This document shows, in pieces, positions 1-64,000 of a DNA stretch of 64,000 nucleotides; positions within the stretch are counted from its first letter, which is position 1; the number at the start of each line of letters is the position of its first letter. Origin of the DNA: Nitrosopumilaceae archaeon (GTDB lineage: Archaea; Thermoproteota; Nitrososphaeria; Nitrososphaerales; Nitrosopumilaceae); the NCBI GenBank assembly GCA_030041535.1, contig JASHNR010000045.1, positions 1 to 64,000 of the forward strand, given 5' to 3'. The notes below the pieces were generated by a model. It had not been told where the DNA came from, ran no database searches, and worked only from the letters and a program-made list of their open reading frames with translations. Made by a program: the position numbers and the translations under genes.

Positions 1-380
1 TTAATTTACTTTATCATTGTTCTAGATTTTTCCTCTATAATTCAAATTCATAAAATAACTTCAATATTTCCAAAGATTTTGTTTATTACTTGTAATCGTT
101 TCGCCCAATCCATTACACATTCAGAGTTATCTTCCCTATTCACCAATATGGGTCTGCCCGATGAATCTAGATACGCTATAAACATCGATTGGATCGCTAA
201 CAAGTTCCTGAAAAAGTTTATGCCAAAAAACTGTTATACTAACACTTCAAACTGCGTTTTAAAATGGGGAATTAAACTAACTAGACAAAGCTCCTCAAGG
301 GCATCATCTCAAATCTTACAAGTTCCAATACAATATAGTCCTAAATGATTCAAAAATTTCAAGTGTAAAAATAGTAATAA
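1..380. other. stretch without a supported gene
   Basis: AT-rich sequence to the left of the Argonaute gene. One open frame on the plus strand (79-348, TTG start, 89 codons) has no recognisable domain, signal or membrane segment and no good start context, so it is not called as a gene. It could be the remnant of a decayed reading frame in the accessory island. No tRNA, repeat array or inverted repeat was seen. Confidence 0.4.
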
Positions 381-1967
381 TCACATGTAATACAGATACT
401 CATGTCTAGGATTGATTGACTCAGGTAAACTTGCCATAACCTCACCTACCCTTTTAGAGAACAATAATGTGATTGGTTTTGCAAGACTAAATTCTGCACT
501 GTTCCAATTCATTTTACTTAATGCGAGTATCTCGGTAAGTATCACATCAGGTGGAGAGTCTCCATGATGCTCCAATATATCCAATGGTAATGGAATATGC
601 GCTCCAGGATAAGTTCTAAGATAGGGAGTAAATCCTCGGGTGTATAGTAGATAGTTAGATTTGCCAAGTTGTATTACAGTACCGCGTAGCGGAGGAAATT
701 GACCATATCTAAAGAAGCGTATATCACGTTCACCAATTGCAACGAGATCATGCATCTTAATTTCTTTTAATGCATTCTCAAATCCTTTTTTTTCACCTTC
801 CCAATATTTTGATGACTTATGTACTACTACACGAAGCGGAGGTTGTCCAATCCTGTTTGAATAAAGTTCAATTGCTTTCTTCAACAATGCTTCTGCACCC
901 TTTTCATCTAGATGTGGAGAGCGATCCTGGTAAGTATCCCATTCGAATCTATCACCTCTTATTATCAAGCCTTCTCCAGTGTAAGTAAATACTTGAGCCA
1001 TACTGGTTCTCATTCTATTTTCATCATCCGTTAGATCCTTGAAGAAAGTAATTCCTACATAACATGTACCTATTTTCATTCTAGTCATAGTCCATGGAAA
1101 TCCACTACCTTTGTAATGTAAGGCAACTGAAAAGTTCCATGCAATCGTTGCTAGGTCTTGACGCTTTTCTTTTTCATCTTCTTTCAGAGTGTATGTTGTA
1201 GAAGGCCACACAATTTGTGTCGGCATGCCAAAAGTCATTGCTTCTGCCTTTAAAGCTCGCCAGAAATTTGTAACTTCAATATCTTTTTCTATAATTTTCA
1301 ATGCCTCAGCTTCGAAGTTATCCAAGAAAGATTGTTTTTTACCTGTTGCATCTGGTGTAAGATGATGTTTTAGAGTTTCTGCCAAATCTCCCCTTTTTGG
1401 CTTTTTCTTAACTTTTGTAATGCCAGCTGATGTTCTTTTAACTACGCATGAATCTACAATATCTTGTGGTAATGCACAGATAACAACATTTGGTTTTGGC
1501 ACTCTTTCACTAATGTTTTCTATTTTATCGATAAACAGTTTTACTGCATTTTCTACACGTTTTTCAAATATAGGTTGTTCAATTGCTCTTTTCAGATCTA
1601 AAGTTGTGATAGTTTCATTAAGATCATCTGATAAAGTTAGAAAACAATTGAATGCGTCCTTAAAACCAGGAAAAGGAGGATGTTGAAACGGGTTATCGTT
1701 TGAACTAGAAACTTTGTTCATTAAACTTTGCAAGAATCTTTTCGCTTGCCCTATTGTTTCACCTGTACCTATTATTCCAACAGATATAGATGTAGGATTA
1801 GGTATTTTTGGATCTGTTCTTAAAGGTCCATACAAGGTTAACCCCATCTTTGGATCAATGTGAGTTTTACCATCTCCAAAAATTAATAGAGGTTCAGGGA
1901 TGTACCAGCTCTGGAATTTCTTGTTACTTTGAAGACTAACATGTTTAGGTTCTTGAGGTACGGTCAT
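381..1967 (-). CDS. short prokaryotic Argonaute (MID-PIWI), catalytically inactive, SPARTA subunit
   Basis: The 528-residue protein has only MID and PIWI regions and lacks PAZ, the length and layout of short pAgos. MID-like strands lie around residues 60-255 (for example NVVICALP near 160 and PTQIVWP near 249). The PIWI part spans about 275-528, with CYVGITFF at 302-309, VVHKSSKYWEGE at 381-392, KMNWN at 485-489 and PITLLFSKRVG at 498-508. In active Argonautes the first catalytic Asp follows the strand at CYVGI; here Thr307 stands there, so target slicing is not expected. Family knowledge: short pAgos bind a guide RNA and a complementary DNA target and switch on a partner effector. The start codon overlaps the stop of the TIR-APAZ gene (ATGA), so the two are translationally coupled. 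Confidence in the family is high; the RNA-guide/DNA-target preference is inherited from characterised SPARTA. Confidence 0.9.
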   Translation of the reverse strand: MTVPQEPKHVSLQSNKKFQSWYIPEPLLIFGDGKTHIDPKMGLTLYGPLRTDPKIPNPTSISVGIIGTGETIGQAKRFLQSLMNKVSSSNDNPFQHPPFPGFKDAFNCFLTLSDDLNETITTLDLKRAIEQPIFEKRVENAVKLFIDKIENISERVPKPNVVICALPQDIVDSCVVKRTSAGITKVKKKPKRGDLAETLKHHLTPDATGKKQSFLDNFEAEALKIIEKDIEVTNFWRALKAEAMTFGMPTQIVWPSTTYTLKEDEKEKRQDLATIAWNFSVALHYKGSGFPWTMTRMKIGTCYVGITFFKDLTDDENRMRTSMAQVFTYTGEGLIIRGDRFEWDTYQDRSPHLDEKGAEALLKKAIELYSNRIGQPPLRVVVHKSSKYWEGEKKGFENALKEIKMHDLVAIGERDIRFFRYGQFPPLRGTVIQLGKSNYLLYTRGFTPYLRTYPGAHIPLPLDILEHHGDSPPDVILTEILALSKMNWNSAEFSLAKPITLLFSKRVGEVMASLPESINPRHEYLYYM

Positions 1968-3418
1968 TCTTCTGTTTCTTCCTCTTCCTCATTTTCAATT
2001 TCATCCATATTGAAATCTGCTTTTGTATCGTCTTCTGCTACCTCAAACACTTTTTGTATTGAGAGTTGATCACCATCTATTCCAACTGATATGTCAGAAA
2101 CTGCTGGAGTTATATCTACATCAAGTTGAAGGCCATCTGCAAGTTTAATTGAGATTTTATCTTGTCCTTTTGAAAGAACATAACACCAGAAACGAATGTG
2201 GTAAAATACAGAGGAATTGTATTCATTATGAGTCCATTTTGACGAAAGCGAGCCTATTTCCCGAGGAGAAATAGAATGTTCACCGTCAAAAGTAAAAGTC
2301 CAACCAGGTACCAGTTGTAAGAATATTTCATTATTTATTATCAGGAAGTTGGTTTGGATTGACTGATGTGCCCAAAATATCTTTCCTTCTTTGCCTTTTT
2401 TATATTGCTTAACAACTGCTCTAGTTGATTTTCGTTCTCCAGTATTCCACTCAATTTCTCGATTTCCTCCTCCATAAGGCCTAAAATAGAATCGTTTATG
2501 TTTCTCATCAAAATACAAATCTAAATTTCTACAATGATTTCTAAGAGCACGATTTAACATTTCTATTAGTCCATTTTTTTTATCTAGGTTATTCAACCAG
2601 GGTGTTATTTCATTTTTTTCAATAGAATCAGCAATTAACAATTCTCGAAAAGGGCATGATTTGTCATGTAAATCACAGAATGAATAAAGTAAATCATTTC
2701 GTAACATGAAGGTCGGAAATATTCCTTTGACACTTCGAGTCAGATGGTAAAAAACATCTTTGTGAGTTGATGAAACAGGACCATTCCAGATATGTCGTGG
2801 AATATGAGAAATGGGAAGTAAATTACTGGCAAGTTGTTCTTCTACCTCATCAGCATATTCAATTGGGAATAAAGCGTCGGTAGAAAGTATGTTTAGAGAA
2901 GAAGGTTTCATCGTTCCACGAGGTAGTTTTTGGTTTTTTAAAATGGCAACGAGTTTATTGTATGATTTTTTGTATTCGAGATTATCTCTACAGTATAATA
3001 CATTTCTAATTTTCAGAGATGGGGGAATCTCACAATTTCCTAACCACAAAGGTATTACGAATCCCTTTTTTCCACTAGGGTCATTGTAAACTGCCATGGT
3101 CCATTCCATTTTTGGCCATTCCTCATTGATAGAATTTGGAGATAGAACTACCCCCACGAATCTTGATCTTTGCATTGCATAATCTAACTTTAGTACGATA
3201 TTCTCTCCCGGTATGACATCCCAGTCATCAAAAAACACCTTAAGATTCCGATCATTGTAAGTTTCATTCTCGACGGATTCTGCTAATTTTTCAACCCATG
3301 GTTTGTCTCCACTGTTATGGCAGAGAAAAATATCATACTCTTTATCCTGTGGCACGTCATGATCGTGATTTGTTATGTTAAAACGTATACAGAGAATAAG
3401 ATCTAAACCTTTTGTCAA
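1964..3418 (-). CDS. TIR-APAZ effector subunit of a SPARTA system
   Basis: The N-terminal TIR domain covers about residues 27-160: EYDIFLCHNSGD at 27-38, FFDDWDVIPGE at 62-72 and SPNSINEEWPKMEW at 93-106, where Glu105 is the expected catalytic NADase glutamate. Residues about 170-455 form the APAZ region that docks onto a short Argonaute. The last about 25 residues are very acidic (MDEIENEEEEETEE at the end). Known SPARTA complexes oligomerise through TIR after guide/target binding and hydrolyse NAD(P)+, killing or stalling the cell when invading DNA is sensed. The gene precedes and overlaps the Argonaute gene by 4 bases. The longest frame starts at TTG 3418; a GTG at 3355 (MPQDKEYDIF...) would start just before the TIR fold and is as likely. 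A GATC-rich, palindrome-bearing control region lies upstream. Confidence 0.9.
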   Translation of the reverse strand: MTKGLDLILCIRFNITNHDHDVPQDKEYDIFLCHNSGDKPWVEKLAESVENETYNDRNLKVFFDDWDVIPGENIVLKLDYAMQRSRFVGVVLSPNSINEEWPKMEWTMAVYNDPSGKKGFVIPLWLGNCEIPPSLKIRNVLYCRDNLEYKKSYNKLVAILKNQKLPRGTMKPSSLNILSTDALFPIEYADEVEEQLASNLLPISHIPRHIWNGPVSSTHKDVFYHLTRSVKGIFPTFMLRNDLLYSFCDLHDKSCPFRELLIADSIEKNEITPWLNNLDKKNGLIEMLNRALRNHCRNLDLYFDEKHKRFYFRPYGGGNREIEWNTGERKSTRAVVKQYKKGKEGKIFWAHQSIQTNFLIINNEIFLQLVPGWTFTFDGEHSISPREIGSLSSKWTHNEYNSSVFYHIRFWCYVLSKGQDKISIKLADGLQLDVDITPAVSDISVGIDGDQLSIQKVFEVAEDDTKADFNMDEIENEEEEETEE

Positions 3419-3479
3419 AAGTATATTTTTCTGAGATCAGTAATTTACGAACAGAAATTGTAAAAATACACATAACAGA

Positions 3480-3494
3480 GATCAATTATTGATC
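3480..3494. promoter_or_regulatory. inverted repeat upstream of the SPARTA genes
   Basis: The 15-base sequence GATCAATTATTGATC is a perfect 7+1+7 inverted repeat about 60 bases upstream of the longest TIR-APAZ start. It lies inside a 102-base stretch (3435-3536) with five GATC sites. The form is that of an operator; the binding protein is unknown. Confidence 0.4.
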
Positions 3495-3636
3495 GCTCTG
3501 ATCCTCTGCTATGAGAAAAAACTATTATTTTAGATCAGATTTTAATTCTACAAGTTATACAAATATCTAAAATCCACAGAAGTTCCGAATCTGGTAGGAC
3601 TCGTCATTTCTAGTGTACACATACACGACATAATTC

Positions 3637-6294
3637 CTATGTTTTGTTTTTCGAAGGATATGCAGCATCTGATGCTTTACCTCTAGACATGTCAAATAGA
3701 ATATTAACAATGTTCAGAGGTTCTATCCTACCCTCCTTGTTATGCTTTGTTCTGAATATTGTTTTGACGGTAGCTATTGCATCTAGAACAAAAGAATCCA
3801 GAGCGTAAGATGAATGATTTTGTGCGGCATCTTTTGCCTTGTTCACAGTATTTGCCCATTCTTTTTGTTTGCTAATGGTAACATAGATTGCATTTTCATC
3901 TCTGTTAGTATTGTAGCCTAGCAACTGATTAATTCCTTTATGATAGTAATTTTCACCATCCCATATCTTAAATTCCACAACGATAACTTCAGATGGATTA
4001 TCAGGGTTTTTTATATGGATGTCAGTGTTTCCTTCAAGTCTTATTGTTTCAGATGTTACTCTTCCATCAAAAATCAAATCTAAATGTGATTTGAAATAGT
4101 CTCTGAACTGGTTTTCATTAAAATGAGAAAAAGAAGGAGAATTTTCTTCTAACTGAAGTCCGATTTTACAAATATTTTCTAAAACTTCATCGAGAAAAGA
4201 TTTTCGAGTTTTTATTTCTGAGTTAGCTTCATTAGATGCTTGTAAGAGGCTTTCCTGCATAAATCTGATCATATTTTGATTCTTCTCCAAGTTTTCCTTT
4301 GTTCTCTTGTAATCCAATAAAAGCAGTTTTACATTTATGTTAAATTTCTCGGTAACTACTGTATCACCATATTTTTCTTTTAATTTAGCAAGTAATTCAT
4401 GAGATGCATCTAATTTTCCCCAATCCTGAAGCAAATCAGAATACCACAATCCCATGTCTCGTTCGTCCTTTTCATTTTTCATTAATTTTTTATATAGTTC
4501 TTCAGATTTTTTGAAATACTCTTCTCTTTCTTGATCTTGTTTACTTAATCCCATTAGGTGTTCATAGTCTGCGTTAAGTTGATCAGAAAGAATTGAAGGA
4601 TTTGGCAGTTCGGGAATTCCCTGTACTCCATGTTGCGATTTCGGTAACAAATCAATAAAATTTTTTAGGTTAAATGCTGCTTTCCCGTATTGTTCACGTT
4701 TCTTTGTCGGATCTTGTTCCTCATTTGCTAAAGATTGATAATATATCGCGGCACTTGCGCCTGCCATCTGATGGTCTTCATATTGAGTAAAGTATTCCAT
4801 TGCTATCTTTGCAGGTTCTTTTTCTCGTGTTCTAGATGCTATTACAAAACTAGATCTTGCAATGCAGTCTAATTCTAACTTATTACCTATATTTTTAAAA
4901 TGTTTTGCAGCATCTAATAGTAATTTGATTTGTTTATCAGGATCTCTTTCAAATAATCCTCCAAAATAATAATGGCGACCCATACTTGCGTCATACCAAT
5001 GTTTATTCTCTGAAATTTTGAATTCTTCTGCTGCAAGTTTATAGTTTTCAATGCTTTTTTGAATATTTTTTGAAAGTCCTGCTCTGACAAACAATGAAAT
5101 GCCGTTTGTTTGATGATACATCTCAGTTTGTTCAGATAATTTGTAATACTCTCCTGCTTTCTTTAGATATTCTAACTGTTGGTTGGGATCGCTAACGGTA
5201 CCAAATGATGCATAATTTGCTAATGCCAACATGTGATGATGCATTTCTGTCTTATCACTTTTTTTAAACCACTCAGCTGATTCGAAAAAATCCTTAGCTG
5301 ATTGTAATAAATTTTTTCTAGTCTTGGCCAGCCGGAGACAGATAAGACCATTCACTTTTGACGCTTTTTTTATAGCATTACCTTTTTTGTAATGCTCAAC
5401 AGCTTTTCTCAAAATCGGGATTTGTTTAGATATGTCTTCCTCATAAAGACCCTTTTCATATTGGTAATCGCCTAATGTTGAAAAGTAATCATGTTTTTCT
5501 TTTGTTTTCTCTAATAATCTTACAGCTTCATAAATTAATTTCAAACGTTCTTCATGGTTCTTGTTTTGATTTGCTAACCGTTGATAATAATTTGCCATTA
5601 CATAGGTCTCCAATTCAGATGCGTGTCCTTTCTTGAATTCTTCTGCAGTTTTTTTAACTAAATCAATAGCATCAGCAGGTTTGCTATTGGGAACTTGTGC
5701 TGAATAATACATTCCCATGGCCTGATGATGTAGATTCATTGCTCCAATTTCTTTGAAAATATTTGCTGCCTTCAAATCAATTTCTATTCGTTTTTCATTC
5801 GTCGTAGCCTTTCGTTTACCCATTTCATATGCTTCAGCAGCAAGCTGGCTTTTTCGATATCCTAGTTTTTCAAACTGTTCTCCGATGTACTTGTACATAT
5901 CTGCCTGTTGATCTCCAATGAGATAATTTACCTCATGCAACTTGAGAGCAAGTTCATCTCCAAGGTCCTTGTATGCCTGGTTTATCTCTGGTCGTAATTT
6001 ACTTGCATCTTTCGGATCTTTATTTTTCCTTGTGAGTAGAACTTGTATATTTGCGATTTTTCTTTCAACGTCAGTGTATTTTTCATTTTTAAAAATTTCA
6101 GTCCATATGTAGATCTCTTTGCCAAAATCTCCTTTCAAGCCATAATTGATTGCTTTTATGATGTCTTGGTAGAATTGTTTTTCTTCTTCTGAGGTTGCCT
6201 TTTTAAGATATTCTTGTGCTAATGCCAAGGAAAATTCAGAGTTGATAAAGATGATAGAGTATTCAAGCTCACTCAATTTGGTTACATTTGACAT
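3637..6294 (-). CDS. TPR-repeat protein with C-terminal PD-(D/E)XK nuclease domain
   Basis: The protein has 885 residues. About residues 60-580 are helical repeats of TPR type, seen as recurring A-YY-A / EEFKK / AAKHFK-like helix pairs spaced 35-40 residues. A charged coiled-coil-like stretch follows at about 600-720. The C-terminal domain (about 725-850) shows PD-(D/E)XK motifs: Asp758 in GNTDIHIK, Glu774-Phe-Lys776 in VVEFKIWDGE and Gln790 in INQLLGY, as in Mrr/RecB-like nucleases. I infer that the TPR part senses a partner or ligand and the C-terminus cuts DNA. It sits 218 bases upstream of the SPARTA pair on the same strand, but has its own GATC-rich upstream region. ATG start at 6294. 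No exact family name is offered. Confidence 0.75.
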   Translation of the reverse strand: MSNVTKLSELEYSIIFINSEFSLALAQEYLKKATSEEEKQFYQDIIKAINYGLKGDFGKEIYIWTEIFKNEKYTDVERKIANIQVLLTRKNKDPKDASKLRPEINQAYKDLGDELALKLHEVNYLIGDQQADMYKYIGEQFEKLGYRKSQLAAEAYEMGKRKATTNEKRIEIDLKAANIFKEIGAMNLHHQAMGMYYSAQVPNSKPADAIDLVKKTAEEFKKGHASELETYVMANYYQRLANQNKNHEERLKLIYEAVRLLEKTKEKHDYFSTLGDYQYEKGLYEEDISKQIPILRKAVEHYKKGNAIKKASKVNGLICLRLAKTRKNLLQSAKDFFESAEWFKKSDKTEMHHHMLALANYASFGTVSDPNQQLEYLKKAGEYYKLSEQTEMYHQTNGISLFVRAGLSKNIQKSIENYKLAAEEFKISENKHWYDASMGRHYYFGGLFERDPDKQIKLLLDAAKHFKNIGNKLELDCIARSSFVIASRTREKEPAKIAMEYFTQYEDHQMAGASAAIYYQSLANEEQDPTKKREQYGKAAFNLKNFIDLLPKSQHGVQGIPELPNPSILSDQLNADYEHLMGLSKQDQEREEYFKKSEELYKKLMKNEKDERDMGLWYSDLLQDWGKLDASHELLAKLKEKYGDTVVTEKFNINVKLLLLDYKRTKENLEKNQNMIRFMQESLLQASNEANSEIKTRKSFLDEVLENICKIGLQLEENSPSFSHFNENQFRDYFKSHLDLIFDGRVTSETIRLEGNTDIHIKNPDNPSEVIVVEFKIWDGENYYHKGINQLLGYNTNRDENAIYVTISKQKEWANTVNKAKDAAQNHSSYALDSFVLDAIATVKTIFRTKHNKEGRIEPLNIVNILFDMSRGKASDAAYPSKNKT

Positions 6295-6427
6295 AGATTA
6301 CACGATTAATCTAGGTGGATCATATTGTTACTTAAAGTTAAGAACGAGTAGAGATCCTAGAGATCTGACATTCTAATACTCTGGTAATTCTTCAAAATCA
6401 GGTTTATTGAAAAGTTTTGAAAAGATT

Positions 6428-6688
6428 TCAGGCTTCCATCTTTTGTATCTTCGAAACTATATCCTTGCCCTTCTTTGTCACAGAATAGATCTTACCGACC
6501 TTCTGTTTTGGAGTCAGACACACAACTATTCCTTTGTCTTCTAGCTCTGTAATTGCCCTGCTTATGTTTGCCAGATTCAAATCTAGATCTTTTGCAAGAA
6601 AAGTGGGTGTTCTAGGAGTATCAAGCTTCAAAATAACTGCCTTTCTTGTTTTGCTGGCAATAACATAACTGACATCATTCCATGACAT
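6428..6688 (-). CDS. winged-helix transcriptional regulator
   Basis: An 86-residue single-domain protein with the MarR/ArsR-like winged-helix pattern. The recognition-helix region is TFLAKDLDLNLANISRAITELEDKG (about residues 29-53, described here by its pattern), followed by a wing (IVVCLTPKQKVGKIYSVTKKG). It is transcribed divergently from the secreted-protein gene at 6771, and the 82-base gap between them carries three copies of an ATTATCA motif. This suggests it controls that gene, itself, or both. The same regulator plus secreted-protein layout recurs at 22839/23175. The ligand is unknown. Confidence 0.75.
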   Translation of the reverse strand: MSWNDVSYVIASKTRKAVILKLDTPRTPTFLAKDLDLNLANISRAITELEDKGIVVCLTPKQKVGKIYSVTKKGKDIVSKIQKMEA

Positions 6689-6723
6689 TCAGGCATGCTT
6701 CAGTATCGGTTTATATCCGCCCT

Positions 6724-6755
6724 ATTATCATTTAATTATCAATCTATTATCAATC
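6724..6755. repeat. three direct ATTATCA motifs in a divergent promoter
   Basis: ATTATCA occurs at 6724-6730, and ATTATCAATC at 6735-6744 and 6746-6755, the starts being 11 bases apart. They lie just upstream of the TTG start at 6771, between a winged-helix regulator and a secreted-protein gene. The helical phasing suggests an operator for the regulator. Confidence 0.45.
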
Positions 6756-6770
6756 CTTAAATAAGAAATT

Positions 6771-8240
6771 TTGATCAAACTACCATTGTTCAAGATAGTA
6801 TTTGCAATAGCTCTTATTTTCTTGAGTCTTTCAATAATACCTGTAAGTGCTCAGACACTAGAACAGCAATTGCAGTCTGCTAGAGAAACATATCCCACTG
6901 GAATTGCTGCAAACGGTCTAAATTATGCAAATAACTATGCGCACTACACCGTTAACACAAATGCAGTAATTGGTATTGCACACATTAATTCCATTAGCGT
7001 CAATCCGCCTAATTCAGGTGCTGGCCTGCAACTAAATGTCGTATTACATGTAATAACAACCAATGGAACTACGGACTATTGGTTGCAAAATGTTATTCAG
7101 TTTGGAGACACAAATTCTCAAACTGCAAATTTTTTGGACAATATATGGAATCTAAGTAATCCTGAAGATACTTCACAAATCTGCGCACACACGAATATTC
7201 TTAAGCATATAGTCTGTAAAATATTGGGGGTTTATGCTACACCTACCACACAATTCGTGTATCAGCTACCGTTCACGGAAGAACTTGCCATAAGTGAAGA
7301 AACCATTCTGGGAAAGGGAGTTCAAATACAATTTATGTACAATGGAGAGGGTAAAGCAAGTCTATATGATAACAGAATGATAACAATTCCAAACATAACT
7401 TCGGCTTCGCTTTTAATCACTGCAGATAATACTACAAATATTGGCCTCAATTATGATGCAGAATTTGTATTTGGAGGAATAGGGAATGGAGAGACTGGCA
7501 ATTTCAATGCAATGAACTCAACCTTGGGCCTTGTCTACAATGACGGTAGCATTAATTTAGCACAATGGGAGACATTTCCAAGTTATAATAATGATGGATA
7601 CGATACTGCAGAAACTGCCCAAAACATATACTCTACAATAAACTCTCAGAATAATGGAACTGCATTAGTAGAGCTAGGAAACCCCCAAAATCAAAACACT
7701 GCTATTCAGACAATACCATCAACTCCGCCAACTATAACGAATGGACAACAAACCCAGCCAATCATTAATACACCTTCATATCAACAAAATTATTCTCCAC
7801 TTACAATCTCAACTGATAAACAATTCTACACTCTAGGTGATACCATTGTAATTACTGGCGTGGCAGCATCTGTTTTACCTGGTACTCCTTTAGCTATTGA
7901 GATTTTAGATCCTAACAACAATCTTGTCCAAATGACACAGATCGACGTCCCATCAAATGGACAATTTACAGAATCATTTCTTGCTTCAGGTCCCTTATGG
8001 AAAGCAGATGGAACTTATACCGTAAAAGCTCAAAATGGTGCTCAAAACATTTCAGCACAGACAACATTTGATCTCACTTCCACCTCGCCTCAAATTACGC
8101 CACAGACAACGCCTCAGATCGTGACCCCATCATACAAAGTTCCTGAATTTGGAACTCTCACATCAGTTGTATTTTTGATCGGTGTTATCACAACTATGGT
8201 CATTTCTGTCAGGCTCAGGTCAAAAACAACCGGGGTATGA
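6771..8240 (+). CDS. secreted surface protein with Ig-like domain and PEFG sorting signal
   Basis: The 489-residue protein starts at TTG with a clear signal peptide (hydrophobic residues 7-25, cleavage likely after VSA at about 27). The middle is rich in Asn, Thr and Gly, as in archaeal surface proteins. Residues about 343-435 form a beta-rich domain opening STDKQFYTLGDTIVITG, related to a domain in the protein at 23175. The C-terminus has VPEFG at about 457-461, one hydrophobic segment and a basic tail, the tripartite PEFG-CTERM signal handled by archaeosortases in Nitrososphaerota. It is therefore probably exported and anchored at the cell surface. No enzymatic motif was seen. It is divergent from a winged-helix regulator. 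Confidence 0.8.
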   Translation: MIKLPLFKIVFAIALIFLSLSIIPVSAQTLEQQLQSARETYPTGIAANGLNYANNYAHYTVNTNAVIGIAHINSISVNPPNSGAGLQLNVVLHVITTNGTTDYWLQNVIQFGDTNSQTANFLDNIWNLSNPEDTSQICAHTNILKHIVCKILGVYATPTTQFVYQLPFTEELAISEETILGKGVQIQFMYNGEGKASLYDNRMITIPNITSASLLITADNTTNIGLNYDAEFVFGGIGNGETGNFNAMNSTLGLVYNDGSINLAQWETFPSYNNDGYDTAETAQNIYSTINSQNNGTALVELGNPQNQNTAIQTIPSTPPTITNGQQTQPIINTPSYQQNYSPLTISTDKQFYTLGDTIVITGVAASVLPGTPLAIEILDPNNNLVQMTQIDVPSNGQFTESFLASGPLWKADGTYTVKAQNGAQNISAQTTFDLTSTSPQITPQTTPQIVTPSYKVPEFGTLTSVVFLIGVITTMVISVRLRSKTTGV

Positions 8241-8363
8241 TATTACTAGATATATCATTTGGTCACTAATCATTGGTATACAAATCTTTAAATTCCTTAA
8301 CGTGTAATGGTATACAATGAGAGCAGCCAAAAAGAGTCAAAATGGAGATGCGAAAAAGTGCTG

Positions 8364-8597
8364 ATGAAAATAGCTCTAGTTGCTTTTGTGGCACTAGTCT
8401 TCATTGGACTTGGGGTTAGCGGGACAATAAACGCGGCCCTAGCAGGATACCACACGGTAGAGCAAAATCCAGTAGTACAACAACTGCAGAACAAAACAGA
8501 AACTACTCTAAAGGCAGAAATACACACACAACTTGCAAACGTAGAAAATGCCGCGGCAAACGCAGTAGCTCAGAAAATAGGAAGTGCGACCACTTGA
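8364..8597 (+). CDS. small membrane or secreted protein
   Basis: The longest frame begins at ATG 8307, but residues 1-17 of that frame are polar. The ATG at 8364 (or GTG at 8358) begins directly before a hydrophobic segment (IALVAFVALVFIGLGVSGTINAAL), which looks like a signal or anchor. The exported part of about 50 residues is rich in Gln, Ala and Asn with heptad-like spacing. The downstream 67-residue gene overlaps its stop (TTGA), so the two are coupled. A TATA-like TTTAAA lies at about 8287. No function can be assigned. Confidence 0.55.
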   Translation: MKIALVAFVALVFIGLGVSGTINAALAGYHTVEQNPVVQQLQNKTETTLKAEIHTQLANVENAAANAVAQKIGSATT

Positions 8598-8797
8598 TTT
8601 TCTGGTGTAAATGTGGTTGTGCATATAACGACATGTTGAGCCTGAAGGAGCATCAGAGACTAGGATGCTGTGTTGCAACCGGAAAGGAAGCTATCTCTAC
8701 GACATATTCATCACAGATAGAAAAACCCAAAAAGAAAGGTCACTGGTACAATGCAGTACCATACTTTTTTGGAAAAGGAAGGGAGATACCAAAATGA
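8594..8797 (+). CDS. small Cys/His protein, possible zinc finger
   Basis: This 67-residue protein starts at a TTG that overlaps the upstream stop. Residues WCKCGCAYND and KEHQRLGCC give a Cys-rich, His-containing N-terminal half that could bind one zinc ion. The C-terminal half is basic (KPKKKGHW). It is coupled to the small membrane protein before it. The predicted fold is a guess from residue spacing; partner and function are unknown. Confidence 0.5.
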   Translation: MIFWCKCGCAYNDMLSLKEHQRLGCCVATGKEAISTTYSSQIEKPKKKGHWYNAVPYFFGKGREIPK

Positions 8798-9001
8798 CCC
8801 TTCATTTTTATTAAAAATGATATGTTCTATAAGACTCGCTGTCATGAAACAATTTCAGACCTATTAGGAAAATTTGTCAAACGGTCTAGCACCCTTATTG
8901 GGTTTTAATTAAATGGCCAGTCTATTGAAAATGCGCTTTACTAAGACGTATATGACCGAAATTTGATAATTATTTTATACGTATTAGCCCGCTTACCTGA
9001 T

Positions 9002-9493
9002 ATGAAATGGAAAGTAAGATTGTATCTTAATACATATGCTCAAACACCATTTCAAATTGATACTCCTATTGGCATGTTTCGAAATTCACAATTATATCCT
9101 AATATAGACGGCCAGAAAGGATGGTATTTTGATGTATATACCGATGGTGGGAGTGATCCTTCTGCCGCAATACGTGACGTGCTACCGGATATTGGTGAAA
9201 TATTTGGTAAAATGAAATTTCCACATGCCATTACAGAGGTCGTAGTTTTCAATGTAAACGAAATTTTCAGATCAGATGATCCGCATGCATCTGCTGTTCC
9301 TAGAAATGAAATCATAGACCTCAAAATAATTCCTAACGAACAATTATTTCAGAGACTTTTTCAATTCCCACATGGTATAAAGATTAAGAGAATGAAGACA
9401 GATAAAGTGATGATGGAGTTGATTGATTTTAATTTTCAACGTATTCGTCAGGTCACACAACCAATTCTTGACGAAATCAAAAATAATTGTTAG
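9002..9493 (+). CDS. hypothetical protein
   Basis: A 163-residue soluble protein if started at ATG 9002 (the frame is open further, from TTG 8963). Composition and length suggest a real gene. It has alternating hydrophobic strands (VRLYLNTYA, GWYFDVYTDGG, AITEVVVFNV, NEIIDLKIIP) and a C-terminal helix. No known domain was recognised and no signal peptide is present. It converges with the cyclase-like gene at 9612. Confidence 0.5.
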   Translation: MKWKVRLYLNTYAQTPFQIDTPIGMFRNSQLYPNIDGQKGWYFDVYTDGGSDPSAAIRDVLPDIGEIFGKMKFPHAITEVVVFNVNEIFRSDDPHASAVPRNEIIDLKIIPNEQLFQRLFQFPHGIKIKRMKTDKVMMELIDFNFQRIRQVTQPILDEIKNNC

Positions 9494-9611
9494 GTACATT
9501 TAACAAAAATCTGTAGTGTTTATCAAAAATCTAGGTATTAAACACATTGAATCCAAACACTAATTTCAGTAATTTTTAAAAATTATGGTCAAACAAATAT
9601 ATGATTTATTT

Positions 9612-10625
9612 TTAGATGTTATTTTTAATTGAATTATGGTTCGAGTCGCAGAAAACTCTCATTTTCTTACCATATTTTATTCCAATTACTTTAAGATAAT
9701 CAAATCTATTCTGTTTTTGTGTAGTTAATTTGTCTTTGATGTTTTCAGTTATCGCGAATCCATTTTCTGATATGATTCTTTCATATTTAATAAATTGATT
9801 TAGATCTTTTGAAGCCCAAAAACCTGGTTCCTTATCAGCAAAAATCTGCGGATCATACATAGCACATACCCTAATGCCAAGATGTTGTGTGTCAAGATTT
9901 TTGTGACTTTCCCGCCACTTATCAAATAAATCATAAACATCATCGGCGGCATCTACTACCACGTCATAATTTTCCAGACCTACAGCTTTCTTGACAAAAA
10001 TTCCGCCATCTCCTGCCCAAAATAGCCTATAAAATCCATAATCTTTCAATTTACCTGTAACACTCTTAGCTAATTCTTTTTTTGATTGGTTTTTTTGAAC
10101 TTCGTTTTTATCAAACCAAGATGAGTGGTTTTTCAGATCAACCTGTAACAGGAGAAATGGGTATAATCCACCATTGCCAAACTGTGCAAAGAATTCTTCA
10201 TCAAAACCAGGATCATTCATTGATCTTTTCTCATCTACTGGATTCCAGGATATTTTGAAATTTACGGTTTTATCTGTATTAACTGAATGAGAATTATTAA
10301 GTATAAAATAATAGTATTGATTTTGTTGTGGCGGTTTGAAATATAATGTATTCCAGTAAGATTTCGATAACGCTAATGGATTTGCTTTTTCCAATAGTAG
10401 TTGATTTGCTCCTGCTTTAATAGCTCTCTTATTACTCTCAAAAATATTGAAATTTTGCTGATCAAAAACATACACCAGTATATCGTCACGAGATTTGCGT
10501 GTTTGTATAGTTTCGATTTCTATCAAATAATACCCAATAGTTTCTGGAGAGTGGAGTTGATATTGATAGTATTGGCCTACCTTGATGACAATTTTGTTTC
10601 CAATGACGGGATAGTCTTGATTCAA
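9612..10625 (-). CDS. possible class III nucleotidyl-cyclase-like protein
   Basis: The 337-residue protein has two parts. Residues about 8-128 are strand-rich (VGQYYQYQL, YYLIEIETI, YYFILNNS), probably a beta-sandwich sensor. Residues about 155-300 follow the order of a class III cyclase domain: LLLQVDLKNHSSW with Asp163 (first metal Asp), LFWAGDGGIF with Asp206 in the hairpin (second metal Asp), LGIRVCAMYD at 249-258 where family members have an R-V-G-I-H-like strand, and DLNQFIKYERI at 274-284 where they have the V-N-x-A-x-R helix. If active it would make a cyclic nucleotide, as PycC does in Pycsar defence. No partner effector was recognised nearby. The call rests on motif order only and could be a look-alike fold. 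Confidence 0.45.
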   Translation of the reverse strand: MNQDYPVIGNKIVIKVGQYYQYQLHSPETIGYYLIEIETIQTRKSRDDILVYVFDQQNFNIFESNKRAIKAGANQLLLEKANPLALSKSYWNTLYFKPPQQNQYYYFILNNSHSVNTDKTVNFKISWNPVDEKRSMNDPGFDEEFFAQFGNGGLYPFLLLQVDLKNHSSWFDKNEVQKNQSKKELAKSVTGKLKDYGFYRLFWAGDGGIFVKKAVGLENYDVVVDAADDVYDLFDKWRESHKNLDTQHLGIRVCAMYDPQIFADKEPGFWASKDLNQFIKYERIISENGFAITENIKDKLTTQKQNRFDYLKVIGIKYGKKMRVFCDSNHNSIKNNI

Positions 10626-10709
10626 AGTACCAATTGTTTATTTCTAGTCATATTATTAGTTATTTTTGTCTACATTCACATTAGATCATGAAATCATTAG
10701 AAAGAAGCG

Positions 10710-10913
10710 CTACTGAGGAAAATTCCTCGCATATATTTTATTAACATATGAATCGAACTCTCCAGGGTTTATAGCTCCATTACACGCCCTGATTAATTCA
10801 TCCAGCATCGCCAGATAATATGAATCTAAAATGTCATATTTGTGGAAAATAATTTTCATAAATTTCTCATTCCTTATGTTGCTGACTATACCTGATGGAA
10901 TACCGCCAAACAT
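10710..10913 (-). CDS. small hypothetical protein
   Basis: A 67-residue, mostly helical frame starting at ATG 10913 (IIFHKYDILDSYYLAMLDELIRACNG). It ends 85 bases upstream of the cyclase-like gene on the same strand, so the two could share a transcript. No motif was recognised. It may be a remnant of a longer gene or a small partner of the cyclase-like protein. Confidence 0.35.
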   Translation of the reverse strand: MFGGIPSGIVSNIRNEKFMKIIFHKYDILDSYYLAMLDELIRACNGAINPGEFDSYVNKIYARNFPQ

Positions 10914-10970
10914 CCGCTAAGGTATGAAATACATTTCAAACATCAAAATGATGTTTTTTACTTATGTATA

Positions 10971-11119
10971 GATCAAATTCAGAGTAAGAATTTAGGAGAT
11001 CGATGATCTACCTATGTAAAATCTAAGTGTATAAAAAATAGTTTATTCATATTAATTCAGATCGGATCGCGATCATTTACTTTTTTGCTTGCGAATAATT
11101 GATCCACTTGTTTTTGATC
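10971..11119. promoter_or_regulatory. GATC-dense control region
   Basis: Eight GATC sites occur within 149 bases, at 10971, 10998, 11005, 11060, 11065, 11071, 11101 and 11116. The surrounding DNA is AT-rich, where fewer than one would be expected. The stretch lies just upstream of the two-gene nuclease unit at 11182. GATC is self-complementary, so the cluster could be an array of protein-binding or methylation sites. Confidence 0.45.
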
Positions 11120-11181
11120 TACCATTTCAATAAACTATACATTGTCAGAAACCGGTGAACCAAGAAAAACTGGTGATGTGA

Positions 11182-12354
11182 ATGAAAATTGACCGTGAAT
11201 TCTGGGAGAATCTTGACATTTCTGTTGATGATGTCATAGATCTAGAAAAAACTGGTAAAAGATTAGTTGTAAGATTATCAAACAAATTAAAACACTCTCC
11301 TGGATGGCTTGAAATACTTAACGAAATTTTAAAGAAAAAATATGATTCACTCAAGGAATTATTACAGCACCTCTATGTATTTCGCAAAGGTGAATTTTAC
11401 AAGATTTATTTTCTAGCAGAATTTGCTGAATTAGTTGACAGGAATTCCATTAAAAATAGATTGCCAGAAGAAATCAAGAAAAAATATGAGAATGATATAA
11501 ATAACATGAAGATTAATTACGATGCTTTACTTCCTCTTATTTTCAAACTTAACAAGGATATAGTCACCAATATTTGGTATGATCACTTGATAAACAGATC
11601 TAGATTGAAACCTTATAGAAGCACAAACAAAATTGATGTTAAAGAATTTTTTGACAAATTAGAAAGAAAAATTGTGGAAGAATTTTTTGTGGATTTAAAA
11701 AACGATAATACAATAAGACGAACACCAAAAGTATGGTGGTTTGAAAAAAGAGATGAAAAGATAAAAATCTTTGTGAGATTGGAAACTGCTAGAAGACGTT
11801 CAATCCATCAAGTTACGAGGAATACTTTTCTTAAAACAGCCGGTGATAGAATCCTGATCATTCATGACAAAGGAAATAGATTGGATGTTTTAGCAAAAGA
11901 ATCAGATACTGTAGCAAAATGGGCTGGAATTTTAGTTAGTAAAGGAACGGGTAAAAAAATCTCATACGAATACATAAATCAAGAAATAGAATCAACAAAT
12001 ATTAAAAATTTCATTGATAAAGTTAGAAATAATGAAATCTCCGGAATAAAATTACTTGGTTTTGAACGAAAGAATGCACCTGTTGCCAATTCACCTACTA
12101 TAAAATTGGAATCAAAAGATGCAGAATCCATAGGTGATTCAATAAAAGAATTAGATAAGGAACATGGATTACAACTAATATCGGATATTCAAGATATTCC
12201 GAATATAACAGTTGGAATAAAGGGTAAATTATACAAGCTTTCACTGGTTACTAGTAATGGGATGACTACAATTCTCTTTGACAACAGAAACTTATCGGAG
12301 GATGAAAAAGATACTGTCAGGCAACTACTGCATAATACAATCAGGGAGAAATAA
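11182..12354 (+). CDS. hypothetical protein, first gene of a two-gene nuclease unit
   Basis: The 390-residue, Lys-rich protein starts at ATG 11182. The first about 160 residues are strongly helical. A central part (KVWWFEKRDEKIKIFVRLETARRRSIHQVTRNTF) is basic and may contact nucleic acid. Near 225-240, ILIIHDKGNRLDVLAKESD resembles a beta-hairpin segment. The C-terminal about 60 residues look like a small alpha/beta domain. No family was recognised. The next gene begins within or directly after its end and encodes a zinc-ribbon nuclease, so they probably act together. The unit lies between other defence-like genes. Confidence 0.6.
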   Translation: MKIDREFWENLDISVDDVIDLEKTGKRLVVRLSNKLKHSPGWLEILNEILKKKYDSLKELLQHLYVFRKGEFYKIYFLAEFAELVDRNSIKNRLPEEIKKKYENDINNMKINYDALLPLIFKLNKDIVTNIWYDHLINRSRLKPYRSTNKIDVKEFFDKLERKIVEEFFVDLKNDNTIRRTPKVWWFEKRDEKIKIFVRLETARRRSIHQVTRNTFLKTAGDRILIIHDKGNRLDVLAKESDTVAKWAGILVSKGTGKKISYEYINQEIESTNIKNFIDKVRNNEISGIKLLGFERKNAPVANSPTIKLESKDAESIGDSIKELDKEHGLQLISDIQDIPNITVGIKGKLYKLSLVTSNGMTTILFDNRNLSEDEKDTVRQLLHNTIREK

Positions 12355-12355
12355 C

Positions 12356-13429
12356 TTGCATATTCCTCTTAGAGAACGATATTCAATTCCTAGCAATGAC
12401 ATGGTGAGATTAAGTGTGCTCAACGAACTAGAAAAATTGGGTTTCATAGATATCATAAAGAAAAGCGTTGTAATCTGTAATAAATGTGATAGAACTATTC
12501 CAAACCCTGATGATAATATAGAGGATAGTGTGCGATGCCCCGAATGTAAAAAACAAGTTAGCATACATAAAGCAAAAATTGATTATTTCATAGAAAAAAT
12601 AAATTACAATAACATAATAAAAAAAATAACAGAACTAATTGAAAATTCAAAATACAGTTATGAGTACGATAAAGAGAATAGATATTGGAGAATAAAGGTA
12701 AGAGAAAAAATTATTCCTTTAATGGTACCGTATATTTCAAATTCTAATTTCCTAATCGCTCATTCTGAAAAAGAGGCAGTAATGTTCGTCATTCTTGACA
12801 GTGAACGAGTCACTTCATTGATTAATGTCATGAATAAATCACAATTTATAGAATTTCAAAAAATATATGATAATCTTGTCTTATTCTCAGAAACTCTCGA
12901 ACAGATCTCGCAGACTTTTGATCAAAATTATGCGCTAACGATTGAACCAAAATTTGACAATATGTTAAATCAGATATCAGCTTATGAGTTTGAAGAATTC
13001 TGTGTAAAGTTTCTCAAAGCTATAAAAGAAAATCATGAAAAGTTATTATCTTTTTATAATTACTTGAATTCAAGAAAAGAGACTATTATCAATTCCAAGA
13101 TAATCAAGCTTGGTGGACCTGGCAGATCTGATTTCCAGCTTATTGGGTTGCTTGATTATCTTCAATCTGGTCTAAGGCCAGAATTGTTTGGCGAGGCAAA
13201 GAAATACAAGAAAACTACATTCACCATAGAAGATTATTCAAAAGCTATTATTCATGCAGATACTAATGATACTCTCTTCTTAGTATCCACAAATAATATT
13301 CAAAAGGAAGTTTGGGAAAAAATACACAGATCAGAAAAGAATGGAAAATACAGATTTGTTTTATTCGACAAAGATGTAATATTAACTCTTATTAGATGTC
13401 TAAAACTTGAAAGCATAATAGGCGATTAA
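12356..13429 (+). CDS. zinc-ribbon PD-(D/E)XK nuclease-like protein
   Basis: The frame is open from 12278, but that would overlap the previous gene by 77 bases; TTG 12356, two bases after the upstream stop codon, is the more likely start (ATG 12401 is another option), giving 357 residues. A CNKC...CPEC pair (residues about 41-64) forms a zinc ribbon after an N-terminal helical part. The C-terminal domain has EFEEFCVKFLKAI (helix with the first acidic residue), GGPGRSDFQLI with Asp259 and ELFGEAKKYK with Glu280-Ala-Lys282, the D...ExK signature of Mrr-like restriction-type nucleases. I infer DNA cleavage, with specificity perhaps from the zinc ribbon or the partner protein. Confidence 0.65.
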   Translation: MHIPLRERYSIPSNDMVRLSVLNELEKLGFIDIIKKSVVICNKCDRTIPNPDDNIEDSVRCPECKKQVSIHKAKIDYFIEKINYNNIIKKITELIENSKYSYEYDKENRYWRIKVREKIIPLMVPYISNSNFLIAHSEKEAVMFVILDSERVTSLINVMNKSQFIEFQKIYDNLVLFSETLEQISQTFDQNYALTIEPKFDNMLNQISAYEFEEFCVKFLKAIKENHEKLLSFYNYLNSRKETIINSKIIKLGGPGRSDFQLIGLLDYLQSGLRPELFGEAKKYKKTTFTIEDYSKAIIHADTNDTLFLVSTNNIQKEVWEKIHRSEKNGKYRFVLFDKDVILTLIRCLKLESIIGD

Positions 13430-13480
13430 GAAAAAACAATAATTGTAATCATGAGATTACTGTTCGGCCTCTATCTAGTG

Positions 13481-13708
13481 TCAAAGTTTATTCAATATTA
13501 CCCTGTATTTTCTGAATAATTTATCTGACTTCTTCTTTAACTTGGGATCCATAGTTTTATCGGCTTCATCTTCAGCTTTTTCAAGTATTTTTTCTGCCTT
13601 TTTTATCTTCTTTACAGCCTTAGGATTCCTTGTTTTTTCTGCCTTTGTTCGCAATTTAATATACTCTCGTTGGGTATTTGCCAATTCATCTTCTAGATAA
13701 TAATTCAT
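13481..13708 (-). CDS. small charged coiled-coil protein
   Basis: Starting at ATG 13708 gives 75 residues (open further to 13750). It is almost entirely helical and very rich in Lys and Glu (KKIKKAEKILEKAEDEADK), a single coiled coil. No catalytic motif or membrane segment. It could be a small DNA- or RNA-associated protein; no function is assigned. Confidence 0.45.
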   Translation of the reverse strand: MNYYLEDELANTQREYIKLRTKAEKTRNPKAVKKIKKAEKILEKAEDEADKTMDPKLKKKSDKLFRKYRVILNKL

Positions 13709-13789
13709 GATTTTAAACTGAAAATTCTGTATAATGGAATGGGTATTCACAAAAATAGACTTCTAAGGGTGTAGTTTGAAACCGGTTCT

Positions 13790-13799
13790 GCTACGTAGC
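13790..13799. repeat. 10-base palindrome between two genes
   Basis: GCTACGTAGC is a perfect palindrome, extended by a G-T wobble and further partial matches on each side. It lies between the small coiled-coil gene and the membrane-protein gene, both on the minus strand. It may be an operator; it has no loop and so is not a good terminator. Confidence 0.25.
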
Positions 13800-13828
13800 G
13801 GTACATAGTCCTATTTTCAGGTTCCAAA

Positions 13829-15151
13829 TTACACGGGTTCTCTTGATCTGGTTTCTAATGTTTTCCAGTTTTCTGATTTAAGCCAATTAATGTTCTTTAG
13901 TTGTTGTAGCTCGTCATAGACCGTCTTTGCAACTGACAAATTATACTCAAACGTACTTATCAAAGATCTTCTGATCTCTACAAGTTCTGCTCCCTCAAAA
14001 CGACTTGACGAAGAAAGATGAGATAGTATCTGAACCAATGGGTCATTGGCTAGTTGCAGGTATCTATCATACTTGACAATATCGTCATGTATTTTTAAAA
14101 TCCTTTTTTGCTCATCTTTATCTAGATCTTTCAGATTTGATGCTGCCGAAGTCCATAATGAAAAATGCATGATTGGGAGATGATCAATCATTATTTGCAT
14201 ATGCTTTGTTTGTTGACCTGGAAATTGATGTATGAAATTTTCATCACTTCTGAGTTTTTCCAAAATACTTTCTAGTTTTGGAATAATCTCTACTTGCTGA
14301 TTGTTAACCTTCTCAAAATCTTCTTTTAGAAAATCTCTAGTCTTCCTAATGTCCAATAAATCCTTCAACCCATTAAGGAAAAATGAAACTCCAGATACAA
14401 CCAAACCTATTCCAATTCCAAGCCAAGCATATCCGTCAGATTTTGCATTTTCTGGAGGAATATGTGCAGTCTCTTCTAGTATCTGAGCAGTACTATTGAA
14501 TGCCCATTCATCCTTTGGATCAAGTATTGTAATAACCGGTATCTGACTTCTATGTTCTTGTATTTTGTCATGAGTTAGAAATGTAAAATCTACAGAATAT
14601 TTTCCAGGAATCAAAAATATGTGTTTTACATGTCCATTATAATCATACAAACACTGCTGACCTTTTGGAGATATACCGTTTGTATATTCAAGTTTTGGAT
14701 CACAGGTTGAGGATTCATTTAAATCAAAATTGAATACCCTGTCATTTGTATAACGAGGAATGTGATTATGAATTACGGTACCATCTGGATTCAAATTAGA
14801 TGTAGTTTGAGTTTGAAAATTCACGTCTGATTCGGTATTGAATACATGTACCGTTAGTTCTTGACCAGGTTGAAGAGTTGTAAGGTAAGAATTAAGGAAG
14901 ACAGGCTGACCTACTTTGTATGGTCCATATTCTGGTTCAATCTTTATGGTGGCTTCTAGCAACCAACCATTTCCAGGCAAAAGGTAATAGCTTCCAGATG
15001 GATAAACAAAGTTTTGACTCGGCAAAGTAGAAATCTGCTCAAGAATCCCTGCATACGAAAACATTTGAGAAGATGCCCAAAACATAAAAGGGCTTAACGC
15101 AATAAGAAAAGCACCTAGTATATAGCTAGCCAAAGCCAATGCTTTTACCAA
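13829..15151 (-). CDS. two-pass membrane protein with external beta domain and cytoplasmic helical tail
   Basis: The 440-residue protein has a first membrane segment at about 5-27 and a second at about 242-262 (WLGIGIGLVVSGVSFFL). The loop between them (about 30-235) is beta-rich with paired Cys (STCDPK, KGQQCLYD), consistent with an extracellular domain. The remaining about 175 residues are helical and charged, presumably cytoplasmic. The arrangement suggests an outside sensor with an inside signalling or scaffolding tail, but no kinase or other catalytic motif was seen. Conserved family unknown. Confidence 0.6.
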   Translation of the reverse strand: MVKALALASYILGAFLIALSPFMFWASSQMFSYAGILEQISTLPSQNFVYPSGSYYLLPGNGWLLEATIKIEPEYGPYKVGQPVFLNSYLTTLQPGQELTVHVFNTESDVNFQTQTTSNLNPDGTVIHNHIPRYTNDRVFNFDLNESSTCDPKLEYTNGISPKGQQCLYDYNGHVKHIFLIPGKYSVDFTFLTHDKIQEHRSQIPVITILDPKDEWAFNSTAQILEETAHIPPENAKSDGYAWLGIGIGLVVSGVSFFLNGLKDLLDIRKTRDFLKEDFEKVNNQQVEIIPKLESILEKLRSDENFIHQFPGQQTKHMQIMIDHLPIMHFSLWTSAASNLKDLDKDEQKRILKIHDDIVKYDRYLQLANDPLVQILSHLSSSSRFEGAELVEIRRSLISTFEYNLSVAKTVYDELQQLKNINWLKSENWKTLETRSREPV

Positions 15152-15475
15152 TTTTTATTCTCCGAGGTTTATACATGAATGGAACTATCTATGTTTAGTT
15201 GTTCTGTCTCCTGATGGTTATGGAACAGTATGTAGATGATTAAGAAAAAATTTGATAATTGTAAGTTTGAAAATATGAATCTCTAATTTTTATGAATTGT
15301 TTCGGCTCCTTTATTTTCCACTACATATGGATACTATATGCGGCACTAGGCAACCAATTTCAAGATTAATTGTAGTGCGAAATACCACTAGAAACAAGAA
15401 AAACAAGAGGAAACAACAAAAAACAAGAAGAACGTTCAAAACTTTATCTGCTTCATACTTTTGTCCAAATCTTTA
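15152..15475. other. intergenic stretch with A-rich AACAAGA repeats
   Basis: These 324 bases separate divergent genes. A small inverted repeat, TAGTG...CACTA, lies at about 15373-15390. A purine-rich run at about 15391-15433 contains repeated AACAAGA-like units directly before the 15476 start. This could be an operator or iteron-like site of the element; no gene, tRNA or strong terminator was seen. Confidence 0.35.
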
Positions 15476-16063
15476 ATGAAGAAAAACCCGAAGGATATGA
15501 CACTCGATGAGGCAAGAAATGAGATATTTCGAAGAATACAACGTGGAGAAAGTTACAGGGAAATTGTAAAGACAGAACATCGAATTGACGGCAGAATCAA
15601 AAGATTCAACATAAGCGAAGTAAGCAAAATAAAGCAGGAATTCACAGGTCAGGCAAGCAGTTCCAAAAACAAGGATCCTGACATGGCTTTTTTATTCGAA
15701 GAATTTGACAAGGAAGAGTCCCTTGTAGATATTGTGAAAAAGACTCAACTTAGTCCTAATTTTGTAAAACAAGCACACGACAAGTATATCGAATTTCGAG
15801 ACAAGAGGGTAATCCCTGGATGGATTGTAGATAAATTATACGAATTAGCATCAAAGATCAAAGGCGAAGAAGTAACCGATTTAGAAGAGGCTCTTGACCA
15901 TCTACAAGAGGCAGTTGTTCGTTATATGAAACCTAAATTTATCTTTCCTTGCGCTAAATGCAAAAAACCCATAGAATTAGATAGTTATGCATGGAAAGAA
16001 GTCTACTCATTCTTGGTATTTGAGAGACGATGGGGACATGCTGATTGTGATGATTACTATTAA
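15476..16063 (+). CDS. DNA-binding-like protein of the integrated element
   Basis: ATG 15476 gives 195 residues (open from TTG 15461). The N-terminal half has two helix-turn-helix-like segments (DEARNEIFRRIQRGESYREIVK and KEESLVDIVKKTQLSPNFVKQAHDKY, given as patterns). The C-terminal part has CAKC (about residues 160-163) with a later HADCDD, a possible treble-clef or zinc-ribbon site. Proteins of this type sit next to integrases in archaeal elements, so a replication or regulatory role is possible. The exact family is not known to me. Confidence 0.5.
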   Translation: MKKNPKDMTLDEARNEIFRRIQRGESYREIVKTEHRIDGRIKRFNISEVSKIKQEFTGQASSSKNKDPDMAFLFEEFDKEESLVDIVKKTQLSPNFVKQAHDKYIEFRDKRVIPGWIVDKLYELASKIKGEEVTDLEEALDHLQEAVVRYMKPKFIFPCAKCKKPIELDSYAWKEVYSFLVFERRWGHADCDDYY

Positions 16064-16225
16064 TCACATTGCGTTGATAACGATCTTCTCTTCACTTGTT
16101 AGAAACTCTTTACCTTCCTTGATGTGGCAATCCTCGCACAATTCCAGAATATAATCTCCTGTTGTCTTGCAGGCAAAGGTCATCCTGTACCTCTTTGGTG
16201 TATGAGTACATCCAAGTGTTATCAA
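16064..16225 (-). CDS. 53-residue Cys/His mini-protein, possible zinc ribbon
   Basis: Read directly from the minus strand. TTG 16225 to TGA at 16064 encodes 53 residues with GCTHTPKRYR, FACK and LCEDCHIKEGKEF, giving Cys6, His8, Cys19, Cys30, Cys33 and His34 for zinc binding. The TTG start overlaps the TGA stop of the preceding 53-codon gene (TTGA), which supports both being real and coupled. Probably a small DNA- or protein-binding zinc protein of the integrated element. Confidence 0.5.
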   Translation of the reverse strand: MITLGCTHTPKRYRMTFACKTTGDYILELCEDCHIKEGKEFLTSEEKIVINAM

Positions 16226-16383
16226 TTCTGGTTCCTCTTTTTTCTCCGCTCCATGAGTTCCCTGTCAACAAGTTCAGAGATGAATTTTGACATGGAAAGA
16301 TTTCCCTGTTCTTCATGTAGCATCTTTATCTGCCAGTATGGTAGGCTGATACAGATCTTTTTGTGTGAAAACTCGTTTTGCAT
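16222..16383 (-). CDS. 53-residue ribbon-helix-helix-like mini-protein
   Basis: Read directly from the minus strand, ATG 16383 to TGA 16222. The sequence has a predicted strand (KKICISLPYWQIKML) followed by two helices (MSKFISELVDRELMERRKK), the pattern of CopG/Arc-type ribbon-helix-helix repressors. It overlaps the downstream 53-codon zinc-type gene by 4 bases. In archaeal elements such proteins usually autoregulate or act as antitoxins; no toxin was recognised here. Confidence 0.5.
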   Translation of the reverse strand: MQNEFSHKKICISLPYWQIKMLHEEQGNLSMSKFISELVDRELMERRKKRNQN

Positions 16384-16512
16384 GTCTACGATATCACTAT
16401 AATTATCTTAAGGCAAATCGGTGCCCAATCAAGCTTCATTCTAGACTGCTATGTTCTGGGTCAAGATCACTTTACCCTGTATGGCTTATGAGAATATGGC
16501 ATCATTAGGTAA

Positions 16513-17544
16513 GTGAAAAAATTAACCTTTGCAGAAAGATGCCGAGCATCAAAAGCTCTATTGTATATAATTTTGCATCCCAACTGTAACCGAAACGATA
16601 TTTATGATAGCGGGGTTGTTTCTAAAAACTGGTATAAAGCCAAAGACGCAATAGAGTATCTTGTAAGATGCAAGGTAATCCAAAGTGCTAACTGGTGGAC
16701 TGTACAGGTCTATTTTGTAAGGCAATATCTTGAACCAGAAGAGCGGATCACTGCAAATCACTTGTTTCTCAAGGATGAATTGTTTCGTGCGATAAAATCG
16801 ATTCACCCATTGTTCAATGAATTTGCGAGTCATTATGGCCTCAAACCCGAAACATCAAGCATGCCAAAAGGGATATTTGAAAAAGAGTTGATGCATTACC
16901 AAGCTGGTTTAGGTCCAATACTTTCTTACAGAGAACAAATTCTAAGAAAATTTGTCATCATTTATTTCCAAATGGTAAAGATCATGCTTCTGCAATACCG
17001 CAGGGATAAGGAGACCTGTCCCGAACAAGCCACATTCAACAAGGACTGGAGAGAGCGGGAGATGATCACATTCTTGCTGGGCTTTCTTGACTTTGTATAT
17101 CATGACGGCAAGAGGCAGTTTATTTCAGGACGGTTCAGAACAGGCCATGAATTATCAAGTAATCTGGATAGCAAGTATCATGATTGCCACAATCACTACA
17201 AGAGGTTGACACAGAACGCAAACCCCCTGCAGGTTGTCATAGATACGTACTATCTGTCATTGTTGCAGACAAGGACGGATGCCGCACAAGATGAGGATAT
17301 CACAAGAAAGCAGGTCTCAAACAGGATAAGACCATATGAAAAATCCGATGGAGCGCCAGATATTGCCAAGTTGTACAGACAAGGGCAGGTTGAAAGCGGC
17401 ATGGGATTCTCTTATCTCCCAAGTGATGAAGCCATGTTGTACAACTTGTATGCAATGAGGGAGGCACTATGTCTTACTCCAAAGGGCCCAAAATACAATA
17501 AAATAAAAAAAGATGCAGAGCAGATCTTTCCTGGAATTACTTAG
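16513..17544 (+). CDS. hypothetical protein of the integrated element
   Basis: The 343-residue protein starts at GTG 16513. Residues about 1-65 have a winged-helix-like pattern (ASKALLYIILHP, GVVSKNWYKAKDAIEYLVRCKVI). The rest is helical with no known motif; a His/Cys-containing segment (KYHDCHNHYKRL) lies near residue 220. Its end overlaps the end of the integrase gene by 8 bases (convergent). Codon use looks less AT-rich than in genes further left, as in the integrase, suggesting both came with the same element. Confidence 0.5.
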   Translation: MKKLTFAERCRASKALLYIILHPNCNRNDIYDSGVVSKNWYKAKDAIEYLVRCKVIQSANWWTVQVYFVRQYLEPEERITANHLFLKDELFRAIKSIHPLFNEFASHYGLKPETSSMPKGIFEKELMHYQAGLGPILSYREQILRKFVIIYFQMVKIMLLQYRRDKETCPEQATFNKDWREREMITFLLGFLDFVYHDGKRQFISGRFRTGHELSSNLDSKYHDCHNHYKRLTQNANPLQVVIDTYYLSLLQTRTDAAQDEDITRKQVSNRIRPYEKSDGAPDIAKLYRQGQVESGMGFSYLPSDEAMLYNLYAMREALCLTPKGPKYNKIKKDAEQIFPGIT

Positions 17545-18781
17545 GCTGGTACTTTTCCATCCGTCGTACCTTGGCCTCAAGTTCTGCCAGCCTTTGCAGC
17601 GCTTGCTCCTTTTCATTGTTTGATGCGGCAAGTTTCTCTTTTTCCCGTTTTTCAATCTCAAGCTTGTGCCTCAATCGCATCTCCTCGCCTACCACAAGCT
17701 CCGGCATGGCATCAAGGTATTCTGGTACAAGGTCAAGTATATCGGTCCAGAAATAGTTCTTGTCTGTTGTAACAACGCCGGTGTGACCCATCAGCCTCTC
17801 CTTTATCACAAGGGCAGACAATGTTCCGCGCTTCTTTCCGTTCTCCATCATTATTCTATCCCAGTACCGCCTAAACCCATTGGTGACAGGAACCTGGTGT
17901 CTTCTGTGTCCCTCTGTGAGAGGATTCCTAAGGCCGGTCCTTAGAAGCAGCACCCATATTCTTCTTCTTATTGCCAGATCCGTTATCGGTGTTGGCTTGA
18001 CATATCTTGCAAGTACCAGATAATCAGAGCCTGTCGGAGGTCTCTTCATCCTCTCGGTCCAGATCTTTTTGTACTCTTCAAGCTTCTTCCAGGCTTCAAG
18101 TGAAATGAGCGAAATATACTCGTCTGGTGTTCCCTTGTAGATTACCATGCCGGCGCAGACAACATTTGCGGAATCATCTTTTTCAACCTCTACCTTGTAT
18201 GTCCCGTTTATTTCATAAATGGGAAATACGTTCTCCCATCTCTGGCCATTCCATGCGCCAGACCTGAAACCTCCCGAGCTTGATGCAAGTATTATAAAAT
18301 CAGTCTCTATAGAACGTGAGTACTCTAGCATCTTTTGCAGCTCCTGCCTTGTGTATCCCCTTCCCTTGTGGATATTGTCTTCATCTGGAAATGTCACATA
18401 GACCCTCTTCCAGCCAAGGCCCAAGCCGTTCATGTCAAGGAACTTTTTGACTGCCTTGATCTTGTTTGGCAGAGTAGAGGGATTGAGATAGGCAGGATTT
18501 GATTTATCCAGCATAGTCCTCTCCCTGAGCTTTCGCGCATATGCCAAGACCAAACTTGTTGCCTTTTCCTGGTCATCTTTTGCCATCTCTGCAAACTGCC
18601 CTGCCCTCTCCCTGTAATCTCCACTGAATATGTCGGCACATGCATCCAAAAGAAACCTCTTGAGGTTGCCATCCATAGTTCTTCTAGTCTCGGAAGATTT
18701 TATCCCGGAATAGAAGAGGTCAAGGGCATTTTCATGTCCGATTTTTATCTCGTCAAGTGAGAGCCTAATGTTGCCGCTCAT
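17537..18781 (-). CDS. tyrosine recombinase (integrase) with C-terminal coiled coil
   Basis: The 414-residue protein has the tyrosine-recombinase catalytic residues in order: Arg173 in GGFRSGAW, Arg304 in NGFRRYWD, His333 in RLMGHTG and the nucleophile Tyr343 in DKNYFWTD. In the second box most relatives have His three residues before the Arg (HxxR); here Asn301 stands there. Residues about 365-414 form a charged coiled coil (EKREKEKLAASNNEKEQALQ), seen in integrases of Nitrososphaerota. It is transcribed away from a tRNA-Lys gene 83 bases from its start, the usual place for such elements to integrate. Probably catalyses integration and excision at that tRNA. Confidence 0.85.
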   Translation of the reverse strand: MSGNIRLSLDEIKIGHENALDLFYSGIKSSETRRTMDGNLKRFLLDACADIFSGDYRERAGQFAEMAKDDQEKATSLVLAYARKLRERTMLDKSNPAYLNPSTLPNKIKAVKKFLDMNGLGLGWKRVYVTFPDEDNIHKGRGYTRQELQKMLEYSRSIETDFIILASSSGGFRSGAWNGQRWENVFPIYEINGTYKVEVEKDDSANVVCAGMVIYKGTPDEYISLISLEAWKKLEEYKKIWTERMKRPPTGSDYLVLARYVKPTPITDLAIRRRIWVLLLRTGLRNPLTEGHRRHQVPVTNGFRRYWDRIMMENGKKRGTLSALVIKERLMGHTGVVTTDKNYFWTDILDLVPEYLDAMPELVVGEEMRLRHKLEIEKREKEKLAASNNEKEQALQRLAELEAKVRRMEKYQPK

Positions 18782-18864
18782 GGTATCCCACCAAATCCGT
18801 TGGAATTGAGAAATGCGGACGGGTTTTCAGCTACTCGAGTCCCAAAAGAAGACCAATGAAGAAG

Positions 18865-18938
18865 CGGGTTCGCGGGGATTCGGACCCCGGACAGCCGGAT
18901 TAAAAGTCCGGTACTCTACCTGGCTGAGCTACGAACCC
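18865..18938 (-). tRNA. tRNA-Lys (anticodon UUU), probable integration site
   Basis: A 74-nucleotide cloverleaf: acceptor GGGTTCG/CGAACCC with discriminator G, D-arm GCTC...GAGT, anticodon arm CCGGA-CTTTTAA-TCCGG with TTT, and T-stem CGGGG/CCCCG. The T-loop reads TCCGAAT, so position 55 is C where nearly all tRNAs have U (pseudouridine). The 3' end faces the integrase gene, so the 3' half may have been supplied by the element. No second copy of the 3' end was found in the window. Confidence 0.9.
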
Positions 18939-19035
18939 ACGCGAAAGGTCATAGTTGTGTATAATTTAGTCTTTTACAAAATTTTTAGATGAAAAGAAAG
19001 CTTTAAACTCAGATTTTTGTTCCCAATATTTCAAC

Positions 19036-19142
19036 GCCCTTGTAGTATAGAGAGGCTTGGGTAAAATCCAATCCTTGTATAGCCCGGTCTAGAATGGGGC
19101 CCTGTCACGGCCTCGACGCGAGTTCAAATCCCGCCAAGGGCG
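19036..19142 (+). tRNA. tRNA-Asp (anticodon GUC) with 32-nucleotide D-loop insertion
   Basis: Acceptor GCCCTTG/CAAGGGC with discriminator G, anticodon arm GGGCC-CTGTCAC-GGCCT, T-loop TTCAAAT. After GTATAG (positions 10-15 of the tRNA) an extra 32 nucleotides precede CCCGGTCTA; removing them leaves a normal 75-nucleotide tRNA. GTATAG is repeated at both ends of the insertion, and its interior can form a stem GGCTTGGG/TCCAATCC with one mismatch. This fits a non-canonical archaeal intron, though a strict bulge-helix-bulge was not found. The T-stem contains an A-C mismatch at pair 52-62. Confidence 0.85.
19051..19082 (+). other. likely non-canonical tRNA intron (D-loop)
   Basis: These 32 nucleotides interrupt the D-loop of tRNA-Asp. 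The exact borders can slide because GTATAG occurs at both ends. An internal hairpin is possible. Removal by the splicing endonuclease is inferred from the restored cloverleaf. Confidence 0.6.
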
Positions 19143-19188
19143 CTTACACTTTTTTCAACCAAAACCAGATGTCGATGTTTTGTTAGAG

Positions 19189-19995
19189 TCAGTTTGGTAA
19201 ATTCAATTTCTCAAGAGTTTCATCGAGTATTTCCTGACTGGCTGCAGCGATAAAGGAAATTCTTTGGTCATAGCCAAGATCTGAATCAAGTGGATTTGCA
19301 TTTTTATCAACTATGATTCCGCCTGCCTCTGATGCAATGAGGTAGCCGGCAGCAACATCTGTTACTCGCAGCTTTTCTCTGAGGTCTACAAACAGGTCCA
19401 CCAGCCCACGAGCAAATATTGCAAGCTCTAATGCAACGGCACCAAAGTGTCTGATGTGGTTAGATGCTGAAATGATGGGGGATAATTTCTGTAGCGAGTC
19501 TAGAGATATGCCAGACAAATCCACTCCTACCACAAAGTAAAGCGGCTTTTTTTTGTGGACTGTGATTTTTTTTCCATTCATAAAAGCCCCTTTACCTCTT
19601 GATGCAGAATACAGATCACCAGTGTACAGATCAATGATTACTGCATCAATAACAGAGCTAAGCTTATCCTTTGTGGCAAATGCAAGAGAACAGCACGAAA
19701 AGGGAATGCCTCTTACTGCATTTGTAGATCCATCAACGGCGTCCATTATTATAAAGCCCTCAGGATTTTTTGAAAGTTCAACCTTACCACATTCTTCGCC
19801 AAGAACTATGCATGGAAAATCAACCTCCCTTAGGTAATCCAAAACTGTTTTCTCTGCTATTATGTCTATTCGCCGTGATATGTCTCCGCCTGCTCCTCTG
19901 CCAAAATCTCCTGCCGACTCTTCTGTTCCAGGAAGATGCTTGACACTCTCATAAACTCTTTTTGCAGCTTGCTCTAAAATCTCAATTTTTTCCAC
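19189..19995 (-). CDS. suhB: inositol monophosphatase family phosphatase (archaeal SuhB/FBPase IV type)
   Basis: The 268-residue protein has the metal-binding motifs of the family: GEE at 66-68, DAVDGSTN at 85-92 and TDVAAG in the C-terminal half, all needed for Mg2+-dependent phosphomonoester cleavage. Archaeal members often act on both inositol-1-phosphate and fructose-1,6-bisphosphate, so it may serve gluconeogenesis or inositol lipid synthesis. The length is normal. It is a single gene, divergent from the gene at 20082. The substrate cannot be settled from sequence. Confidence 0.85.
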   Translation of the reverse strand: MEKIEILEQAAKRVYESVKHLPGTEESAGDFGRGAGGDISRRIDIIAEKTVLDYLREVDFPCIVLGEECGKVELSKNPEGFIIMDAVDGSTNAVRGIPFSCCSLAFATKDKLSSVIDAVIIDLYTGDLYSASRGKGAFMNGKKITVHKKKPLYFVVGVDLSGISLDSLQKLSPIISASNHIRHFGAVALELAIFARGLVDLFVDLREKLRVTDVAAGYLIASEAGGIIVDKNANPLDSDLGYDQRISFIAAASQEILDETLEKLNLPN

Positions 19996-20081
19996 GGATT
20001 TTTTATTGTCGATCCTAATTTATTTCAAGTAATCAGAAAAACATCTCAATGAATAAATAGCAAAAGAAGTTGTGCCAATAT

Positions 20082-21200
20082 GTGAGCAGCAAAGATGAAT
20101 CGATTTTTAGCAAAGAGGCTTTGATGTCGACAAAACCAGGAAAGGACATAGTAAAACAGGCCTTATTCAAAAGTAAGGGTTACAAACAATTTGATAAATA
20201 CAAAAAGGAAGCAGAGGATGAACTTCCAAAATTTACAAAGAGATTTGCTGAAGACTTGCTAAGACAAATAAAGTCTGACAATACTCCTGATGAAACTCAA
20301 GAAAAATTTGCCGCTGAAGTAGGTTCAAGCGAGATCACTCTAGAGAAATCCCAAATAGATTCGGTCAAAAAAAGGCTTGAAGACTATGATACCCTGCTTG
20401 ATAGGGTGACCAGAATTCTTAATTCCAACTTTGTTAAAATGACGTTTCCAGTTTTTAGCGCTCTGTATGATGCTTCATCGCAATACTTTGGGGATACAAA
20501 TGATGCCAAAAAGAAAACTGACATAATAGATGGGCACATTATTGCAATAGATCTAAGCGAACCAATGGATAGAATAATGGACAAAGATGAGGATGTAGAG
20601 TATCTGGATGACTACAAGCTAATGAATCCATACATTTTGCAACTTGCCAGAACTAAGATTGGAAATGGAGGACAGCAGGTATTGGAAGAATTTGAACGAG
20701 GATTCAAAGATGCAAGAATAGGTCAGTATGTTGATTTTAAACTGAAAATGAAACCAAAGGGCATAACAGAGGAATCCATGATTGAATGTTATAAAAAATA
20801 CAGAGCCGTAATGGGTACAGCAGGAAAGAACATGGCACTCGCACGTCTTCCTCTGGGTGAAATTTTCTATTTGGGGATGGCAAAGGCAGCCGAGTCAGTG
20901 GGGTGTGGCAACGAGATTGAAGACTCGATAAAGAACAAATTTGTTAAAGTTCCTTCTTGGCCGCTCTATTATACAATCCTGACAAATGATATACAGAAGG
21001 GATTTGAATTTACAATGAAAAAGAGTGAACTGTATCTAAGTGAAGCAAGACTGGCTTTGGAACTTTTACCTGAAAACTTTTCGCACAGGGATTTTCTTGA
21101 ATTTTTATTTCTTACTGTAGAGCATTACAATTCGTTCTGGTTTAACCAACTACAAAAACAGAAACTTTGGTCAGAATTTGATTCAAAACTACCCAAGTGA
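20082..21200 (+). CDS. conserved hypothetical protein upstream of rfcL
   Basis: A soluble, acidic and helical protein of about 372 residues. The frame is open from TTG 20070; GTG 20082 and ATG 20124 (MSTKPGKDIVKQ) are better starts. No catalytic motif was recognised. It ends 6 bases before the replication factor C large subunit on the same strand, so the two probably form an operon, which hints at a role linked to DNA replication or repair; this link is inference only. Confidence 0.6.
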   Translation: MSSKDESIFSKEALMSTKPGKDIVKQALFKSKGYKQFDKYKKEAEDELPKFTKRFAEDLLRQIKSDNTPDETQEKFAAEVGSSEITLEKSQIDSVKKRLEDYDTLLDRVTRILNSNFVKMTFPVFSALYDASSQYFGDTNDAKKKTDIIDGHIIAIDLSEPMDRIMDKDEDVEYLDDYKLMNPYILQLARTKIGNGGQQVLEEFERGFKDARIGQYVDFKLKMKPKGITEESMIECYKKYRAVMGTAGKNMALARLPLGEIFYLGMAKAAESVGCGNEIEDSIKNKFVKVPSWPLYYTILTNDIQKGFEFTMKKSELYLSEARLALELLPENFSHRDFLEFLFLTVEHYNSFWFNQLQKQKLWSEFDSKLPK

Positions 21201-21206
21201 TAGAAA

Positions 21207-22370
21207 ATGATGTGGTCTGAAAAATATAGGCCAAAAAATCTTCTTGAAATGATTGGCAATGAAGAAGCAAAAGAATCGTTTGTCAAGTGGATTGCCAAGT
21301 GGGTCAAGGGAACAAAACCCCTGCTCTTGGTTGGGCCTCCTGGAATTGGAAAGACTACGATGGCTATGCTTTGTGCTAAACAATTTGGATATGATATGAT
21401 AAGCCTGAACGCAAGTGATGTCCGAAATAAACAACGCATACAAGAGATACTCAATCCGGTTATGGGAAATACCGGCGTTCTTGGCAAACACATGCTAATC
21501 TTTGTCGATGAAGTGGATGGAATTCATGGAAGATCTGATTTTGGAGGAGTGGGAGCACTTGTAGACATTCTAAAGGAGCCCACAGTTCCAATAATCTTGG
21601 CTGCAAACTCTGATAATTCTGATAAAATGAAGGACATTAAAAAAGCCACAACAACAATACGAATGAGACCTATTCCACCTAGACTTTTACGATTTTATCT
21701 GGAAGAGATTTTGAGACGGGAAGGTGCCTCCCTTAAGATTGGGACCATGATAAAGCTAGTTCTTGATTCAAGAGGCGACATTAGGTCCATTCTAAATTCT
21801 TCTCAAGCTCTTGTATCTGGATTTGAACCGCAAACCGACAAGTCCTTTGAAACAACAGACATAGAATCTTCAATAAACGCATTTTTCAAAGCAAAATCGA
21901 ATCAGGAAGCAATGATGATACTTTATTCTTTAAGGATTGATCCACAAGAAAAGATTGATGCGTTTTATTCGAGTATAATAACAAGCCAGCTCTCAAAAGA
22001 AGACATGCAAGAGATGCTGGATGTAATCTCAGAAGCTGACATGCTTTACGGAAAAATAATACGAGAACAACAGTGGAGGCTTTTACGATATCTGGATTCA
22101 ATTCTTGTTAGGCTCTACAAGAATAATACTCCGGTTAGATATTCACAATATAATCTTCCTTGGCCTCTGATAACTCGATTGAGATGGGATGGTAAAGCAA
22201 TAAAGGAACTTGAAGCAAATCTCGCAAAACGCATGCATGTCTCTAGAAGTGTCTTTGCAACTTTTTATCTTCCATATTTTTTGATGTGTATCAAAAACAA
22301 GACATTAGTAATGGATTTCAATGATGCCGAAAATGAAATCATCCAAAAGGAGATAGCTATCATAAAATGA
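21207..22370 (+). CDS. rfcL: replication factor C large subunit
   Basis: AAA+ ATPase of 387 residues: N-terminal WSEKYRPKNL box II, Walker A GPPGIGKTT at 43-51, Walker B LIFVDEVDG at about 95-103 and sensor-like AANSDN at about 131-136. The SRC Arg finger of small subunits is not present, as usual for the large subunit. It loads the PCNA clamp onto primed DNA together with RfcS. The C-terminus is shorter than in many euryarchaeal RfcL proteins and lacks a clear PIP box, which is normal in this phylum. The stop overlaps the next gene (ATGA). Confidence 0.9.
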   Translation: MMWSEKYRPKNLLEMIGNEEAKESFVKWIAKWVKGTKPLLLVGPPGIGKTTMAMLCAKQFGYDMISLNASDVRNKQRIQEILNPVMGNTGVLGKHMLIFVDEVDGIHGRSDFGGVGALVDILKEPTVPIILAANSDNSDKMKDIKKATTTIRMRPIPPRLLRFYLEEILRREGASLKIGTMIKLVLDSRGDIRSILNSSQALVSGFEPQTDKSFETTDIESSINAFFKAKSNQEAMMILYSLRIDPQEKIDAFYSSIITSQLSKEDMQEMLDVISEADMLYGKIIREQQWRLLRYLDSILVRLYKNNTPVRYSQYNLPWPLITRLRWDGKAIKELEANLAKRMHVSRSVFATFYLPYFLMCIKNKTLVMDFNDAENEIIQKEIAIIK

Positions 22371-22684
22371 GCTGGCGCACTATGCCAATGAGATTCCCTG
22401 GAACTTGCATAGTTTGCAAGAAGAAGATCGAAGTAAATGAAGTTGCCTTGTGGGCAAAAGGATTAGGAGTCAAGCATCAGGCATGTGCTGAGGTTGTAGA
22501 TCTAAAATGCATTATCTGTGGTGGGCCTGCAGGGTGCCAACAATGTGAATTCACAGATGACTGTGACAGAAACAAAGTCTCGCAGATGTGCATATGCAAA
22601 AAATGTCATGAGGGAAAGGAAGTTTTTGTTCTCTATCAAAAGTCCATTTCAAACCGCTTTCCAATCCTGAATCTAAAGGATTGA
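22367..22684 (+). CDS. cysteine-rich zinc-binding protein
   Basis: The 105-residue protein has four or more Cys pairs: CIVCKK at about 14-19, CIICGG and CQQC at about 48-60, and CICKKC at about 76-81, enough for two or three zinc sites. It overlaps the rfcL stop codon, so its level is tied to clamp-loader synthesis. The fold looks like tandem zinc ribbons; binding to DNA, RNA or another protein is possible but not shown. Confidence 0.65.
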   Translation: MSWRTMPMRFPGTCIVCKKKIEVNEVALWAKGLGVKHQACAEVVDLKCIICGGPAGCQQCEFTDDCDRNKVSQMCICKKCHEGKEVFVLYQKSISNRFPILNLKD

Positions 22685-22776
22685 ATCCTCTAAGCGAAGT
22701 GAATTCAAAAGTTTTCTGGAGACTTGGAAAATCTGGAGTAACAAAAATAGAGCGTTATGAATATGTTCTAAAGTAA
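22681..22776 (+). CDS. possible 31-codon mini-gene
   Basis: TTG 22681 overlaps the stop of the preceding zinc protein (TTGA) and opens 31 codons with a protein-like composition (NPLSEVNSKVFWRLGKSG, then a KIERYEYVLK ending). It may be a real coupled mini-gene or a tail of the upstream protein read after a frameshift. Confidence is low because of its length. Confidence 0.3.
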   Translation: MNPLSEVNSKVFWRLGKSGVTKIERYEYVLK

Positions 22777-22838
22777 TCTCTGTATTATGCAAATAAAGGA
22801 ATTAACATCTCGACATAATATGCAAAACTCTAAGGTCT

Positions 22839-23045
22839 CTAACTTTTAACTTTCATCCACTGATTCTGCCGTCCAACCCTTTTTCCCTTGATCTTTCCTT
22901 CTGCCTGTAGCTTGTATAGGTGGATTTGAGCAGTGTTCCAGCTTACGTCAATTCCTTTTGCAACCATTTCAGTAGTGACTGGCCAGTCACTCTTGTCGAT
23001 ATACTTGAGGATCATTTTGTCTATTTCATCAGATTTGGGTGACAT
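22839..23045 (-). CDS. winged-helix transcriptional regulator
   Basis: A 68-residue single winged-helix domain: helices at IDKMILKYIDK and TTEMVAKGID, recognition helix around SWNTAQIHLYKLQAEG and a basic wing (KIKGKRVGRQNQW). It is divergent from the secreted-protein gene at 23175. The spacer carries a tandem TATAGT-ATGATG repeat that may be its operator. Confidence 0.75.
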   Translation of the reverse strand: MSPKSDEIDKMILKYIDKSDWPVTTEMVAKGIDVSWNTAQIHLYKLQAEGKIKGKRVGRQNQWMKVKS

Positions 23046-23071
23046 GATTAGTATACTTCCTTATTGTATAT

Positions 23072-23098
23072 AGTTATGATGTATAGTATGATGGCATT
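23072..23098. repeat. tandem TATAGT-ATGATG repeat in a divergent promoter
   Basis: Two adjacent imperfect units of about 13 bases (TATAGTTATGATG, then TATAGTATGATGG) lie between the winged-helix regulator and the secreted-protein gene. The location is that of an operator. Confidence 0.35.
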
Positions 23099-23174
23099 TA
23101 AGTATTTATACCATGACTGTGCAAGATTAGAGATTGAAAAAGATCACAAGATCGATTATGTCTGAGAAAAAATT

Positions 23175-25151
23175 ATGATTCAAAATAAAATGCTCAGAAC
23201 TGGCATTCTCGTAGTAATGCCTGTGATTTTCGGTATCTTGTTAGTGTCAACACAGGCCTTTGCATACTGTCCACCAACGTGTGAACCAGCCGCCCAATAC
23301 ACTAACTCAATGATGACAGGTAATGCCTCTAGTCTTTCAGCAATTCAACAATCCTATGATGTAACTATAACTGTCACAACAGACAAATCATCCTATATCC
23401 GTGGAGATATAATCACAATATCAGGTCATGTAACAAATCCATATCCTGGTCAGGATGTGGCTGTGAAGACAACTGATCCATCACTTGATGATGTATTTGC
23501 AGCCGAACTAGCTCTTGATAATAACGGGGATTTTATCACCACCCTAAACACAGCTAGTTCACTCATGGCAGAAAATGGTCAATACACGATCTATGTACAA
23601 ATAGGTAATCACGAAGCAGCAACTGCTCAAACACAATTCACACTTACTGGAATACCGTCAACACAACCTTCACCATCGCAACAACAAACATTACCACAAA
23701 TTCAATTAACTAGCGGTGGAACTATTGATGTTGGATTCTCAACAAATCCTTCAAGCCCAAAATCTGGCTCTCAAACTAATCTACTGATAACCTTCATCAA
23801 CAAATCAACGCATGCGATTCAACCACACATAGACTACAAAGTAGCTGTGATGGAAGGAAACAATCAGATCTGTGGCACTCCAATAATGCATACCACAGAG
23901 GGATCAATTGCCATTCCATGTCAATTTCAATCATCTGGAACTTACCCTGTAACTGTTTACGTTGATGGAATTTTATTCCAGCCGATCCCTGAAGAAAGTA
24001 CCACATTTTCTGTCACGGTTGGAGGTTCTCCCTTTGTTCCTCCTAACTTACCTCAGCCCTCTTACATGATTCCTAATACTACCATGCCAAGTCAAGGGGC
24101 ATCAAATTACCAGGGTCCTGCTTACACAATTACTAATTCTAGTTCTACAAATCCAGATGCAGGAATTACAGTTACGACTGATAAATCATCATATAATTCG
24201 GGCGATACCATTACAATATTTGGCACAACGAATGCCTATCTTGGTGATAATCCTCTTACACTCATTCTAACAGATCCAGTTGGGCACACAATCCACGCAG
24301 ATCAGATCACAGTAACATCCGACAAGACATTTTCTGCTTCAATGGTTGCTATGGGAGCTCTATGGTTATCTGCTGGAACATATACAGCAGATGTCTATTA
24401 TGGCAATGAAAATGCAACTACAACATTCCAGTTCTCAGGTTCTTCTTTAGCCCCATCGGGTCCAAGCACTATTCCAGTTGATGGTACAAGCTATTCGGTA
24501 AGTTACACTATGACAAATGGTACAGTTCTTGATATCAAGGCAGATCCAGTGTCCCAGTCTTTGACAGTATCAATTCAGACTACAGGTGATGGCTTATTGA
24601 CAATTGACCTACCCAGAGCATTAATTGATACAAAGAATTCAGACGGTAGTGACAAAGCATTTGTTGTGTTAAACGATGGTCAAATTGCACAATTTACTGA
24701 AGGCTTCTCCAACGGTAGTGATAGAATCTTGGGAATTCTATTCAAGGATGGTACACAACAGATGAAAATCATTGGCACTCTGGTAGTAGGACAAGGATCT
24801 CCAACATCGCAACCTCAGGTTCCTAATGCTACCACTCCAAATCCAAACTTCAATCCCAGTCCAACAATACCATCGCCTTCTACCCGCGAGATTCCTGCAT
24901 GGGTAAAAACAAATGCTGGATGGTGGGCAAATGGACAAGTTTCGGATGCTGACTTTGAAAAGGGAATTGAATATTTGATTGACCAAAAAATAATCAAAGT
25001 TTCATCACACTCTCAGACAACATCAGGAGCACAACAAATACCTGCATGGGTGAAAAATACGGCAGGTATGTGGTCAACTAGTAAAATCTCAGATAATGAT
25101 TTTCTAAGGGGAATAGAATACCTAGCGCAGATTGGAATAATCAAAGGATGA
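23175..25151 (+). CDS. large secreted protein with Ig-like domains and C-terminal paired repeats
   Basis: The 658-residue protein starts at ATG 23175 with a signal peptide (hydrophobic residues 9-29, cleavage near AFA-Y). It holds two beta-rich domains opening VTTDKSSYIRGDIITISG (about 52-155) and VTTDKSSYNSGDTITIFG (about 333-420), the same type as in the protein at 6771. The last about 85 residues are two copies of a repeat, IPAWVK--AG-W----(I/V)SD-DF--GIEYL, at about 574-611 and 622-657. This repeat is common in exported proteins of this phylum. There is no PEFG signal or C-terminal anchor, so it is probably released or held in the cell wall layer. Confidence 0.8.
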   Translation: MIQNKMLRTGILVVMPVIFGILLVSTQAFAYCPPTCEPAAQYTNSMMTGNASSLSAIQQSYDVTITVTTDKSSYIRGDIITISGHVTNPYPGQDVAVKTTDPSLDDVFAAELALDNNGDFITTLNTASSLMAENGQYTIYVQIGNHEAATAQTQFTLTGIPSTQPSPSQQQTLPQIQLTSGGTIDVGFSTNPSSPKSGSQTNLLITFINKSTHAIQPHIDYKVAVMEGNNQICGTPIMHTTEGSIAIPCQFQSSGTYPVTVYVDGILFQPIPEESTTFSVTVGGSPFVPPNLPQPSYMIPNTTMPSQGASNYQGPAYTITNSSSTNPDAGITVTTDKSSYNSGDTITIFGTTNAYLGDNPLTLILTDPVGHTIHADQITVTSDKTFSASMVAMGALWLSAGTYTADVYYGNENATTTFQFSGSSLAPSGPSTIPVDGTSYSVSYTMTNGTVLDIKADPVSQSLTVSIQTTGDGLLTIDLPRALIDTKNSDGSDKAFVVLNDGQIAQFTEGFSNGSDRILGILFKDGTQQMKIIGTLVVGQGSPTSQPQVPNATTPNPNFNPSPTIPSPSTREIPAWVKTNAGWWANGQVSDADFEKGIEYLIDQKIIKVSSHSQTTSGAQQIPAWVKNTAGMWSTSKISDNDFLRGIEYLAQIGIIKG

Positions 25152-25271
25152 TTATGCCTCTATAGAGTCGGTTCACGCTAATCTCTGATTTATTATATAC
25201 AGAATTTTCTTCTCATGCTGGATGGATGATCTTGATTCCTATCTTGATTTTGTAAGTGATCTTGTATGTCC

Positions 25272-25287
25272 GGGTAAATTCTGACCC
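25272..25287. promoter_or_regulatory. operator-like site 1 (GGGT...ACCC)
   Basis: GGGTAAATTCTGACCC has matching GGGT/ACCC arms around an AT core. It shares the GGGTNNAAATT pattern with the two sites nearer the promoter. Confidence 0.35.
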
Positions 25288-25390
25288 TTGAACATCAAAT
25301 TATTTATTTGTCTGTTTGTGGGATCCAAATCAAACGTCAAATTTTTTCTTTGATAAGACATTATTTTATCTACAAAAAATTGTCAATTAA

Positions 25391-25406
25391 GTCTAAATTT
25401 AGACCC
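25391..25406. promoter_or_regulatory. operator-like site 2 (14-base perfect palindrome)
   Basis: GTCTAAATTTAGAC (25391-25404) is a perfect palindrome, followed by CC, so that its complement reads GGGTCTAAATTTAGAC. It abuts the TATA-like box of the carboxylase operon, a position suited to repression. Confidence 0.45.
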
Positions 25407-25422
25407 AAAATATATGATAAAA

Positions 25423-25437
25423 GGTTAAAATTTACCC
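25423..25437. promoter_or_regulatory. operator-like site 3 near the transcription start
   Basis: GGTTAAAATTTACCC resembles sites 1 and 2 and lies between the TATA-like box and the ATG at 25455. A protein bound here would block initiation. Confidence 0.4.
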
Positions 25438-25454
25438 TCAATAGAGTGTGATCA

Positions 25455-25727
25455 ATGCCAGAAAAGACCACAAAGATCGCTCCAATTGATCCGATATTTC
25501 ATGGGGAGTCAAACTATGAAGTAGGACTTGAAACCTTACTTGCAGAGACTAAAGAAAAGGTCAAAAAACTACAATCCGATCCAAATACAAGCCAAGAGAT
25601 CATGCAAGAAGCGGCTGAACAATTGCAGGTCTTGGAGGGTTTATGGGAGAACTATCATATTGGAATGAACGTTTTTAGAAATGCAAAAGGTGGCCGTGAC
25701 GGAATCCGAGAAGTCAAACCTGAGTAA
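25455..25727 (+). CDS. small acidic helical protein of the carboxylase operon
   Basis: A 90-residue soluble protein, largely helical (YEVGLETLLAETKEKVKKL, EIMQEAAEQLQVLEGL). It sits 36 bases before the carboxyltransferase gene and directly behind the operator-like sites, so it probably belongs to the same transcript. Small proteins can act as epsilon-type subunits of acyl-CoA carboxylases, but no sequence evidence ties it to that family. Confidence 0.6.
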   Translation: MPEKTTKIAPIDPIFHGESNYEVGLETLLAETKEKVKKLQSDPNTSQEIMQEAAEQLQVLEGLWENYHIGMNVFRNAKGGRDGIREVKPE

Positions 25728-25763
25728 ATTAATATAGGTTGGAAGTCGCTTCTAATTCGAAAC

Positions 25764-27311
25764 ATGCACTCTGAAAAATTGAAAAATTTTTTACAGAAGA
25801 AGCGACGAGCAGAACAGGGCGGCGGAGAAGAAAAAATTCAATCTCAGCATGAAAAAGGTAAACTCACTGCAAGAGAGAGAGTAGATCTTTTACTTGACGA
25901 AGGCAGTTTCACAGAGATTGATGCCCTTGTGACACATCATTATCATGAATTTGACATGCAAAATAAAAAATTCTTTGGAGACGGTGTATTGACTGGTTAT
26001 GGAACAATAAATGGTCGTAAAGTTTTCCTTTTTGCCTATGATTTTACAGTTCTTGGTGGAACATTAAGCGAGATGGGGGCCAAAAAAATAACCAAAATCA
26101 TGGACCATGCAATACGTGCGGGTTGCCCTATAATTGGAATGGCAGATTCGGGAGGTGCTAGAATTCAAGAAGGAATTCTAAGTCTTGATGGATTTGCCAG
26201 TATATTCTATCATAATCAACTTGCTTCCGGTGTAGTTCCTCAAATTACTTGCAGTGTAGGACCATCTGCTGGTGGAGCTGTATATTCTCCTGCCATGACA
26301 GATTTTGTTATAATGGTAGACAAGATTGCAACCATGTTTGTAACCGGTCCAGAAGTAGTCAAGACTGTTCTTGGAGAAGAGGTCTCATTTGATGAACTTG
26401 GAGGCGCAATGTCACACGGAAAAATTAGCGGAGTTTCCCATTTTGTTGCCAAGAATGAATATCAATGCATGGACATTGTAAAATCCATATTGTCATACAT
26501 GCCACAAAACAATACTGAAGAACCGCCTGTAGTAGATACTGGTGACGATCCAAACAGACTTGATAATAATTTGATAAACATAGTTCCTGAGAATCCATTG
26601 CAACCTTATGACATGAAAGAAATCATACACTCAATTGTTGATAATCACCAGTTCTTTGAGATCCACGAACTGTTTGCACCAAATGTCGTTGTGGGATTTG
26701 GCAGGTTGCATGGAAGAACTGTGGGAATTGTAGCAAATCAGCCCATGGTACTGGCAGGTGCACTAGATATTGATTCATCAAACAAGGCATCAAGATTTGT
26801 TAGACTTTGCGATTGTTACAACATTCCAATTGTTACTCTTGTTGATACACCAGGATACATGCCGGGAACCCACCAAGAGCATGGCGGTATAATCCGACAT
26901 GGAAGCAAACTCTTGTATGCATATTGTGAAGCAACCGTACCTAAAATCACTATTATAATTGGAAAAGCCTATGGAGGAGCTTACATTGCGATGGGCAGCA
27001 AAAACTTGGGCACTGATATGAATTATGCATGGCCAACAGCTCAAATCGCAGTACTGGGTTCGGAAGCTGCAGTAAGAATTATGAACAGAAAGGAGATTGA
27101 AACTGCAAAGGATCCAGTAGCACTCAAAAAGCAACTTGTTGATAATTTCACTGAAAAATTCGCAAATCCGTATGTGGCTGCATCATATGGTACCATTGAT
27201 ACTGTGATTGATCCAGCTGAAACTAGGCCTGTTATCATTCGCGCTTTAGAAGCTCTTGCAAACAAACGAGAGAGAAGAATTACACGTAAACATGGAAACA
27301 TAAATCTCTGA
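25764..27311 (+). CDS. pccB: acetyl-CoA/propionyl-CoA carboxylase, carboxyltransferase subunit
   Basis: The 515-residue protein has the crotonase-like fold of acyl-CoA carboxyltransferases in two halves: GGTLSEMGAKKI and DSGGARIQEG in the N-half with GPSAGGAVYSPA, and VDTPGYMPGTHQEHGGIIRHG with YGGAYIAMGSK in the C-half. It moves carboxyl from carboxybiotin to acetyl- or propionyl-CoA. In this phylum one enzyme does both steps in the 3-hydroxypropionate/4-hydroxybutyrate CO2-fixation cycle. It is followed at once by the biotin carboxylase and biotin carrier genes. Length is typical. Confidence 0.93.
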   Translation: MHSEKLKNFLQKKRRAEQGGGEEKIQSQHEKGKLTARERVDLLLDEGSFTEIDALVTHHYHEFDMQNKKFFGDGVLTGYGTINGRKVFLFAYDFTVLGGTLSEMGAKKITKIMDHAIRAGCPIIGMADSGGARIQEGILSLDGFASIFYHNQLASGVVPQITCSVGPSAGGAVYSPAMTDFVIMVDKIATMFVTGPEVVKTVLGEEVSFDELGGAMSHGKISGVSHFVAKNEYQCMDIVKSILSYMPQNNTEEPPVVDTGDDPNRLDNNLINIVPENPLQPYDMKEIIHSIVDNHQFFEIHELFAPNVVVGFGRLHGRTVGIVANQPMVLAGALDIDSSNKASRFVRLCDCYNIPIVTLVDTPGYMPGTHQEHGGIIRHGSKLLYAYCEATVPKITIIIGKAYGGAYIAMGSKNLGTDMNYAWPTAQIAVLGSEAAVRIMNRKEIETAKDPVALKKQLVDNFTEKFANPYVAASYGTIDTVIDPAETRPVIIRALEALANKRERRITRKHGNINL

Positions 27312-27318
27312 CTTGGAT

Positions 27319-28812
27319 ATGATCGAAAAAATTCTTATCGCAAACAGGGGAGAAATAGCTATCCGTGTAATCAAGACGTGTAATACTCTAGGAATAAAAT
27401 CGGTCGCAGTCTATTCTGATGAAGATGTAAATTCAAAACATGTCAAGATGGCTTCAGAGTCATATCACATAGGTCCTCCCTCTCCAGCACAAAGCTACCT
27501 TAACATGGAAAAGATAGTCGAGACGGCATTAAGTTGTGGAGCTGATGCAATTCATCCTGGATATGGATTTCTCTCAGAAAATGCTGACTTTGCTGATCTT
27601 TGTGAAAAAAAGAAACTCAACTTCATAGGGCCTTCTGGAAAATCAATGAGACTTTGTGGAGACAAGATGTTGTGTAAAGCAGCTATGATAAAAGCAAAAG
27701 TACCAACCGTTCCAGGCAGTCCGGGAATTGTTGAAGAGGTGGAAAAAGCTCTTGACATAGCGCATGATATAGGATACCCAGTCATGCTCAAATCCGTATT
27801 TGGTGGTGGAGGTAGGGGAATTAGACTTGTACATGATGACAATGAACTCAAACAGGCATTTGAGCTTGCATCAGGTGAATCAAAAGCTGCATTTGGCAAG
27901 TCTGCACTTTTTGTTGAAAAGTTTCTGCCTAAAATAAGACATATTGAATTTCAATTAGCTAGAGATAAACATGGAAACGCAGTACATATTTTTGAAAGAG
28001 AATGTTCTATCCAGAGACGACATCAGAAATTAATTGAGATGTCGCCATCTCCTGTGGTTGATCAAAAAATCCGTGATGAAATAGGCCAGCTGGCTGTAAA
28101 CGCTGCAGTTGCTGTAGATTATCTTAATGCAGGTACTGCAGAATTTCTCAGACTGGATGATGGTACATTTTATTTCATAGAAATAAATGCCAGACTTCAA
28201 GTCGAGCACCCAGTAACCGAGTTTGTTTCTGGACTTGATCTTGTAAAACTGCAAATCGACATTGCAAATGGAAAAGAAATGCCATTCAAACAAAAAGATC
28301 TGAAGGTAAATGGTTGTGCAATAGAATGTAGAATAAATGCAGAAGACACATTTCTTGACTTTGCTCCATCCACAGGAAGGATTTACGACGTCAATATTCC
28401 ATCAGGCCCAGGAGTCAGGGTAGATACTTATCTATATCCGGGATGCACTGTTTCGCCATATTATGATTCATTGATGGGAAAACTTATCACATGGGGACAA
28501 AACTTCGAGGAGGCAAGACAAAGAATGCAAACTTCACTCTCTGACTTTTACATAGAGGGAGTGGAAAATGCGATTCCGCTCTATAGGACCATACTTGATA
28601 GCAAAGAATTCATTTCAGGAGATCTATCAACTGATTTCCTTGAAAGATTCAAGATTATTGACAGACTACGTGATGATATTAAAAAAGAAGTGTCACAAAA
28701 ATCTGAGGTTGCTCTAGCTGCTACACTAATACACTCTGAATTTCTAAAAAACAGAATAAGATCACACAAGGAACACAACCCTCACTGGAAAGCACATTTG
28801 GATAGGAATTAG
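27319..28812 (+). CDS. accC: biotin carboxylase subunit of acyl-CoA carboxylase
   Basis: ATG 27319 (MIEKILIANRGEIAIRVI) is the start that matches the family; the frame is open from TTG 27313. ATP-grasp features are present: glycine-rich GGGGRGIRLV at about 162-171, FERECSIQRRHQKLIE and EINARLQVEHPVTE with the catalytic Glu/Arg. It carboxylates biotin on the carrier protein with ATP and bicarbonate. It starts 7 bases after pccB ends and 2 bases before the carrier gene. The first step of autotrophic carbon fixation in the 3HP/4HB cycle depends on it. Confidence 0.93.
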   Translation: MIEKILIANRGEIAIRVIKTCNTLGIKSVAVYSDEDVNSKHVKMASESYHIGPPSPAQSYLNMEKIVETALSCGADAIHPGYGFLSENADFADLCEKKKLNFIGPSGKSMRLCGDKMLCKAAMIKAKVPTVPGSPGIVEEVEKALDIAHDIGYPVMLKSVFGGGGRGIRLVHDDNELKQAFELASGESKAAFGKSALFVEKFLPKIRHIEFQLARDKHGNAVHIFERECSIQRRHQKLIEMSPSPVVDQKIRDEIGQLAVNAAVAVDYLNAGTAEFLRLDDGTFYFIEINARLQVEHPVTEFVSGLDLVKLQIDIANGKEMPFKQKDLKVNGCAIECRINAEDTFLDFAPSTGRIYDVNIPSGPGVRVDTYLYPGCTVSPYYDSLMGKLITWGQNFEEARQRMQTSLSDFYIEGVENAIPLYRTILDSKEFISGDLSTDFLERFKIIDRLRDDIKKEVSQKSEVALAATLIHSEFLKNRIRSHKEHNPHWKAHLDRN

Positions 28813-28814
28813 AA

Positions 28815-29327
28815 ATGAAGTTCAAACTTGAAAATACTGGTGAAACTTTAGAGGGCGCAATAGTAAAGTCACTTGGAAATAATGAATTTATTATAAAAAT
28901 CGGAAATAATGAACGCAGTCTAAAGATCTTAAACATGGGTCATAATAAAATTGAATTTATGCTAGATAATTCATTTCACACTACAAAATATCTGGAAAAC
29001 AGTACCTCAAAGATTACAGTGGTGGTAGACGGAGTCAAACTAACCTTTAACAAACATCCAGATTTAGACAAGGTTATTTACAAAAATTCTGGTATAGAAT
29101 CTGCTATTGATTCACAAGTGAGTTTGAAAAGCCAAATTCCTGGAAGAGTTGTTTCAGTAAATGTATCGCAAGGCGACAATGTAAAGAAGGGCGACATAGT
29201 GTGCGTTTTAGAATCCATGAAGATGCAGGTTTCAATTAAATCGCACAAGGATGGTGTGGTAAAATCTCTAAAAGTAAAACAAGGAACATCAGTTGCAAAA
29301 AATGATGTTCTTGCAGAAATAGAATAA
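28815..29327 (+). CDS. accB: biotin carboxyl carrier protein
   Basis: The 170-residue protein ends in a biotinyl domain of about 75 residues. The motif LESMKMQV has Ala replaced by Ser relative to the common EAMKM and places the biotinylated Lys at 136. The N-terminal half is strand-rich and probably docks on the other subunits. It is the third gene of the carboxylase operon with almost no spacing. Confidence 0.9.
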   Translation: MKFKLENTGETLEGAIVKSLGNNEFIIKIGNNERSLKILNMGHNKIEFMLDNSFHTTKYLENSTSKITVVVDGVKLTFNKHPDLDKVIYKNSGIESAIDSQVSLKSQIPGRVVSVNVSQGDNVKKGDIVCVLESMKMQVSIKSHKDGVVKSLKVKQGTSVAKNDVLAEIE

Positions 29328-29367
29328 TACATTTGTTAAAAATTAGAAAATAAAATTAAGGAAAAGA

Positions 29368-29838
29368 TTATTTTCCTTTCTTTAGGAAATCAATTATTTC
29401 TTGGTAGTTTGGTTCTATCAAGGGATTATCAGAAACCCACTTGTACACAATATTTCCTTTCTCGTCTACAATAAAGACAGATCGCTTAGCTGCATCGTAC
29501 CCTTTGACATGTAACAAATCAGGCATTAGTATTCCATAGTCTCGGATAGTTTGACTTTTGTAATCTCCAAGCACAGGAAAATTGAGATGATGTATTTCTG
29601 CAAATGCCTTATTGGCAAACGGTCCGTCATTGCTTATGCCAATTACTTGGGCACCAAGTTTTGAGATCTCATCCCAACTGTCTCTGAAAGTACACATTTC
29701 TTTGGTGCATACTGGAGAACTTGCAGCAACAAAAAATGAAAGAACTACTTTCTTTCCTTTAAAGTCATCTAGATTTTGCATCTTAAGGTTTGTGTCTACC
29801 AAAGTAAAAGATGGTGCTTTGTCTCCAACGTTTACCAT
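29368..29838 (-). CDS. peroxiredoxin (AhpC/TSA, Bcp-like)
   Basis: ATG 29838 (MVNVGDKAPSFTL) fits the family; the frame opens at 29868. Thioredoxin fold with peroxidatic Cys44 in SSPVCTKEMC and a second Cys49 five residues later, the spacing of atypical 2-Cys Bcp/PrxQ proteins. The usual PxxxTxxC signature is altered: Val stands for Pro and Ser for Thr. It reduces peroxides with electrons from a thioredoxin. It is a single gene, tail-to-tail with the carboxylase operon. Confidence 0.85.
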   Translation of the reverse strand: MVNVGDKAPSFTLVDTNLKMQNLDDFKGKKVVLSFFVAASSPVCTKEMCTFRDSWDEISKLGAQVIGISNDGPFANKAFAEIHHLNFPVLGDYKSQTIRDYGILMPDLLHVKGYDAAKRSVFIVDEKGNIVYKWVSDNPLIEPNYQEIIDFLKKGK

Positions 29839-30001
29839 GAAAAGAGTTCTACTATCGTCATATATCAATCATTTTCAAGAATTCAAGTGTCTGCTTAATT
29901 TTTCTAGAAATTTTTATCCAATTAATTAATGGAGATTATTGATTAATTTATAAAAAAATTGATGAAAAATTCATTTCAAATTAAAATAATGATCGCATAA
30001 T

Positions 30002-30418
30002 GTGCATAGCTTTTTATACTCTCCGATTGGCTTGTTAGCTACTTTGGTAGGAGAAGCTGCGAGTAGTTTTAGTCCAGTTTTACTAATGTTTGGATTTGCA
30101 GTTGTAGCAACAGGGCCAGCTTTGATTCTTTCCCGAATGATTGCACCTAGAAAAACTAGTAGTCCAGTGAAGTTTCTTCCTATGGAATCAGGTCAAGTCC
30201 CAAAAGAAGAAGGACGTACACATTTCATGATGCAATATTATTCCTATGTCTTGATGTTTGTTGTCTTTGACGTGATGTCGATTTTTCTATATGCATGGGG
30301 CAGTAGTATTATAGGGTTGCCAAAAACGGCAACTCTTCCGATTATTGCTTTTCTTGGGATAATGTTTGCAGCTTTTGCCTATGCTTTGAATCAAGCAGGA
30401 AGGAAAAACATTTGGTAA
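30002..30418 (+). CDS. nuoA: NADH dehydrogenase-like complex I subunit A
   Basis: A 138-residue membrane protein with three helices (about 22-45, 79-101, 108-129) and the conserved loop KFLPMESGQVP between helices 1 and 2, which lies near the quinone site in NuoA/ND3. The start is GTG 30002; no in-frame ATG lies upstream. It opens the eleven-gene complex I operon. A TATA-like TTTATAAAA occurs at about 29946-29955. Confidence 0.88.
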   Translation: MHSFLYSPIGLLATLVGEAASSFSPVLLMFGFAVVATGPALILSRMIAPRKTSSPVKFLPMESGQVPKEEGRTHFMMQYYSYVLMFVVFDVMSIFLYAWGSSIIGLPKTATLPIIAFLGIMFAAFAYALNQAGRKNIW

Positions 30419-30461
30419 CTCTTAAATCGAATATCAAAGGAGTTTGAGGTAGGAAAGAGAA

Positions 30462-30989
30462 ATGCTAAAAGAATTCTTTAATCAAGATACCGCACCGCAC
30501 GCTACTAATGTGCTAGTTGGAAAACTAGGTGAAGTACTTGTAAAGGCTGTTGGCAAACCTCTGGATTATGCTATAAATTGGGGTAGAATCTGGTCGTTAT
30601 GGCCAGTGCATCTTGAGACTGCATGCTGTAGTGTGGAATTTGGCGCTGCCTCAAGTCCTAGATATGATGTAGAGCGATTTGGAATTATAGAGGCATTTGG
30701 TTCTCTCCGACAATGTGATCTAATCGTAGTCATGGGAACCATTACAAGAAAGATGGCGCCCAGATTAAGAATGGTTTATGATCAAATGCCTGATCCAAAG
30801 TACGTAATAGCTATGGGTGCATGCGCAATTACTGGAGGATTATATTTTGACTCATATAATGTGCTTCCTGGAATTGACGGCGTACTTCCAGTAGATGTCT
30901 ATGTTCCAGGCTGTCCGCCACGACCAGAAACTCTCATTCAAGGATGTATGTTGCTTCAAGAAAAAATTAAACGGATGAAGGGCGCATAA
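30462..30989 (+). CDS. nuoB: complex I subunit B (N2 cluster)
   Basis: The 175-residue protein has all four ligands of the N2 [4Fe-4S] cluster: the adjacent pair in ETACCSVEFG, one in MGACAITGG and one in VPGCPPRPE. It passes electrons to quinone at the junction of the peripheral and membrane arms. Confidence 0.95.
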   Translation: MLKEFFNQDTAPHATNVLVGKLGEVLVKAVGKPLDYAINWGRIWSLWPVHLETACCSVEFGAASSPRYDVERFGIIEAFGSLRQCDLIVVMGTITRKMAPRLRMVYDQMPDPKYVIAMGACAITGGLYFDSYNVLPGIDGVLPVDVYVPGCPPRPETLIQGCMLLQEKIKRMKGA

Positions 30990-30991
30990 AA

Positions 30992-31636
30992 ATGGGCTCA
31001 GAGACTGAAAAGGACGAACAGCCCAGTGAGACTGCGGCGATATCTGAAGACGCCGAGTCTGTATCAAAAGATGAAACAAAAAAATCGCATGAAGAACAAG
31101 GCATCGATTTCTCTCCCGATTCTTCCGTTCACCCTAAACCAATACCTGAATTTGAAAAATCTATTTCTGATAAAATCGCTTCAAAATTTGGTTCAAAAAT
31201 AAATGTAGACTATGTAAGATCAAGTAGAATTCGAATCTCTACAAAGAAAGAAGATATCTTAGATGTAGCATTTTTCATCCGTGATGAATTAGGATATGAT
31301 CATGCCGAATCAGTTTCTGGTGTAGACTATCCAGACTCGAAAGAAATTGAAGTTGTGTATCATCTGGGGTCTTACACCGATGACAAACTCGCTACTCATG
31401 TTCTAACACTTGCTACTCGTGTGCCACGTGAGGAAATTCCAAATCCAGGAAAAGATAGCACGCGAATGACATCACTAAGAGAGGTTTTTTACAGCGTTGA
31501 ATTTCATGAAAGAGAATGCTTTGAAATGTTTGGTGTATACTTTGAAGGTCACCCAGATAATAGGAGATTACTTTTACCCGAAGATTGGGCAGACATTCCT
31601 CCATTTAGAAAAGATTTCAAGATAAAGGGAAGATAA
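30992..31636 (+). CDS. nuoC: complex I subunit C
   Basis: The 214-residue protein begins with a variable acidic segment of about 45 residues, followed by the NuoC 30-kDa fold. The signature ESVSGVDYPD and the C-terminal FHERECFEMFGVYFEGHPDNRRLLLPEDW are clear. It is a structural subunit of the peripheral arm, packed against NuoD. The acidic N-terminal extension is not part of the core fold and may be lineage-specific. Confidence 0.95.
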   Translation: MGSETEKDEQPSETAAISEDAESVSKDETKKSHEEQGIDFSPDSSVHPKPIPEFEKSISDKIASKFGSKINVDYVRSSRIRISTKKEDILDVAFFIRDELGYDHAESVSGVDYPDSKEIEVVYHLGSYTDDKLATHVLTLATRVPREEIPNPGKDSTRMTSLREVFYSVEFHERECFEMFGVYFEGHPDNRRLLLPEDWADIPPFRKDFKIKGR

Positions 31637-31637
31637 G

Positions 31638-32771
31638 ATGACAACACCACTACCTCCAGGAATACAACTTGAAAAAGTAGATGATAGGATAATGACGCTC
31701 AATGTTGGACCACAACATCCAGGTTCAGGTCACATGAGACTTATCATAAAGGTAGACGGGGATTACATCGTTTCATGCGATCCAGATCCAGGATATGTCC
31801 ATCGCGGCGAAGAAAAAATGGCAGAGTACAGAAATTACGTTCAAAACATTCCACACCTTGAAAGGCCAGTAATTCATGATTCATGTAATATTTTGTATCC
31901 GTATTGTCTAGCAGTTGAAGAACTACTGGGAATTGAAGTTCCGGAGCGAGCAAAGTACATTCGGGTCATAGCATCTGAGCTCAATAGGTGTGTCTATACA
32001 CTTTACTGGCTCGCAATCTATGGCATCTTCTTGGGTCACTCTACAATGTTCATGTGGCCAGCCGGAGATCGTGAGTTATTCATTGATCTTTTGGAGGCAA
32101 TGTCTGGTGCACGGGTAACTCATGCATACCTCGTGCCAGGTGGAATACGAAATGATCTGCCTGCTAACTTTGAAGAAAGATGTCTCAGACAAGTAGACTA
32201 TTTTGAAAAGAGATTGAAAGAGTACCAAGCCATATTTTACAAAAATCCACTTTTAATAAGTAGAACAGAAGGAACCGGCATATTATCAAGAACGGACGCA
32301 ATAAGGCTTGGCACAACTGGTTCTGTTCTGAGAGCATCAGGTGTAGACTTTGATTTACGAAAGAAGGAACCATACGATGTCTATGAAAATTTGGATTTTG
32401 AAACTGTAGTAAGGAAGGAAGGTGATTCTTACGCAAGGTCTTACATTCCATACCTTGAGATGTTCGAAAGTTGTAGAATAATTAAAGACGCAATAAGAAA
32501 GATGCCAAAGTCAGGCTCTGTACGCACAAAACTAAAACCAAATCCAAAAGGCGGAAATGACGAAGTGTACAAAAGGGTAGAATCTGGCAGAGGATCACTT
32601 GGATATTACATAGTGTCAAACAACAGACCCGAGCCATACCGAGTTAAGATTAGTGTTGGTTCCTTTAGAAATTTGATTTGTATGCCATACTTGTTAAAAG
32701 GAGAGCTGTTAGGAAACATGCCATCTGTTTACTGGGGACTTAATTATTGGCCCGTGGAGGCAGACAGGTAA
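31638..32771 (+). CDS. nuoD: complex I subunit D (49-kDa type)
   Basis: The 377-residue protein has the family start LNVGPQHPGSGHMRL, the His-containing quinone-site loop (GPQHPGSGH), DPDPGYVHRGEEKM and the C-terminal MPSVYWGLNYWPVEADR. With NuoB it forms the quinone-reduction site and descends from the hydrogenase large subunit; the Ni-binding Cys residues are absent, as expected. It ends directly before nuoH. Confidence 0.95.
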   Translation: MTTPLPPGIQLEKVDDRIMTLNVGPQHPGSGHMRLIIKVDGDYIVSCDPDPGYVHRGEEKMAEYRNYVQNIPHLERPVIHDSCNILYPYCLAVEELLGIEVPERAKYIRVIASELNRCVYTLYWLAIYGIFLGHSTMFMWPAGDRELFIDLLEAMSGARVTHAYLVPGGIRNDLPANFEERCLRQVDYFEKRLKEYQAIFYKNPLLISRTEGTGILSRTDAIRLGTTGSVLRASGVDFDLRKKEPYDVYENLDFETVVRKEGDSYARSYIPYLEMFESCRIIKDAIRKMPKSGSVRTKLKPNPKGGNDEVYKRVESGRGSLGYYIVSNNRPEPYRVKISVGSFRNLICMPYLLKGELLGNMPSVYWGLNYWPVEADR

Positions 32772-34073
32772 ATGTCAACAATCGCACCACAGTTTAGATT
32801 CAGCAGATTCGTTGGTTCATTATTTGATATAATATTCTGGATTCTGCTGCTGTTCTCGCTTATTGGACTTCCAATTGTCTTTATCATACTATTTTACATC
32901 AAAATGCCACTCGTTAATCATCAATTATTGACGCCATATCTGGCCATGACGTGGATGGCCGATCCCTCACGTACATTGCCTATAATCAAGACACTACTTC
33001 ACACAACATTCTTCCATGTAGTTGCATTTCCAGGATTTGGATTCGCTGCACTTCTTGCAGCAGCTACTATATTTATCGAGAGAAAGTTCTTGGCCAAAAT
33101 ACAGCTTAGAGTTGGGCCTCTTTACTGTGGTAAAGTAGAGGGCATACTTCAGCTGATGGGTGATGGCTTGAAATTGATATCAAAGGAAATCATAATTCCG
33201 GCAAAAGCCGATAAACCCATCTTCTGGGTGGGACCATTGCTATTTCTTGGTACTGCAGCAGCTTTTGTCTCATTAATTCCAGTTGCACCTGGATGGGTCG
33301 TTGCAAATCCCAGTGTAGGATTACTTGCAGTTTTTGCTACAATAGGATTCTTTCCAATAATTACAGTTCTTACCGCTTGGGCTGCAAATAACAAGTGGAC
33401 ATTCATTGGCGGCCTCAGAGCGCTGCATCAAATGATCGCATTTGAAATCCCGTTGATTCTTTCTTTGCTTAGTATTGTTATTCTAACAGGCACACTGAAT
33501 CTCTCACAAATTGTTGAATCACAGCAACATTACTGGTGGATTATCTTTGCGCCTATTAGCGCTATTGTGTTTTTCATTTGTATAATTGCTGAGCTTGAAA
33601 GAGTCCCATTTGATCTTCCAGAAGCAGAAAGCGAGATAGTAGCAGGATGGTTAACTGAATTTTCAGGTATGATGTATGGACTCATTCAGCTTGGAACATA
33701 CCTGAAGCTATATGCATTTGCTGGACTATTTACAGTATTATTCCTTGGCGGATGGAATGGACCTTCGGTTTGGCCACCCCTTTCACCAGATCTGATAACT
33801 AATGGAATCACTATAGGGCCAATAACAGCAAAGATAGCTGGTCTTCCTCTCTTTGATCAAGAGATGCTCAACGGAACCCTGTGGTTTGTAATAAAAACTG
33901 TCGGAGTGATACTTGTAATTCTATTACCGCGTGGTGTCTTCCCAAGAATTAGAATAGACATGTTACTGCATACTGGCTGGTACAAATTGATAGGTCTGGC
34001 CTTCATTAACATCTTTATAGCTCTTGGATTGCTATACGCAGGTGTCTTGGGGCCTGGAGGGTTGATTCAATGA
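32772..34073 (+). CDS. nuoH: complex I subunit H
   Basis: The 433-residue membrane protein has eight or nine helices. Conserved loops are GDGLKLISKE at about 129-138 and ELERVPFDLPEAESEIVAGW at about 275-294, the acidic residues of the entry channel next to the quinone cavity. It is longer than bacterial NuoH (about 330), mainly by an N-terminal helix and an inserted loop (GGWNGPSVWPPLSPDL). Stop overlaps nuoI (ATGA). Confidence 0.95.
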   Translation: MSTIAPQFRFSRFVGSLFDIIFWILLLFSLIGLPIVFIILFYIKMPLVNHQLLTPYLAMTWMADPSRTLPIIKTLLHTTFFHVVAFPGFGFAALLAAATIFIERKFLAKIQLRVGPLYCGKVEGILQLMGDGLKLISKEIIIPAKADKPIFWVGPLLFLGTAAAFVSLIPVAPGWVVANPSVGLLAVFATIGFFPIITVLTAWAANNKWTFIGGLRALHQMIAFEIPLILSLLSIVILTGTLNLSQIVESQQHYWWIIFAPISAIVFFICIIAELERVPFDLPEAESEIVAGWLTEFSGMMYGLIQLGTYLKLYAFAGLFTVLFLGGWNGPSVWPPLSPDLITNGITIGPITAKIAGLPLFDQEMLNGTLWFVIKTVGVILVILLPRGVFPRIRIDMLLHTGWYKLIGLAFINIFIALGLLYAGVLGPGGLIQ

Positions 34074-34567
34074 GTACTGCTGGCGGAATTATAAAAGCAC
34101 TGAATTCAGGAGTCAAACATCTTGCAGTTAGAAGATTTACGCTACGCTATCCTGAGCAGAAGCTAAAATTTGTAGGTGATGGTTTTCAATTTAATCCAGA
34201 GACAGGAGTAGGAATAGCCGGGCTGCGAGGTAGACATATACTGTACCATGAACACTGTACGGGCTGTCAGCTTTGTTCCGTGGCATGTGAAGGAATAGCA
34301 GAAGCCATTGGCATGGTCAAGGTAAATGAGACTTGGAAACAAAACAAAAAGGCAATAATGCCACAGATAGATTATGGTAAATGTGTATTTTGTGGTCTAT
34401 GTGTTGATGCATGCCCGTTCTATGCATTATACATGACAAATGATTACGAACTTTCGTCTTTTACCAAGTCTGCTTTGATTTACACCCCTGCTCAGCTTGC
34501 TCTCAAGCCGAAGATATCACAGGATGTGGAAATAAAAATCGATGACAGGGGTGCAACACATGGTTGA
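34070..34567 (+). CDS. nuoI: complex I subunit I (two [4Fe-4S] clusters)
   Basis: The 165-residue ferredoxin-like protein has two cluster motifs: HCTGCQLCSVACEGIAEAI and KCVFCGLCVDACPFYAL. The first ends in C-E in place of the usual C-P. It would receive electrons from a ferredoxin-like donor, because NuoE, F and G are absent. Start and stop overlap the neighbours. Confidence 0.95.
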   Translation: MSTAGGIIKALNSGVKHLAVRRFTLRYPEQKLKFVGDGFQFNPETGVGIAGLRGRHILYHEHCTGCQLCSVACEGIAEAIGMVKVNETWKQNKKAIMPQIDYGKCVFCGLCVDACPFYALYMTNDYELSSFTKSALIYTPAQLALKPKISQDVEIKIDDRGATHG

Positions 34568-35072
34568 TGCTGTATTTCTTGCTCTTTCTGTTTTAACAAT
34601 TGGAAGTGCTATAGTGGCACTTGAGATTCGCTCGCTGATTTATGGTTCAATAGCGCTCATGATAACATTGTCTGGTATAGCTGGATTTTTCTTGTTGCTT
34701 GATGCGCCTTTTGTAGCAATGTTTCAACTCTCAGTTTATGTGGGTTCTGTTGCAGTACTAATTTTGTTCACTGTGATGTTAGTAAGACGTGAGCTGATAT
34801 TCAACAAGATCGAGGATAAGCGAAGACGATATGCAGGAATAGGACTCATGCTTGCATTGATGCTTGGCATTGGTATGATAATTATTGGCTCTGGTATAAA
34901 ATCGATGGAAACAAACTCTCCAACAGTAGACTATCAGAAAATAGGCAAAGACTTTCTTACGTATTATTCGCCAGCCCTTATAGTTATGGCGCTGATTTTG
35001 GCTGCATCAGTAATTGGTGCTCTGGCTTTGGCAAGAAGGGAGGATATAACAAATGACCAACGGGTTAATTGA
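34560..35072 (+). CDS. nuoJ: complex I subunit J
   Basis: ATG 34560 (MVDAVFLALS) gives 170 residues and an 8-base overlap with nuoI; the frame is open from 34542. Five membrane helices with YVGSVAVLILFTVMLVRRE, the conserved helix-3 segment of NuoJ/ND6 that carries the pi-bulge. Part of the proton-channel chain. Confidence 0.93.
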   Translation: MVDAVFLALSVLTIGSAIVALEIRSLIYGSIALMITLSGIAGFFLLLDAPFVAMFQLSVYVGSVAVLILFTVMLVRRELIFNKIEDKRRRYAGIGLMLALMLGIGMIIIGSGIKSMETNSPTVDYQKIGKDFLTYYSPALIVMALILAASVIGALALARREDITNDQRVN

Positions 35073-35358
35073 TTTTGTTCTAGTTTCAGTGGCCCTTTTG
35101 GCCATTGGGATTTATGGAATGGCAGTAAAGCGAAATGCAATTAGAATGTTATTTGGAATAGAAATGATAATCAATTCTGCGAATCTAAATTTAGTAGCAT
35201 TTGCAAGATTCATTCCAAACAGCCAAGGTCAAACACTGGCACTCTTTTCTATCGCAATTGCAGCAGCCGAAGTTGCAGTTGGACTTGCACTAATTATTGT
35301 GGCATATAGAATGTACAAGAATATTGATATCGAGGACTTTAGGAGCTTGAAAGGATAA
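35053..35358 (+). CDS. nuoK: complex I subunit K
   Basis: The 101-residue protein has three helices and the conserved Glu residues inside helices 2 and 3 (LFGIEMIINSANLN and AAAEVAVGLALI). It overlaps nuoJ by 20 bases and its TAA overlaps the next ATG by one base (TAATG). Contributes to the antiporter-like proton path. Confidence 0.93.
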   Translation: MTNGLIDFVLVSVALLAIGIYGMAVKRNAIRMLFGIEMIINSANLNLVAFARFIPNSQGQTLALFSIAIAAAEVAVGLALIIVAYRMYKNIDIEDFRSLKG

Positions 35359-36917
35359 TGCAGTATCTTCTACTTCAGGCAATTTTTCTGCCATTGTTAC
35401 TGTCTCCAGTAGCATACTATCTTGGAAAAAAATCAGGACCAAACGCTGCAACATGGTTTAGTTTTGGAATATTGGCTTATTGTACTGCACTAGTTACACT
35501 AGCGTCATTATCAGGCACATACGAAGAACATTATCCTTGGACACAACAATTTGGAGAATTTGGACTAGTGTTAGATGGCCTGGCATCACCATTTGCAATC
35601 ATAATATATGTAATCTCTACCGTTGTGGTTCTATTTTCAAAACCCTACATGGTTGCAAAGATAACAGCACAATATGAAGAAAAAATGCATGCTCAAAAGC
35701 AAGTAGTTGGTGATGGACAAACTGCAATGGTAGAATCATCATCATTGAAAAATTATGTCAATAATCAGATCGGCATTTACTATGCACTTCTTCTTGTTAT
35801 GGCAATGGGTATGCTAGGTTCAATACTTGCAACAAATCTGATAGAATTTTACGTCTTCTTTGAGGTTATGTTGATTCCAGGATTCTTTATGATTGCATTC
35901 TGGGGCTATGAGGCAAAAAGAAGGGTTGCTCTACTCTTCTTCTTCTGGACTCATGTTGGAGCAGTAATTTTGCTTCTTGGTTTTCTTACAATAGGGTTCA
36001 ATGCCGGTAGCTTCAACTATGCTGACATTCAAGAACATGGAATACCACATCGTCTTTTGGCACTTGCTGCTGTGGCAATAATTGTGGGACTTGGTGTAAA
36101 GATGGCTGCATTTGTTGTGCATATATGGTTACCACATACGTATAGAGCAGCTCCGACTCCACTTAATGCATTATCATCTGGAGCAATGCTAGGTGTTGGT
36201 GCCTACGGTTTCTTCAGACTGTTAATAGCGCTCTTGCCAGGAGAGTATGCTCATTTTGCTTTGTTTTTGAACCTGTGGGGAGTTGGAACCATGCTCTATG
36301 GTGGAATAATGGCACTAGTCCAAGATGACATTAAAAAATTCTTTGCTTATTCAAGTATTAGTCAAATGGGGTACATCCTTTTTGGAATAGGTTCTGCCTC
36401 GGCCTTGGGACTTTCTGGAGCTGAGATGTTGTTTGTATCACACAGCTTGGGCAAAGTAATTCTCTTCATGATGGTTGGCGCAATTATTCTTCAGGTTGGC
36501 ACTAGAAGCATTACAAAGATGGGCGGGCTTGCAGGAAAAATGCCAATCACTGCAACTTGTGCAATGATTGGGGTGCTCACCCTAGTGGGCGTTCCTCCAA
36601 CGAGTGGGTTCATGGCAGAATGGACAATGTTTAATGGTGCATTACAGACAGCAATTCAAGAAGGATCAATAATTAGGATGATCTCCTTTGGGCTTGGACT
36701 GATTGCGACTGTTATTACCATGGCGTATTCTTTGTGGATGATAAAAAGAGTCTTCCTTGGAAAACTTCCAGTGCATCTTGAAAATACTAAAGAAGCAAAC
36801 TGGTACGTAACAGGCCCAATGATGGTATTGGCAGGATTTACAGTTGTTATTGGAATAGATCCCGATATATTTTTCAATCAAATAATTCCGTTCATGAAAG
36901 GATTGGTGGGAGTTTAG
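35358..36917 (+). CDS. nuoM: complex I subunit M
   Basis: The 519-residue antiporter-like subunit has about 14 helices, the key Glu in FFEVMLIPGFFMI and Lys/His residues in VKMAAFVVHIWLPHTYRAAPTPLNA. It is one of three proton-pumping Mrp-like subunits. Order M before L is found in other members of this phylum. Confidence 0.92.
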   Translation: MQYLLLQAIFLPLLLSPVAYYLGKKSGPNAATWFSFGILAYCTALVTLASLSGTYEEHYPWTQQFGEFGLVLDGLASPFAIIIYVISTVVVLFSKPYMVAKITAQYEEKMHAQKQVVGDGQTAMVESSSLKNYVNNQIGIYYALLLVMAMGMLGSILATNLIEFYVFFEVMLIPGFFMIAFWGYEAKRRVALLFFFWTHVGAVILLLGFLTIGFNAGSFNYADIQEHGIPHRLLALAAVAIIVGLGVKMAAFVVHIWLPHTYRAAPTPLNALSSGAMLGVGAYGFFRLLIALLPGEYAHFALFLNLWGVGTMLYGGIMALVQDDIKKFFAYSSISQMGYILFGIGSASALGLSGAEMLFVSHSLGKVILFMMVGAIILQVGTRSITKMGGLAGKMPITATCAMIGVLTLVGVPPTSGFMAEWTMFNGALQTAIQEGSIIRMISFGLGLIATVITMAYSLWMIKRVFLGKLPVHLENTKEANWYVTGPMMVLAGFTVVIGIDPDIFFNQIIPFMKGLVGV

Positions 36918-36920
36918 AAC

Positions 36921-38999
36921 ATGGATTTTAGCTCTCTTGGTTTTAGTGCTAGTGCGTTAAATGTGTGGGCAATTTGGATATTGCCGTTTGTTGGTGCATT
37001 GGTAATACCTGCTGTGGCAAAAGTATCAAAAAAATCTCCAGGATATGTGGCAGTAGCATTTGCTCTGGTCAGTGCTATTTCAGCTGCAACACTAATCCCA
37101 CTTGCATTACACAACCAAGAAATTCATAATCAAATTCCATGGATATCGTCAATCGGACTAAAAGCTGGCATCTTGGCAGACCCATTGGCTGCAATAATGA
37201 CCAACATAGTTGCATGGATATCACTTTTGATTTTTATCTACAGCACGGGTTACATGAAAGGCGACAAGGATCTAATGAGGTTCTTTTTCTGGATGTCTTT
37301 CTTCATTGGCTCTATGCAGCTAATTGTATTATCCGATAATTTCTTGCAACTCTTCTTTGGTTGGGAGGGTGTAGGTCTTGCATCATATGCGCTAGTAGGA
37401 TTTTGGTATAGGGACAAAAAGAAAGATCATGTAGGAATCGAAGGGCGTACAGTCCTTGGCTTGTTGGATTATTACTCTCCTACTCAAGCGGGAATGAAGG
37501 CATTCATCATGACCAAAGTTGGAGACATTATGATGTTAGCTGGAATGTTCCTAATCTTTGCATTTGCAGGAACATTTGGATTTAAGGAATTGGCGGCAAA
37601 CACAGGCTGGGCAACTGCCATGTCTTCTCAAAACCTTTTGATCCCGGCTGCAATTTTGTTATTTGGAGGAGCTATAGGCAAATCAGCACAATTTCCACTA
37701 AACGAATGGTTACTTGAAGCAATGACTGGCCCTACTCCAGTTTCTGCACTCATTCATGCAGCCACAATGGTAAAGGCTGGTGTATTTTTGGTAGCAAGAT
37801 TGGGCCCGTTGTTCTTTGCCTTAGCTGCAGCTGGTATTAGCATGGATCAATTCTTTGAAGTAATAACTTGGGTTGGAGCAATCACGGCGTTTCTATTAGC
37901 TACTCAAGGAATGGTTCAAACCGAAATAAAGAAAGTACTTGCATATTCAACAGGCTCACAAATTGGTTACATGATGATGGCTCTTGGCATAGCTGGGCTT
38001 TCAAGGCAATTTGTAGATGGTTACACTGCAGGTTTCTTCCAGCTTATTTCACATGCGATGTTCAAAGCTTCCTTGTTCATGGCCGCAGGCTCATTGCTAC
38101 ATGTAGTTGGGTCTAGGTTTATGACTGACATGGGAGGACTTCGAAGGCTTATGCCAAAGACGTATGTCTTCATGTGGGCAGCAGGACTAGGATTAATGGC
38201 TGCTCCGTTTATTACGTCAGGTTTCTGGAGTAAAGATGCCATTTTTGCAGCTGTGTATCAGTCGGGTAACACCTGGGCTATGCCGATATTTATCATGGCG
38301 GTGATTACTGCTGTGATGACAACATTCTACACTACTAGGATGATTGGAATAGTCTTTTTTGGTAACAAGAGCAAACACGTAGAGCACTTGGAGAAGGAAG
38401 GATACCATATACATGAAGCAAGTCCTGTGATGTGGATTCCATATGGAATTTTGGCAGCTCTTACAATTGGAGTCGGTGTTCTGGGCTTGGCGTTTGAACG
38501 TAAACTACACAACATTTTCACAGCATATCTATCCTCAACATTTGGAATCCAGTCTCAAGTAGGGGCAGTTGCTACGGGATCCTCTCAACTACTTGGTGGA
38601 TTTTTAGAGGGTGTTAACCCAATTGCACTAGTCGCTTCTCTTTCCGCATTTGCAATTGGATTTGTGCTAGGGTACATTTTCTACATTGGAAAATTTGTAG
38701 ATCCTGCAAAATTTGTAAATTCAAATATTGTATTTTACGCAATACACAAGTTTTTCCTCAACAGGTGGTATCTTGACGCATTGATCAACTGGACATTTGT
38801 TGTAGGCCCGTTATATCTTGCAAGAGGAGCCTATCGCTACTTTGAAGACAGAGTAATGGAAGGGCTCAACTTGATACCTGAAAAAACTATGGCAGGTGGT
38901 GCAAGAATATTACAATCTACACAAACAGGAATTTCTCAATCTTACTTGTATGTATTTGGTGCTGGCATATTGATAGTAGTGTTACTACTATTTGTTTAG
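36921..38999 (+). CDS. nuoL: complex I subunit L
   Basis: The 692-residue protein is the longest antiporter-like subunit: LFFGWEGVGLASYALVGFW carries the channel Glu, KSAQFPLNEWLLEAMTGPTPVSALIHAATMVKAGVF the Lys/His part, and the C-terminus continues into the amphipathic lateral helix and a last membrane helix typical of NuoL/ND5. Proton translocation. Confidence 0.95.
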   Translation: MDFSSLGFSASALNVWAIWILPFVGALVIPAVAKVSKKSPGYVAVAFALVSAISAATLIPLALHNQEIHNQIPWISSIGLKAGILADPLAAIMTNIVAWISLLIFIYSTGYMKGDKDLMRFFFWMSFFIGSMQLIVLSDNFLQLFFGWEGVGLASYALVGFWYRDKKKDHVGIEGRTVLGLLDYYSPTQAGMKAFIMTKVGDIMMLAGMFLIFAFAGTFGFKELAANTGWATAMSSQNLLIPAAILLFGGAIGKSAQFPLNEWLLEAMTGPTPVSALIHAATMVKAGVFLVARLGPLFFALAAAGISMDQFFEVITWVGAITAFLLATQGMVQTEIKKVLAYSTGSQIGYMMMALGIAGLSRQFVDGYTAGFFQLISHAMFKASLFMAAGSLLHVVGSRFMTDMGGLRRLMPKTYVFMWAAGLGLMAAPFITSGFWSKDAIFAAVYQSGNTWAMPIFIMAVITAVMTTFYTTRMIGIVFFGNKSKHVEHLEKEGYHIHEASPVMWIPYGILAALTIGVGVLGLAFERKLHNIFTAYLSSTFGIQSQVGAVATGSSQLLGGFLEGVNPIALVASLSAFAIGFVLGYIFYIGKFVDPAKFVNSNIVFYAIHKFFLNRWYLDALINWTFVVGPLYLARGAYRYFEDRVMEGLNLIPEKTMAGGARILQSTQTGISQSYLYVFGAGILIVVLLLFV

Positions 39000-39012
39000 G
39001 TGAAAAAATGTG

Positions 39013-40497
39013 ATGGACTTTACCTCAACACCAATAATTCTAACTCTGATGCTAGGAGCAGTCGGAGTAATAATTCCAGTAATTAGTGTAGTAAGAAAAG
39101 AGAAGAACGATTCCCTTTATGGTGGTATTGCATTTGCCGCACTGGCTGCAGCAATTGCGTTTGTTGTATATCAAATACTTTCAAACCACGTTACACCTGG
39201 AGCAATTTTCTCAAAAGGCGTGCTTTCAAATGACATGTTCGGATCTTTCTTTGCAATTGCAATGTTGATAGTCAGTGTAATGACAACGGTTGGTTCATTC
39301 AGCTACATGCGAGGAAAAGCAAATCCGGCTGTCTACTATTCCCTGATAATATTATCAGCAATAGGCATGGTACTGATTGCATATTCGACTGATCTAGTAA
39401 TGTTATTTGTTGCCTGGGAATTGATGAGCATTCCAACTTATGTGTTGGCTGGATTTAACAAAAAAGATCCAAGTTCAAACGAAGCAGCTATCAAATACTT
39501 TCTATTTGGAGCTCTATCTTCAGGAATAATACTCTGGGGAATATCAATAGCATACGGCCTTACGGGTTCAACTAACATAGGACAAGTGATAGCTGGCTTT
39601 TCACATCTAAGCCCAGACATGGCACCTCTGGCCATACTCGCCGTTGGAATGTTCATAGCTGGATTTGGATTCAAAATCGGCTTGGTGCCTTTCCACATGT
39701 GGCTTCCAGATACGTATGAGGGAGCACCACCAACAATCGCTGCATTACTTGCAGCAGGAACAAAAAAAGCTGGTTTTGCCGCAGCCCTGCGTGTAATAGT
39801 AATGGGCGCAATAGCCCTTAATCTTAACTGGTCTCTTGCCCTTGCTGTAATAGCTATAGTTACTATGACTTGGGGAAACTTGGCAGCCATAAGGCAGAAA
39901 AATATCTCAAGAATGCTTGCGTATTCTAGCATCAGCCATGCTGGATACATTCTGATTGGTTTGAGTATAGCGCCATTTTCTGCAATTGGTATTGCAGCTG
40001 CCCTCTTTCACATTCTAAACCATGCTGTCATGAAAGCTGCAGCGTTCATAGCTGTGGCAGGAATAGCCGTAACACTGTCTATCACTCATATTGACAAGCT
40101 TCGTGGACTTGGAAGACGAATGCCAATTACTTCACTTGGACTAGTCATATCGCTTTTAGCTTTGGCAGGAGTTCCACCCCTCAATGGATTTTGGAGTAAG
40201 CTCATGTTATTTGGTGCTGCAATAAATGCTGGTGCTTCTATACCTTGGGCGCCATACTTGGCTGTGGCAGGAGTACTAAACAGTGCATTGTCTCTTGCAT
40301 ACTATGGTTGGATAATACGAAAGATGTACTTTGAAGAAGGCGAATCTGAAAAGAGAGTGAAAGAACCGAGATCCATAATAGCTGTCATGATATTTTCAAT
40401 AATCTTTATGGTTGGAATTGGAGTGTATCCAAGTCCATTTATTGAATTTGCAAAATCAGCTGTTCCAGTTCTCGCAAATCTTTCTACTATACATTAA
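39013..40497 (+). CDS. nuoN: complex I subunit N
   Basis: ATG 39013 is preferred over the overlapping GTG 39010. The antiporter-like protein of 494 residues has VAWELMSIPTYVLAGFNK with the channel Glu and FKIGLVPFHMWLPDTYEGAPPTIAALLAAGTKKAGF. Last gene of the operon; it converges on the prenyl synthase gene with an 11-base overlap of the two 3' ends. Confidence 0.93.
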   Translation: MDFTSTPIILTLMLGAVGVIIPVISVVRKEKNDSLYGGIAFAALAAAIAFVVYQILSNHVTPGAIFSKGVLSNDMFGSFFAIAMLIVSVMTTVGSFSYMRGKANPAVYYSLIILSAIGMVLIAYSTDLVMLFVAWELMSIPTYVLAGFNKKDPSSNEAAIKYFLFGALSSGIILWGISIAYGLTGSTNIGQVIAGFSHLSPDMAPLAILAVGMFIAGFGFKIGLVPFHMWLPDTYEGAPPTIAALLAAGTKKAGFAAALRVIVMGAIALNLNWSLALAVIAIVTMTWGNLAAIRQKNISRMLAYSSISHAGYILIGLSIAPFSAIGIAAALFHILNHAVMKAAAFIAVAGIAVTLSITHIDKLRGLGRRMPITSLGLVISLLALAGVPPLNGFWSKLMLFGAAINAGASIPWAPYLAVAGVLNSALSLAYYGWIIRKMYFEEGESEKRVKEPRSIIAVMIFSIIFMVGIGVYPSPFIEFAKSAVPVLANLSTIH

Positions 40498-41338
40498 GCA
40501 TAGTAAGATCTAGTAGACTATCGAGTCTTCTTCTTGCTGGACCGTCATCCATTTTTCTAAGCGCTATCTTGGCTTTCTTTGAGTAATTGTTTAGCAACAT
40601 GTCCATGTGATCAAAAACATTACGTGGATCTGAGCTTTTCTTAATCAGCGTGTTGAATAGCTTATCCTCGTTATTCCAATCCTGTAAATCATCGCGAATC
40701 TGGTAGGCAATTCCCATGTTCTTACCATATTCAGCAAATGCCATGATCTGCTCCTCATTGCCGCCTCCTAGGATGGCGCCAATCTTTGTTGCTGCTTCAA
40801 ATGCAGTTGCGGTCTTGTATTCAATGACTTTGAGGTAGTCATCAAAGGTGATATCCTCACTTGTCTCTAGTCTTGTTTCTATCATCTCGCCATCACTCAT
40901 CATCATGGCTGTATTTGCAAGTTCTCTTGCTATTCGTGAGTTGTCAAGACGTGAAGATATGTTAAGAATCAATCCAAGAACAAAATCGCCAGTCATTATG
41001 CTTGTGTTATATCCATACTTGATGTGAAATGGATCCTTTCGTCTCCTTAAAATCTCATTATCTATTATATCGTCATGAATTACAGATTCAGTGTGTAATA
41101 GTTCTACTGCGCAAGCAGCGATGAAAGCATGTTCGTTACACTTGCCAACACTTTCAGCAGCCAAGACAAGAATGATGGGTCTTATTCTTTTTCCTCCCTC
41201 AAGTGCATATTGCAGAGGCTCAAAAAATTCTGAAGCGGAATAAAGTTCTAGTTCTTTTTTAAGTGCTTGATTTATTGAATCAATATAGTTTTTGTAGTCT
41301 TTGATTAACGGATTGATCTCAAAGTTTTTTCTATCCAA
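40487..41338 (-). CDS. idsA: polyprenyl (geranylgeranyl) diphosphate synthase
   Basis: The 283-residue trans-prenyltransferase has the first Asp-rich motif DDIIDNE (about 93-99) and the second DDLQD (about 206-210), with GGKRIRP near 49-55 for IPP binding. It condenses IPP with allylic diphosphates to make C15-C20 chains for the archaeal ether lipids. The chain length depends on residues before the first motif (HTESVIH) and was not determined; geranylgeranyl is the likely product. Length is normal for short-chain enzymes. Confidence 0.88.
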   Translation of the reverse strand: MDRKNFEINPLIKDYKNYIDSINQALKKELELYSASEFFEPLQYALEGGKRIRPIILVLAAESVGKCNEHAFIAACAVELLHTESVIHDDIIDNEILRRRKDPFHIKYGYNTSIMTGDFVLGLILNISSRLDNSRIARELANTAMMMSDGEMIETRLETSEDITFDDYLKVIEYKTATAFEAATKIGAILGGGNEEQIMAFAEYGKNMGIAYQIRDDLQDWNNEDKLFNTLIKKSSDPRNVFDHMDMLLNNYSKKAKIALRKMDDGPARRRLDSLLDLTMLNV

Positions 41339-41393
41339 AAAACTGCACTATCGTGCGTAGGAAATGGTAAGAATATTAATGCTTTTGTATAGG

Positions 41394-41484
41394 TGCTCCA
41401 GCCGGGATTTTCATCATATAGAATTTGAACCCGGGTCGGAGGATTGAAAGTCCCCCATGCTTGACCGGTCTACACCACTGGAGC
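41394..41484 (-). tRNA. tRNA-Glu (anticodon UUC) with 16-nucleotide T-loop insertion
   Basis: Acceptor GCTCCAG/CTGGAGC with discriminator A; anticodon arm GGGGA-CTTTCAA-TCCTC with TTC. The T-stem CCGGG is followed by TTCAAAT, then 16 extra nucleotides ending in AAAT, then CCCGG. Taking out 16 nucleotides restores a 75-nucleotide tRNA with a 7-base T-loop. The AAAT at both borders leaves the exact cut undecided. This fits a short non-canonical archaeal tRNA intron. Confidence 0.88.
41407..41422 (-). other. likely non-canonical tRNA intron (T-loop)
   Basis: Sixteen nucleotides interrupt the tRNA-Glu T-arm between the loop and the 3' strand of the stem. The borders can slide within the repeated AAAT, so the coordinates are approximate by four bases. 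Removal by splicing is inferred. Confidence 0.6.
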
Positions 41485-41568
41485 CTGACCTGCATCCTGT
41501 TTCTTATCCATAAAATCCTTTTGGAGTCATTCAAAAGATTTTTTTAGTACTGAATTTTGATAAATCGC

Positions 41569-42207
41569 ATGAGCACACTCATTCAAAGAATTGATAGAAT
41601 CATTGAAGAACAAAGTCTCCTAAAACACAAATTCTACGTAATGTGGAATGAGGGCCAACTATCACTTGAATCCCTTAGTGGTTATTCCAAAGAGTACTTT
41701 CAGTTAGTAAAATCTGTTCCTTCCTTTGTTGGAGAAATAATGAAAAACAGCCCCTCAGACCTACGAGGAAAAATATCAATAAACCAAAATGAAGAATATG
41801 AACATATTGAACCTTGGACAAAATTTGCAGGTTCCTTAGGAATCTCGCATGACCAAATACAAAATTACATGGGGCTTGATAAGACAAGGAAGGCGGTATC
41901 TAACCTATCTGCATTGATGACTTCCTTTGAAGAAGGTGCAGCGGCAATGTATGCACTAGAACAAGAAATTCCAAAGATCAGCCTCTCAAAGATTGACGGT
42001 CTGAGGAAATTCTATGGTATAGCAGACGATGATGCAATTGAATACTTCAGAATTCATACTGAGGCTGATATTAGACACGCGGCACTATGGAGAAAAGTCC
42101 TTGAAAAATCGCCAGCATCCAAAGAAGATGATCTAGTTCAAATTGCTAGCAAGTCAATGGAATCTCAGAATCTCTTACTGGACAGTTGCTATCAAGCATA
42201 TTGCTAG
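41569..42207 (+). CDS. CADD/PqqC-like heme-oxygenase-fold protein
   Basis: ATG 41569 gives 212 residues (frame open from TTG 41557). The all-helical TenA/PqqC fold is visible with likely metal ligands spread over helices: KHKFYVMWNEG near residue 20, NEEYEHIEPW near 75, FEEGAAAMYALEQE near 125 and RIHTEADIRHAALW near 165. The pattern fits the CADD family, metal-dependent oxygenases linked with p-aminobenzoate supply for folate-type cofactors in bacteria such as Chlamydia and Nitrosomonas. The biochemical role in archaea is unproven; TenA-type thiaminase is a less likely alternative. Confidence 0.7.
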   Translation: MSTLIQRIDRIIEEQSLLKHKFYVMWNEGQLSLESLSGYSKEYFQLVKSVPSFVGEIMKNSPSDLRGKISINQNEEYEHIEPWTKFAGSLGISHDQIQNYMGLDKTRKAVSNLSALMTSFEEGAAAMYALEQEIPKISLSKIDGLRKFYGIADDDAIEYFRIHTEADIRHAALWRKVLEKSPASKEDDLVQIASKSMESQNLLLDSCYQAYC

Positions 42208-42249
42208 CTCTATACCATTTTATATTACATACCGAATTGTTCTGTCGTT

Positions 42250-42323
42250 GGGCCCATAACTCAGCTTGGTAGAGTAACCGGCTCATAACCGGTGAGCCAA
42301 GGGATCGAAGCCCTTTGGGCCCA
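42250..42323 (+). tRNA. tRNA with CAU anticodon (elongator Met or Ile2)
   Basis: A 74-nucleotide cloverleaf: acceptor GGGCCCA/TGGGCCC with discriminator A, D-arm CTCAGCTTGGTAGAG, anticodon arm ACCGG-CTCATAA-CCGGT. The 1-72 pair is G-C, unlike the A-U of archaeal initiator tRNA. The T-loop reads ATCGAAG, with A at position 54 and G at 60, both uncommon. Whether it is Met or the C34-modified Ile2 type cannot be decided here. Confidence 0.9.
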
Positions 42324-42574
42324 TCAATTTAAATCTCAATTAATTTTTGTTATATGTTCTAAAAGAAAACTCGGCTTAGTATTCTACTTTCACACTTGTT
42401 TAAACCATGAAACCAATTTTAAAATAATCAGTTAACTATCTTGATTTGGCTGCAATGAGGAATCAGAGTTATGGCTGAAATGTATGATGTAAAGGCATTT
42501 GTCTGAGCTGCCAAAAATCTAAAAGTGATCTGATAAATTTGACACAAAGAACACAGTCATGAAACGTTACAGAG

Positions 42575-42597
42575 TATATATAAAGCCCATATATAAA
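42575..42597 (+). promoter_or_regulatory. two tandem TATA-like boxes in the TBP promoter
   Basis: TATATATAAA at 42575-42584 is about 25 bases from the ATG at 42605, so transcription would start at or next to the ATG (leaderless). A second, similar box, ATATATAAA, lies at 42589-42597, too close to the start to act as a promoter for the same gene. TBP binding there could block initiation. Confidence 0.55.
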
Positions 42598-42604
42598 CAG
42601 CGGA

Positions 42605-43168
42605 ATGCCCCAAACAAAACCTATCGTTAGTATTGAAAATGTTGTGGCTTCTGCTTCAGTTGATCAACGCATTGATCTTAACGTTATCACTCAAACTTTT
42701 CCTGATGTTGAATATCATCCTGATCAATTTCCAGGTCTTGTCTTTAGAATAAAATCTCCCAAGACTGCAACACTGATCTTTAGCTCAGGTAAAATGGTTT
42801 GTACCGGTGCAAAATCTGAAGAACAAGCAATCAAAGCAGTGCGAAGTGTAGTACAAAAATTACGCAAAGGAGGAATTAAAATAAAAAAAGATGCGGTTAT
42901 AGTCATCCAAAACATAGTGGCCTCAGCCAGTCTTGGAGGCAGAATACATCTAGAACAGGCAGCAAGAAGCCTACCCAGGAGCATGTATGAGCCAGAACAA
43001 TTTCCTGGTCTGATACACAGAATGCTTGATCCCAAAACTGTTATCTTGTTATTTGCATCAGGAAAATTGGTTTGTACCGGAGCAAAGAAAGAGTCTGATG
43101 TATACCGTGCAGTACATAATCTACACACACTACTTGAAGAAAAAGAACTAATGATCTATGAAAGCTAA
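42605..43168 (+). CDS. tbp: TATA-box-binding protein
   Basis: The 187-residue protein consists of two direct repeats of about 90 residues, each with the strand order of the TBP saddle: IENVVASASVDQRIDL/PGLVFRIKSPKTATLIFSSGKMVCTGAKSEEQA and IQNIVASASLGGRIHL/PGLIHRMLDPKTVILLFASGKLVCTGAKKESDV (segments named, not continuous). It recruits TFB and RNA polymerase to promoters. Its own promoter carries two TATA-like boxes. Length is normal. Confidence 0.97.
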   Translation: MPQTKPIVSIENVVASASVDQRIDLNVITQTFPDVEYHPDQFPGLVFRIKSPKTATLIFSSGKMVCTGAKSEEQAIKAVRSVVQKLRKGGIKIKKDAVIVIQNIVASASLGGRIHLEQAARSLPRSMYEPEQFPGLIHRMLDPKTVILLFASGKLVCTGAKKESDVYRAVHNLHTLLEEKELMIYES

Positions 43169-43188
43169 ATGTATAAGCTTTTTTGGTT

Positions 43189-43797
43189 TTATGTCGCGTT
43201 CATTTGTTTTTTAATCCGCTCAAACGTTTGTTCATCAAGCAGTTTTTCATGATATAATATACTTGAGATCTGTATAACATCCATAACTTCATGTAATTTT
43301 ACACCTTCTGAAGCCAAAAGTTCTCTTGCGCCTTCAAATCTATTTACTATCACAAACGCGTCAGTTACGATCATTTTAGCATCCTTTAATGCCCTGATGG
43401 CATTAACTAGGGATTGTCCTGTTGTTCCCACGTCATCAACAAGTAGTACCTTTGTTCCTTGTATTATCTTCCCCTCGATTAGACTACCTGTGCCATAGTC
43501 TTTTGGTTTTTGTCTGATGTATACAAGTGGCTTCACTGTTTCTATTGCTAATGCAGAAGCTATCACAAGTCCAGATGTTGGTACTGATGCAATACAATCA
43601 AAGCTATCCAGGCCAATTTTTTCAGCTATGGTGTTTTGAAGATGTTTTATCATCTTTCTAAATTGGTGTGGAAAACTTGGTATTATTCGAAGATCAATGT
43701 AATATGCACTCTTCTTTCCACTAGAAAGGTTGAAATCTCCAAATTTTATGGCAGTACTTCTCTGTAAAAATATTGCAAATTCTTTGACAAAATCCAC
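43189..43797 (-). CDS. pyrE: orotate phosphoribosyltransferase
   Basis: The 202-residue protein has the PRPP-binding loop VLLVDDVGTTGQS (about 109-121), the N-terminal SGKKSAYYIDLR that orders orotate, and the flexible catalytic loop RQKPKDYGTGS with Lys. It makes OMP in pyrimidine synthesis. A single gene on the minus strand. Confidence 0.92.
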   Translation of the reverse strand: MDFVKEFAIFLQRSTAIKFGDFNLSSGKKSAYYIDLRIIPSFPHQFRKMIKHLQNTIAEKIGLDSFDCIASVPTSGLVIASALAIETVKPLVYIRQKPKDYGTGSLIEGKIIQGTKVLLVDDVGTTGQSLVNAIRALKDAKMIVTDAFVIVNRFEGARELLASEGVKLHEVMDVIQISSILYHEKLLDEQTFERIKKQMNAT

Positions 43798-43846
43798 AGC
43801 AAAATTTACCGAACTAGATTTATTTTAACTGTCCCATCGATATGGT

Positions 43847-44935
43847 ATGCCTGAAATTTGGCTTAGCTACGGTCCAACAGAAGTTGTATTGGACATAAAG
43901 GCTGAGAACCTTGAGAGACAAATAGGACTAGAGGGCACAAATTTGAGCAATTCTGACATTGTCTCAAAATTGCAGTCAATAGATCTTACAAAACCAACCG
44001 AGATTGTTATTTTGGAATCTACAAAAGCTGTTCAAAAAGTAATCTCCGGCTTGTTGGAAATTTGTAATCAAAAATCACTTTCCAAACCCAAAATTCTTGT
44101 AGATAAATCAAATCTGAATCTTGTCAAAAACATGTTCTCTGATCCTTCCATATTAATTTCTGAATTTAACAATTCTCAGCTAACAAGTACAAATCTTATG
44201 TTTGTCGGTGAAATGGAATTTGATGGGTTATTTGGATATAGCACAGTATCTACAAAGTTATTGCGAAGATTTGGAAAAGAACAGATGTTAGAGGCATATG
44301 AAAAGAAAAGTGGAAACATGCCGCATCCCGGAGAAGATTTGTCAACTATTGAGGTGGCAAAAAAATTCACAGATGGATTTGAGATATCATCACTTGAAGT
44401 GGTTGCAAATTCATCAGGAGTAGTTGATGTATCTGTAGGACATCCATCTTCCACAATAGCGCTCTCCAAATCTCTGTCTTCTGCAATGATAAATGACGTA
44501 GGTAAACATAGGGTGTTGTTTATCAGCACTGGCAAGGAAGCAAGCAATGAAACATTAAACAGATCACTTTCTGCATTATGGAATTGTGCAAATGCTGCAA
44601 AAGAAGAGGGCCTTGTAATACTTTTGGCTGAGTGTAAAAATGGACTGGGGGCAGAAGCCCTTCTTCAATATGCCGAAGGCAGTATGAGCTTGGACAGGTT
44701 AAAGAATCCTGCCAAGTATGTTGATGGCATGGAAAATCTTCTCTTCCTAATTGAGATTCAAAAACTATTCAAAATTGGGATCGTCTCTGTATTACCTCAT
44801 TACTATAGCAAAGAAAAGCTTGCAATGATTCCATTTGGGGGAACCAAAGAATCAATGGAATATGTGCTCAAAACATATGGTGAGAGACAAAAAGCTATCA
44901 TAATATCAGATGGCTCGCATGTTCTACTGAGGTAA
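43847..44935 (+). CDS. LarA/DUF2088-like protein
   Basis: The 362-residue protein begins LSYGPTEVVLDI, as LarA-type lactate racemase homologues do, and ends with PFGGTKESMEYVLKTYGERQKAIIISDGSHVL, resembling their C-terminal domain. Near residues 158-165 is MPHPGEDL and near 203 VGHPSSTIALSK. LarA enzymes use a nickel-pincer nucleotide made by LarB/C/E; no such genes are in the window, and the histidines needed for nickel binding could not be confirmed. It may act on another hydroxyacid or sugar acid. Confidence 0.55.
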   Translation: MPEIWLSYGPTEVVLDIKAENLERQIGLEGTNLSNSDIVSKLQSIDLTKPTEIVILESTKAVQKVISGLLEICNQKSLSKPKILVDKSNLNLVKNMFSDPSILISEFNNSQLTSTNLMFVGEMEFDGLFGYSTVSTKLLRRFGKEQMLEAYEKKSGNMPHPGEDLSTIEVAKKFTDGFEISSLEVVANSSGVVDVSVGHPSSTIALSKSLSSAMINDVGKHRVLFISTGKEASNETLNRSLSALWNCANAAKEEGLVILLAECKNGLGAEALLQYAEGSMSLDRLKNPAKYVDGMENLLFLIEIQKLFKIGIVSVLPHYYSKEKLAMIPFGGTKESMEYVLKTYGERQKAIIISDGSHVLLR

Positions 44936-46006
44936 TATGGAAAACGGAAGAGGCGCACAAAGAAAAGCTAGAATCATAACAAATACAAATATTTTTTTTC
45001 TTTTTGAGGAAAGTGGTGATATGTCATCTAGGGGTTTTACATCTGGACTTCTCATGCTTAACGCCAATACAAAAAATGCCATTATGAAATATCCTGTAAC
45101 TACAAGTATTCCTATGCTAACATAAGTGAGAAGTCGGTGCCATTTTATTCCAAACGTCGCTCGTGCCATGTGACCACCATCAAGCTGCCATGCTGGAAGA
45201 AGATTCAAGAAAGTAATGAGAAATCCAAACCAAGCTGCTAACAAAACTGGTGACATGATGAGTTCTTTTCCTGGTATGTGTTTGCCTGCAAGAGCAATTG
45301 TCGCATCCATGAGAACACTTGAGTGAATATCTACAAGTCCTTGTTTTGCGGATAATTCCTGAACAGACGAAATTGGTATCAAAGGAGAAATGGACGCACC
45401 ATAGGTTGAAACAAGTATCGCAACAACAAGACCTGCTATAGGTCCTGATATTCCAACATCGAAAAGTATGTTTCTATTTATGATTAGGCCGCGTGACATA
45501 ATAAGAGCACCAAATGTAGGAATAAATCCAATTATTGGAATTCCTGGAATAAAATATGGCCAGCTTACTCTGAGTTTATGTTTTTTTGATGCTATGATGT
45601 GGCCTAATTCATGTATGCCAAGAATTCCTATCAATGATATTGTATAAAAAATTGCTATGGAAAGAGGGTCTCCAACCTTTGCAATCGAATTTGTTGATAC
45701 TGCACGATAGTATCCATCTATCATTACTGTCACGATGGTTCCAGCAAACAGTACACGGGGAATCCATGCCTTTCTAGCTGTAGGAGGTTGGAATCTTGAT
45801 ATTGTGATAAATGTACCTTTCGAATTTTTCTCTAGTCTTGCAATGAGATTTCTCTGTTCCATGTTTTGTGCAAGATCTCTGAATTTCTCTGTTACAATTG
45901 TTTCATTTATCTCAATTTCCAAAGATCTAGCAGTTTGGTTTATCCCTTTTATGGTGCAAAAAGTAGAAACAGTAGATATGACCTCATCTATAGTTGGTGC
46001 GCTCAA
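44924..46006 (-). CDS. site-2 protease family membrane metalloprotease (M50)
   Basis: The 360-residue protein has a soluble N-terminal domain (about 1-80) and six or more membrane helices. HELGH at 132-136 binds zinc, and LPAWQLDGGHMARA near 270-283 gives the third ligand Asp. Intramembrane cleavage of a membrane-bound regulator or peptide is expected from the family. It overlaps the end of the LarA-like gene by 12 bases, tail to tail. Confidence 0.9.
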   Translation of the reverse strand: MSAPTIDEVISTVSTFCTIKGINQTARSLEIEINETIVTEKFRDLAQNMEQRNLIARLEKNSKGTFITISRFQPPTARKAWIPRVLFAGTIVTVMIDGYYRAVSTNSIAKVGDPLSIAIFYTISLIGILGIHELGHIIASKKHKLRVSWPYFIPGIPIIGFIPTFGALIMSRGLIINRNILFDVGISGPIAGLVVAILVSTYGASISPLIPISSVQELSAKQGLVDIHSSVLMDATIALAGKHIPGKELIMSPVLLAAWFGFLITFLNLLPAWQLDGGHMARATFGIKWHRLLTYVSIGILVVTGYFIMAFFVLALSMRSPDVKPLDDISPLSSKRKKIFVFVMILAFLCAPLPFSILPQ

Positions 46007-46084
46007 TCAATACCTCTGTAATTCATTTACATTAATTCTTTTATTTGCTTAAAGTTAAATAATTAATAATTCAAGTATTCCCAT

Positions 46085-46585
46085 ATGCAAGTGGCTCTCC
46101 GTGACATTGGTAACTGCGTAATTAGAAGATGTGATCCCTCTGATATAATCCCTGTAATGGAGATCAACCTGAAAACCCTGCCAGAACACTATTCAGATTA
46201 TTTCTATGAAAGCCTACTTGCTGAGTTACCAGAGGCATTTCTTGTGGCTGAAGCTGAGCAAAAATTAGTTGGATACATAATGTGTAAAATTGAATATGGT
46301 TTTTCAAATTTCAAAAAACTCGGGTTTGTGAAAAAAGGCCATGTTGTCTCTATTGCAGTTTTACCCGACCATCGGCAGAAGGGAATTGGTAGGGCATTAG
46401 TTGAAGAGGCCATAGTAGGTGTAAAACTAAAGAAATCAGACGAACTATATCTTGAGGTGAGATGTAGTAATAACGAAGCAATAAAGTTGTATGAGAAACT
46501 TGGTTTTATAATAAAACAGAGACTGAAGGCATACTACCGAGATGGCGAGGACGCTTATCTTATGACAATTGAATTCTCATACTAG
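46085..46585 (+). CDS. rimI: GNAT N-acetyltransferase (RimI/Ard1-like)
   Basis: The 166-residue protein shows the GNAT core: VSIAVLPDHRQKGIGRALVEEAI with the acetyl-CoA pyrophosphate loop (RQKGIG), LEVRCSNNEAIKLYEKLGF and a C-terminal AYYRDGEDAYLM, the pattern of archaeal Nat enzymes that acetylate protein N-termini. Upstream is a TATA-like, AT-rich stretch shared with the divergent protease gene. Confidence 0.88.
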   Translation: MQVALRDIGNCVIRRCDPSDIIPVMEINLKTLPEHYSDYFYESLLAELPEAFLVAEAEQKLVGYIMCKIEYGFSNFKKLGFVKKGHVVSIAVLPDHRQKGIGRALVEEAIVGVKLKKSDELYLEVRCSNNEAIKLYEKLGFIIKQRLKAYYRDGEDAYLMTIEFSY

Positions 46586-46621
46586 ATTAAAATAAATAAC
46601 TCTGCAAAAGTGTTTAGCGTT

Positions 46622-46846
46622 ATGGCAAAACGACGTTCTGTTGGAATAATGATCTTCGTCTTATCAATAGGGGGATTCTTTGTATATGCATATTTGTTGA
46701 TGCTTTCAGAATGGAGCCCAATAGTGCTTCAACTCTCAGTACTTATGGCAGTGGGAGGAATTTTGGGAGTAATATCTTGGATAGGATATAACATGGCTAC
46801 ATCCAGGCCGTCACCCTCTTCTTTTATTACCGATGATAAAAAATAA
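46622..46846 (+). CDS. small two-helix membrane protein
   Basis: ATG 46622 gives 74 residues: a basic start (MAKRRS), two hydrophobic segments (about 7-29 and 36-59) and a polar tail. Preceded by AATAAATAAC. No function known; such short membrane proteins are common in this phylum. Confidence 0.6.
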   Translation: MAKRRSVGIMIFVLSIGGFFVYAYLLMLSEWSPIVLQLSVLMAVGGILGVISWIGYNMATSRPSPSSFITDDKK

Positions 46847-47683
46847 TCATCTAGATATTACAGCATCTACTACGGCTTGGTAAAACCTTGGACCTACTGG
46901 TCTGACAATTTTTGCACCAAGTATCTCTGACTTGAATTTTACAACTGATAAGAAATGATTAGTGACTGCTTCTGAGACCTGATTTTTTTTATCTGAATGT
47001 ATGTGACAATAATAATGAAGTACTCCTTTTTGTTTTAATGCCTTTATGGCAATATCCAAAAACTCATCTGATCTCTCGGGAAGTAACATTAGAACCCTAT
47101 CTCCACTGCCAACTAGTTTTTTTTCTATAATGTCTGTAGCGTCTCCTTCTATTGACTCTACTGTACCCTTTAACTTGTTAAGGATGACATTTTCTGAACA
47201 GAGTTTTGCTGCATGTGGGTTTATGTCTATGTTATAGACGTGACATTTTTTCTTTTTTGCAGCGACTATGGAAAACATTCCTACTCCACCGAACATATTG
47301 ATGATTATTTCTCCATCTTTTACTAAATCAGCTATTCTGAGACGTTCAGTTGCAAGCCTGGGTGAAAAGAATGTCTTTTCAACATCCACCTTGAATCTGC
47401 AGCCATGTTCTCTGTATTCTGTTTCCATATTGTCTTCTCCTGCAAGCAATTCTAGCTGGCGAATTCGGTAATCTCCTTCTACTGGGGATGATTGATAAAA
47501 GATTGACTTGGCAGTTTTCACCTTTTCCAAGAGAATCTCACCTATTAGCTTTTTTTTGGAAAGTAGGGCATCTGGAATTCTTAATATTATTATGCTTCCT
47601 ATCTGATCAAATGCACCGTATAGCTCTTCAGTTTCCTCTGATGTCAGTATGTTTGCCATTGCTTGTTTTAGCATCTTTGTCAA
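46847..47683 (-). CDS. trm5: tRNA (guanine37-N1) methyltransferase, Trm5 family
   Basis: The 278-residue protein has an N-terminal substrate-recognition domain and a Rossmann methyltransferase domain with MFGGVGMFSIVAAKK (SAM motif I, about 130-144), VYNIDINPHAAKLC (motif II) and MLLPERSDEFLDIAI (motif IV region, LPER in place of the usual NLP). Trm5 adds m1 to G37 next to the anticodon and prevents frameshifts. It overlaps the ABCE1 stop by 4 bases, linking it to translation. Confidence 0.85.
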   Translation of the reverse strand: MTKMLKQAMANILTSEETEELYGAFDQIGSIIILRIPDALLSKKKLIGEILLEKVKTAKSIFYQSSPVEGDYRIRQLELLAGEDNMETEYREHGCRFKVDVEKTFFSPRLATERLRIADLVKDGEIIINMFGGVGMFSIVAAKKKKCHVYNIDINPHAAKLCSENVILNKLKGTVESIEGDATDIIEKKLVGSGDRVLMLLPERSDEFLDIAIKALKQKGVLHYYCHIHSDKKNQVSEAVTNHFLSVVKFKSEILGAKIVRPVGPRFYQAVVDAVISR

Positions 47684-49464
47684 TTTCTATAATAGAAATG
47701 CCCCGATTGTTTTTGTCCTCTGTCTAATCTACTTTCTGATTTGTTCACTCGTGGCCTCATACTTGTTTCATCTCTTCGATAAGTAATATCAAGTGACCTC
47801 AAAAATTGATTCATCCCTTCAGCTTTTGACATTGGGGATGTCGCGTGTCCTTCTCTACCGGGGTTACCGTGGAATATTACAAGAGAATCTGAAATCAAAT
47901 CCATAAGCTGTATGTCATGATCAATTATTATTGCTGATTTTCCATAGGAACGAACAAATCTCTGAATTAATTTTGCTATTGTAATTCTGTCCTCTACATC
48001 AAGAAACGCAGAAGGCTCATCAAGTGCGTATAGATCAACTTTTTGTAATAAACATGTGGCAATTGCTACTTTCTGAAGTTCGCCGCCTGACAAATTTTTA
48101 ACTGATTTATTGTAGAGTTTTTTTATTTTCATAGGATGAACAATAAGTTCTTCCTCTGTTGTTCCGTCTATACCTCCATTATTTGCCCTTTCTAACAAGG
48201 AAACAACTTCAACGTCATAATCATTTGAAAGATATTGCGGCTTGTACGCTATTTTGATTTTGGTATCGATCACTCCAGAATCTATTTTCTCAACACCAGC
48301 TATCATCTTCATCATAGTTGTTTTTCCTAACGCATTTGCACCTACTATTCCAAGTACCTCGCTCTTTCGGATTCTGCCTGCATCTACTATTAGAGAAAAA
48401 TTGGCAAATTTCTTCTCCAAGGCGGAATATTCAATAATGTTTTCTATCATGACAAACTCATCTGCTGACGTGGATGCGTCGAATCTAAACGCTGCATCTC
48501 TAAACCTTACATTCTCATTGGGTAAGTAACCATCCAAGAATACATTTATTCCGACTTTTGTTGAAAGCATGTTTGCAACTATTCCATATGCTGCAGGCTC
48601 TCCATAAACGATTTCAATAAAGTCGCTGAGATAATCAAGCAAGGTTAGGTCGTGCTCAACCACCATGACGCTTTTTTCAATCTTTGCAAGATTCTGTATA
48701 ACGCGTGCCACACCAATTCTCTGAAAAACATCATTGTATGAAGAAGGCTCGTCAAAAAAGTAAAAGTCTGCCTCTCTTGAGGCTGCTACTGCTACTGCAA
48801 TCCTCTGTAATTCTCCACCGCTCAACTCAGCTATCTTGGTCTCAAGAGCATTTTGCAAACCAAGTTCTTGTACAAGCTCAGGAATCTTATTTCGTTCATC
48901 ATATTTTTCAAGCAACTCTCTTGCAGTTCCATCAAAGACCTTTGCAAGATTGTAGACTTGTTGTGGTTTTATAGAAGCCTTCAAATCATTATTTGAAATT
49001 TTTTCGAAATGCAACTTTAATTCCGTACCTTGGAAATGTTTCAAAACATCGCTCCATTCTGGAGGTGAAGAGTAATCACCAAGATTTGGCCTGAGATTTC
49101 CAGACAAAATACTCACTACAGTACTTTTTCCTATTCCATTCCTTCCAAGTAAACCCATTACTTGGCCTTTCTTTAAGGCAGGAATTCGATATAGTCTAAA
49201 TGAGTTTAATCCATATTGATGAATCTTATCAGATTTTAATTCCTCTGCAAGATTGACAATTGTTATTGCATCAAAAGGACAAACCTTTACACAAATCCCA
49301 CATCCGTTGCAGATGTTCTCATCGATCTGAGCTTTTCCAGTCTCTTGATTTAGTATTATGCAGTCTGCCCCTGATTTGTTTACGGGACAATATTTGATAC
49401 ACTCAAGCCCGCACTTTTTTGGCTGGCAGGCTTCCTTATCAAGAACTGCTACTCGATGAGTCAT
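47680..49464 (-). CDS. ABCE1/Rli1 ribosome-recycling ATPase
   Basis: ATG 49464 (MTHRVAVLDKEACQPKKCG) is the family start. It has two [4Fe-4S] clusters in the first about 80 residues (ACQPKKCGLECIKYCPV and CNGCGICVKVCPFDAI), then two ABC ATPase domains with Walker A GRNGIGKST and GANALGKTT and signatures LSGGELQR and LSGGELQK. It splits ribosomal subunits after termination. The 594-residue length is normal. Trm5 follows with a 4-base overlap. Confidence 0.95.
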   Translation of the reverse strand: MTHRVAVLDKEACQPKKCGLECIKYCPVNKSGADCIILNQETGKAQIDENICNGCGICVKVCPFDAITIVNLAEELKSDKIHQYGLNSFRLYRIPALKKGQVMGLLGRNGIGKSTVVSILSGNLRPNLGDYSSPPEWSDVLKHFQGTELKLHFEKISNNDLKASIKPQQVYNLAKVFDGTARELLEKYDERNKIPELVQELGLQNALETKIAELSGGELQRIAVAVAASREADFYFFDEPSSYNDVFQRIGVARVIQNLAKIEKSVMVVEHDLTLLDYLSDFIEIVYGEPAAYGIVANMLSTKVGINVFLDGYLPNENVRFRDAAFRFDASTSADEFVMIENIIEYSALEKKFANFSLIVDAGRIRKSEVLGIVGANALGKTTMMKMIAGVEKIDSGVIDTKIKIAYKPQYLSNDYDVEVVSLLERANNGGIDGTTEEELIVHPMKIKKLYNKSVKNLSGGELQKVAIATCLLQKVDLYALDEPSAFLDVEDRITIAKLIQRFVRSYGKSAIIIDHDIQLMDLISDSLVIFHGNPGREGHATSPMSKAEGMNQFLRSLDITYRRDETSMRPRVNKSESRLDRGQKQSGHFYYRN

Positions 49465-49538
49465 GACTAACAAACGCCATCCTGAATTTATATCTCTATC
49501 AAGCAAGATTAATACAGGACATTATTTGCCAAACTATC

Positions 49539-49656
49539 AAGCCGGCCATAGCGTTGGGGTCCGACCCGGTCCCATTCCGAACCCGGAAGTCAAACCCAAT
49601 GTCGCTACTGTGTTACTAAGGTGCGAGAGCCCTTGGGAAGCAGTAGTGCTGGCGCC
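49539..49656 (+). rRNA. rrf: 5S ribosomal RNA
   Basis: The sequence contains the archaeal 5S core: GCCGGCCATAGCG at the 5' side pairing with GCTGGC at the 3' end (helix I), GGTCCCATTCCGAACCCGGAAGTCAAACC, then CTACTGTG...CCTTGGGAAGCAGTAGT. It stands alone, away from 16S and 23S genes, as is usual in Nitrososphaerota. Ends are placed from helix I and are uncertain by a few bases; a T-rich run follows. Confidence 0.92.
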
Positions 49657-49660
49657 CTTT

Positions 49661-49918
49661 CTATTCTAATGCAACCGAATTGGGAGAACCTTTCCATATT
49701 GCCTGTGTAGCAATACTTTTGTCAATACCTCTCTTTTGTGCGTCATCAGGAAAGTTTTCTACGTAATCTGATATCAGCGCCCTTATAGTCTGGTCAATCT
49801 CTTCTACCGAATCCGTATCCGTGAAAAGATATGGTATCTCGTTGCAACCTACTACATATCCGTTGGCGTTAGGATCTATGGTAAAAGTTAGTTTAGGTAA
49901 TTTTTGAATTCCTACCAT
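49661..49918 (-). CDS. HicB-like small protein
   Basis: The 85-residue protein has a strand-strand-helix pattern (LTFTIDPNANGYVVGCNEIPY, SVEEIDQTIRALISDYVENF) like the HicB antitoxin/partial RNase H fold. No HicA toxin gene is adjacent, so it is probably a stand-alone member. Its 3' end lies against the 5S rRNA gene. Confidence 0.55.
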   Translation of the reverse strand: MVGIQKLPKLTFTIDPNANGYVVGCNEIPYLFTDTDSVEEIDQTIRALISDYVENFPDDAQKRGIDKSIATQAIWKGSPNSVALE

Positions 49919-49972
49919 CCTATTTTATATTGTAACAAAGACTAAAAAGATCTCTGTTTATTTGATAGATCT

Positions 49973-50101
49973 ATGACCAACTGCGCAATCTGCGGCGAAA
50001 AATTTACCGATGATATCAGATTTCTCAACCACATGATGGAAAAACATGGATTTAGGAATCCAAATGTTGGCACTACTGATAGAAACAGTCGGGGATACTA
50101 G
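49973..50101 (+). CDS. 42-residue C2H2 zinc-finger protein
   Basis: Read directly from the sequence: ATG 49973 to TAG 50101. MTNCAICGEKFTDDIRFLNH followed by MMEKHG gives Cys4, Cys7, His20 and His25, the classic C-x2-C-x12-H-x4-H finger. Many such one-finger proteins occur in this phylum and are taken to be DNA- or RNA-binding; no target is known. Confidence 0.65.
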   Translation: MTNCAICGEKFTDDIRFLNHMMEKHGFRNPNVGTTDRNSRGY

Positions 50102-50108
50102 TTCAATT

Positions 50109-50501
50109 CTAAATCTGCTTTAATGGTATCTTTTGGCTGTTTGAAAGAAGGGTTCTTACTCGCATAAAGAACGCCCTTGTAGTCTTGCAATCATTTCCGT
50201 ATATTAGAGGAATATCCTTCACAGGAATTTTTCTAGATTTTCCCGTTAGGATGAAGGAAATTAATGGTAAAACTCCTGCTCTTCCTCCATATGCTGTTTT
50301 GTCTGTCACAAACCAAAACATTCTTGTTGAATCGTAATCCTTTGGAAAGATCTCTGATTTAATTTCTTTACCGATATCAGTATAGTGACCGACAATTAGG
50401 ATATTTTTTCCCGCAAGAGACTTGGCAATATTTGCAAATTTTGAGCAATGATAACAGCTATCGTCATAAATCAATATCGGCAAGAGATCTCTGATCTTCA
50501 T
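50109..50501 (-). CDS. thioredoxin-like protein, DCC type
   Basis: The 130-residue protein begins with a strand followed by YDDSCYHCSKFANI, a CxxC at the position of the DCC/DUF393 thiol-disulfide oxidoreductase family, then a strand LIVGHY and the C-terminal GRAGVLPLISFIL helix typical of these proteins. Likely thiol redox or electron transfer; no partner is visible. Confidence 0.6.
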   Translation of the reverse strand: MKIRDLLPILIYDDSCYHCSKFANIAKSLAGKNILIVGHYTDIGKEIKSEIFPKDYDSTRMFWFVTDKTAYGGRAGVLPLISFILTGKSRKIPVKDIPLIYGNDCKTTRAFFMRVRTLLSNSQKIPLKQI

Positions 50502-50627
50502 GTCTTTAATTGACTTGCTTTAGATTAAAATTTTGTGAAATAACTTTTTATTGGCTCCAAGTACGCTAAAAATCATGGGTTTGAGTTCGCACAATGATTG
50601 TCTAGAAATTCAAATTTTAGAACAGAT

Positions 50628-52295
50628 ATGGGCCTAAATTACTATCATATTCTCAAAAGAGTGCGAGAAGCCAGAAAACTTGTTATCAAAGGGACAACAG
50701 CTGCAGGTTCTGGTCATCCTGGTGGGTCATTTTCTATGGCCGAAATCATGGGATGTGCGTACTCCAAATTCCTTCATTATGATCCAAAAAACCCTCTTTG
50801 GCAGGACAGGGATAGGTTAGTTCTATCAAAAGGCCATGCATCTCCTGGACTCTTTTCAAATTTGGCAGTTGCAGGATACTTTGATAAACCTGAAATGGAA
50901 ACTTTACGAAAATTTGGAAGCAGGCTGCAAGGTCATCCTGATTTCAAGTGCCCTGGAGTTGAATTCTGTGGTGGTTCACTTGGTCTGGGACTGTCATTTT
51001 CAATTGGTATGGCACTTGCAGCAAGAATAGATCGCAAAACGCATCACATTTACACTATAATAGGCGATGGCGAATCCGATGAGGGTCAAGTCTGGGAGGC
51101 AGCCATGGCGGGATCAAAATTTAAGCTTGATAACTTGACAGTTTTCCTGGACAGAAACTTCATCCAACAAGACGATTATACTGAAAGAGTCATGCCCCTT
51201 GACGAAGAACTAGTTGGTGATGATATTTCTGAAATGTGGAAAAACGCAGCAAGATGGAAAGTGGGTGATAAATGGAGAGCCTTTGGATGGAATGTTATAG
51301 AAATAGACGGTCATCGCATAGAACAGGTTGTAAAGGCAATACACTCTGCGCTGCAGACTAGAGGTACACCGTCACTAATTGTGGCACGAACTATTAAAGG
51401 AAAATCAGTTGAACACATGGAGGATAATCCAAAATGGCATGGTGTTGCACCAAATCCGAAAATCTCTCCAATAATTGAACTCGAACTTGATTGTCAGTTT
51501 CTTATCGCGCCGTCTATTATTGCAGGAGACATGGCCAACCTAGAAAATGAAGTAAAAAGAGCATCTCATGGCAGAGCTGACTTTATACATCTTGATGTAA
51601 TGGATGGCCAGTTTGTTCCTAACAAAACATTTGATCATGAAAAAATAAAGCAACTAAGGCCAATTACTCAAATTCCATTTGACACTCATCTTATGATAAA
51701 TGAACCGGTAAAGCATGTTAGGGACTATGTTAATGCTGGCAGCGATATAGTCACAGTCCATGCAGAAGTTTGTGATGAATCAAGCTTTGGAGAAATTCAC
51801 GACATTCTACGATCAAATGAGATAGGTCTTGGTCTTGCAATTAATCCTGACACAGAATTGACCTCTTGGTCTGAAAAGTTCATTCCAGATTTGGATCAAT
51901 TGATAATAATGTCAGTCATTCCTGGAAAGTCAGGCCAAAAATACATCGAGTCAACTCACGAAAAAACTCAAAGAATATCGAAATTCCTTGCAGAACGAAA
52001 CTTCCAAGGCTTGATTGAGGCAGACGGTGGTGTGGATTTATCAAACGTGGAATCATGCTTCTTGGATGGTGCTAGAGTATTTGTTGGAGGCAGCGCCATA
52101 ATAGGACAAAAAGATGTGCGTTTAACCATAATGGAATTCCGAAAGCACCTTATGCATGCAAGAAGAAAACTTTTGATAAATAAAGCTCATAGTCTTGGCG
52201 GTACAGAACTTGTAACCAAATGGATAGATCTTCACGAAGTGGGAAAAAAGAAAACAGAACTTCTCCAGATTGCAAAGGAGGCAGGTTTCACATGA
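50628..52295 (+). CDS. fused transketolase N-terminal subunit and ribulose-phosphate 3-epimerase
   Basis: ATG 50628 gives 555 residues (frame open from TTG 50598). Counting from the TTG, residues about 12-288 are a transketolase N-terminal subunit: GSGHPGGSFS, LSKGHASPGLF and the thiamine-diphosphate motif GDGESDEGQVWEA with LDRN. Residues about 297-515 are a complete Rpe barrel with metal ligands His331, Asp333, His364 and Asp477 (HLDVMDGQF, THLMI, EADGG) and phosphate loop VIPGKSGQK. A tail of about 50 residues follows. Both activities belong to the non-oxidative pentose phosphate route and share xylulose-5-phosphate. The frame runs uninterrupted through the join. Overlaps the C-terminal transketolase gene (ATGA). 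Confidence 0.88.
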   Translation: MGLNYYHILKRVREARKLVIKGTTAAGSGHPGGSFSMAEIMGCAYSKFLHYDPKNPLWQDRDRLVLSKGHASPGLFSNLAVAGYFDKPEMETLRKFGSRLQGHPDFKCPGVEFCGGSLGLGLSFSIGMALAARIDRKTHHIYTIIGDGESDEGQVWEAAMAGSKFKLDNLTVFLDRNFIQQDDYTERVMPLDEELVGDDISEMWKNAARWKVGDKWRAFGWNVIEIDGHRIEQVVKAIHSALQTRGTPSLIVARTIKGKSVEHMEDNPKWHGVAPNPKISPIIELELDCQFLIAPSIIAGDMANLENEVKRASHGRADFIHLDVMDGQFVPNKTFDHEKIKQLRPITQIPFDTHLMINEPVKHVRDYVNAGSDIVTVHAEVCDESSFGEIHDILRSNEIGLGLAINPDTELTSWSEKFIPDLDQLIIMSVIPGKSGQKYIESTHEKTQRISKFLAERNFQGLIEADGGVDLSNVESCFLDGARVFVGGSAIIGQKDVRLTIMEFRKHLMHARRKLLINKAHSLGGTELVTKWIDLHEVGKKKTELLQIAKEAGFT

Positions 52296-53260
52296 CAGAG
52301 TTTGCAGATATGCGAACAGTTTACGGAGAAACTTTGATCAAGATTGGAGAAGAAAATCCAAACGTGGTTGTGGTAGGCGCAGACACTACTGATTCGCTTA
52401 AAACAAAGCCATTTGGTAAAAAATTTCCAAATAGATTCTTCAACGTGGGTATTGCAGAGGGGAACCTAGTAACTATCGCCGCAGGTCTTGCCAACGAAGG
52501 AAAAATTCCTTTTGCCAGTACATATGCTGCCTTTCTGCCTGGCAGGTGTGTTGATCAGATAAGAAATGCAATTGCATATCCTACAAGAAACGGAAAAAAT
52601 GGACTAAATGTGAAGATGGTTGTTTCTCACGGTGGTCTGAGCGTGGGCGCTGATGGGGGATCTCACCAACAAATTGAAGACATTGCAATAATGCGAGCCA
52701 TCCCAAACATTAAGGTCCTAATTCCGGCAGATGCAGTTGCAGTAGCAAAACTTACGCAACTAATTTCACAACTGTATGGGCCGTTTTACATGAGAATGAC
52801 AAGATCAAAAGTGCCAATCATACATTCACAAGAACAGGAATTTCAGCTGGGCAAAGGAATTGTATTGCGTGATGGCTCTGATTGCACTATTGCAGCGTGT
52901 GGAATAACAGTACAGATGGCACTTGATGCTGCTGACGCACTAAAACAGGAAGGAATCTCCTGCAGGGTGATAGACATGTTCTCAATAAAACCAATGGATT
53001 CTGATCTTTTGGAAAAAGCAGCACGTGAGACAGGCGGTATTGTTACATGTGAAGAGCACAATATTATGGCAGGCTTTGGCTCTGCCGTCTCTGAGGTCAT
53101 CTCTGAGAAATATCCAATATACATGAGACGAATAGGTGTAAGAGACCAATTTGGTGAATCTGCTCGAGACAGTGAAATCCCGCTATTATTAGAAAAACAT
53201 GGTATGACATCAATTCATATATCTAATGCTGTTAAGGATATCAGGAGTAAGAAACAATGA
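52292..53260 (+). CDS. transketolase C-terminal subunit
   Basis: ATG 52292 overlaps the previous stop and is preceded by AAAGGAGG, a good ribosome-binding site; the frame is open from 52220. The 322-residue protein has the pyrimidine-binding domain (GADTTDSL, NVGIAEGNLVTIAAGLA with the catalytic Glu, HGGLSVGADGGSHQ) and the C-terminal domain. With the N-terminal subunit it moves two-carbon units between sugar phosphates. Confidence 0.92.
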   Translation: MTEFADMRTVYGETLIKIGEENPNVVVVGADTTDSLKTKPFGKKFPNRFFNVGIAEGNLVTIAAGLANEGKIPFASTYAAFLPGRCVDQIRNAIAYPTRNGKNGLNVKMVVSHGGLSVGADGGSHQQIEDIAIMRAIPNIKVLIPADAVAVAKLTQLISQLYGPFYMRMTRSKVPIIHSQEQEFQLGKGIVLRDGSDCTIAACGITVQMALDAADALKQEGISCRVIDMFSIKPMDSDLLEKAARETGGIVTCEEHNIMAGFGSAVSEVISEKYPIYMRRIGVRDQFGESARDSEIPLLLEKHGMTSIHISNAVKDIRSKKQ

Positions 53261-53922
53261 AAATATTCCTTGATACTGCAAATCTTGCTTCGATAAAAAT
53301 GTACAATGACATGGGTCTTGTAGACGGAATCACAACCAACCCGTCACTTTTGGCAAAGGAGGGAGTAGACCCGCAAAAAACTATGGAAGAGATTGTTCGA
53401 ATTGTAAAAGGCGATGTTAGTCTGGAGGTAGTAAGTACAGAGACTTCCGGAATGGTAGAAGAAGGAAGACGTCTTCAAAAATATGGCAAAAATGTTGTTG
53501 TAAAATGTCCACTAACTGCAGAAGGGCTCAAGGCATGCAAAATTCTAACATCTGAGGGGATACCTGTTAATGTGACTCTATGTTTTTCCGTAAATCAGGC
53601 CATATTATCTGCAAAGGCAGGTGCAAAATATGTTAGTCCGTTTATCGGAAGATTGGATGATAATGGGCAGGATGGAATTCATCTAATTAAAGAAATTCAT
53701 GAAGTATTCCAAAATTACAAATTCAGCACACAGATTCTAGTTGCAAGTGTAAGGCACCCTATGCACGTTGTAGAGGCAGCAAAGATTGGAGCAGATGTAG
53801 TAACCTTACCTCCTGATGTATTAGGAAAGATGTTAAAACATCCTCTAACTGACATAGGGCTAAAGAATTTTCTTGCAGACTGGGAAAAACTCAAGAAAGA
53901 AAATCCAAGCATCAGAATTTAG
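53257..53922 (+). CDS. tal: transaldolase (TalC/fructose-6-phosphate aldolase type)
   Basis: The 221-residue protein starts KIFLDTANLASI, then GITTNPSLLAKEG and VVKCPLTAEGLKA with the Schiff-base Lys (VVVKCP), and ASVRHPMHVVEAA. The short TalC form is usual in archaea. It overlaps the transketolase gene by 4 bases, so the sugar-rearranging enzymes are made together. Confidence 0.9.
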   Translation: MKIFLDTANLASIKMYNDMGLVDGITTNPSLLAKEGVDPQKTMEEIVRIVKGDVSLEVVSTETSGMVEEGRRLQKYGKNVVVKCPLTAEGLKACKILTSEGIPVNVTLCFSVNQAILSAKAGAKYVSPFIGRLDDNGQDGIHLIKEIHEVFQNYKFSTQILVASVRHPMHVVEAAKIGADVVTLPPDVLGKMLKHPLTDIGLKNFLADWEKLKKENPSIRI

Positions 53923-53941
53923 CTATAACTATAGTCAACTG

Positions 53942-54397
53942 TTAATGTTTTCCAATCCACTGGTATCTGTATTCTTCGTCAAACAATTCTGATTTGATGT
54001 CATTGTAGTCTGTTTTGGAATGCAGTCTGGCTTCAAAAAATCCTAGACTTCCTTTGTATGGGATTGGTACTCTAAGCTCTTTTGGGTTTTTCAATAAAAA
54101 CCCGTACTTGTGGTCAAGAAATTCTCTACTTGCAAAGTGCTTATTATAATCAGACTTTAACTCATTTGTGGTATTGTATACCTTGACATCGTAAAGTTCT
54201 GCTCTGCCTATTATTACTCCAGTCCTAAGATTTTCTTTGTCAATTCCTAGTTTTTTGCAAATCTCTGTTTTTATTCTAAGTGGGGCATGAACAAGAAATT
54301 CACCTCTAAATTTGGTATTCCATGTTCTCAACTCGATAGTTTTCTTGCCCTGAATTATGAGATCAGCATATGGTTGAGAAACTGACAGGCATTTCAT
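53942..54397 (-). CDS. ASCH-domain protein
   Basis: The 151-residue protein shows the ASCH fold: MKCLSVSQPYADLIIQGKKTIELR at the N-terminus with the GKKT(I/V)E(L/V)R signature, and a C-terminal barrel strand set (PYKGSLGFFEARL). The family binds RNA or modified nucleotides and is tied to translation or RNA processing. It ends close to the VWA gene on the same strand with only one base between, so it may be co-transcribed. Confidence 0.75.
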   Translation of the reverse strand: MKCLSVSQPYADLIIQGKKTIELRTWNTKFRGEFLVHAPLRIKTEICKKLGIDKENLRTGVIIGRAELYDVKVYNTTNELKSDYNKHFASREFLDHKYGFLLKNPKELRVPIPYKGSLGFFEARLHSKTDYNDIKSELFDEEYRYQWIGKH

Positions 54398-54398
54398 G

Positions 54399-55967
54399 TC
54401 AGTCTGTTCCTAGTACGTTTAAGACTCGCTTTGGAATCTCATTTAACCTGCTCACAGCAAGGGTACGTTCGTAGCCCAACCTTCTCAAGTTGTTTGCTAT
54501 TGTGATCGCATATCCAGTGTCATGACCAACACCTATTGCTACCATCTTTATGCCTAGGAGCTTGAAATCTCTCATTACTGATCTGACAGCATCTGGATCT
54601 GATGGCTCTCCGTCAGTCAGTGTAAGAAAGATGTCAGGTTTTTTTGAACGTACTGTGGGCAATAAGAGATTGTAAACTTCAGCTAACGGTGTGCTGCCGT
54701 TGGCCTTTATTTGTGCAAGCCTCTTTGCTGCTGTATTGTTCCATTGCAAGTTTTCAGGTTTTATCAGCCAACACGTTACTTGTTTTTGCTCTGTGTTAAA
54801 CGCATACACTGAAAATTGTACTTTTAAAAAATCTAAAACTTCGCAAAGAGCCAACGTTGCCTTTTTGTACTGTGTTTCTTGTTCAGCTATACTGGAAGAG
54901 TGATCAAGAAGTATGAATATCCTTGTCTTGATTGCTATTTTCTTGTCTGTCATGAACGGTTTGTGACCTTCAATGTAAGTCTCTTGGTCAAATTCGTCTC
55001 CTGTAATCAAATGTTGTTCTTTCCAACCTGATTTCCATTCCTTGAATTTAGCTTTTAGATTATTGATTAAATCGGTATCGTAGATCTTGGTTTCATCTAC
55101 ATTTGTTAAAGCTGGAATACTAATGCCTACTACATTAGTTGTTAGGCCCTTGTTTTCACTCCTTTTTGCTTCTTCAAGCAAGACCTTGAATTCATCAAAT
55201 ATTTGCTTTCCTTCTGTGATTTTTGTTGAATCTAGCTCGCCAAAGTCGCTTTCTCTGTATTTTGAAATTTTGTTCAACGTCTTCATGAATTCCTGCTCAG
55301 ACATGGCAATTCCTGAAGAAAGTTTTGGTATGGAGATAGGAATGGTAAGAAGCGGATCAATTTCTAAAGCCCTGATAATTTCAGAAACCTTCTTTTCAAG
55401 CCAATCGGTTCCATATTTTTTCTCTATCGCCTCTTTTACTGCTTCATTAGCTATTTTGACTGCGTTCTGAATCTTTTCAAACGCGCTTGGGGGGATTTCT
55501 CCCTTCATCTCGCCCAACAGAAAATACTGTATGAATCCCTCGACAATTCTATTATGACCATATAATGAATTGAGTAATGGTCTGTACAACCACGTAAATC
55601 CGTAATTGAATATTATTTCTTCATCCATTCCTTGCCAATAATCTCTGCCTACGGTCTCTATCCTTCTCATCTCTAATGTATTTAGTATAAACCCAAATGC
55701 ATGATCATTGCTTAGAATTTTGCTTGAATGTCTTATCCTCATTGATTCATACCAAAGAGCAGTTCTGAACTGTCTGTATTTTTGAAAATCTGTGCCTTGA
55801 TATTTTTCCAATGGAAAAATCGTAACTTTGTTTTCCCGTAACTTTGTTTGGATTTCTTTTTGATCTCTTATGTTTAAAGTAATATTTTCTCTTCCAGACC
55901 ATCGTCGAACTAGAAAAGTACCTATTTCAAGTACTGTGTCATTTCTTAGTTGCAGTGAACGCATCAA
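54399..55967 (-). CDS. VWA-domain protein paired with MoxR ATPase
   Basis: The 522-residue protein has a helical N-terminal part of about 330 residues and a C-terminal von Willebrand A domain with the MIDAS motif LDHSSS and later LTDGEPSD. Such proteins work with MoxR-type AAA+ ATPases as metal-insertion or protein-remodelling machines. Its start overlaps the ATPase stop by 4 bases. The target of the machine is unknown. Confidence 0.82.
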   Translation of the reverse strand: MMRSLQLRNDTVLEIGTFLVRRWSGRENITLNIRDQKEIQTKLRENKVTIFPLEKYQGTDFQKYRQFRTALWYESMRIRHSSKILSNDHAFGFILNTLEMRRIETVGRDYWQGMDEEIIFNYGFTWLYRPLLNSLYGHNRIVEGFIQYFLLGEMKGEIPPSAFEKIQNAVKIANEAVKEAIEKKYGTDWLEKKVSEIIRALEIDPLLTIPISIPKLSSGIAMSEQEFMKTLNKISKYRESDFGELDSTKITEGKQIFDEFKVLLEEAKRSENKGLTTNVVGISIPALTNVDETKIYDTDLINNLKAKFKEWKSGWKEQHLITGDEFDQETYIEGHKPFMTDKKIAIKTRIFILLDHSSSIAEQETQYKKATLALCEVLDFLKVQFSVYAFNTEQKQVTCWLIKPENLQWNNTAAKRLAQIKANGSTPLAEVYNLLLPTVRSKKPDIFLTLTDGEPSDPDAVRSVMRDFKLLGIKMVAIGVGHDTGYAITIANNLRRLGYERTLAVSRLNEIPKRVLNVLGTD

Positions 55968-56770
55968 TTTCCAAACATCGATGTTATGATATCATTTACC
56001 TTTTGATATTCAACATTGCCCCATTGCGCGTATACATTTGCAAAGACAATATCAGCAGCTTGTCTTGGTTTCATGCCAGAATCAAGTATCTTGCCAAATG
56101 CTATGGTTTCACGTAAACTGGGTGAATAATACAGTTCTTCAACTGCAGCTGCTTGTCGCAAGGTACTGGCAAGCCTAATTCCTTGAGAGATCTCATTTTC
56201 GTGAGAGCCTTTTACATATTTTTTTACTATCTGCAATTCTACCTCTTCTGGCGGATAATCAAGCCTGATCCTTACTGGGAATCTACTGAGCAATTGGGGC
56301 GGAAGTTCTTTGGTACCGACATGTGATAGTGGATTTATAGTTGCAATCACAAACCATCCCTTTGCTGCTTCAATTAACTCACCACTGGCTTCTTTGAGTA
56401 CTAGTTGTCTTCTATCATCCAACGCTTCATCTAGTCTAAGTAATACATCTGCTTCAGCCGAGTTTACCTCATCAAGATAAAGTATGTTACCTTCTTTCAT
56501 GGATTTTACCAGTATGCCTTCTTCAAAGTCTACTGTTCCACTTTCTAGAGTTTTTGAGCCTACTAGGTGACTCTCACGAGTTCTTAAACTAAAGTTAATT
56601 GATTCAAGCTTCATTCCTTTTCTTGCAGCAAATTCTCTTACAAGTGTAGTTTTGCCAGTTCCCTTTGGACCTATTATGAGAACAAACAGACCCGAGGTAT
56701 ATGCTTTATCTAAAACTTCAAAGGAATTATTCCAATCTATATACAACTGCTCTGCTAGCATGATTAACAA
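55964..56770 (-). CDS. MoxR-like AAA+ ATPase
   Basis: The 268-residue ATPase has Walker A GPKGTGKTT (about 34-42), Walker B ILYLDEVN (about 95-102) and sensor ATINP, with GTKELPPQLLSRFPVRIRL near 178-196. It drives a VWA partner, encoded next with a 4-base overlap. CobS/NorQ-type chelatase or activase functions are known for relatives. Confidence 0.88.
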   Translation of the reverse strand: MLIMLAEQLYIDWNNSFEVLDKAYTSGLFVLIIGPKGTGKTTLVREFAARKGMKLESINFSLRTRESHLVGSKTLESGTVDFEEGILVKSMKEGNILYLDEVNSAEADVLLRLDEALDDRRQLVLKEASGELIEAAKGWFVIATINPLSHVGTKELPPQLLSRFPVRIRLDYPPEEVELQIVKKYVKGSHENEISQGIRLASTLRQAAAVEELYYSPSLRETIAFGKILDSGMKPRQAADIVFANVYAQWGNVEYQKVNDIITSMFGN

Positions 56771-56817
56771 CTGTTTTTTCCTTAATTTAAGACTGTCTTA
56801 ATTTATTAGCACTAGAT

Positions 56818-58275
56818 CTAGTTTTCAAGTCTTGCATAAGACTCATCTAGGATCTTATGTAGTATCTTATGCCAGGCGTCGTAACCCTCTGGTGCCTTTG
56901 GAAAACTACGGTAGTGCTCTGTCAAAGCCTTGTTTTGTTGCGCAGTAAACCTCAATCCCTCAGCTAATTTCTTGTTCAAAGCTCCTCTTATCATCATTCC
57001 AAGTTTTCCAACTGTTCCAAAGTCAGGGTGCTCTCCTTTACTTATGGCCTCAACATCTAGCTTTGACAAAAAGTGTTTCATTCCGTAGTTTATCTGTTCA
57101 TTTGTAAGAGTTTGGAGTAGTCTTCGGAAGATCTCCAGTCCTGCAGTCTTGTAGCCGTAATCATTAATGAAATCTATGTTGTATTGCCATAATCCTCGTT
57201 CACTGACATCTCCTGCTTCGATTGACTCAACAGCATTCTTTCCAATTATTGTTGCAGCAACTATTGCAGGGCCTATGCCTCCAGCATCTAGCGGTTTTGG
57301 CATCCACGCAGAATCGCCTACCAACATGTATCCATTTGCAACCAAGCAGTCATTCTGCCTTCTTACTGAGACTTGCCAATTACCTGTTACATTTGCTGAA
57401 TCACTTGGGTCGTCAGATAATCTGGGATTCTTTATTGCCTTGTTAATCTTAACATAGTCGTTTATCAATTTGGTAACATCGTCGTTTTTTCCTAATCTTT
57501 GATTCCTTTTCTGTAATTCTTTTTGTTGTACGCCTAATCCTATGTTTACCTTATCTTGGCCCTTGGGAAAGACCCAGCCATATCCTCCAGGAGCAATGTC
57601 TTGGTCTAAATGTATGATGCAATAATCTGGGTCAAAATCTATTTTATCATCTATACCATGCTCAAATTTCATTATGTGTCTTCCTGTAGATTCTAAATCA
57701 TCACGGTCAATCTTTCTTTCAATTTTTGAATTTATGGACAGTCCATTTCTTAGCATTGACGTGACACCTGTAGCATCAATTACTATCTTTGCAGTTTTCT
57801 TGAATGGCTCATTTGAGAGAAGATTGGTTCCTTCTACTCCTACAACAGTGCCATTTTCATATATGAGACTTCTTAGTGCTACAGAAAATTGTATGTTAAT
57901 TCCCATCTTTCTAGAGTCACTAAGCTGACGTCTAGGAAGCTGTTGTCTATTTAACATGAAACCATCCCCATCAAAGGGAATAGAAGTTTCTCTATCTGGT
58001 GAAAAGGCCATCACTCCTTTAACAGGATGTTCAATCTCTGGATTTCCCCAACTGATCTTTATTCTCTCTGTCATGTAGTCGACAGTGTTCTTACCTACCG
58101 CGTCTCCGCAAATCCAACCGTTTATTGTTTTTTTACCTACAGTCGGTTCTTGATTTCTATCTATAACTAGAATTGATAATTTTTGATTTGAATAGAAAGC
58201 GGCTGACTGTGCTGCGATCATTCCGGCCAAGCCTCCTCCTGCCACTATAATATCGTAATCAGTTTTCACAGCCAA
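56818..58275 (-). CDS. geranylgeranyl reductase family flavoprotein
   Basis: The 485-residue FAD enzyme begins DYDIIVAGGGLAGMIAAQSA (GxGxxG dinucleotide site) and has the motif GDSAWMPKPLDAGGIGPAI around residue 330, and a catalytic-site region YxWxFP-like (GYGWVFPKG at about 232-240). It saturates the geranylgeranyl chains of archaeal membrane lipids. The length is somewhat above typical (about 400-450). Confidence 0.85.
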   Translation of the reverse strand: MAVKTDYDIIVAGGGLAGMIAAQSAAFYSNQKLSILVIDRNQEPTVGKKTINGWICGDAVGKNTVDYMTERIKISWGNPEIEHPVKGVMAFSPDRETSIPFDGDGFMLNRQQLPRRQLSDSRKMGINIQFSVALRSLIYENGTVVGVEGTNLLSNEPFKKTAKIVIDATGVTSMLRNGLSINSKIERKIDRDDLESTGRHIMKFEHGIDDKIDFDPDYCIIHLDQDIAPGGYGWVFPKGQDKVNIGLGVQQKELQKRNQRLGKNDDVTKLINDYVKINKAIKNPRLSDDPSDSANVTGNWQVSVRRQNDCLVANGYMLVGDSAWMPKPLDAGGIGPAIVAATIIGKNAVESIEAGDVSERGLWQYNIDFINDYGYKTAGLEIFRRLLQTLTNEQINYGMKHFLSKLDVEAISKGEHPDFGTVGKLGMMIRGALNKKLAEGLRFTAQQNKALTEHYRSFPKAPEGYDAWHKILHKILDESYARLEN

Positions 58276-58461
58276 AAAACAGGATCTACTCTATTTAAAA
58301 GAACCGTATCAATACAGAACCAGGTTTTTGGGTCGGTTCGTCGCGGCTTCCTCACAGCGTATGCTCAGACTGGAGCGGCAAAATATTTTACCTCATTCCC
58401 TTTTGTCTTTGGTCTTCAAATACTATTAAACTATGCTTCAAAGAAAGGCAAATTTTGTAAT
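58276..58461. other. intergenic stretch with a GC-rich block
   Basis: Most of this gap is AT-rich, but 58327-58378 is unusually GC-rich (GGGTCGGTTCGTCGCGGC and CTCAGACTGGAGCGGC inside it). On the minus strand a TATA-like TAAAATATTTTG precedes it, so it may lie in the 5' leader of the geranylgeranyl reductase mRNA or be a small RNA. No known RNA family was recognised. Confidence 0.35.
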
Positions 58462-58887
58462 TTAGGCCTTCAATAATTCAGTATATGTTTTTGCAATGTC
58501 ATCTTTTCTGTAAATTGGAACCTTTATTCTAATTTTTATTGCATTATTTTGTTGTAAGCTAACGTTCTTTCTCACAAGTTCTCCTTTTCCTATTCTGAGA
58601 AATAGGGAAGAATCTTCAAAGTACATGTCAAGGTTATCTAGAACTTCATCTAACTGTAATTTTGACATTTTAGAAACTAGCATCTTTACAAATCCCTCCG
58701 CCCTTTTCTTTGTAAGTGTGATCCTAAAAAACAAGATTGTATTTCCATAGTGACCTGTGATTTCCTCTTGTGAAAATTCTTCTTCTTTTACCTGAAATAC
58801 TTCAAAGATGGGCACAAAAATTTTCTTTCTGTCTTCTGTAGCGTGAAGTATTATCTCAATACTCACTTCTACTTGGTTTGCCATCAA
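58462..58887 (-). CDS. exosome-associated RNA-binding protein (DUF54/COG1325 type)
   Basis: The 141-residue protein has the features of this archaeal family: EVSIEIILHATEDRKKI at the start, EEITGHYGNTILFFRITL in the middle and KIRIKVPIYRKDDI at the end, an L5/dsRBD-like alpha-beta fold. It is linked with the RNA exosome and ribosomal genes in archaea. It follows the ribosomal protein S3Ae gene on the same strand. Confidence 0.75.
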   Translation of the reverse strand: MMANQVEVSIEIILHATEDRKKIFVPIFEVFQVKEEEFSQEEITGHYGNTILFFRITLTKKRAEGFVKMLVSKMSKLQLDEVLDNLDMYFEDSSLFLRIGKGELVRKNVSLQQNNAIKIRIKVPIYRKDDIAKTYTELLKA

Positions 58888-58914
58888 AATAAGTATCTTG
58901 TATGACGATTAAAT

Positions 58915-59532
58915 CTATTTGGCTTGCAACAGTACAGTTTCGGCTTCTGCAGTTCTGATGAGTTTTGCCTTTTCGATTCCTACATGTCTTACATGAATTA
59001 CTTTCTTAACTGCTGCCATTATGTCAGAATTTATCTTACCAAACGCTGTAGCCTGGATAAACTGGTCTATTGTCATTTCTGGTATTGTTTTTGACATTAC
59101 ATCTTTTGCAATCAGTCTCAGTGCATGCTTTCTTGAAGTGTTAAGCTTTTTCTGAGTCAAGGCAATAATCTTGATTCTAAAAAGATATCCATCCTTAGTT
59201 CTTACATCTCCAATCAAAGTAATCAAAGAAGAGCCGCGTCGTACCAGACTTCTGAGAAATTCCTTGGCATACTCGTATCGCTTAAAGATTGAAGTTGCAA
59301 CCTCTCCATCTACTTTGCTTATTTGGAAGTAAAGCTTGAATTGATGTTGAGAAGGATCGCCTTTTACAATGTCAAATAAGGTAACTTCAACAACTCTACC
59401 GATAGCACTTTCATCATCAGTTATAGGAATATATGCAATTGGCGCATTATTGAATGCTAAAGGAGCAATAACCGTAACCCATTTTTTCTCTCTCCACTTG
59501 TCTTTGACCCTTGTAGTCTTTTGGCGTGCCAA
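58915..59532 (-). CDS. rps3ae: 30S ribosomal protein S3Ae (eS1)
   Basis: The 205-residue basic protein has the S3Ae/eS1 start (KDKWREKKWVTVIAP, with IGRVVEVTLFDI) and the core YEYAKEFLRSLVRRGSSLI. It belongs to the small ribosomal subunit. The upstream 152 bases hold no gene; a TATA-like AAGTATATTTTTTATG at about 59629-59644 lies on one side. Confidence 0.93.
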   Translation of the reverse strand: MARQKTTRVKDKWREKKWVTVIAPLAFNNAPIAYIPITDDESAIGRVVEVTLFDIVKGDPSQHQFKLYFQISKVDGEVATSIFKRYEYAKEFLRSLVRRGSSLITLIGDVRTKDGYLFRIKIIALTQKKLNTSRKHALRLIAKDVMSKTIPEMTIDQFIQATAFGKINSDIMAAVKKVIHVRHVGIEKAKLIRTAEAETVLLQAK

Positions 59533-59684
59533 CTAAAACCAACCTTTGAAGCCAAAATATAAGTTATGTCAATACTTTTCGTATTCAAAACAAGATCCAA
59601 GTTCTCCTCAAACCGTTGTTAAAGACTTTAAGTATATTTTTTATGGCTTAAATGATGCCGTCATAATATGAGTTGCACAATGTT

Positions 59685-60947
59685 TTAGATTGTGCCAGTA
59701 CCGACGTATTTCTGTAAAGCCTTTGGTATGGATATGTGTCCGTCCTTTGTTTGAAAGTTTTCTAGTATTGCAACCATTGTTCTTGTAGTTGCGACAAGAG
59801 TGCTGTTTAGCGTATGCAGGTGTTGCGGCTGCTCATTGGTCTTATCACGGAATCTTATCTTGAGCCTTCTTGCCTGGAAGTCAAGACAATTTGAACAAGA
59901 AATTATCTCTCTGTAATTACTCTGTCCTGCCATCCATGCCTCTAGATCGTATGTTTTTGCAGAAATCTTTCCCATGTCGCCACTTGAAAGCAACATGACT
60001 CTATATGGTAACTCGATTTTTTGATAAAATTCTTCTACAATTGCCAGCATTCTTTCATGTTCCTTCCAAGATTCTTCAGGTTTTGAAAAAACAAATTGCT
60101 CTACTTTTTCAAATTGATGGACTCGAAATATTCCCTTTTGGTCCCTGCCATGAGCTCCTGCTTCCTTTCTAAAACATGGGCTGACCCCTGCATATCTGAG
60201 AGGTAAGCTCTTTCCTTCTATTATCTCGTCTGCATGCATTGAAGCAACTGCATGTTCTGATGTGCCAATCAAGTAAAGATCTTCTCCCTCAACCTTGTAA
60301 ATGACATCTTTAAAATCATGTGCGATTATCGCCCCCTCCATAGAACTTTTGTTTATCATGTAGGGAGTTTGAATGGGAGTGTAATTCTTTTCAGATAGAA
60401 AGTCTAGTGCAAACTGGATTAGTGATTGGTTTAGCTTGACAAGTTGATTTTTCAGATAGTAGAATCTTGCACCAGATACTTTTGCAGCTCTTTCAAGATC
60501 TACTAGATCAAGACTTTGTGTCAAGTCTATGTGATCCCGTATCTTGAAATCAAACGCAGGTATACTTCCCCATTTTTTTATTTCTTTATTTGCCGTTTCA
60601 TCCTTTCCAGTAGGGACAGATTCATGAATCAAGTTAGGTAATGTTAGAGAAAGTTCCTTGTAGGAATCTTCAGTTCTGATCTGTGTCTCTTCTAGCCTCT
60701 GTAAGTCCTCTGAGACTGAGTGCATTTGTTCGATAAGGCTTGATGCATCTTCACTTGATTTCTTTTTCTTTGAAATCTCAACTGATATCTGATTTCTTGT
60801 TTTTCTCAGTTCATCTGTTTTTATTATCAGTTCTCTTCTTTCTTTATCTAATTTTATGAGATCATCAAGCGGGAAATCCACGTATCTTGCTTTGAGCATA
60901 TTTCTTATTTTGTCAGGACTGTCTCTGACGAGTTTTGGATCGAGCAT
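59685..60947 (-). CDS. serS: seryl-tRNA synthetase
   Basis: The 420-residue class II enzyme has the N-terminal coiled-coil arm (about 28-105), motif 2 FRKEAGAHGRDQKGIFRVHQFEKVEQF and motif 3 near the end (HTLNSTLVATTRTMVAILENFQ). It charges tRNA-Ser. This is the common, not the rare methanogenic, SerRS. Its ATG overlaps the last base of the Pcc1 stop (TAATG). Confidence 0.95.
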   Translation of the reverse strand: MLDPKLVRDSPDKIRNMLKARYVDFPLDDLIKLDKERRELIIKTDELRKTRNQISVEISKKKKSSEDASSLIEQMHSVSEDLQRLEETQIRTEDSYKELSLTLPNLIHESVPTGKDETANKEIKKWGSIPAFDFKIRDHIDLTQSLDLVDLERAAKVSGARFYYLKNQLVKLNQSLIQFALDFLSEKNYTPIQTPYMINKSSMEGAIIAHDFKDVIYKVEGEDLYLIGTSEHAVASMHADEIIEGKSLPLRYAGVSPCFRKEAGAHGRDQKGIFRVHQFEKVEQFVFSKPEESWKEHERMLAIVEEFYQKIELPYRVMLLSSGDMGKISAKTYDLEAWMAGQSNYREIISCSNCLDFQARRLKIRFRDKTNEQPQHLHTLNSTLVATTRTMVAILENFQTKDGHISIPKALQKYVGTGTI

Positions 60948-61189
60948 TAGCTAGTCACTCTGAGAATAACTTGAGTTTGTTCAAGAACTTCATCAATAGT
61001 AGAGATTAGTGTTCGTATATTTCCTTTACCTTCAAATGTAAGAATCAGTGCTTCTTTGCCATTCTCAATTTTAAAGGATAGGTCTTTTGGAAAATCTACA
61101 TTATCAGGTTCCAAAGCTTTGTGAATAGCTTCTGCCTTTTTTTCGGAGATATTATTTAGAAATACTTGCACTTTGCATTCTAGAGACAT
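60947..61189 (-). CDS. pcc1: KEOPS complex subunit Pcc1
   Basis: ATG 61189 (MSLECKVQVFL) gives 80 residues; the frame is open to 61216. The pattern strand-helix-strand-strand-helix with AEAIHKALEPDN and IRTLISTIDEVLEQTQVI fits Pcc1, which dimerises in the KEOPS complex that makes t6A37 in tRNA. It overlaps the end of the RecJ-like gene by 38 bases and touches serS, a translation-linked cluster. Confidence 0.8.
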   Translation of the reverse strand: MSLECKVQVFLNNISEKKAEAIHKALEPDNVDFPKDLSFKIENGKEALILTFEGKGNIRTLISTIDEVLEQTQVILRVTS

Positions 61190-62570
61190 TTTCTTGCAGG
61201 TAATCCAGGAATTCATCTAATTTATCCTTGGTAATTCTAGCACCAGCGGCCGCATTGTGTCCGCCACCTACTCCTGAAACTCTTGCGGCGCATTCTCTCA
61301 TGAGTACCCCTAAATTTACTTCAGATTTACATCCTGTTGATTTTCGTGAAGAGAATTTTATAGTACCTTCCTCACCGTTTGTTCTAAGTATTATTATCTT
61401 CCCAGTATTTTTTTGTGAGCCTCCAAGAAGTGAAGATACGGCTCCCGTCATGTTTTCTGGTACCAGACCTTCCCCATTTACAAGCACGTACAAACCATTG
61501 TCTGTTATCCTCCATCTCTCGCTTGATAATGTGTTCATGTATGTTCTCAAAAATGTCCTATATTCTACCAAAATACTCTCTCCTTCTTGCAACATCTTGG
61601 TTCTATCTCCCATGCATATTGCAACGCCCACGCCAGCCTTACGTATTCTGCCACATGAGTTTAGCATTGTAGAGAATTCTCTTGCATCACGCAAGAAGCT
61701 TCGCCTGTCTTCTCCTACCAATGTGTATGTGTACCCAACAAGCTCATCGATAATATCGCTAGCATTTTTGCTTGGAATGAATTTTGAAATGGTTTGTAAA
61801 AGAGTTCTTTTTTCATCTTCTGTAAGCTCTGATGGCACCCTCCATCTTCCACCATCCTTTAGTTTTATTCCAGACGAATTTAACAATGAAAGACATGCAT
61901 CACGATTCCACGTAAGACCTTCTATGAAAGGTTGTGAAGTAAAGGCAAGAGCATCGGGAAGGGGTCTTGTCTCTCTTCCTACAAGAAGTATATCAAGATC
62001 AATTTCGACTTGATAATTCTTTTTTGCTATTGCAGCAATCTCAAGATTAATACCTGTAAAAGATTTTTTCTCTCCTTGGTCCTGTCGATCTCCTAGTGCA
62101 GCTACCACTGCAATCCAAGCCAAGTCTGTATTTTCTTTATGCAGAGCATTTGAAACTAGATATGACATACCGCCGGCTGATACGTCTAGTCCGCCATCCA
62201 AGTCATATTTCCAAGCATTGATGACCCTTTCATTATCAAATTCTTCTTGCGGAATCTGATGATGATCAACAACCATCCAATTATCATCAAGCGCATTATC
62301 CAATTCTTTTGCAAATCCTCCTCCAAGATCAGTTACAATGTGAAATTGTCTTGAATCATTTTTGAGTTTGTCAATCAAATTTTTGCTAAATTCGTTGACT
62401 GTTTTAATAGTACATTTTGCTCCTGATCTGATAAGTGATTTTGTTACAATGCTTCCAGAGGTAATTCCATCACAATCTAGGTGAGTTATTACAGAAATAT
62501 TTTTGCCAGACCTTATGCAATCAGAAACTTTGTCATGAAAATAGGATAATGCTTGGTCAAGCTTGCTCAT
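61152..62570 (-). CDS. DHH/RecJ-like single-strand exonuclease (GAN/Cdc45-related)
   Basis: The 472-residue protein has the DHH phosphoesterase motifs: THLDCDGITSG (about 47-57), VTDLGGG, VDHHQIP (about 100-106) and the C-terminal DHHA1 motif GGGHNAAAGARI. Archaeal relatives act with GINS/MCM in replication or as single-strand exonucleases. It sits between S15 and Pcc1 on the same strand, as in many archaea. Start adjoins the S15 stop (one base overlap). Confidence 0.88.
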   Translation of the reverse strand: MSKLDQALSYFHDKVSDCIRSGKNISVITHLDCDGITSGSIVTKSLIRSGAKCTIKTVNEFSKNLIDKLKNDSRQFHIVTDLGGGFAKELDNALDDNWMVVDHHQIPQEEFDNERVINAWKYDLDGGLDVSAGGMSYLVSNALHKENTDLAWIAVVAALGDRQDQGEKKSFTGINLEIAAIAKKNYQVEIDLDILLVGRETRPLPDALAFTSQPFIEGLTWNRDACLSLLNSSGIKLKDGGRWRVPSELTEDEKRTLLQTISKFIPSKNASDIIDELVGYTYTLVGEDRRSFLRDAREFSTMLNSCGRIRKAGVGVAICMGDRTKMLQEGESILVEYRTFLRTYMNTLSSERWRITDNGLYVLVNGEGLVPENMTGAVSSLLGGSQKNTGKIIILRTNGEEGTIKFSSRKSTGCKSEVNLGVLMRECAARVSGVGGGHNAAAGARITKDKLDEFLDYLQENVSRMQSASISK

Positions 62571-63019
62571 TACTCAAGTTGAGCAATGACTGCCTTATAT
62601 TTCCAAGTTTTGGGAATGCGGTCAATTTTCTTGTAATATGAGGACAACCTGTGAACTTTGGCCTCTAGTAATTCCAGCGATCTGACGTTTCTCCTATCCG
62701 ACTTGTGAGCCTTTAGATGTTTTTGCAGACCTAATGCCTTTGTAACAAGATTATTGAGATCTTCTGGCATGTCTGGATTGACTCCTCTCTGTTCCAAAAT
62801 CTGTACTATTGATTTTTTAACAATCTGCTTAGTAACTGGAATTGCATACTGATCTCGTAACTTTATGCCGATCTCACTTGTCTTGAGCCCCTCTTTTGCA
62901 TACTTTACTATGAGCTCCTCTATCTCGTCTGGAGTTTGCTTTACCCAAGTTGGTGGACTAGGAGTAACAGGTCTTATAGAATGAGATTTTCCGTGTCTAT
63001 GTGAATGGAGTCGGCCCAC
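62570..63019 (-). CDS. rps15: 30S ribosomal protein S15
   Basis: The 149-residue archaeal/eukaryotic-type S15 has the N-terminal extension MGRLHSHRHGKSHSIRP and the conserved core RRNVRSLELLEAKVHRLSSYYKK. It heads the cluster rps15-recJ-pcc1-serS. Confidence 0.95.
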   Translation of the reverse strand: MGRLHSHRHGKSHSIRPVTPSPPTWVKQTPDEIEELIVKYAKEGLKTSEIGIKLRDQYAIPVTKQIVKKSIVQILEQRGVNPDMPEDLNNLVTKALGLQKHLKAHKSDRRNVRSLELLEAKVHRLSSYYKKIDRIPKTWKYKAVIAQLE

Positions 63020-63126
63020 GAAGCGCTTGTTTTTTCAGCAAACATAAATGTTACTTGCAGATCGGAAGTTTCAGATTGCATAAGAGTTAAATATAAACAG
63101 AAGTCATTTTGAGTAGGTGCTATAGA

Positions 63127-63438
63127 ATGAACAAACCAATAATTATTGGAGCTGCACTACTCACTCTCTTCGTAGTATCAACATTTGCTCCATACGCTGC
63201 GGCACAGTATGCAGGTGTGGGAGGCGGTGGTCAGATTACTCTAGAAGAGCAACTGAAGCTAGCGCGAGCAAGAATAGCTGATGTACAAGCAAATCCACAT
63301 GCTGGTTCTGGTACGCCATATCTTGATGCTAACGGTGTCGTTGGCGCAATAATCATCTCTGGCGGAATATTCGGCGGAATCTTCATTGCTTTCGTCGTAA
63401 GAGCAAAGCAAGTGGAAAAAGCAAGAAAACAGCACTAG
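63127..63438 (+). CDS. small exported or membrane protein
   Basis: ATG 63127 gives 103 residues (frame open from 63109). Signal peptide (about 4-25, cleavage after AAA-Q), a short periplasmic-side helix (ITLEEQLKLARARIADVQ), one membrane helix (about 66-89) and a basic tail (KQVEKARKQH). TATA-like TTAAATATAAAC lies at about 63086. No known enzyme subunit could be named; a small accessory subunit of a membrane complex is possible. Confidence 0.65.
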   Translation: MNKPIIIGAALLTLFVVSTFAPYAAAQYAGVGGGGQITLEEQLKLARARIADVQANPHAGSGTPYLDANGVVGAIIISGGIFGGIFIAFVVRAKQVEKARKQH

Positions 63439-63529
63439 ACTTTCTTTTTCTTATTTTATTTATTACTGGGAAACCCATTTTGCCAAATGACACAGAAATG
63501 TATATATCGTACATAAATTGTTTTGAATT

Positions 63530-63799
63530 ATGATGAGCGCGATATTCATGCTCGTAGGCATGTTGTCTAACTTTGCAGGTCAAATAGGTCCAAACTATGA
63601 CCCGCTCTTTTACGATGTCATGACCTACATATTTGCAACTATGATGTTCGCAGTATTCTTACTCGGCGTCATTGCTTTCTGGCTCAGAGCACACGGGTTG
63701 GGTCAAAGTGCTATCCGAGAAAGATGGGTAGCCGAACTCGATAAACACTTTGAGAGGGAAGGCATTGGTCTCATACCAGACAACGGCAAATACTGGTAG
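63530..63799 (+). CDS. small membrane protein
   Basis: The 89-residue protein has a hydrophobic N-terminus (MSAIFMLVGMLSNFAGQ), one clear membrane helix (about 26-49) and a charged tail (ERWVAELDKHFEREG). TATATAT at 63501-63507 lies about 26 bases from the ATG, so the mRNA is leaderless and the promoter looks strong. It follows another small membrane protein; the two may belong to one complex. Function unknown. Confidence 0.65.
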   Translation: MMSAIFMLVGMLSNFAGQIGPNYDPLFYDVMTYIFATMMFAVFLLGVIAFWLRAHGLGQSAIRERWVAELDKHFEREGIGLIPDNGKYW

Positions 63800-63858
63800 A
63801 ATTCCATCCTTTTTCCTTTTTAATTAACGTTAATTATCGTAAGATTCACTATTGGCTC

Positions 63859-64000
63859 TTAACTAGGCGGAGTAAAGCTTGGGGCTGACTCGCTGGCTTT
63901 TGAGACAAAATCGGCTTTATAATCGGCGCCATCTTGTATTACTGTGTGTATGTAGTCTGGTGATTCTACACCATTAACGTAGATCTTGGATGATTTATCA
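63859..64000 (-). CDS. C-terminal end of a gene cut by the window edge
   Basis: Read directly from the minus strand: an open frame enters at 64000 and stops with TAA at 63859. The last 46 or so residues are KSSKIYVNGVESPDYIHTV, then IQDGADYKADFVSKASES and a final APSFTPPS. The composition is protein-like and acidic. Family not recognised from this piece. Confidence 0.6.
   Translation of the reverse strand, partial: DKSSKIYVNGVESPDYIHTVIQDGADYKADFVSKASESAPSFTPPS

Follow-up and report, generated by a model that had tools for sequence, protein, structure and literature searches.

Positions 3637-6294 of the window (the whole 64,000-nucleotide stretch of DNA analysed here, which forms the first part of a 72-kb contig in the 1.83-Mb genome of an ammonia-oxidising archaeon judged to be Nitrosopumilaceae-like) encode on the minus strand an 885-residue protein (P0001) that unites a TPR-like alpha-solenoid with a PD-(D/E)XK nuclease. 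The protein is a candidate for defence, probably as an independent, single-gene immune sensor-effector: its two domains are joined in one chain, its catalytic site is intact and conserved, its gene lies on an accessory island, and its relatives occupy neighbourhoods rich in defence genes.

Anatomy of the fusion protein

The reading frame begins with an ATG at 6294. It is not a chance frame, because 885 open codons would be expected with a probability of about 4e-33 at the composition of the window, and GC content by codon position (0.45/0.29/0.27) follows the pattern of a coding gene.

The nuclease domain spans residues 700-868 (3691-4197, minus strand) and is delimited by PADLOC, alignment, structural models and PDB matches. 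PADLOC aligns residues 685-831 with positions 228-372 of the 410-position profile of PDC-S54 (E 7e-26), while the Pfam match to Mrr_cat is sub-threshold (E 0.11, 13 bits vs a curated cut-off of 21). The catalytic residues named in the original prediction – Asp758, Glu774, Lys776 and Gln790 – proved to be placed exactly; together with E727, R731, E749 and W778 they are invariant in 47 aligned rows (the window protein and 46 relatives; two plasmid rows were left out of the alignment used for the structure model), and a lack of conservation, which would have spoken against the proposal, was thus not encountered. In the full AlphaFold model pLDDT is mostly 92-97 across this domain, and a model of the domain alone reaches a pTM of 0.84. 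The domain model has the PD-(D/E)XK topology. Its PDB matches (Can2, McrC, EcoRV, BamHI) are weak and none is close: Can2 is matched with probability 0.96 and E 0.009, and TM-scores fall below 0.4 for the Can2/McrC/Mrr-type nucleases. Viral Mrr/RecB-like proteins are further structural neighbours, likewise not close, and a sequence search of the PDB returned nothing significant. Because the motif is invariant, the model confident and the structural neighbours distant, motif and model together identify a predicted PD-(D/E)XK nuclease whose active site is intact and whose relatives among solved structures are all remote.

The remainder of the protein, from residue 19 to approximately residue 697 (4205-6240, minus strand), is entirely helical in the AlphaFold model and is assigned to a TPR-like solenoid on the grounds of its helices, periodicity, repeat alignment and PDB matches. 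Alignment of the helix pairs gives a repeat of 40-41 residues, and 41 is the best of all offsets between 20 and 80 (z 6.7 for residues 1-690; z 7.6 for residues 165-550, where the repeats are clearest); none of 1000 shuffles reaches the observed value. The antiparallel helix pairs stack into a solenoid, as is characteristic of the TPR superfamily, and the full model matches TPR solenoids in the PDB, for example LGN, OGT and Ski3. No Pfam TPR model matches at E 1, and the period of 41 departs from the canonical 34-residue motif. The long TPR array of the original prediction is therefore upheld as to kind but not as canonical: with moderate confidence, the solenoid is TPR-like in its predicted fold. 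Structure prediction, which had been suggested as a check, thus yields a confident nuclease domain and a TPR-like part of modest confidence; the two are connected by a long helix (residues 655-696).

The main rival to an immune sensor is an Mrr-like type IV restriction enzyme, either modification-dependent or sequence-specific, in which the TPR array would be a scaffold or DNA-binding surface and the enzyme would attack DNA directly, with no protein as trigger. It would account for the weak Mrr_cat match, for the fold neighbours (McrC, type II enzymes and viral Mrr-domain proteins) and for the fact that some relatives adjoin restriction systems. Nevertheless, we consider it rather unlikely: Pfam and PADLOC detect neither a methyl-DNA reader nor an NTPase domain in the protein, none of the genes assigned in the first 16 kb encodes a partner methyltransferase, and the ligands of TPR arrays are mostly proteins or peptides.

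PDC-S54 relatives and their genomic neighbourhoods

The catalytic domain is the nuclease half of PDC-S54 (model PDLC05036), a phage defence candidate in PADLOC-DB, a membership that the original prediction did not contain. The window protein has the same nuclease domain with the invariant E..R..E..D..ExKxW..Q motif, but differs from the family in two ways: the conserved ECK of the family reads EFK, and the N-terminal ~230 profile positions (the match begins at position 228) are absent and replaced by a TPR-like solenoid of ~690 residues. Since the nuclease feature of PDC-S54 is present and its N-terminal feature is not, the protein is, as judged from its sequence, a PDC-S54 variant with a swapped N-terminal half. 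It had been described as unrecorded: for the nuclease, which is already catalogued, this description fails, and the novelty lies in the TPR fusion, for which the searches made returned no record.

The nuclease half is widespread: one patterned scan of genome contigs yielded 325 loci encoding it, although the nearest relatives of the window protein may have been missed, because the pattern contained ECK where the window protein has EFK. Nearly all carriers are proteins of ~410 residues with a different N-terminal half, from Bacteroidota and other phyla, and the PDC-S54 N-terminal half is present in all but a few relatives. Among these few, a locus from Helarchaeota (L104, 655-2031) encodes leucine-rich repeats (LRR_4, E 8e-31) and the PDC-S54 nuclease (E 2e-56) in a single frame of 458 residues, and two others, from a member of the same family as the window genome (L093) and from an Escherichia coli plasmid (L003), carry the nuclease with other, short helical halves. 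Further relatives are found on plasmids and on a few viral contigs. Only 3 of 250 genomes of the family contain the nuclease.

Among the loci searched, the window protein is the only one to combine a TPR-like half with a close nuclease. Searches with the whole protein found no full-length homologue in 398 genomes of the phylum, plasmids, phages and viral contigs; searches with the nuclease found no second pairing of TPR repeats with a closely related nuclease in the 250 family genomes, in 228 genomes of the Asgard phylum, in 194 of the cyanobacterial phylum, or in 247 and 297 genomes of other phyla. A 564-residue helical protein from an Asgard genome (L109, 1399-3093, minus strand), which has a remotely related nuclease (FEVKIWRG) and an adjoining helicase gene, was considered as a TPR homologue and rejected: since only the nuclease part aligns convincingly, it is a distant analogue. 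More distant PDC-S54-like nucleases were also seen in genomes of the cyanobacterial phylum (L114, 598-2016; L116, 163-1731), one of them fused to an AAA-ATPase (PDDEXK_9-like).

The neighbourhoods of 40 relatives with long flanks were surveyed, with distant proteins of the same loci as control. The 123 proteins within 3 kb of a relative match 295 PADLOC models (1e-10), as compared to 56 models for the 123 control proteins, which lie at distances above 6 kb; the ratio serves as a rough guide because a single protein may count towards many models and the choice of frames was mechanical. Systems represented close to the relatives include SoFic, SspE, HEC-05, HEC-06 and other PDCs; individual neighbours include a retron at L003 and, assigned by eye, type I restriction-like genes at L143. 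The survey proposed at the outset thus places the relatives among defence genes, and not mainly among housekeeping genes. A 2026 survey of archaeal immunity describes the validation of most PDCs as pending (PMC12988326). PDC-S54 is named in no paper of the literature searched, in which no member is experimentally shown to be defensive.

The tRNA-Lys island and its SPARTA genes

In four congeners (G338, G268, G209 and G089) an inositol-phosphatase gene and tRNA-Lys lead directly into a cluster read by eye as succinate dehydrogenase genes. In the window this junction is broken right at tRNA-Lys (18864-18938, minus strand) by at least 18.8 kb (positions 1-18781), headed by a tyrosine recombinase (17537-18781, minus strand) with two partner genes (15461-16063 and 16513-17544). 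The recombinase retains the R/R/LMGH/Y residues and shares 65% identity with an integrase that adjoins tRNA-Val in a fifth congener (G547), where the same trio occurs (L199). The stretch 6295-18781 is not common as a whole to any of 18 congeners searched, and GC content, 0.30-0.40 in the first 16 kb, rises to as much as 0.46 at the boundary with the tRNA gene. The assembly, which breaks at window position 1, holds no second tRNA-Lys end copy marking the far edge. Because the tRNA-Lys junction is intact in congeners and interrupted here by a stretch with a recombinase at its head, the nuclease gene and the adjoining SPARTA genes are, on comparative grounds, accessory cargo of an integrated, strain-specific island.

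This location, and the occurrence of relatives on plasmids and a few viral contigs, would also suit a non-immune nuclease that serves the integrated island or host DNA repair. We regard this explanation, which comes next after restriction, as distinctly unlikely: relatives are enriched beside defence genes relative to the same-locus control, the integrase module of G547 does without the nuclease, and the patchy distribution argues against a part in host repair.

SPARTA is represented by a short prokaryotic Argonaute (381-1967) and a TIR-APAZ protein (1964-3418), both on the minus strand. The pair is genuine by its profiles (PADLOC pAgo, E 2.8e-149; TIR_2, E 6e-23, plus APAZ models), and the nuclease gene lies upstream on the same strand, separated from the TIR-APAZ frame by 218 bases, strand and distance being those of the original prediction. 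That prediction also entertained the nuclease as a third SPARTA-linked component that cuts DNA; such a component would be activated by the pAgo/TIR-APAZ complex or work together with it. The shared strand and the short distance would suit such a link, but comparative loci speak against it. Argonaute is encoded in 10 of the 250 family genomes, and the nuclease accompanies it only in the window's own genome, being absent from the nine other carriers. In two congeners whose pAgo is 89% identical (G089 and G330), the slot 5' of TIR-APAZ is taken by an AAA_16/MarR ATPase in opposite orientation, transcribed away from SPARTA (L137, 9736-10917; L138, 3278-4441), and in G422 by a 271-residue protein that belongs to no Pfam family. 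None of the nuclease relatives was seen adjoining pAgo. Within the 218-base gap there is a T-run and, by eye, an inverted repeat, so that a common transcript is not evident. The 885-residue protein differs from SPARTA in having no pAgo MID-PIWI, APAZ or TIR domain by Pfam and PADLOC, and the published SPARTA complex consists of two proteins, pAgo and TIR-APAZ, whose heterodimer tetramerises with no further protein (PMC11156904). A third SPARTA component is accordingly rejected as very improbable, and the Argonaute pair is treated as a neighbour outside the nuclease system. Since the pair travels without the nuclease, close neighbours on an island need not form one system.

Least probable of all is a toxin-like effector restrained by a partner, for example the winged-helix-like protein encoded upstream or a TPR ligand of the host. 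The candidate partner, a possible regulator of 86 residues, is encoded ~130 bases upstream on the same strand (6428-6688), but an 86% identical copy in G547 (L200, 1141-1401) occurs where there is no nuclease, and most relatives of the nuclease look like single genes; we give this arrangement almost no credence.

Two further loci of the island were observed. Positions 11182-13429 (plus strand) hold two overlapping genes with no PADLOC match, possibly another defence module; the product of the second combines a zinc-ribbon-like segment with what may be a PD-(D/E)XK motif (SDFQL...ELFGEAKKY). A 337-residue protein at 9612-10625 (minus strand) has no family match, and by eye its C-terminal half resembles a degenerate nucleotide cyclase (GDGGIFV ... 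KDLNQFIKYERII).

A proposed sensor-effector and its counterparts

The original prediction of a separate TPR-sensor nuclease system finds support in anatomy and context, that is, in the predicted fold, the motif, the defence-linked relatives and the mobile island. According to our hypothesis, the solenoid would bind a ligand made by a virus or plasmid, either a protein or a protein-nucleic acid complex, and binding would free or oligomerise a presumably autoinhibited nuclease through the connecting helix. Once released, the nuclease would cut DNA: either invading DNA, or DNA generally with growth arrest as the outcome. The N-terminal half may thus be an interchangeable recognition part and the nuclease a constant effector, a division consistent with the variety of N-terminal halves among relatives – the ~410-residue form, the LRR form, the short helical forms and the distant 564-residue protein.

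On a more speculative level, PDC-S54 might form one arm of a modular class of immune receptors, in which a constant nuclease is combined with exchangeable ligand-binding repeats and no NTPase switch; the window protein would then be its first TPR-sensor member and would parallel, in archaea, the innate immune receptors that are built on repeats. We hold this to be possible but doubtful. If true, a catalogued family of candidate nucleases would become a receptor platform, one cutter with varied recognition halves that include LRR (in an Asgard archaeon) and TPR-like (in the window) repeats, and sensing by PDC-S54 would become a question of domain swaps.

Comparison with known systems shows partial likeness in each case. 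With the Can2, McrC and Mrr-type nucleases the window protein shares the overall, predicted nuclease fold, but CARF, McrB and winged-helix reader domains are absent from it. In the Avs proteins, which are STAND NTPase sensors, recognition by TPR-like repeats is joined to a nuclease effector; the window protein resembles them, by analogy, in coupling repeats to a nuclease, but differs in that no NTPase domain lies between its two parts (Pfam and PADLOC give no NTPase family match). In Shedu (SduA) a PD-(D/E)XK nuclease is joined to varied N-terminal domains. Its sequence motif differs from that of the window protein, which gives no match to SduA/DUF4263 at E 1 in Pfam, PADLOC or NCBIfam; what the two have in common is the arrangement itself, a nuclease combined with N-terminal halves that vary.
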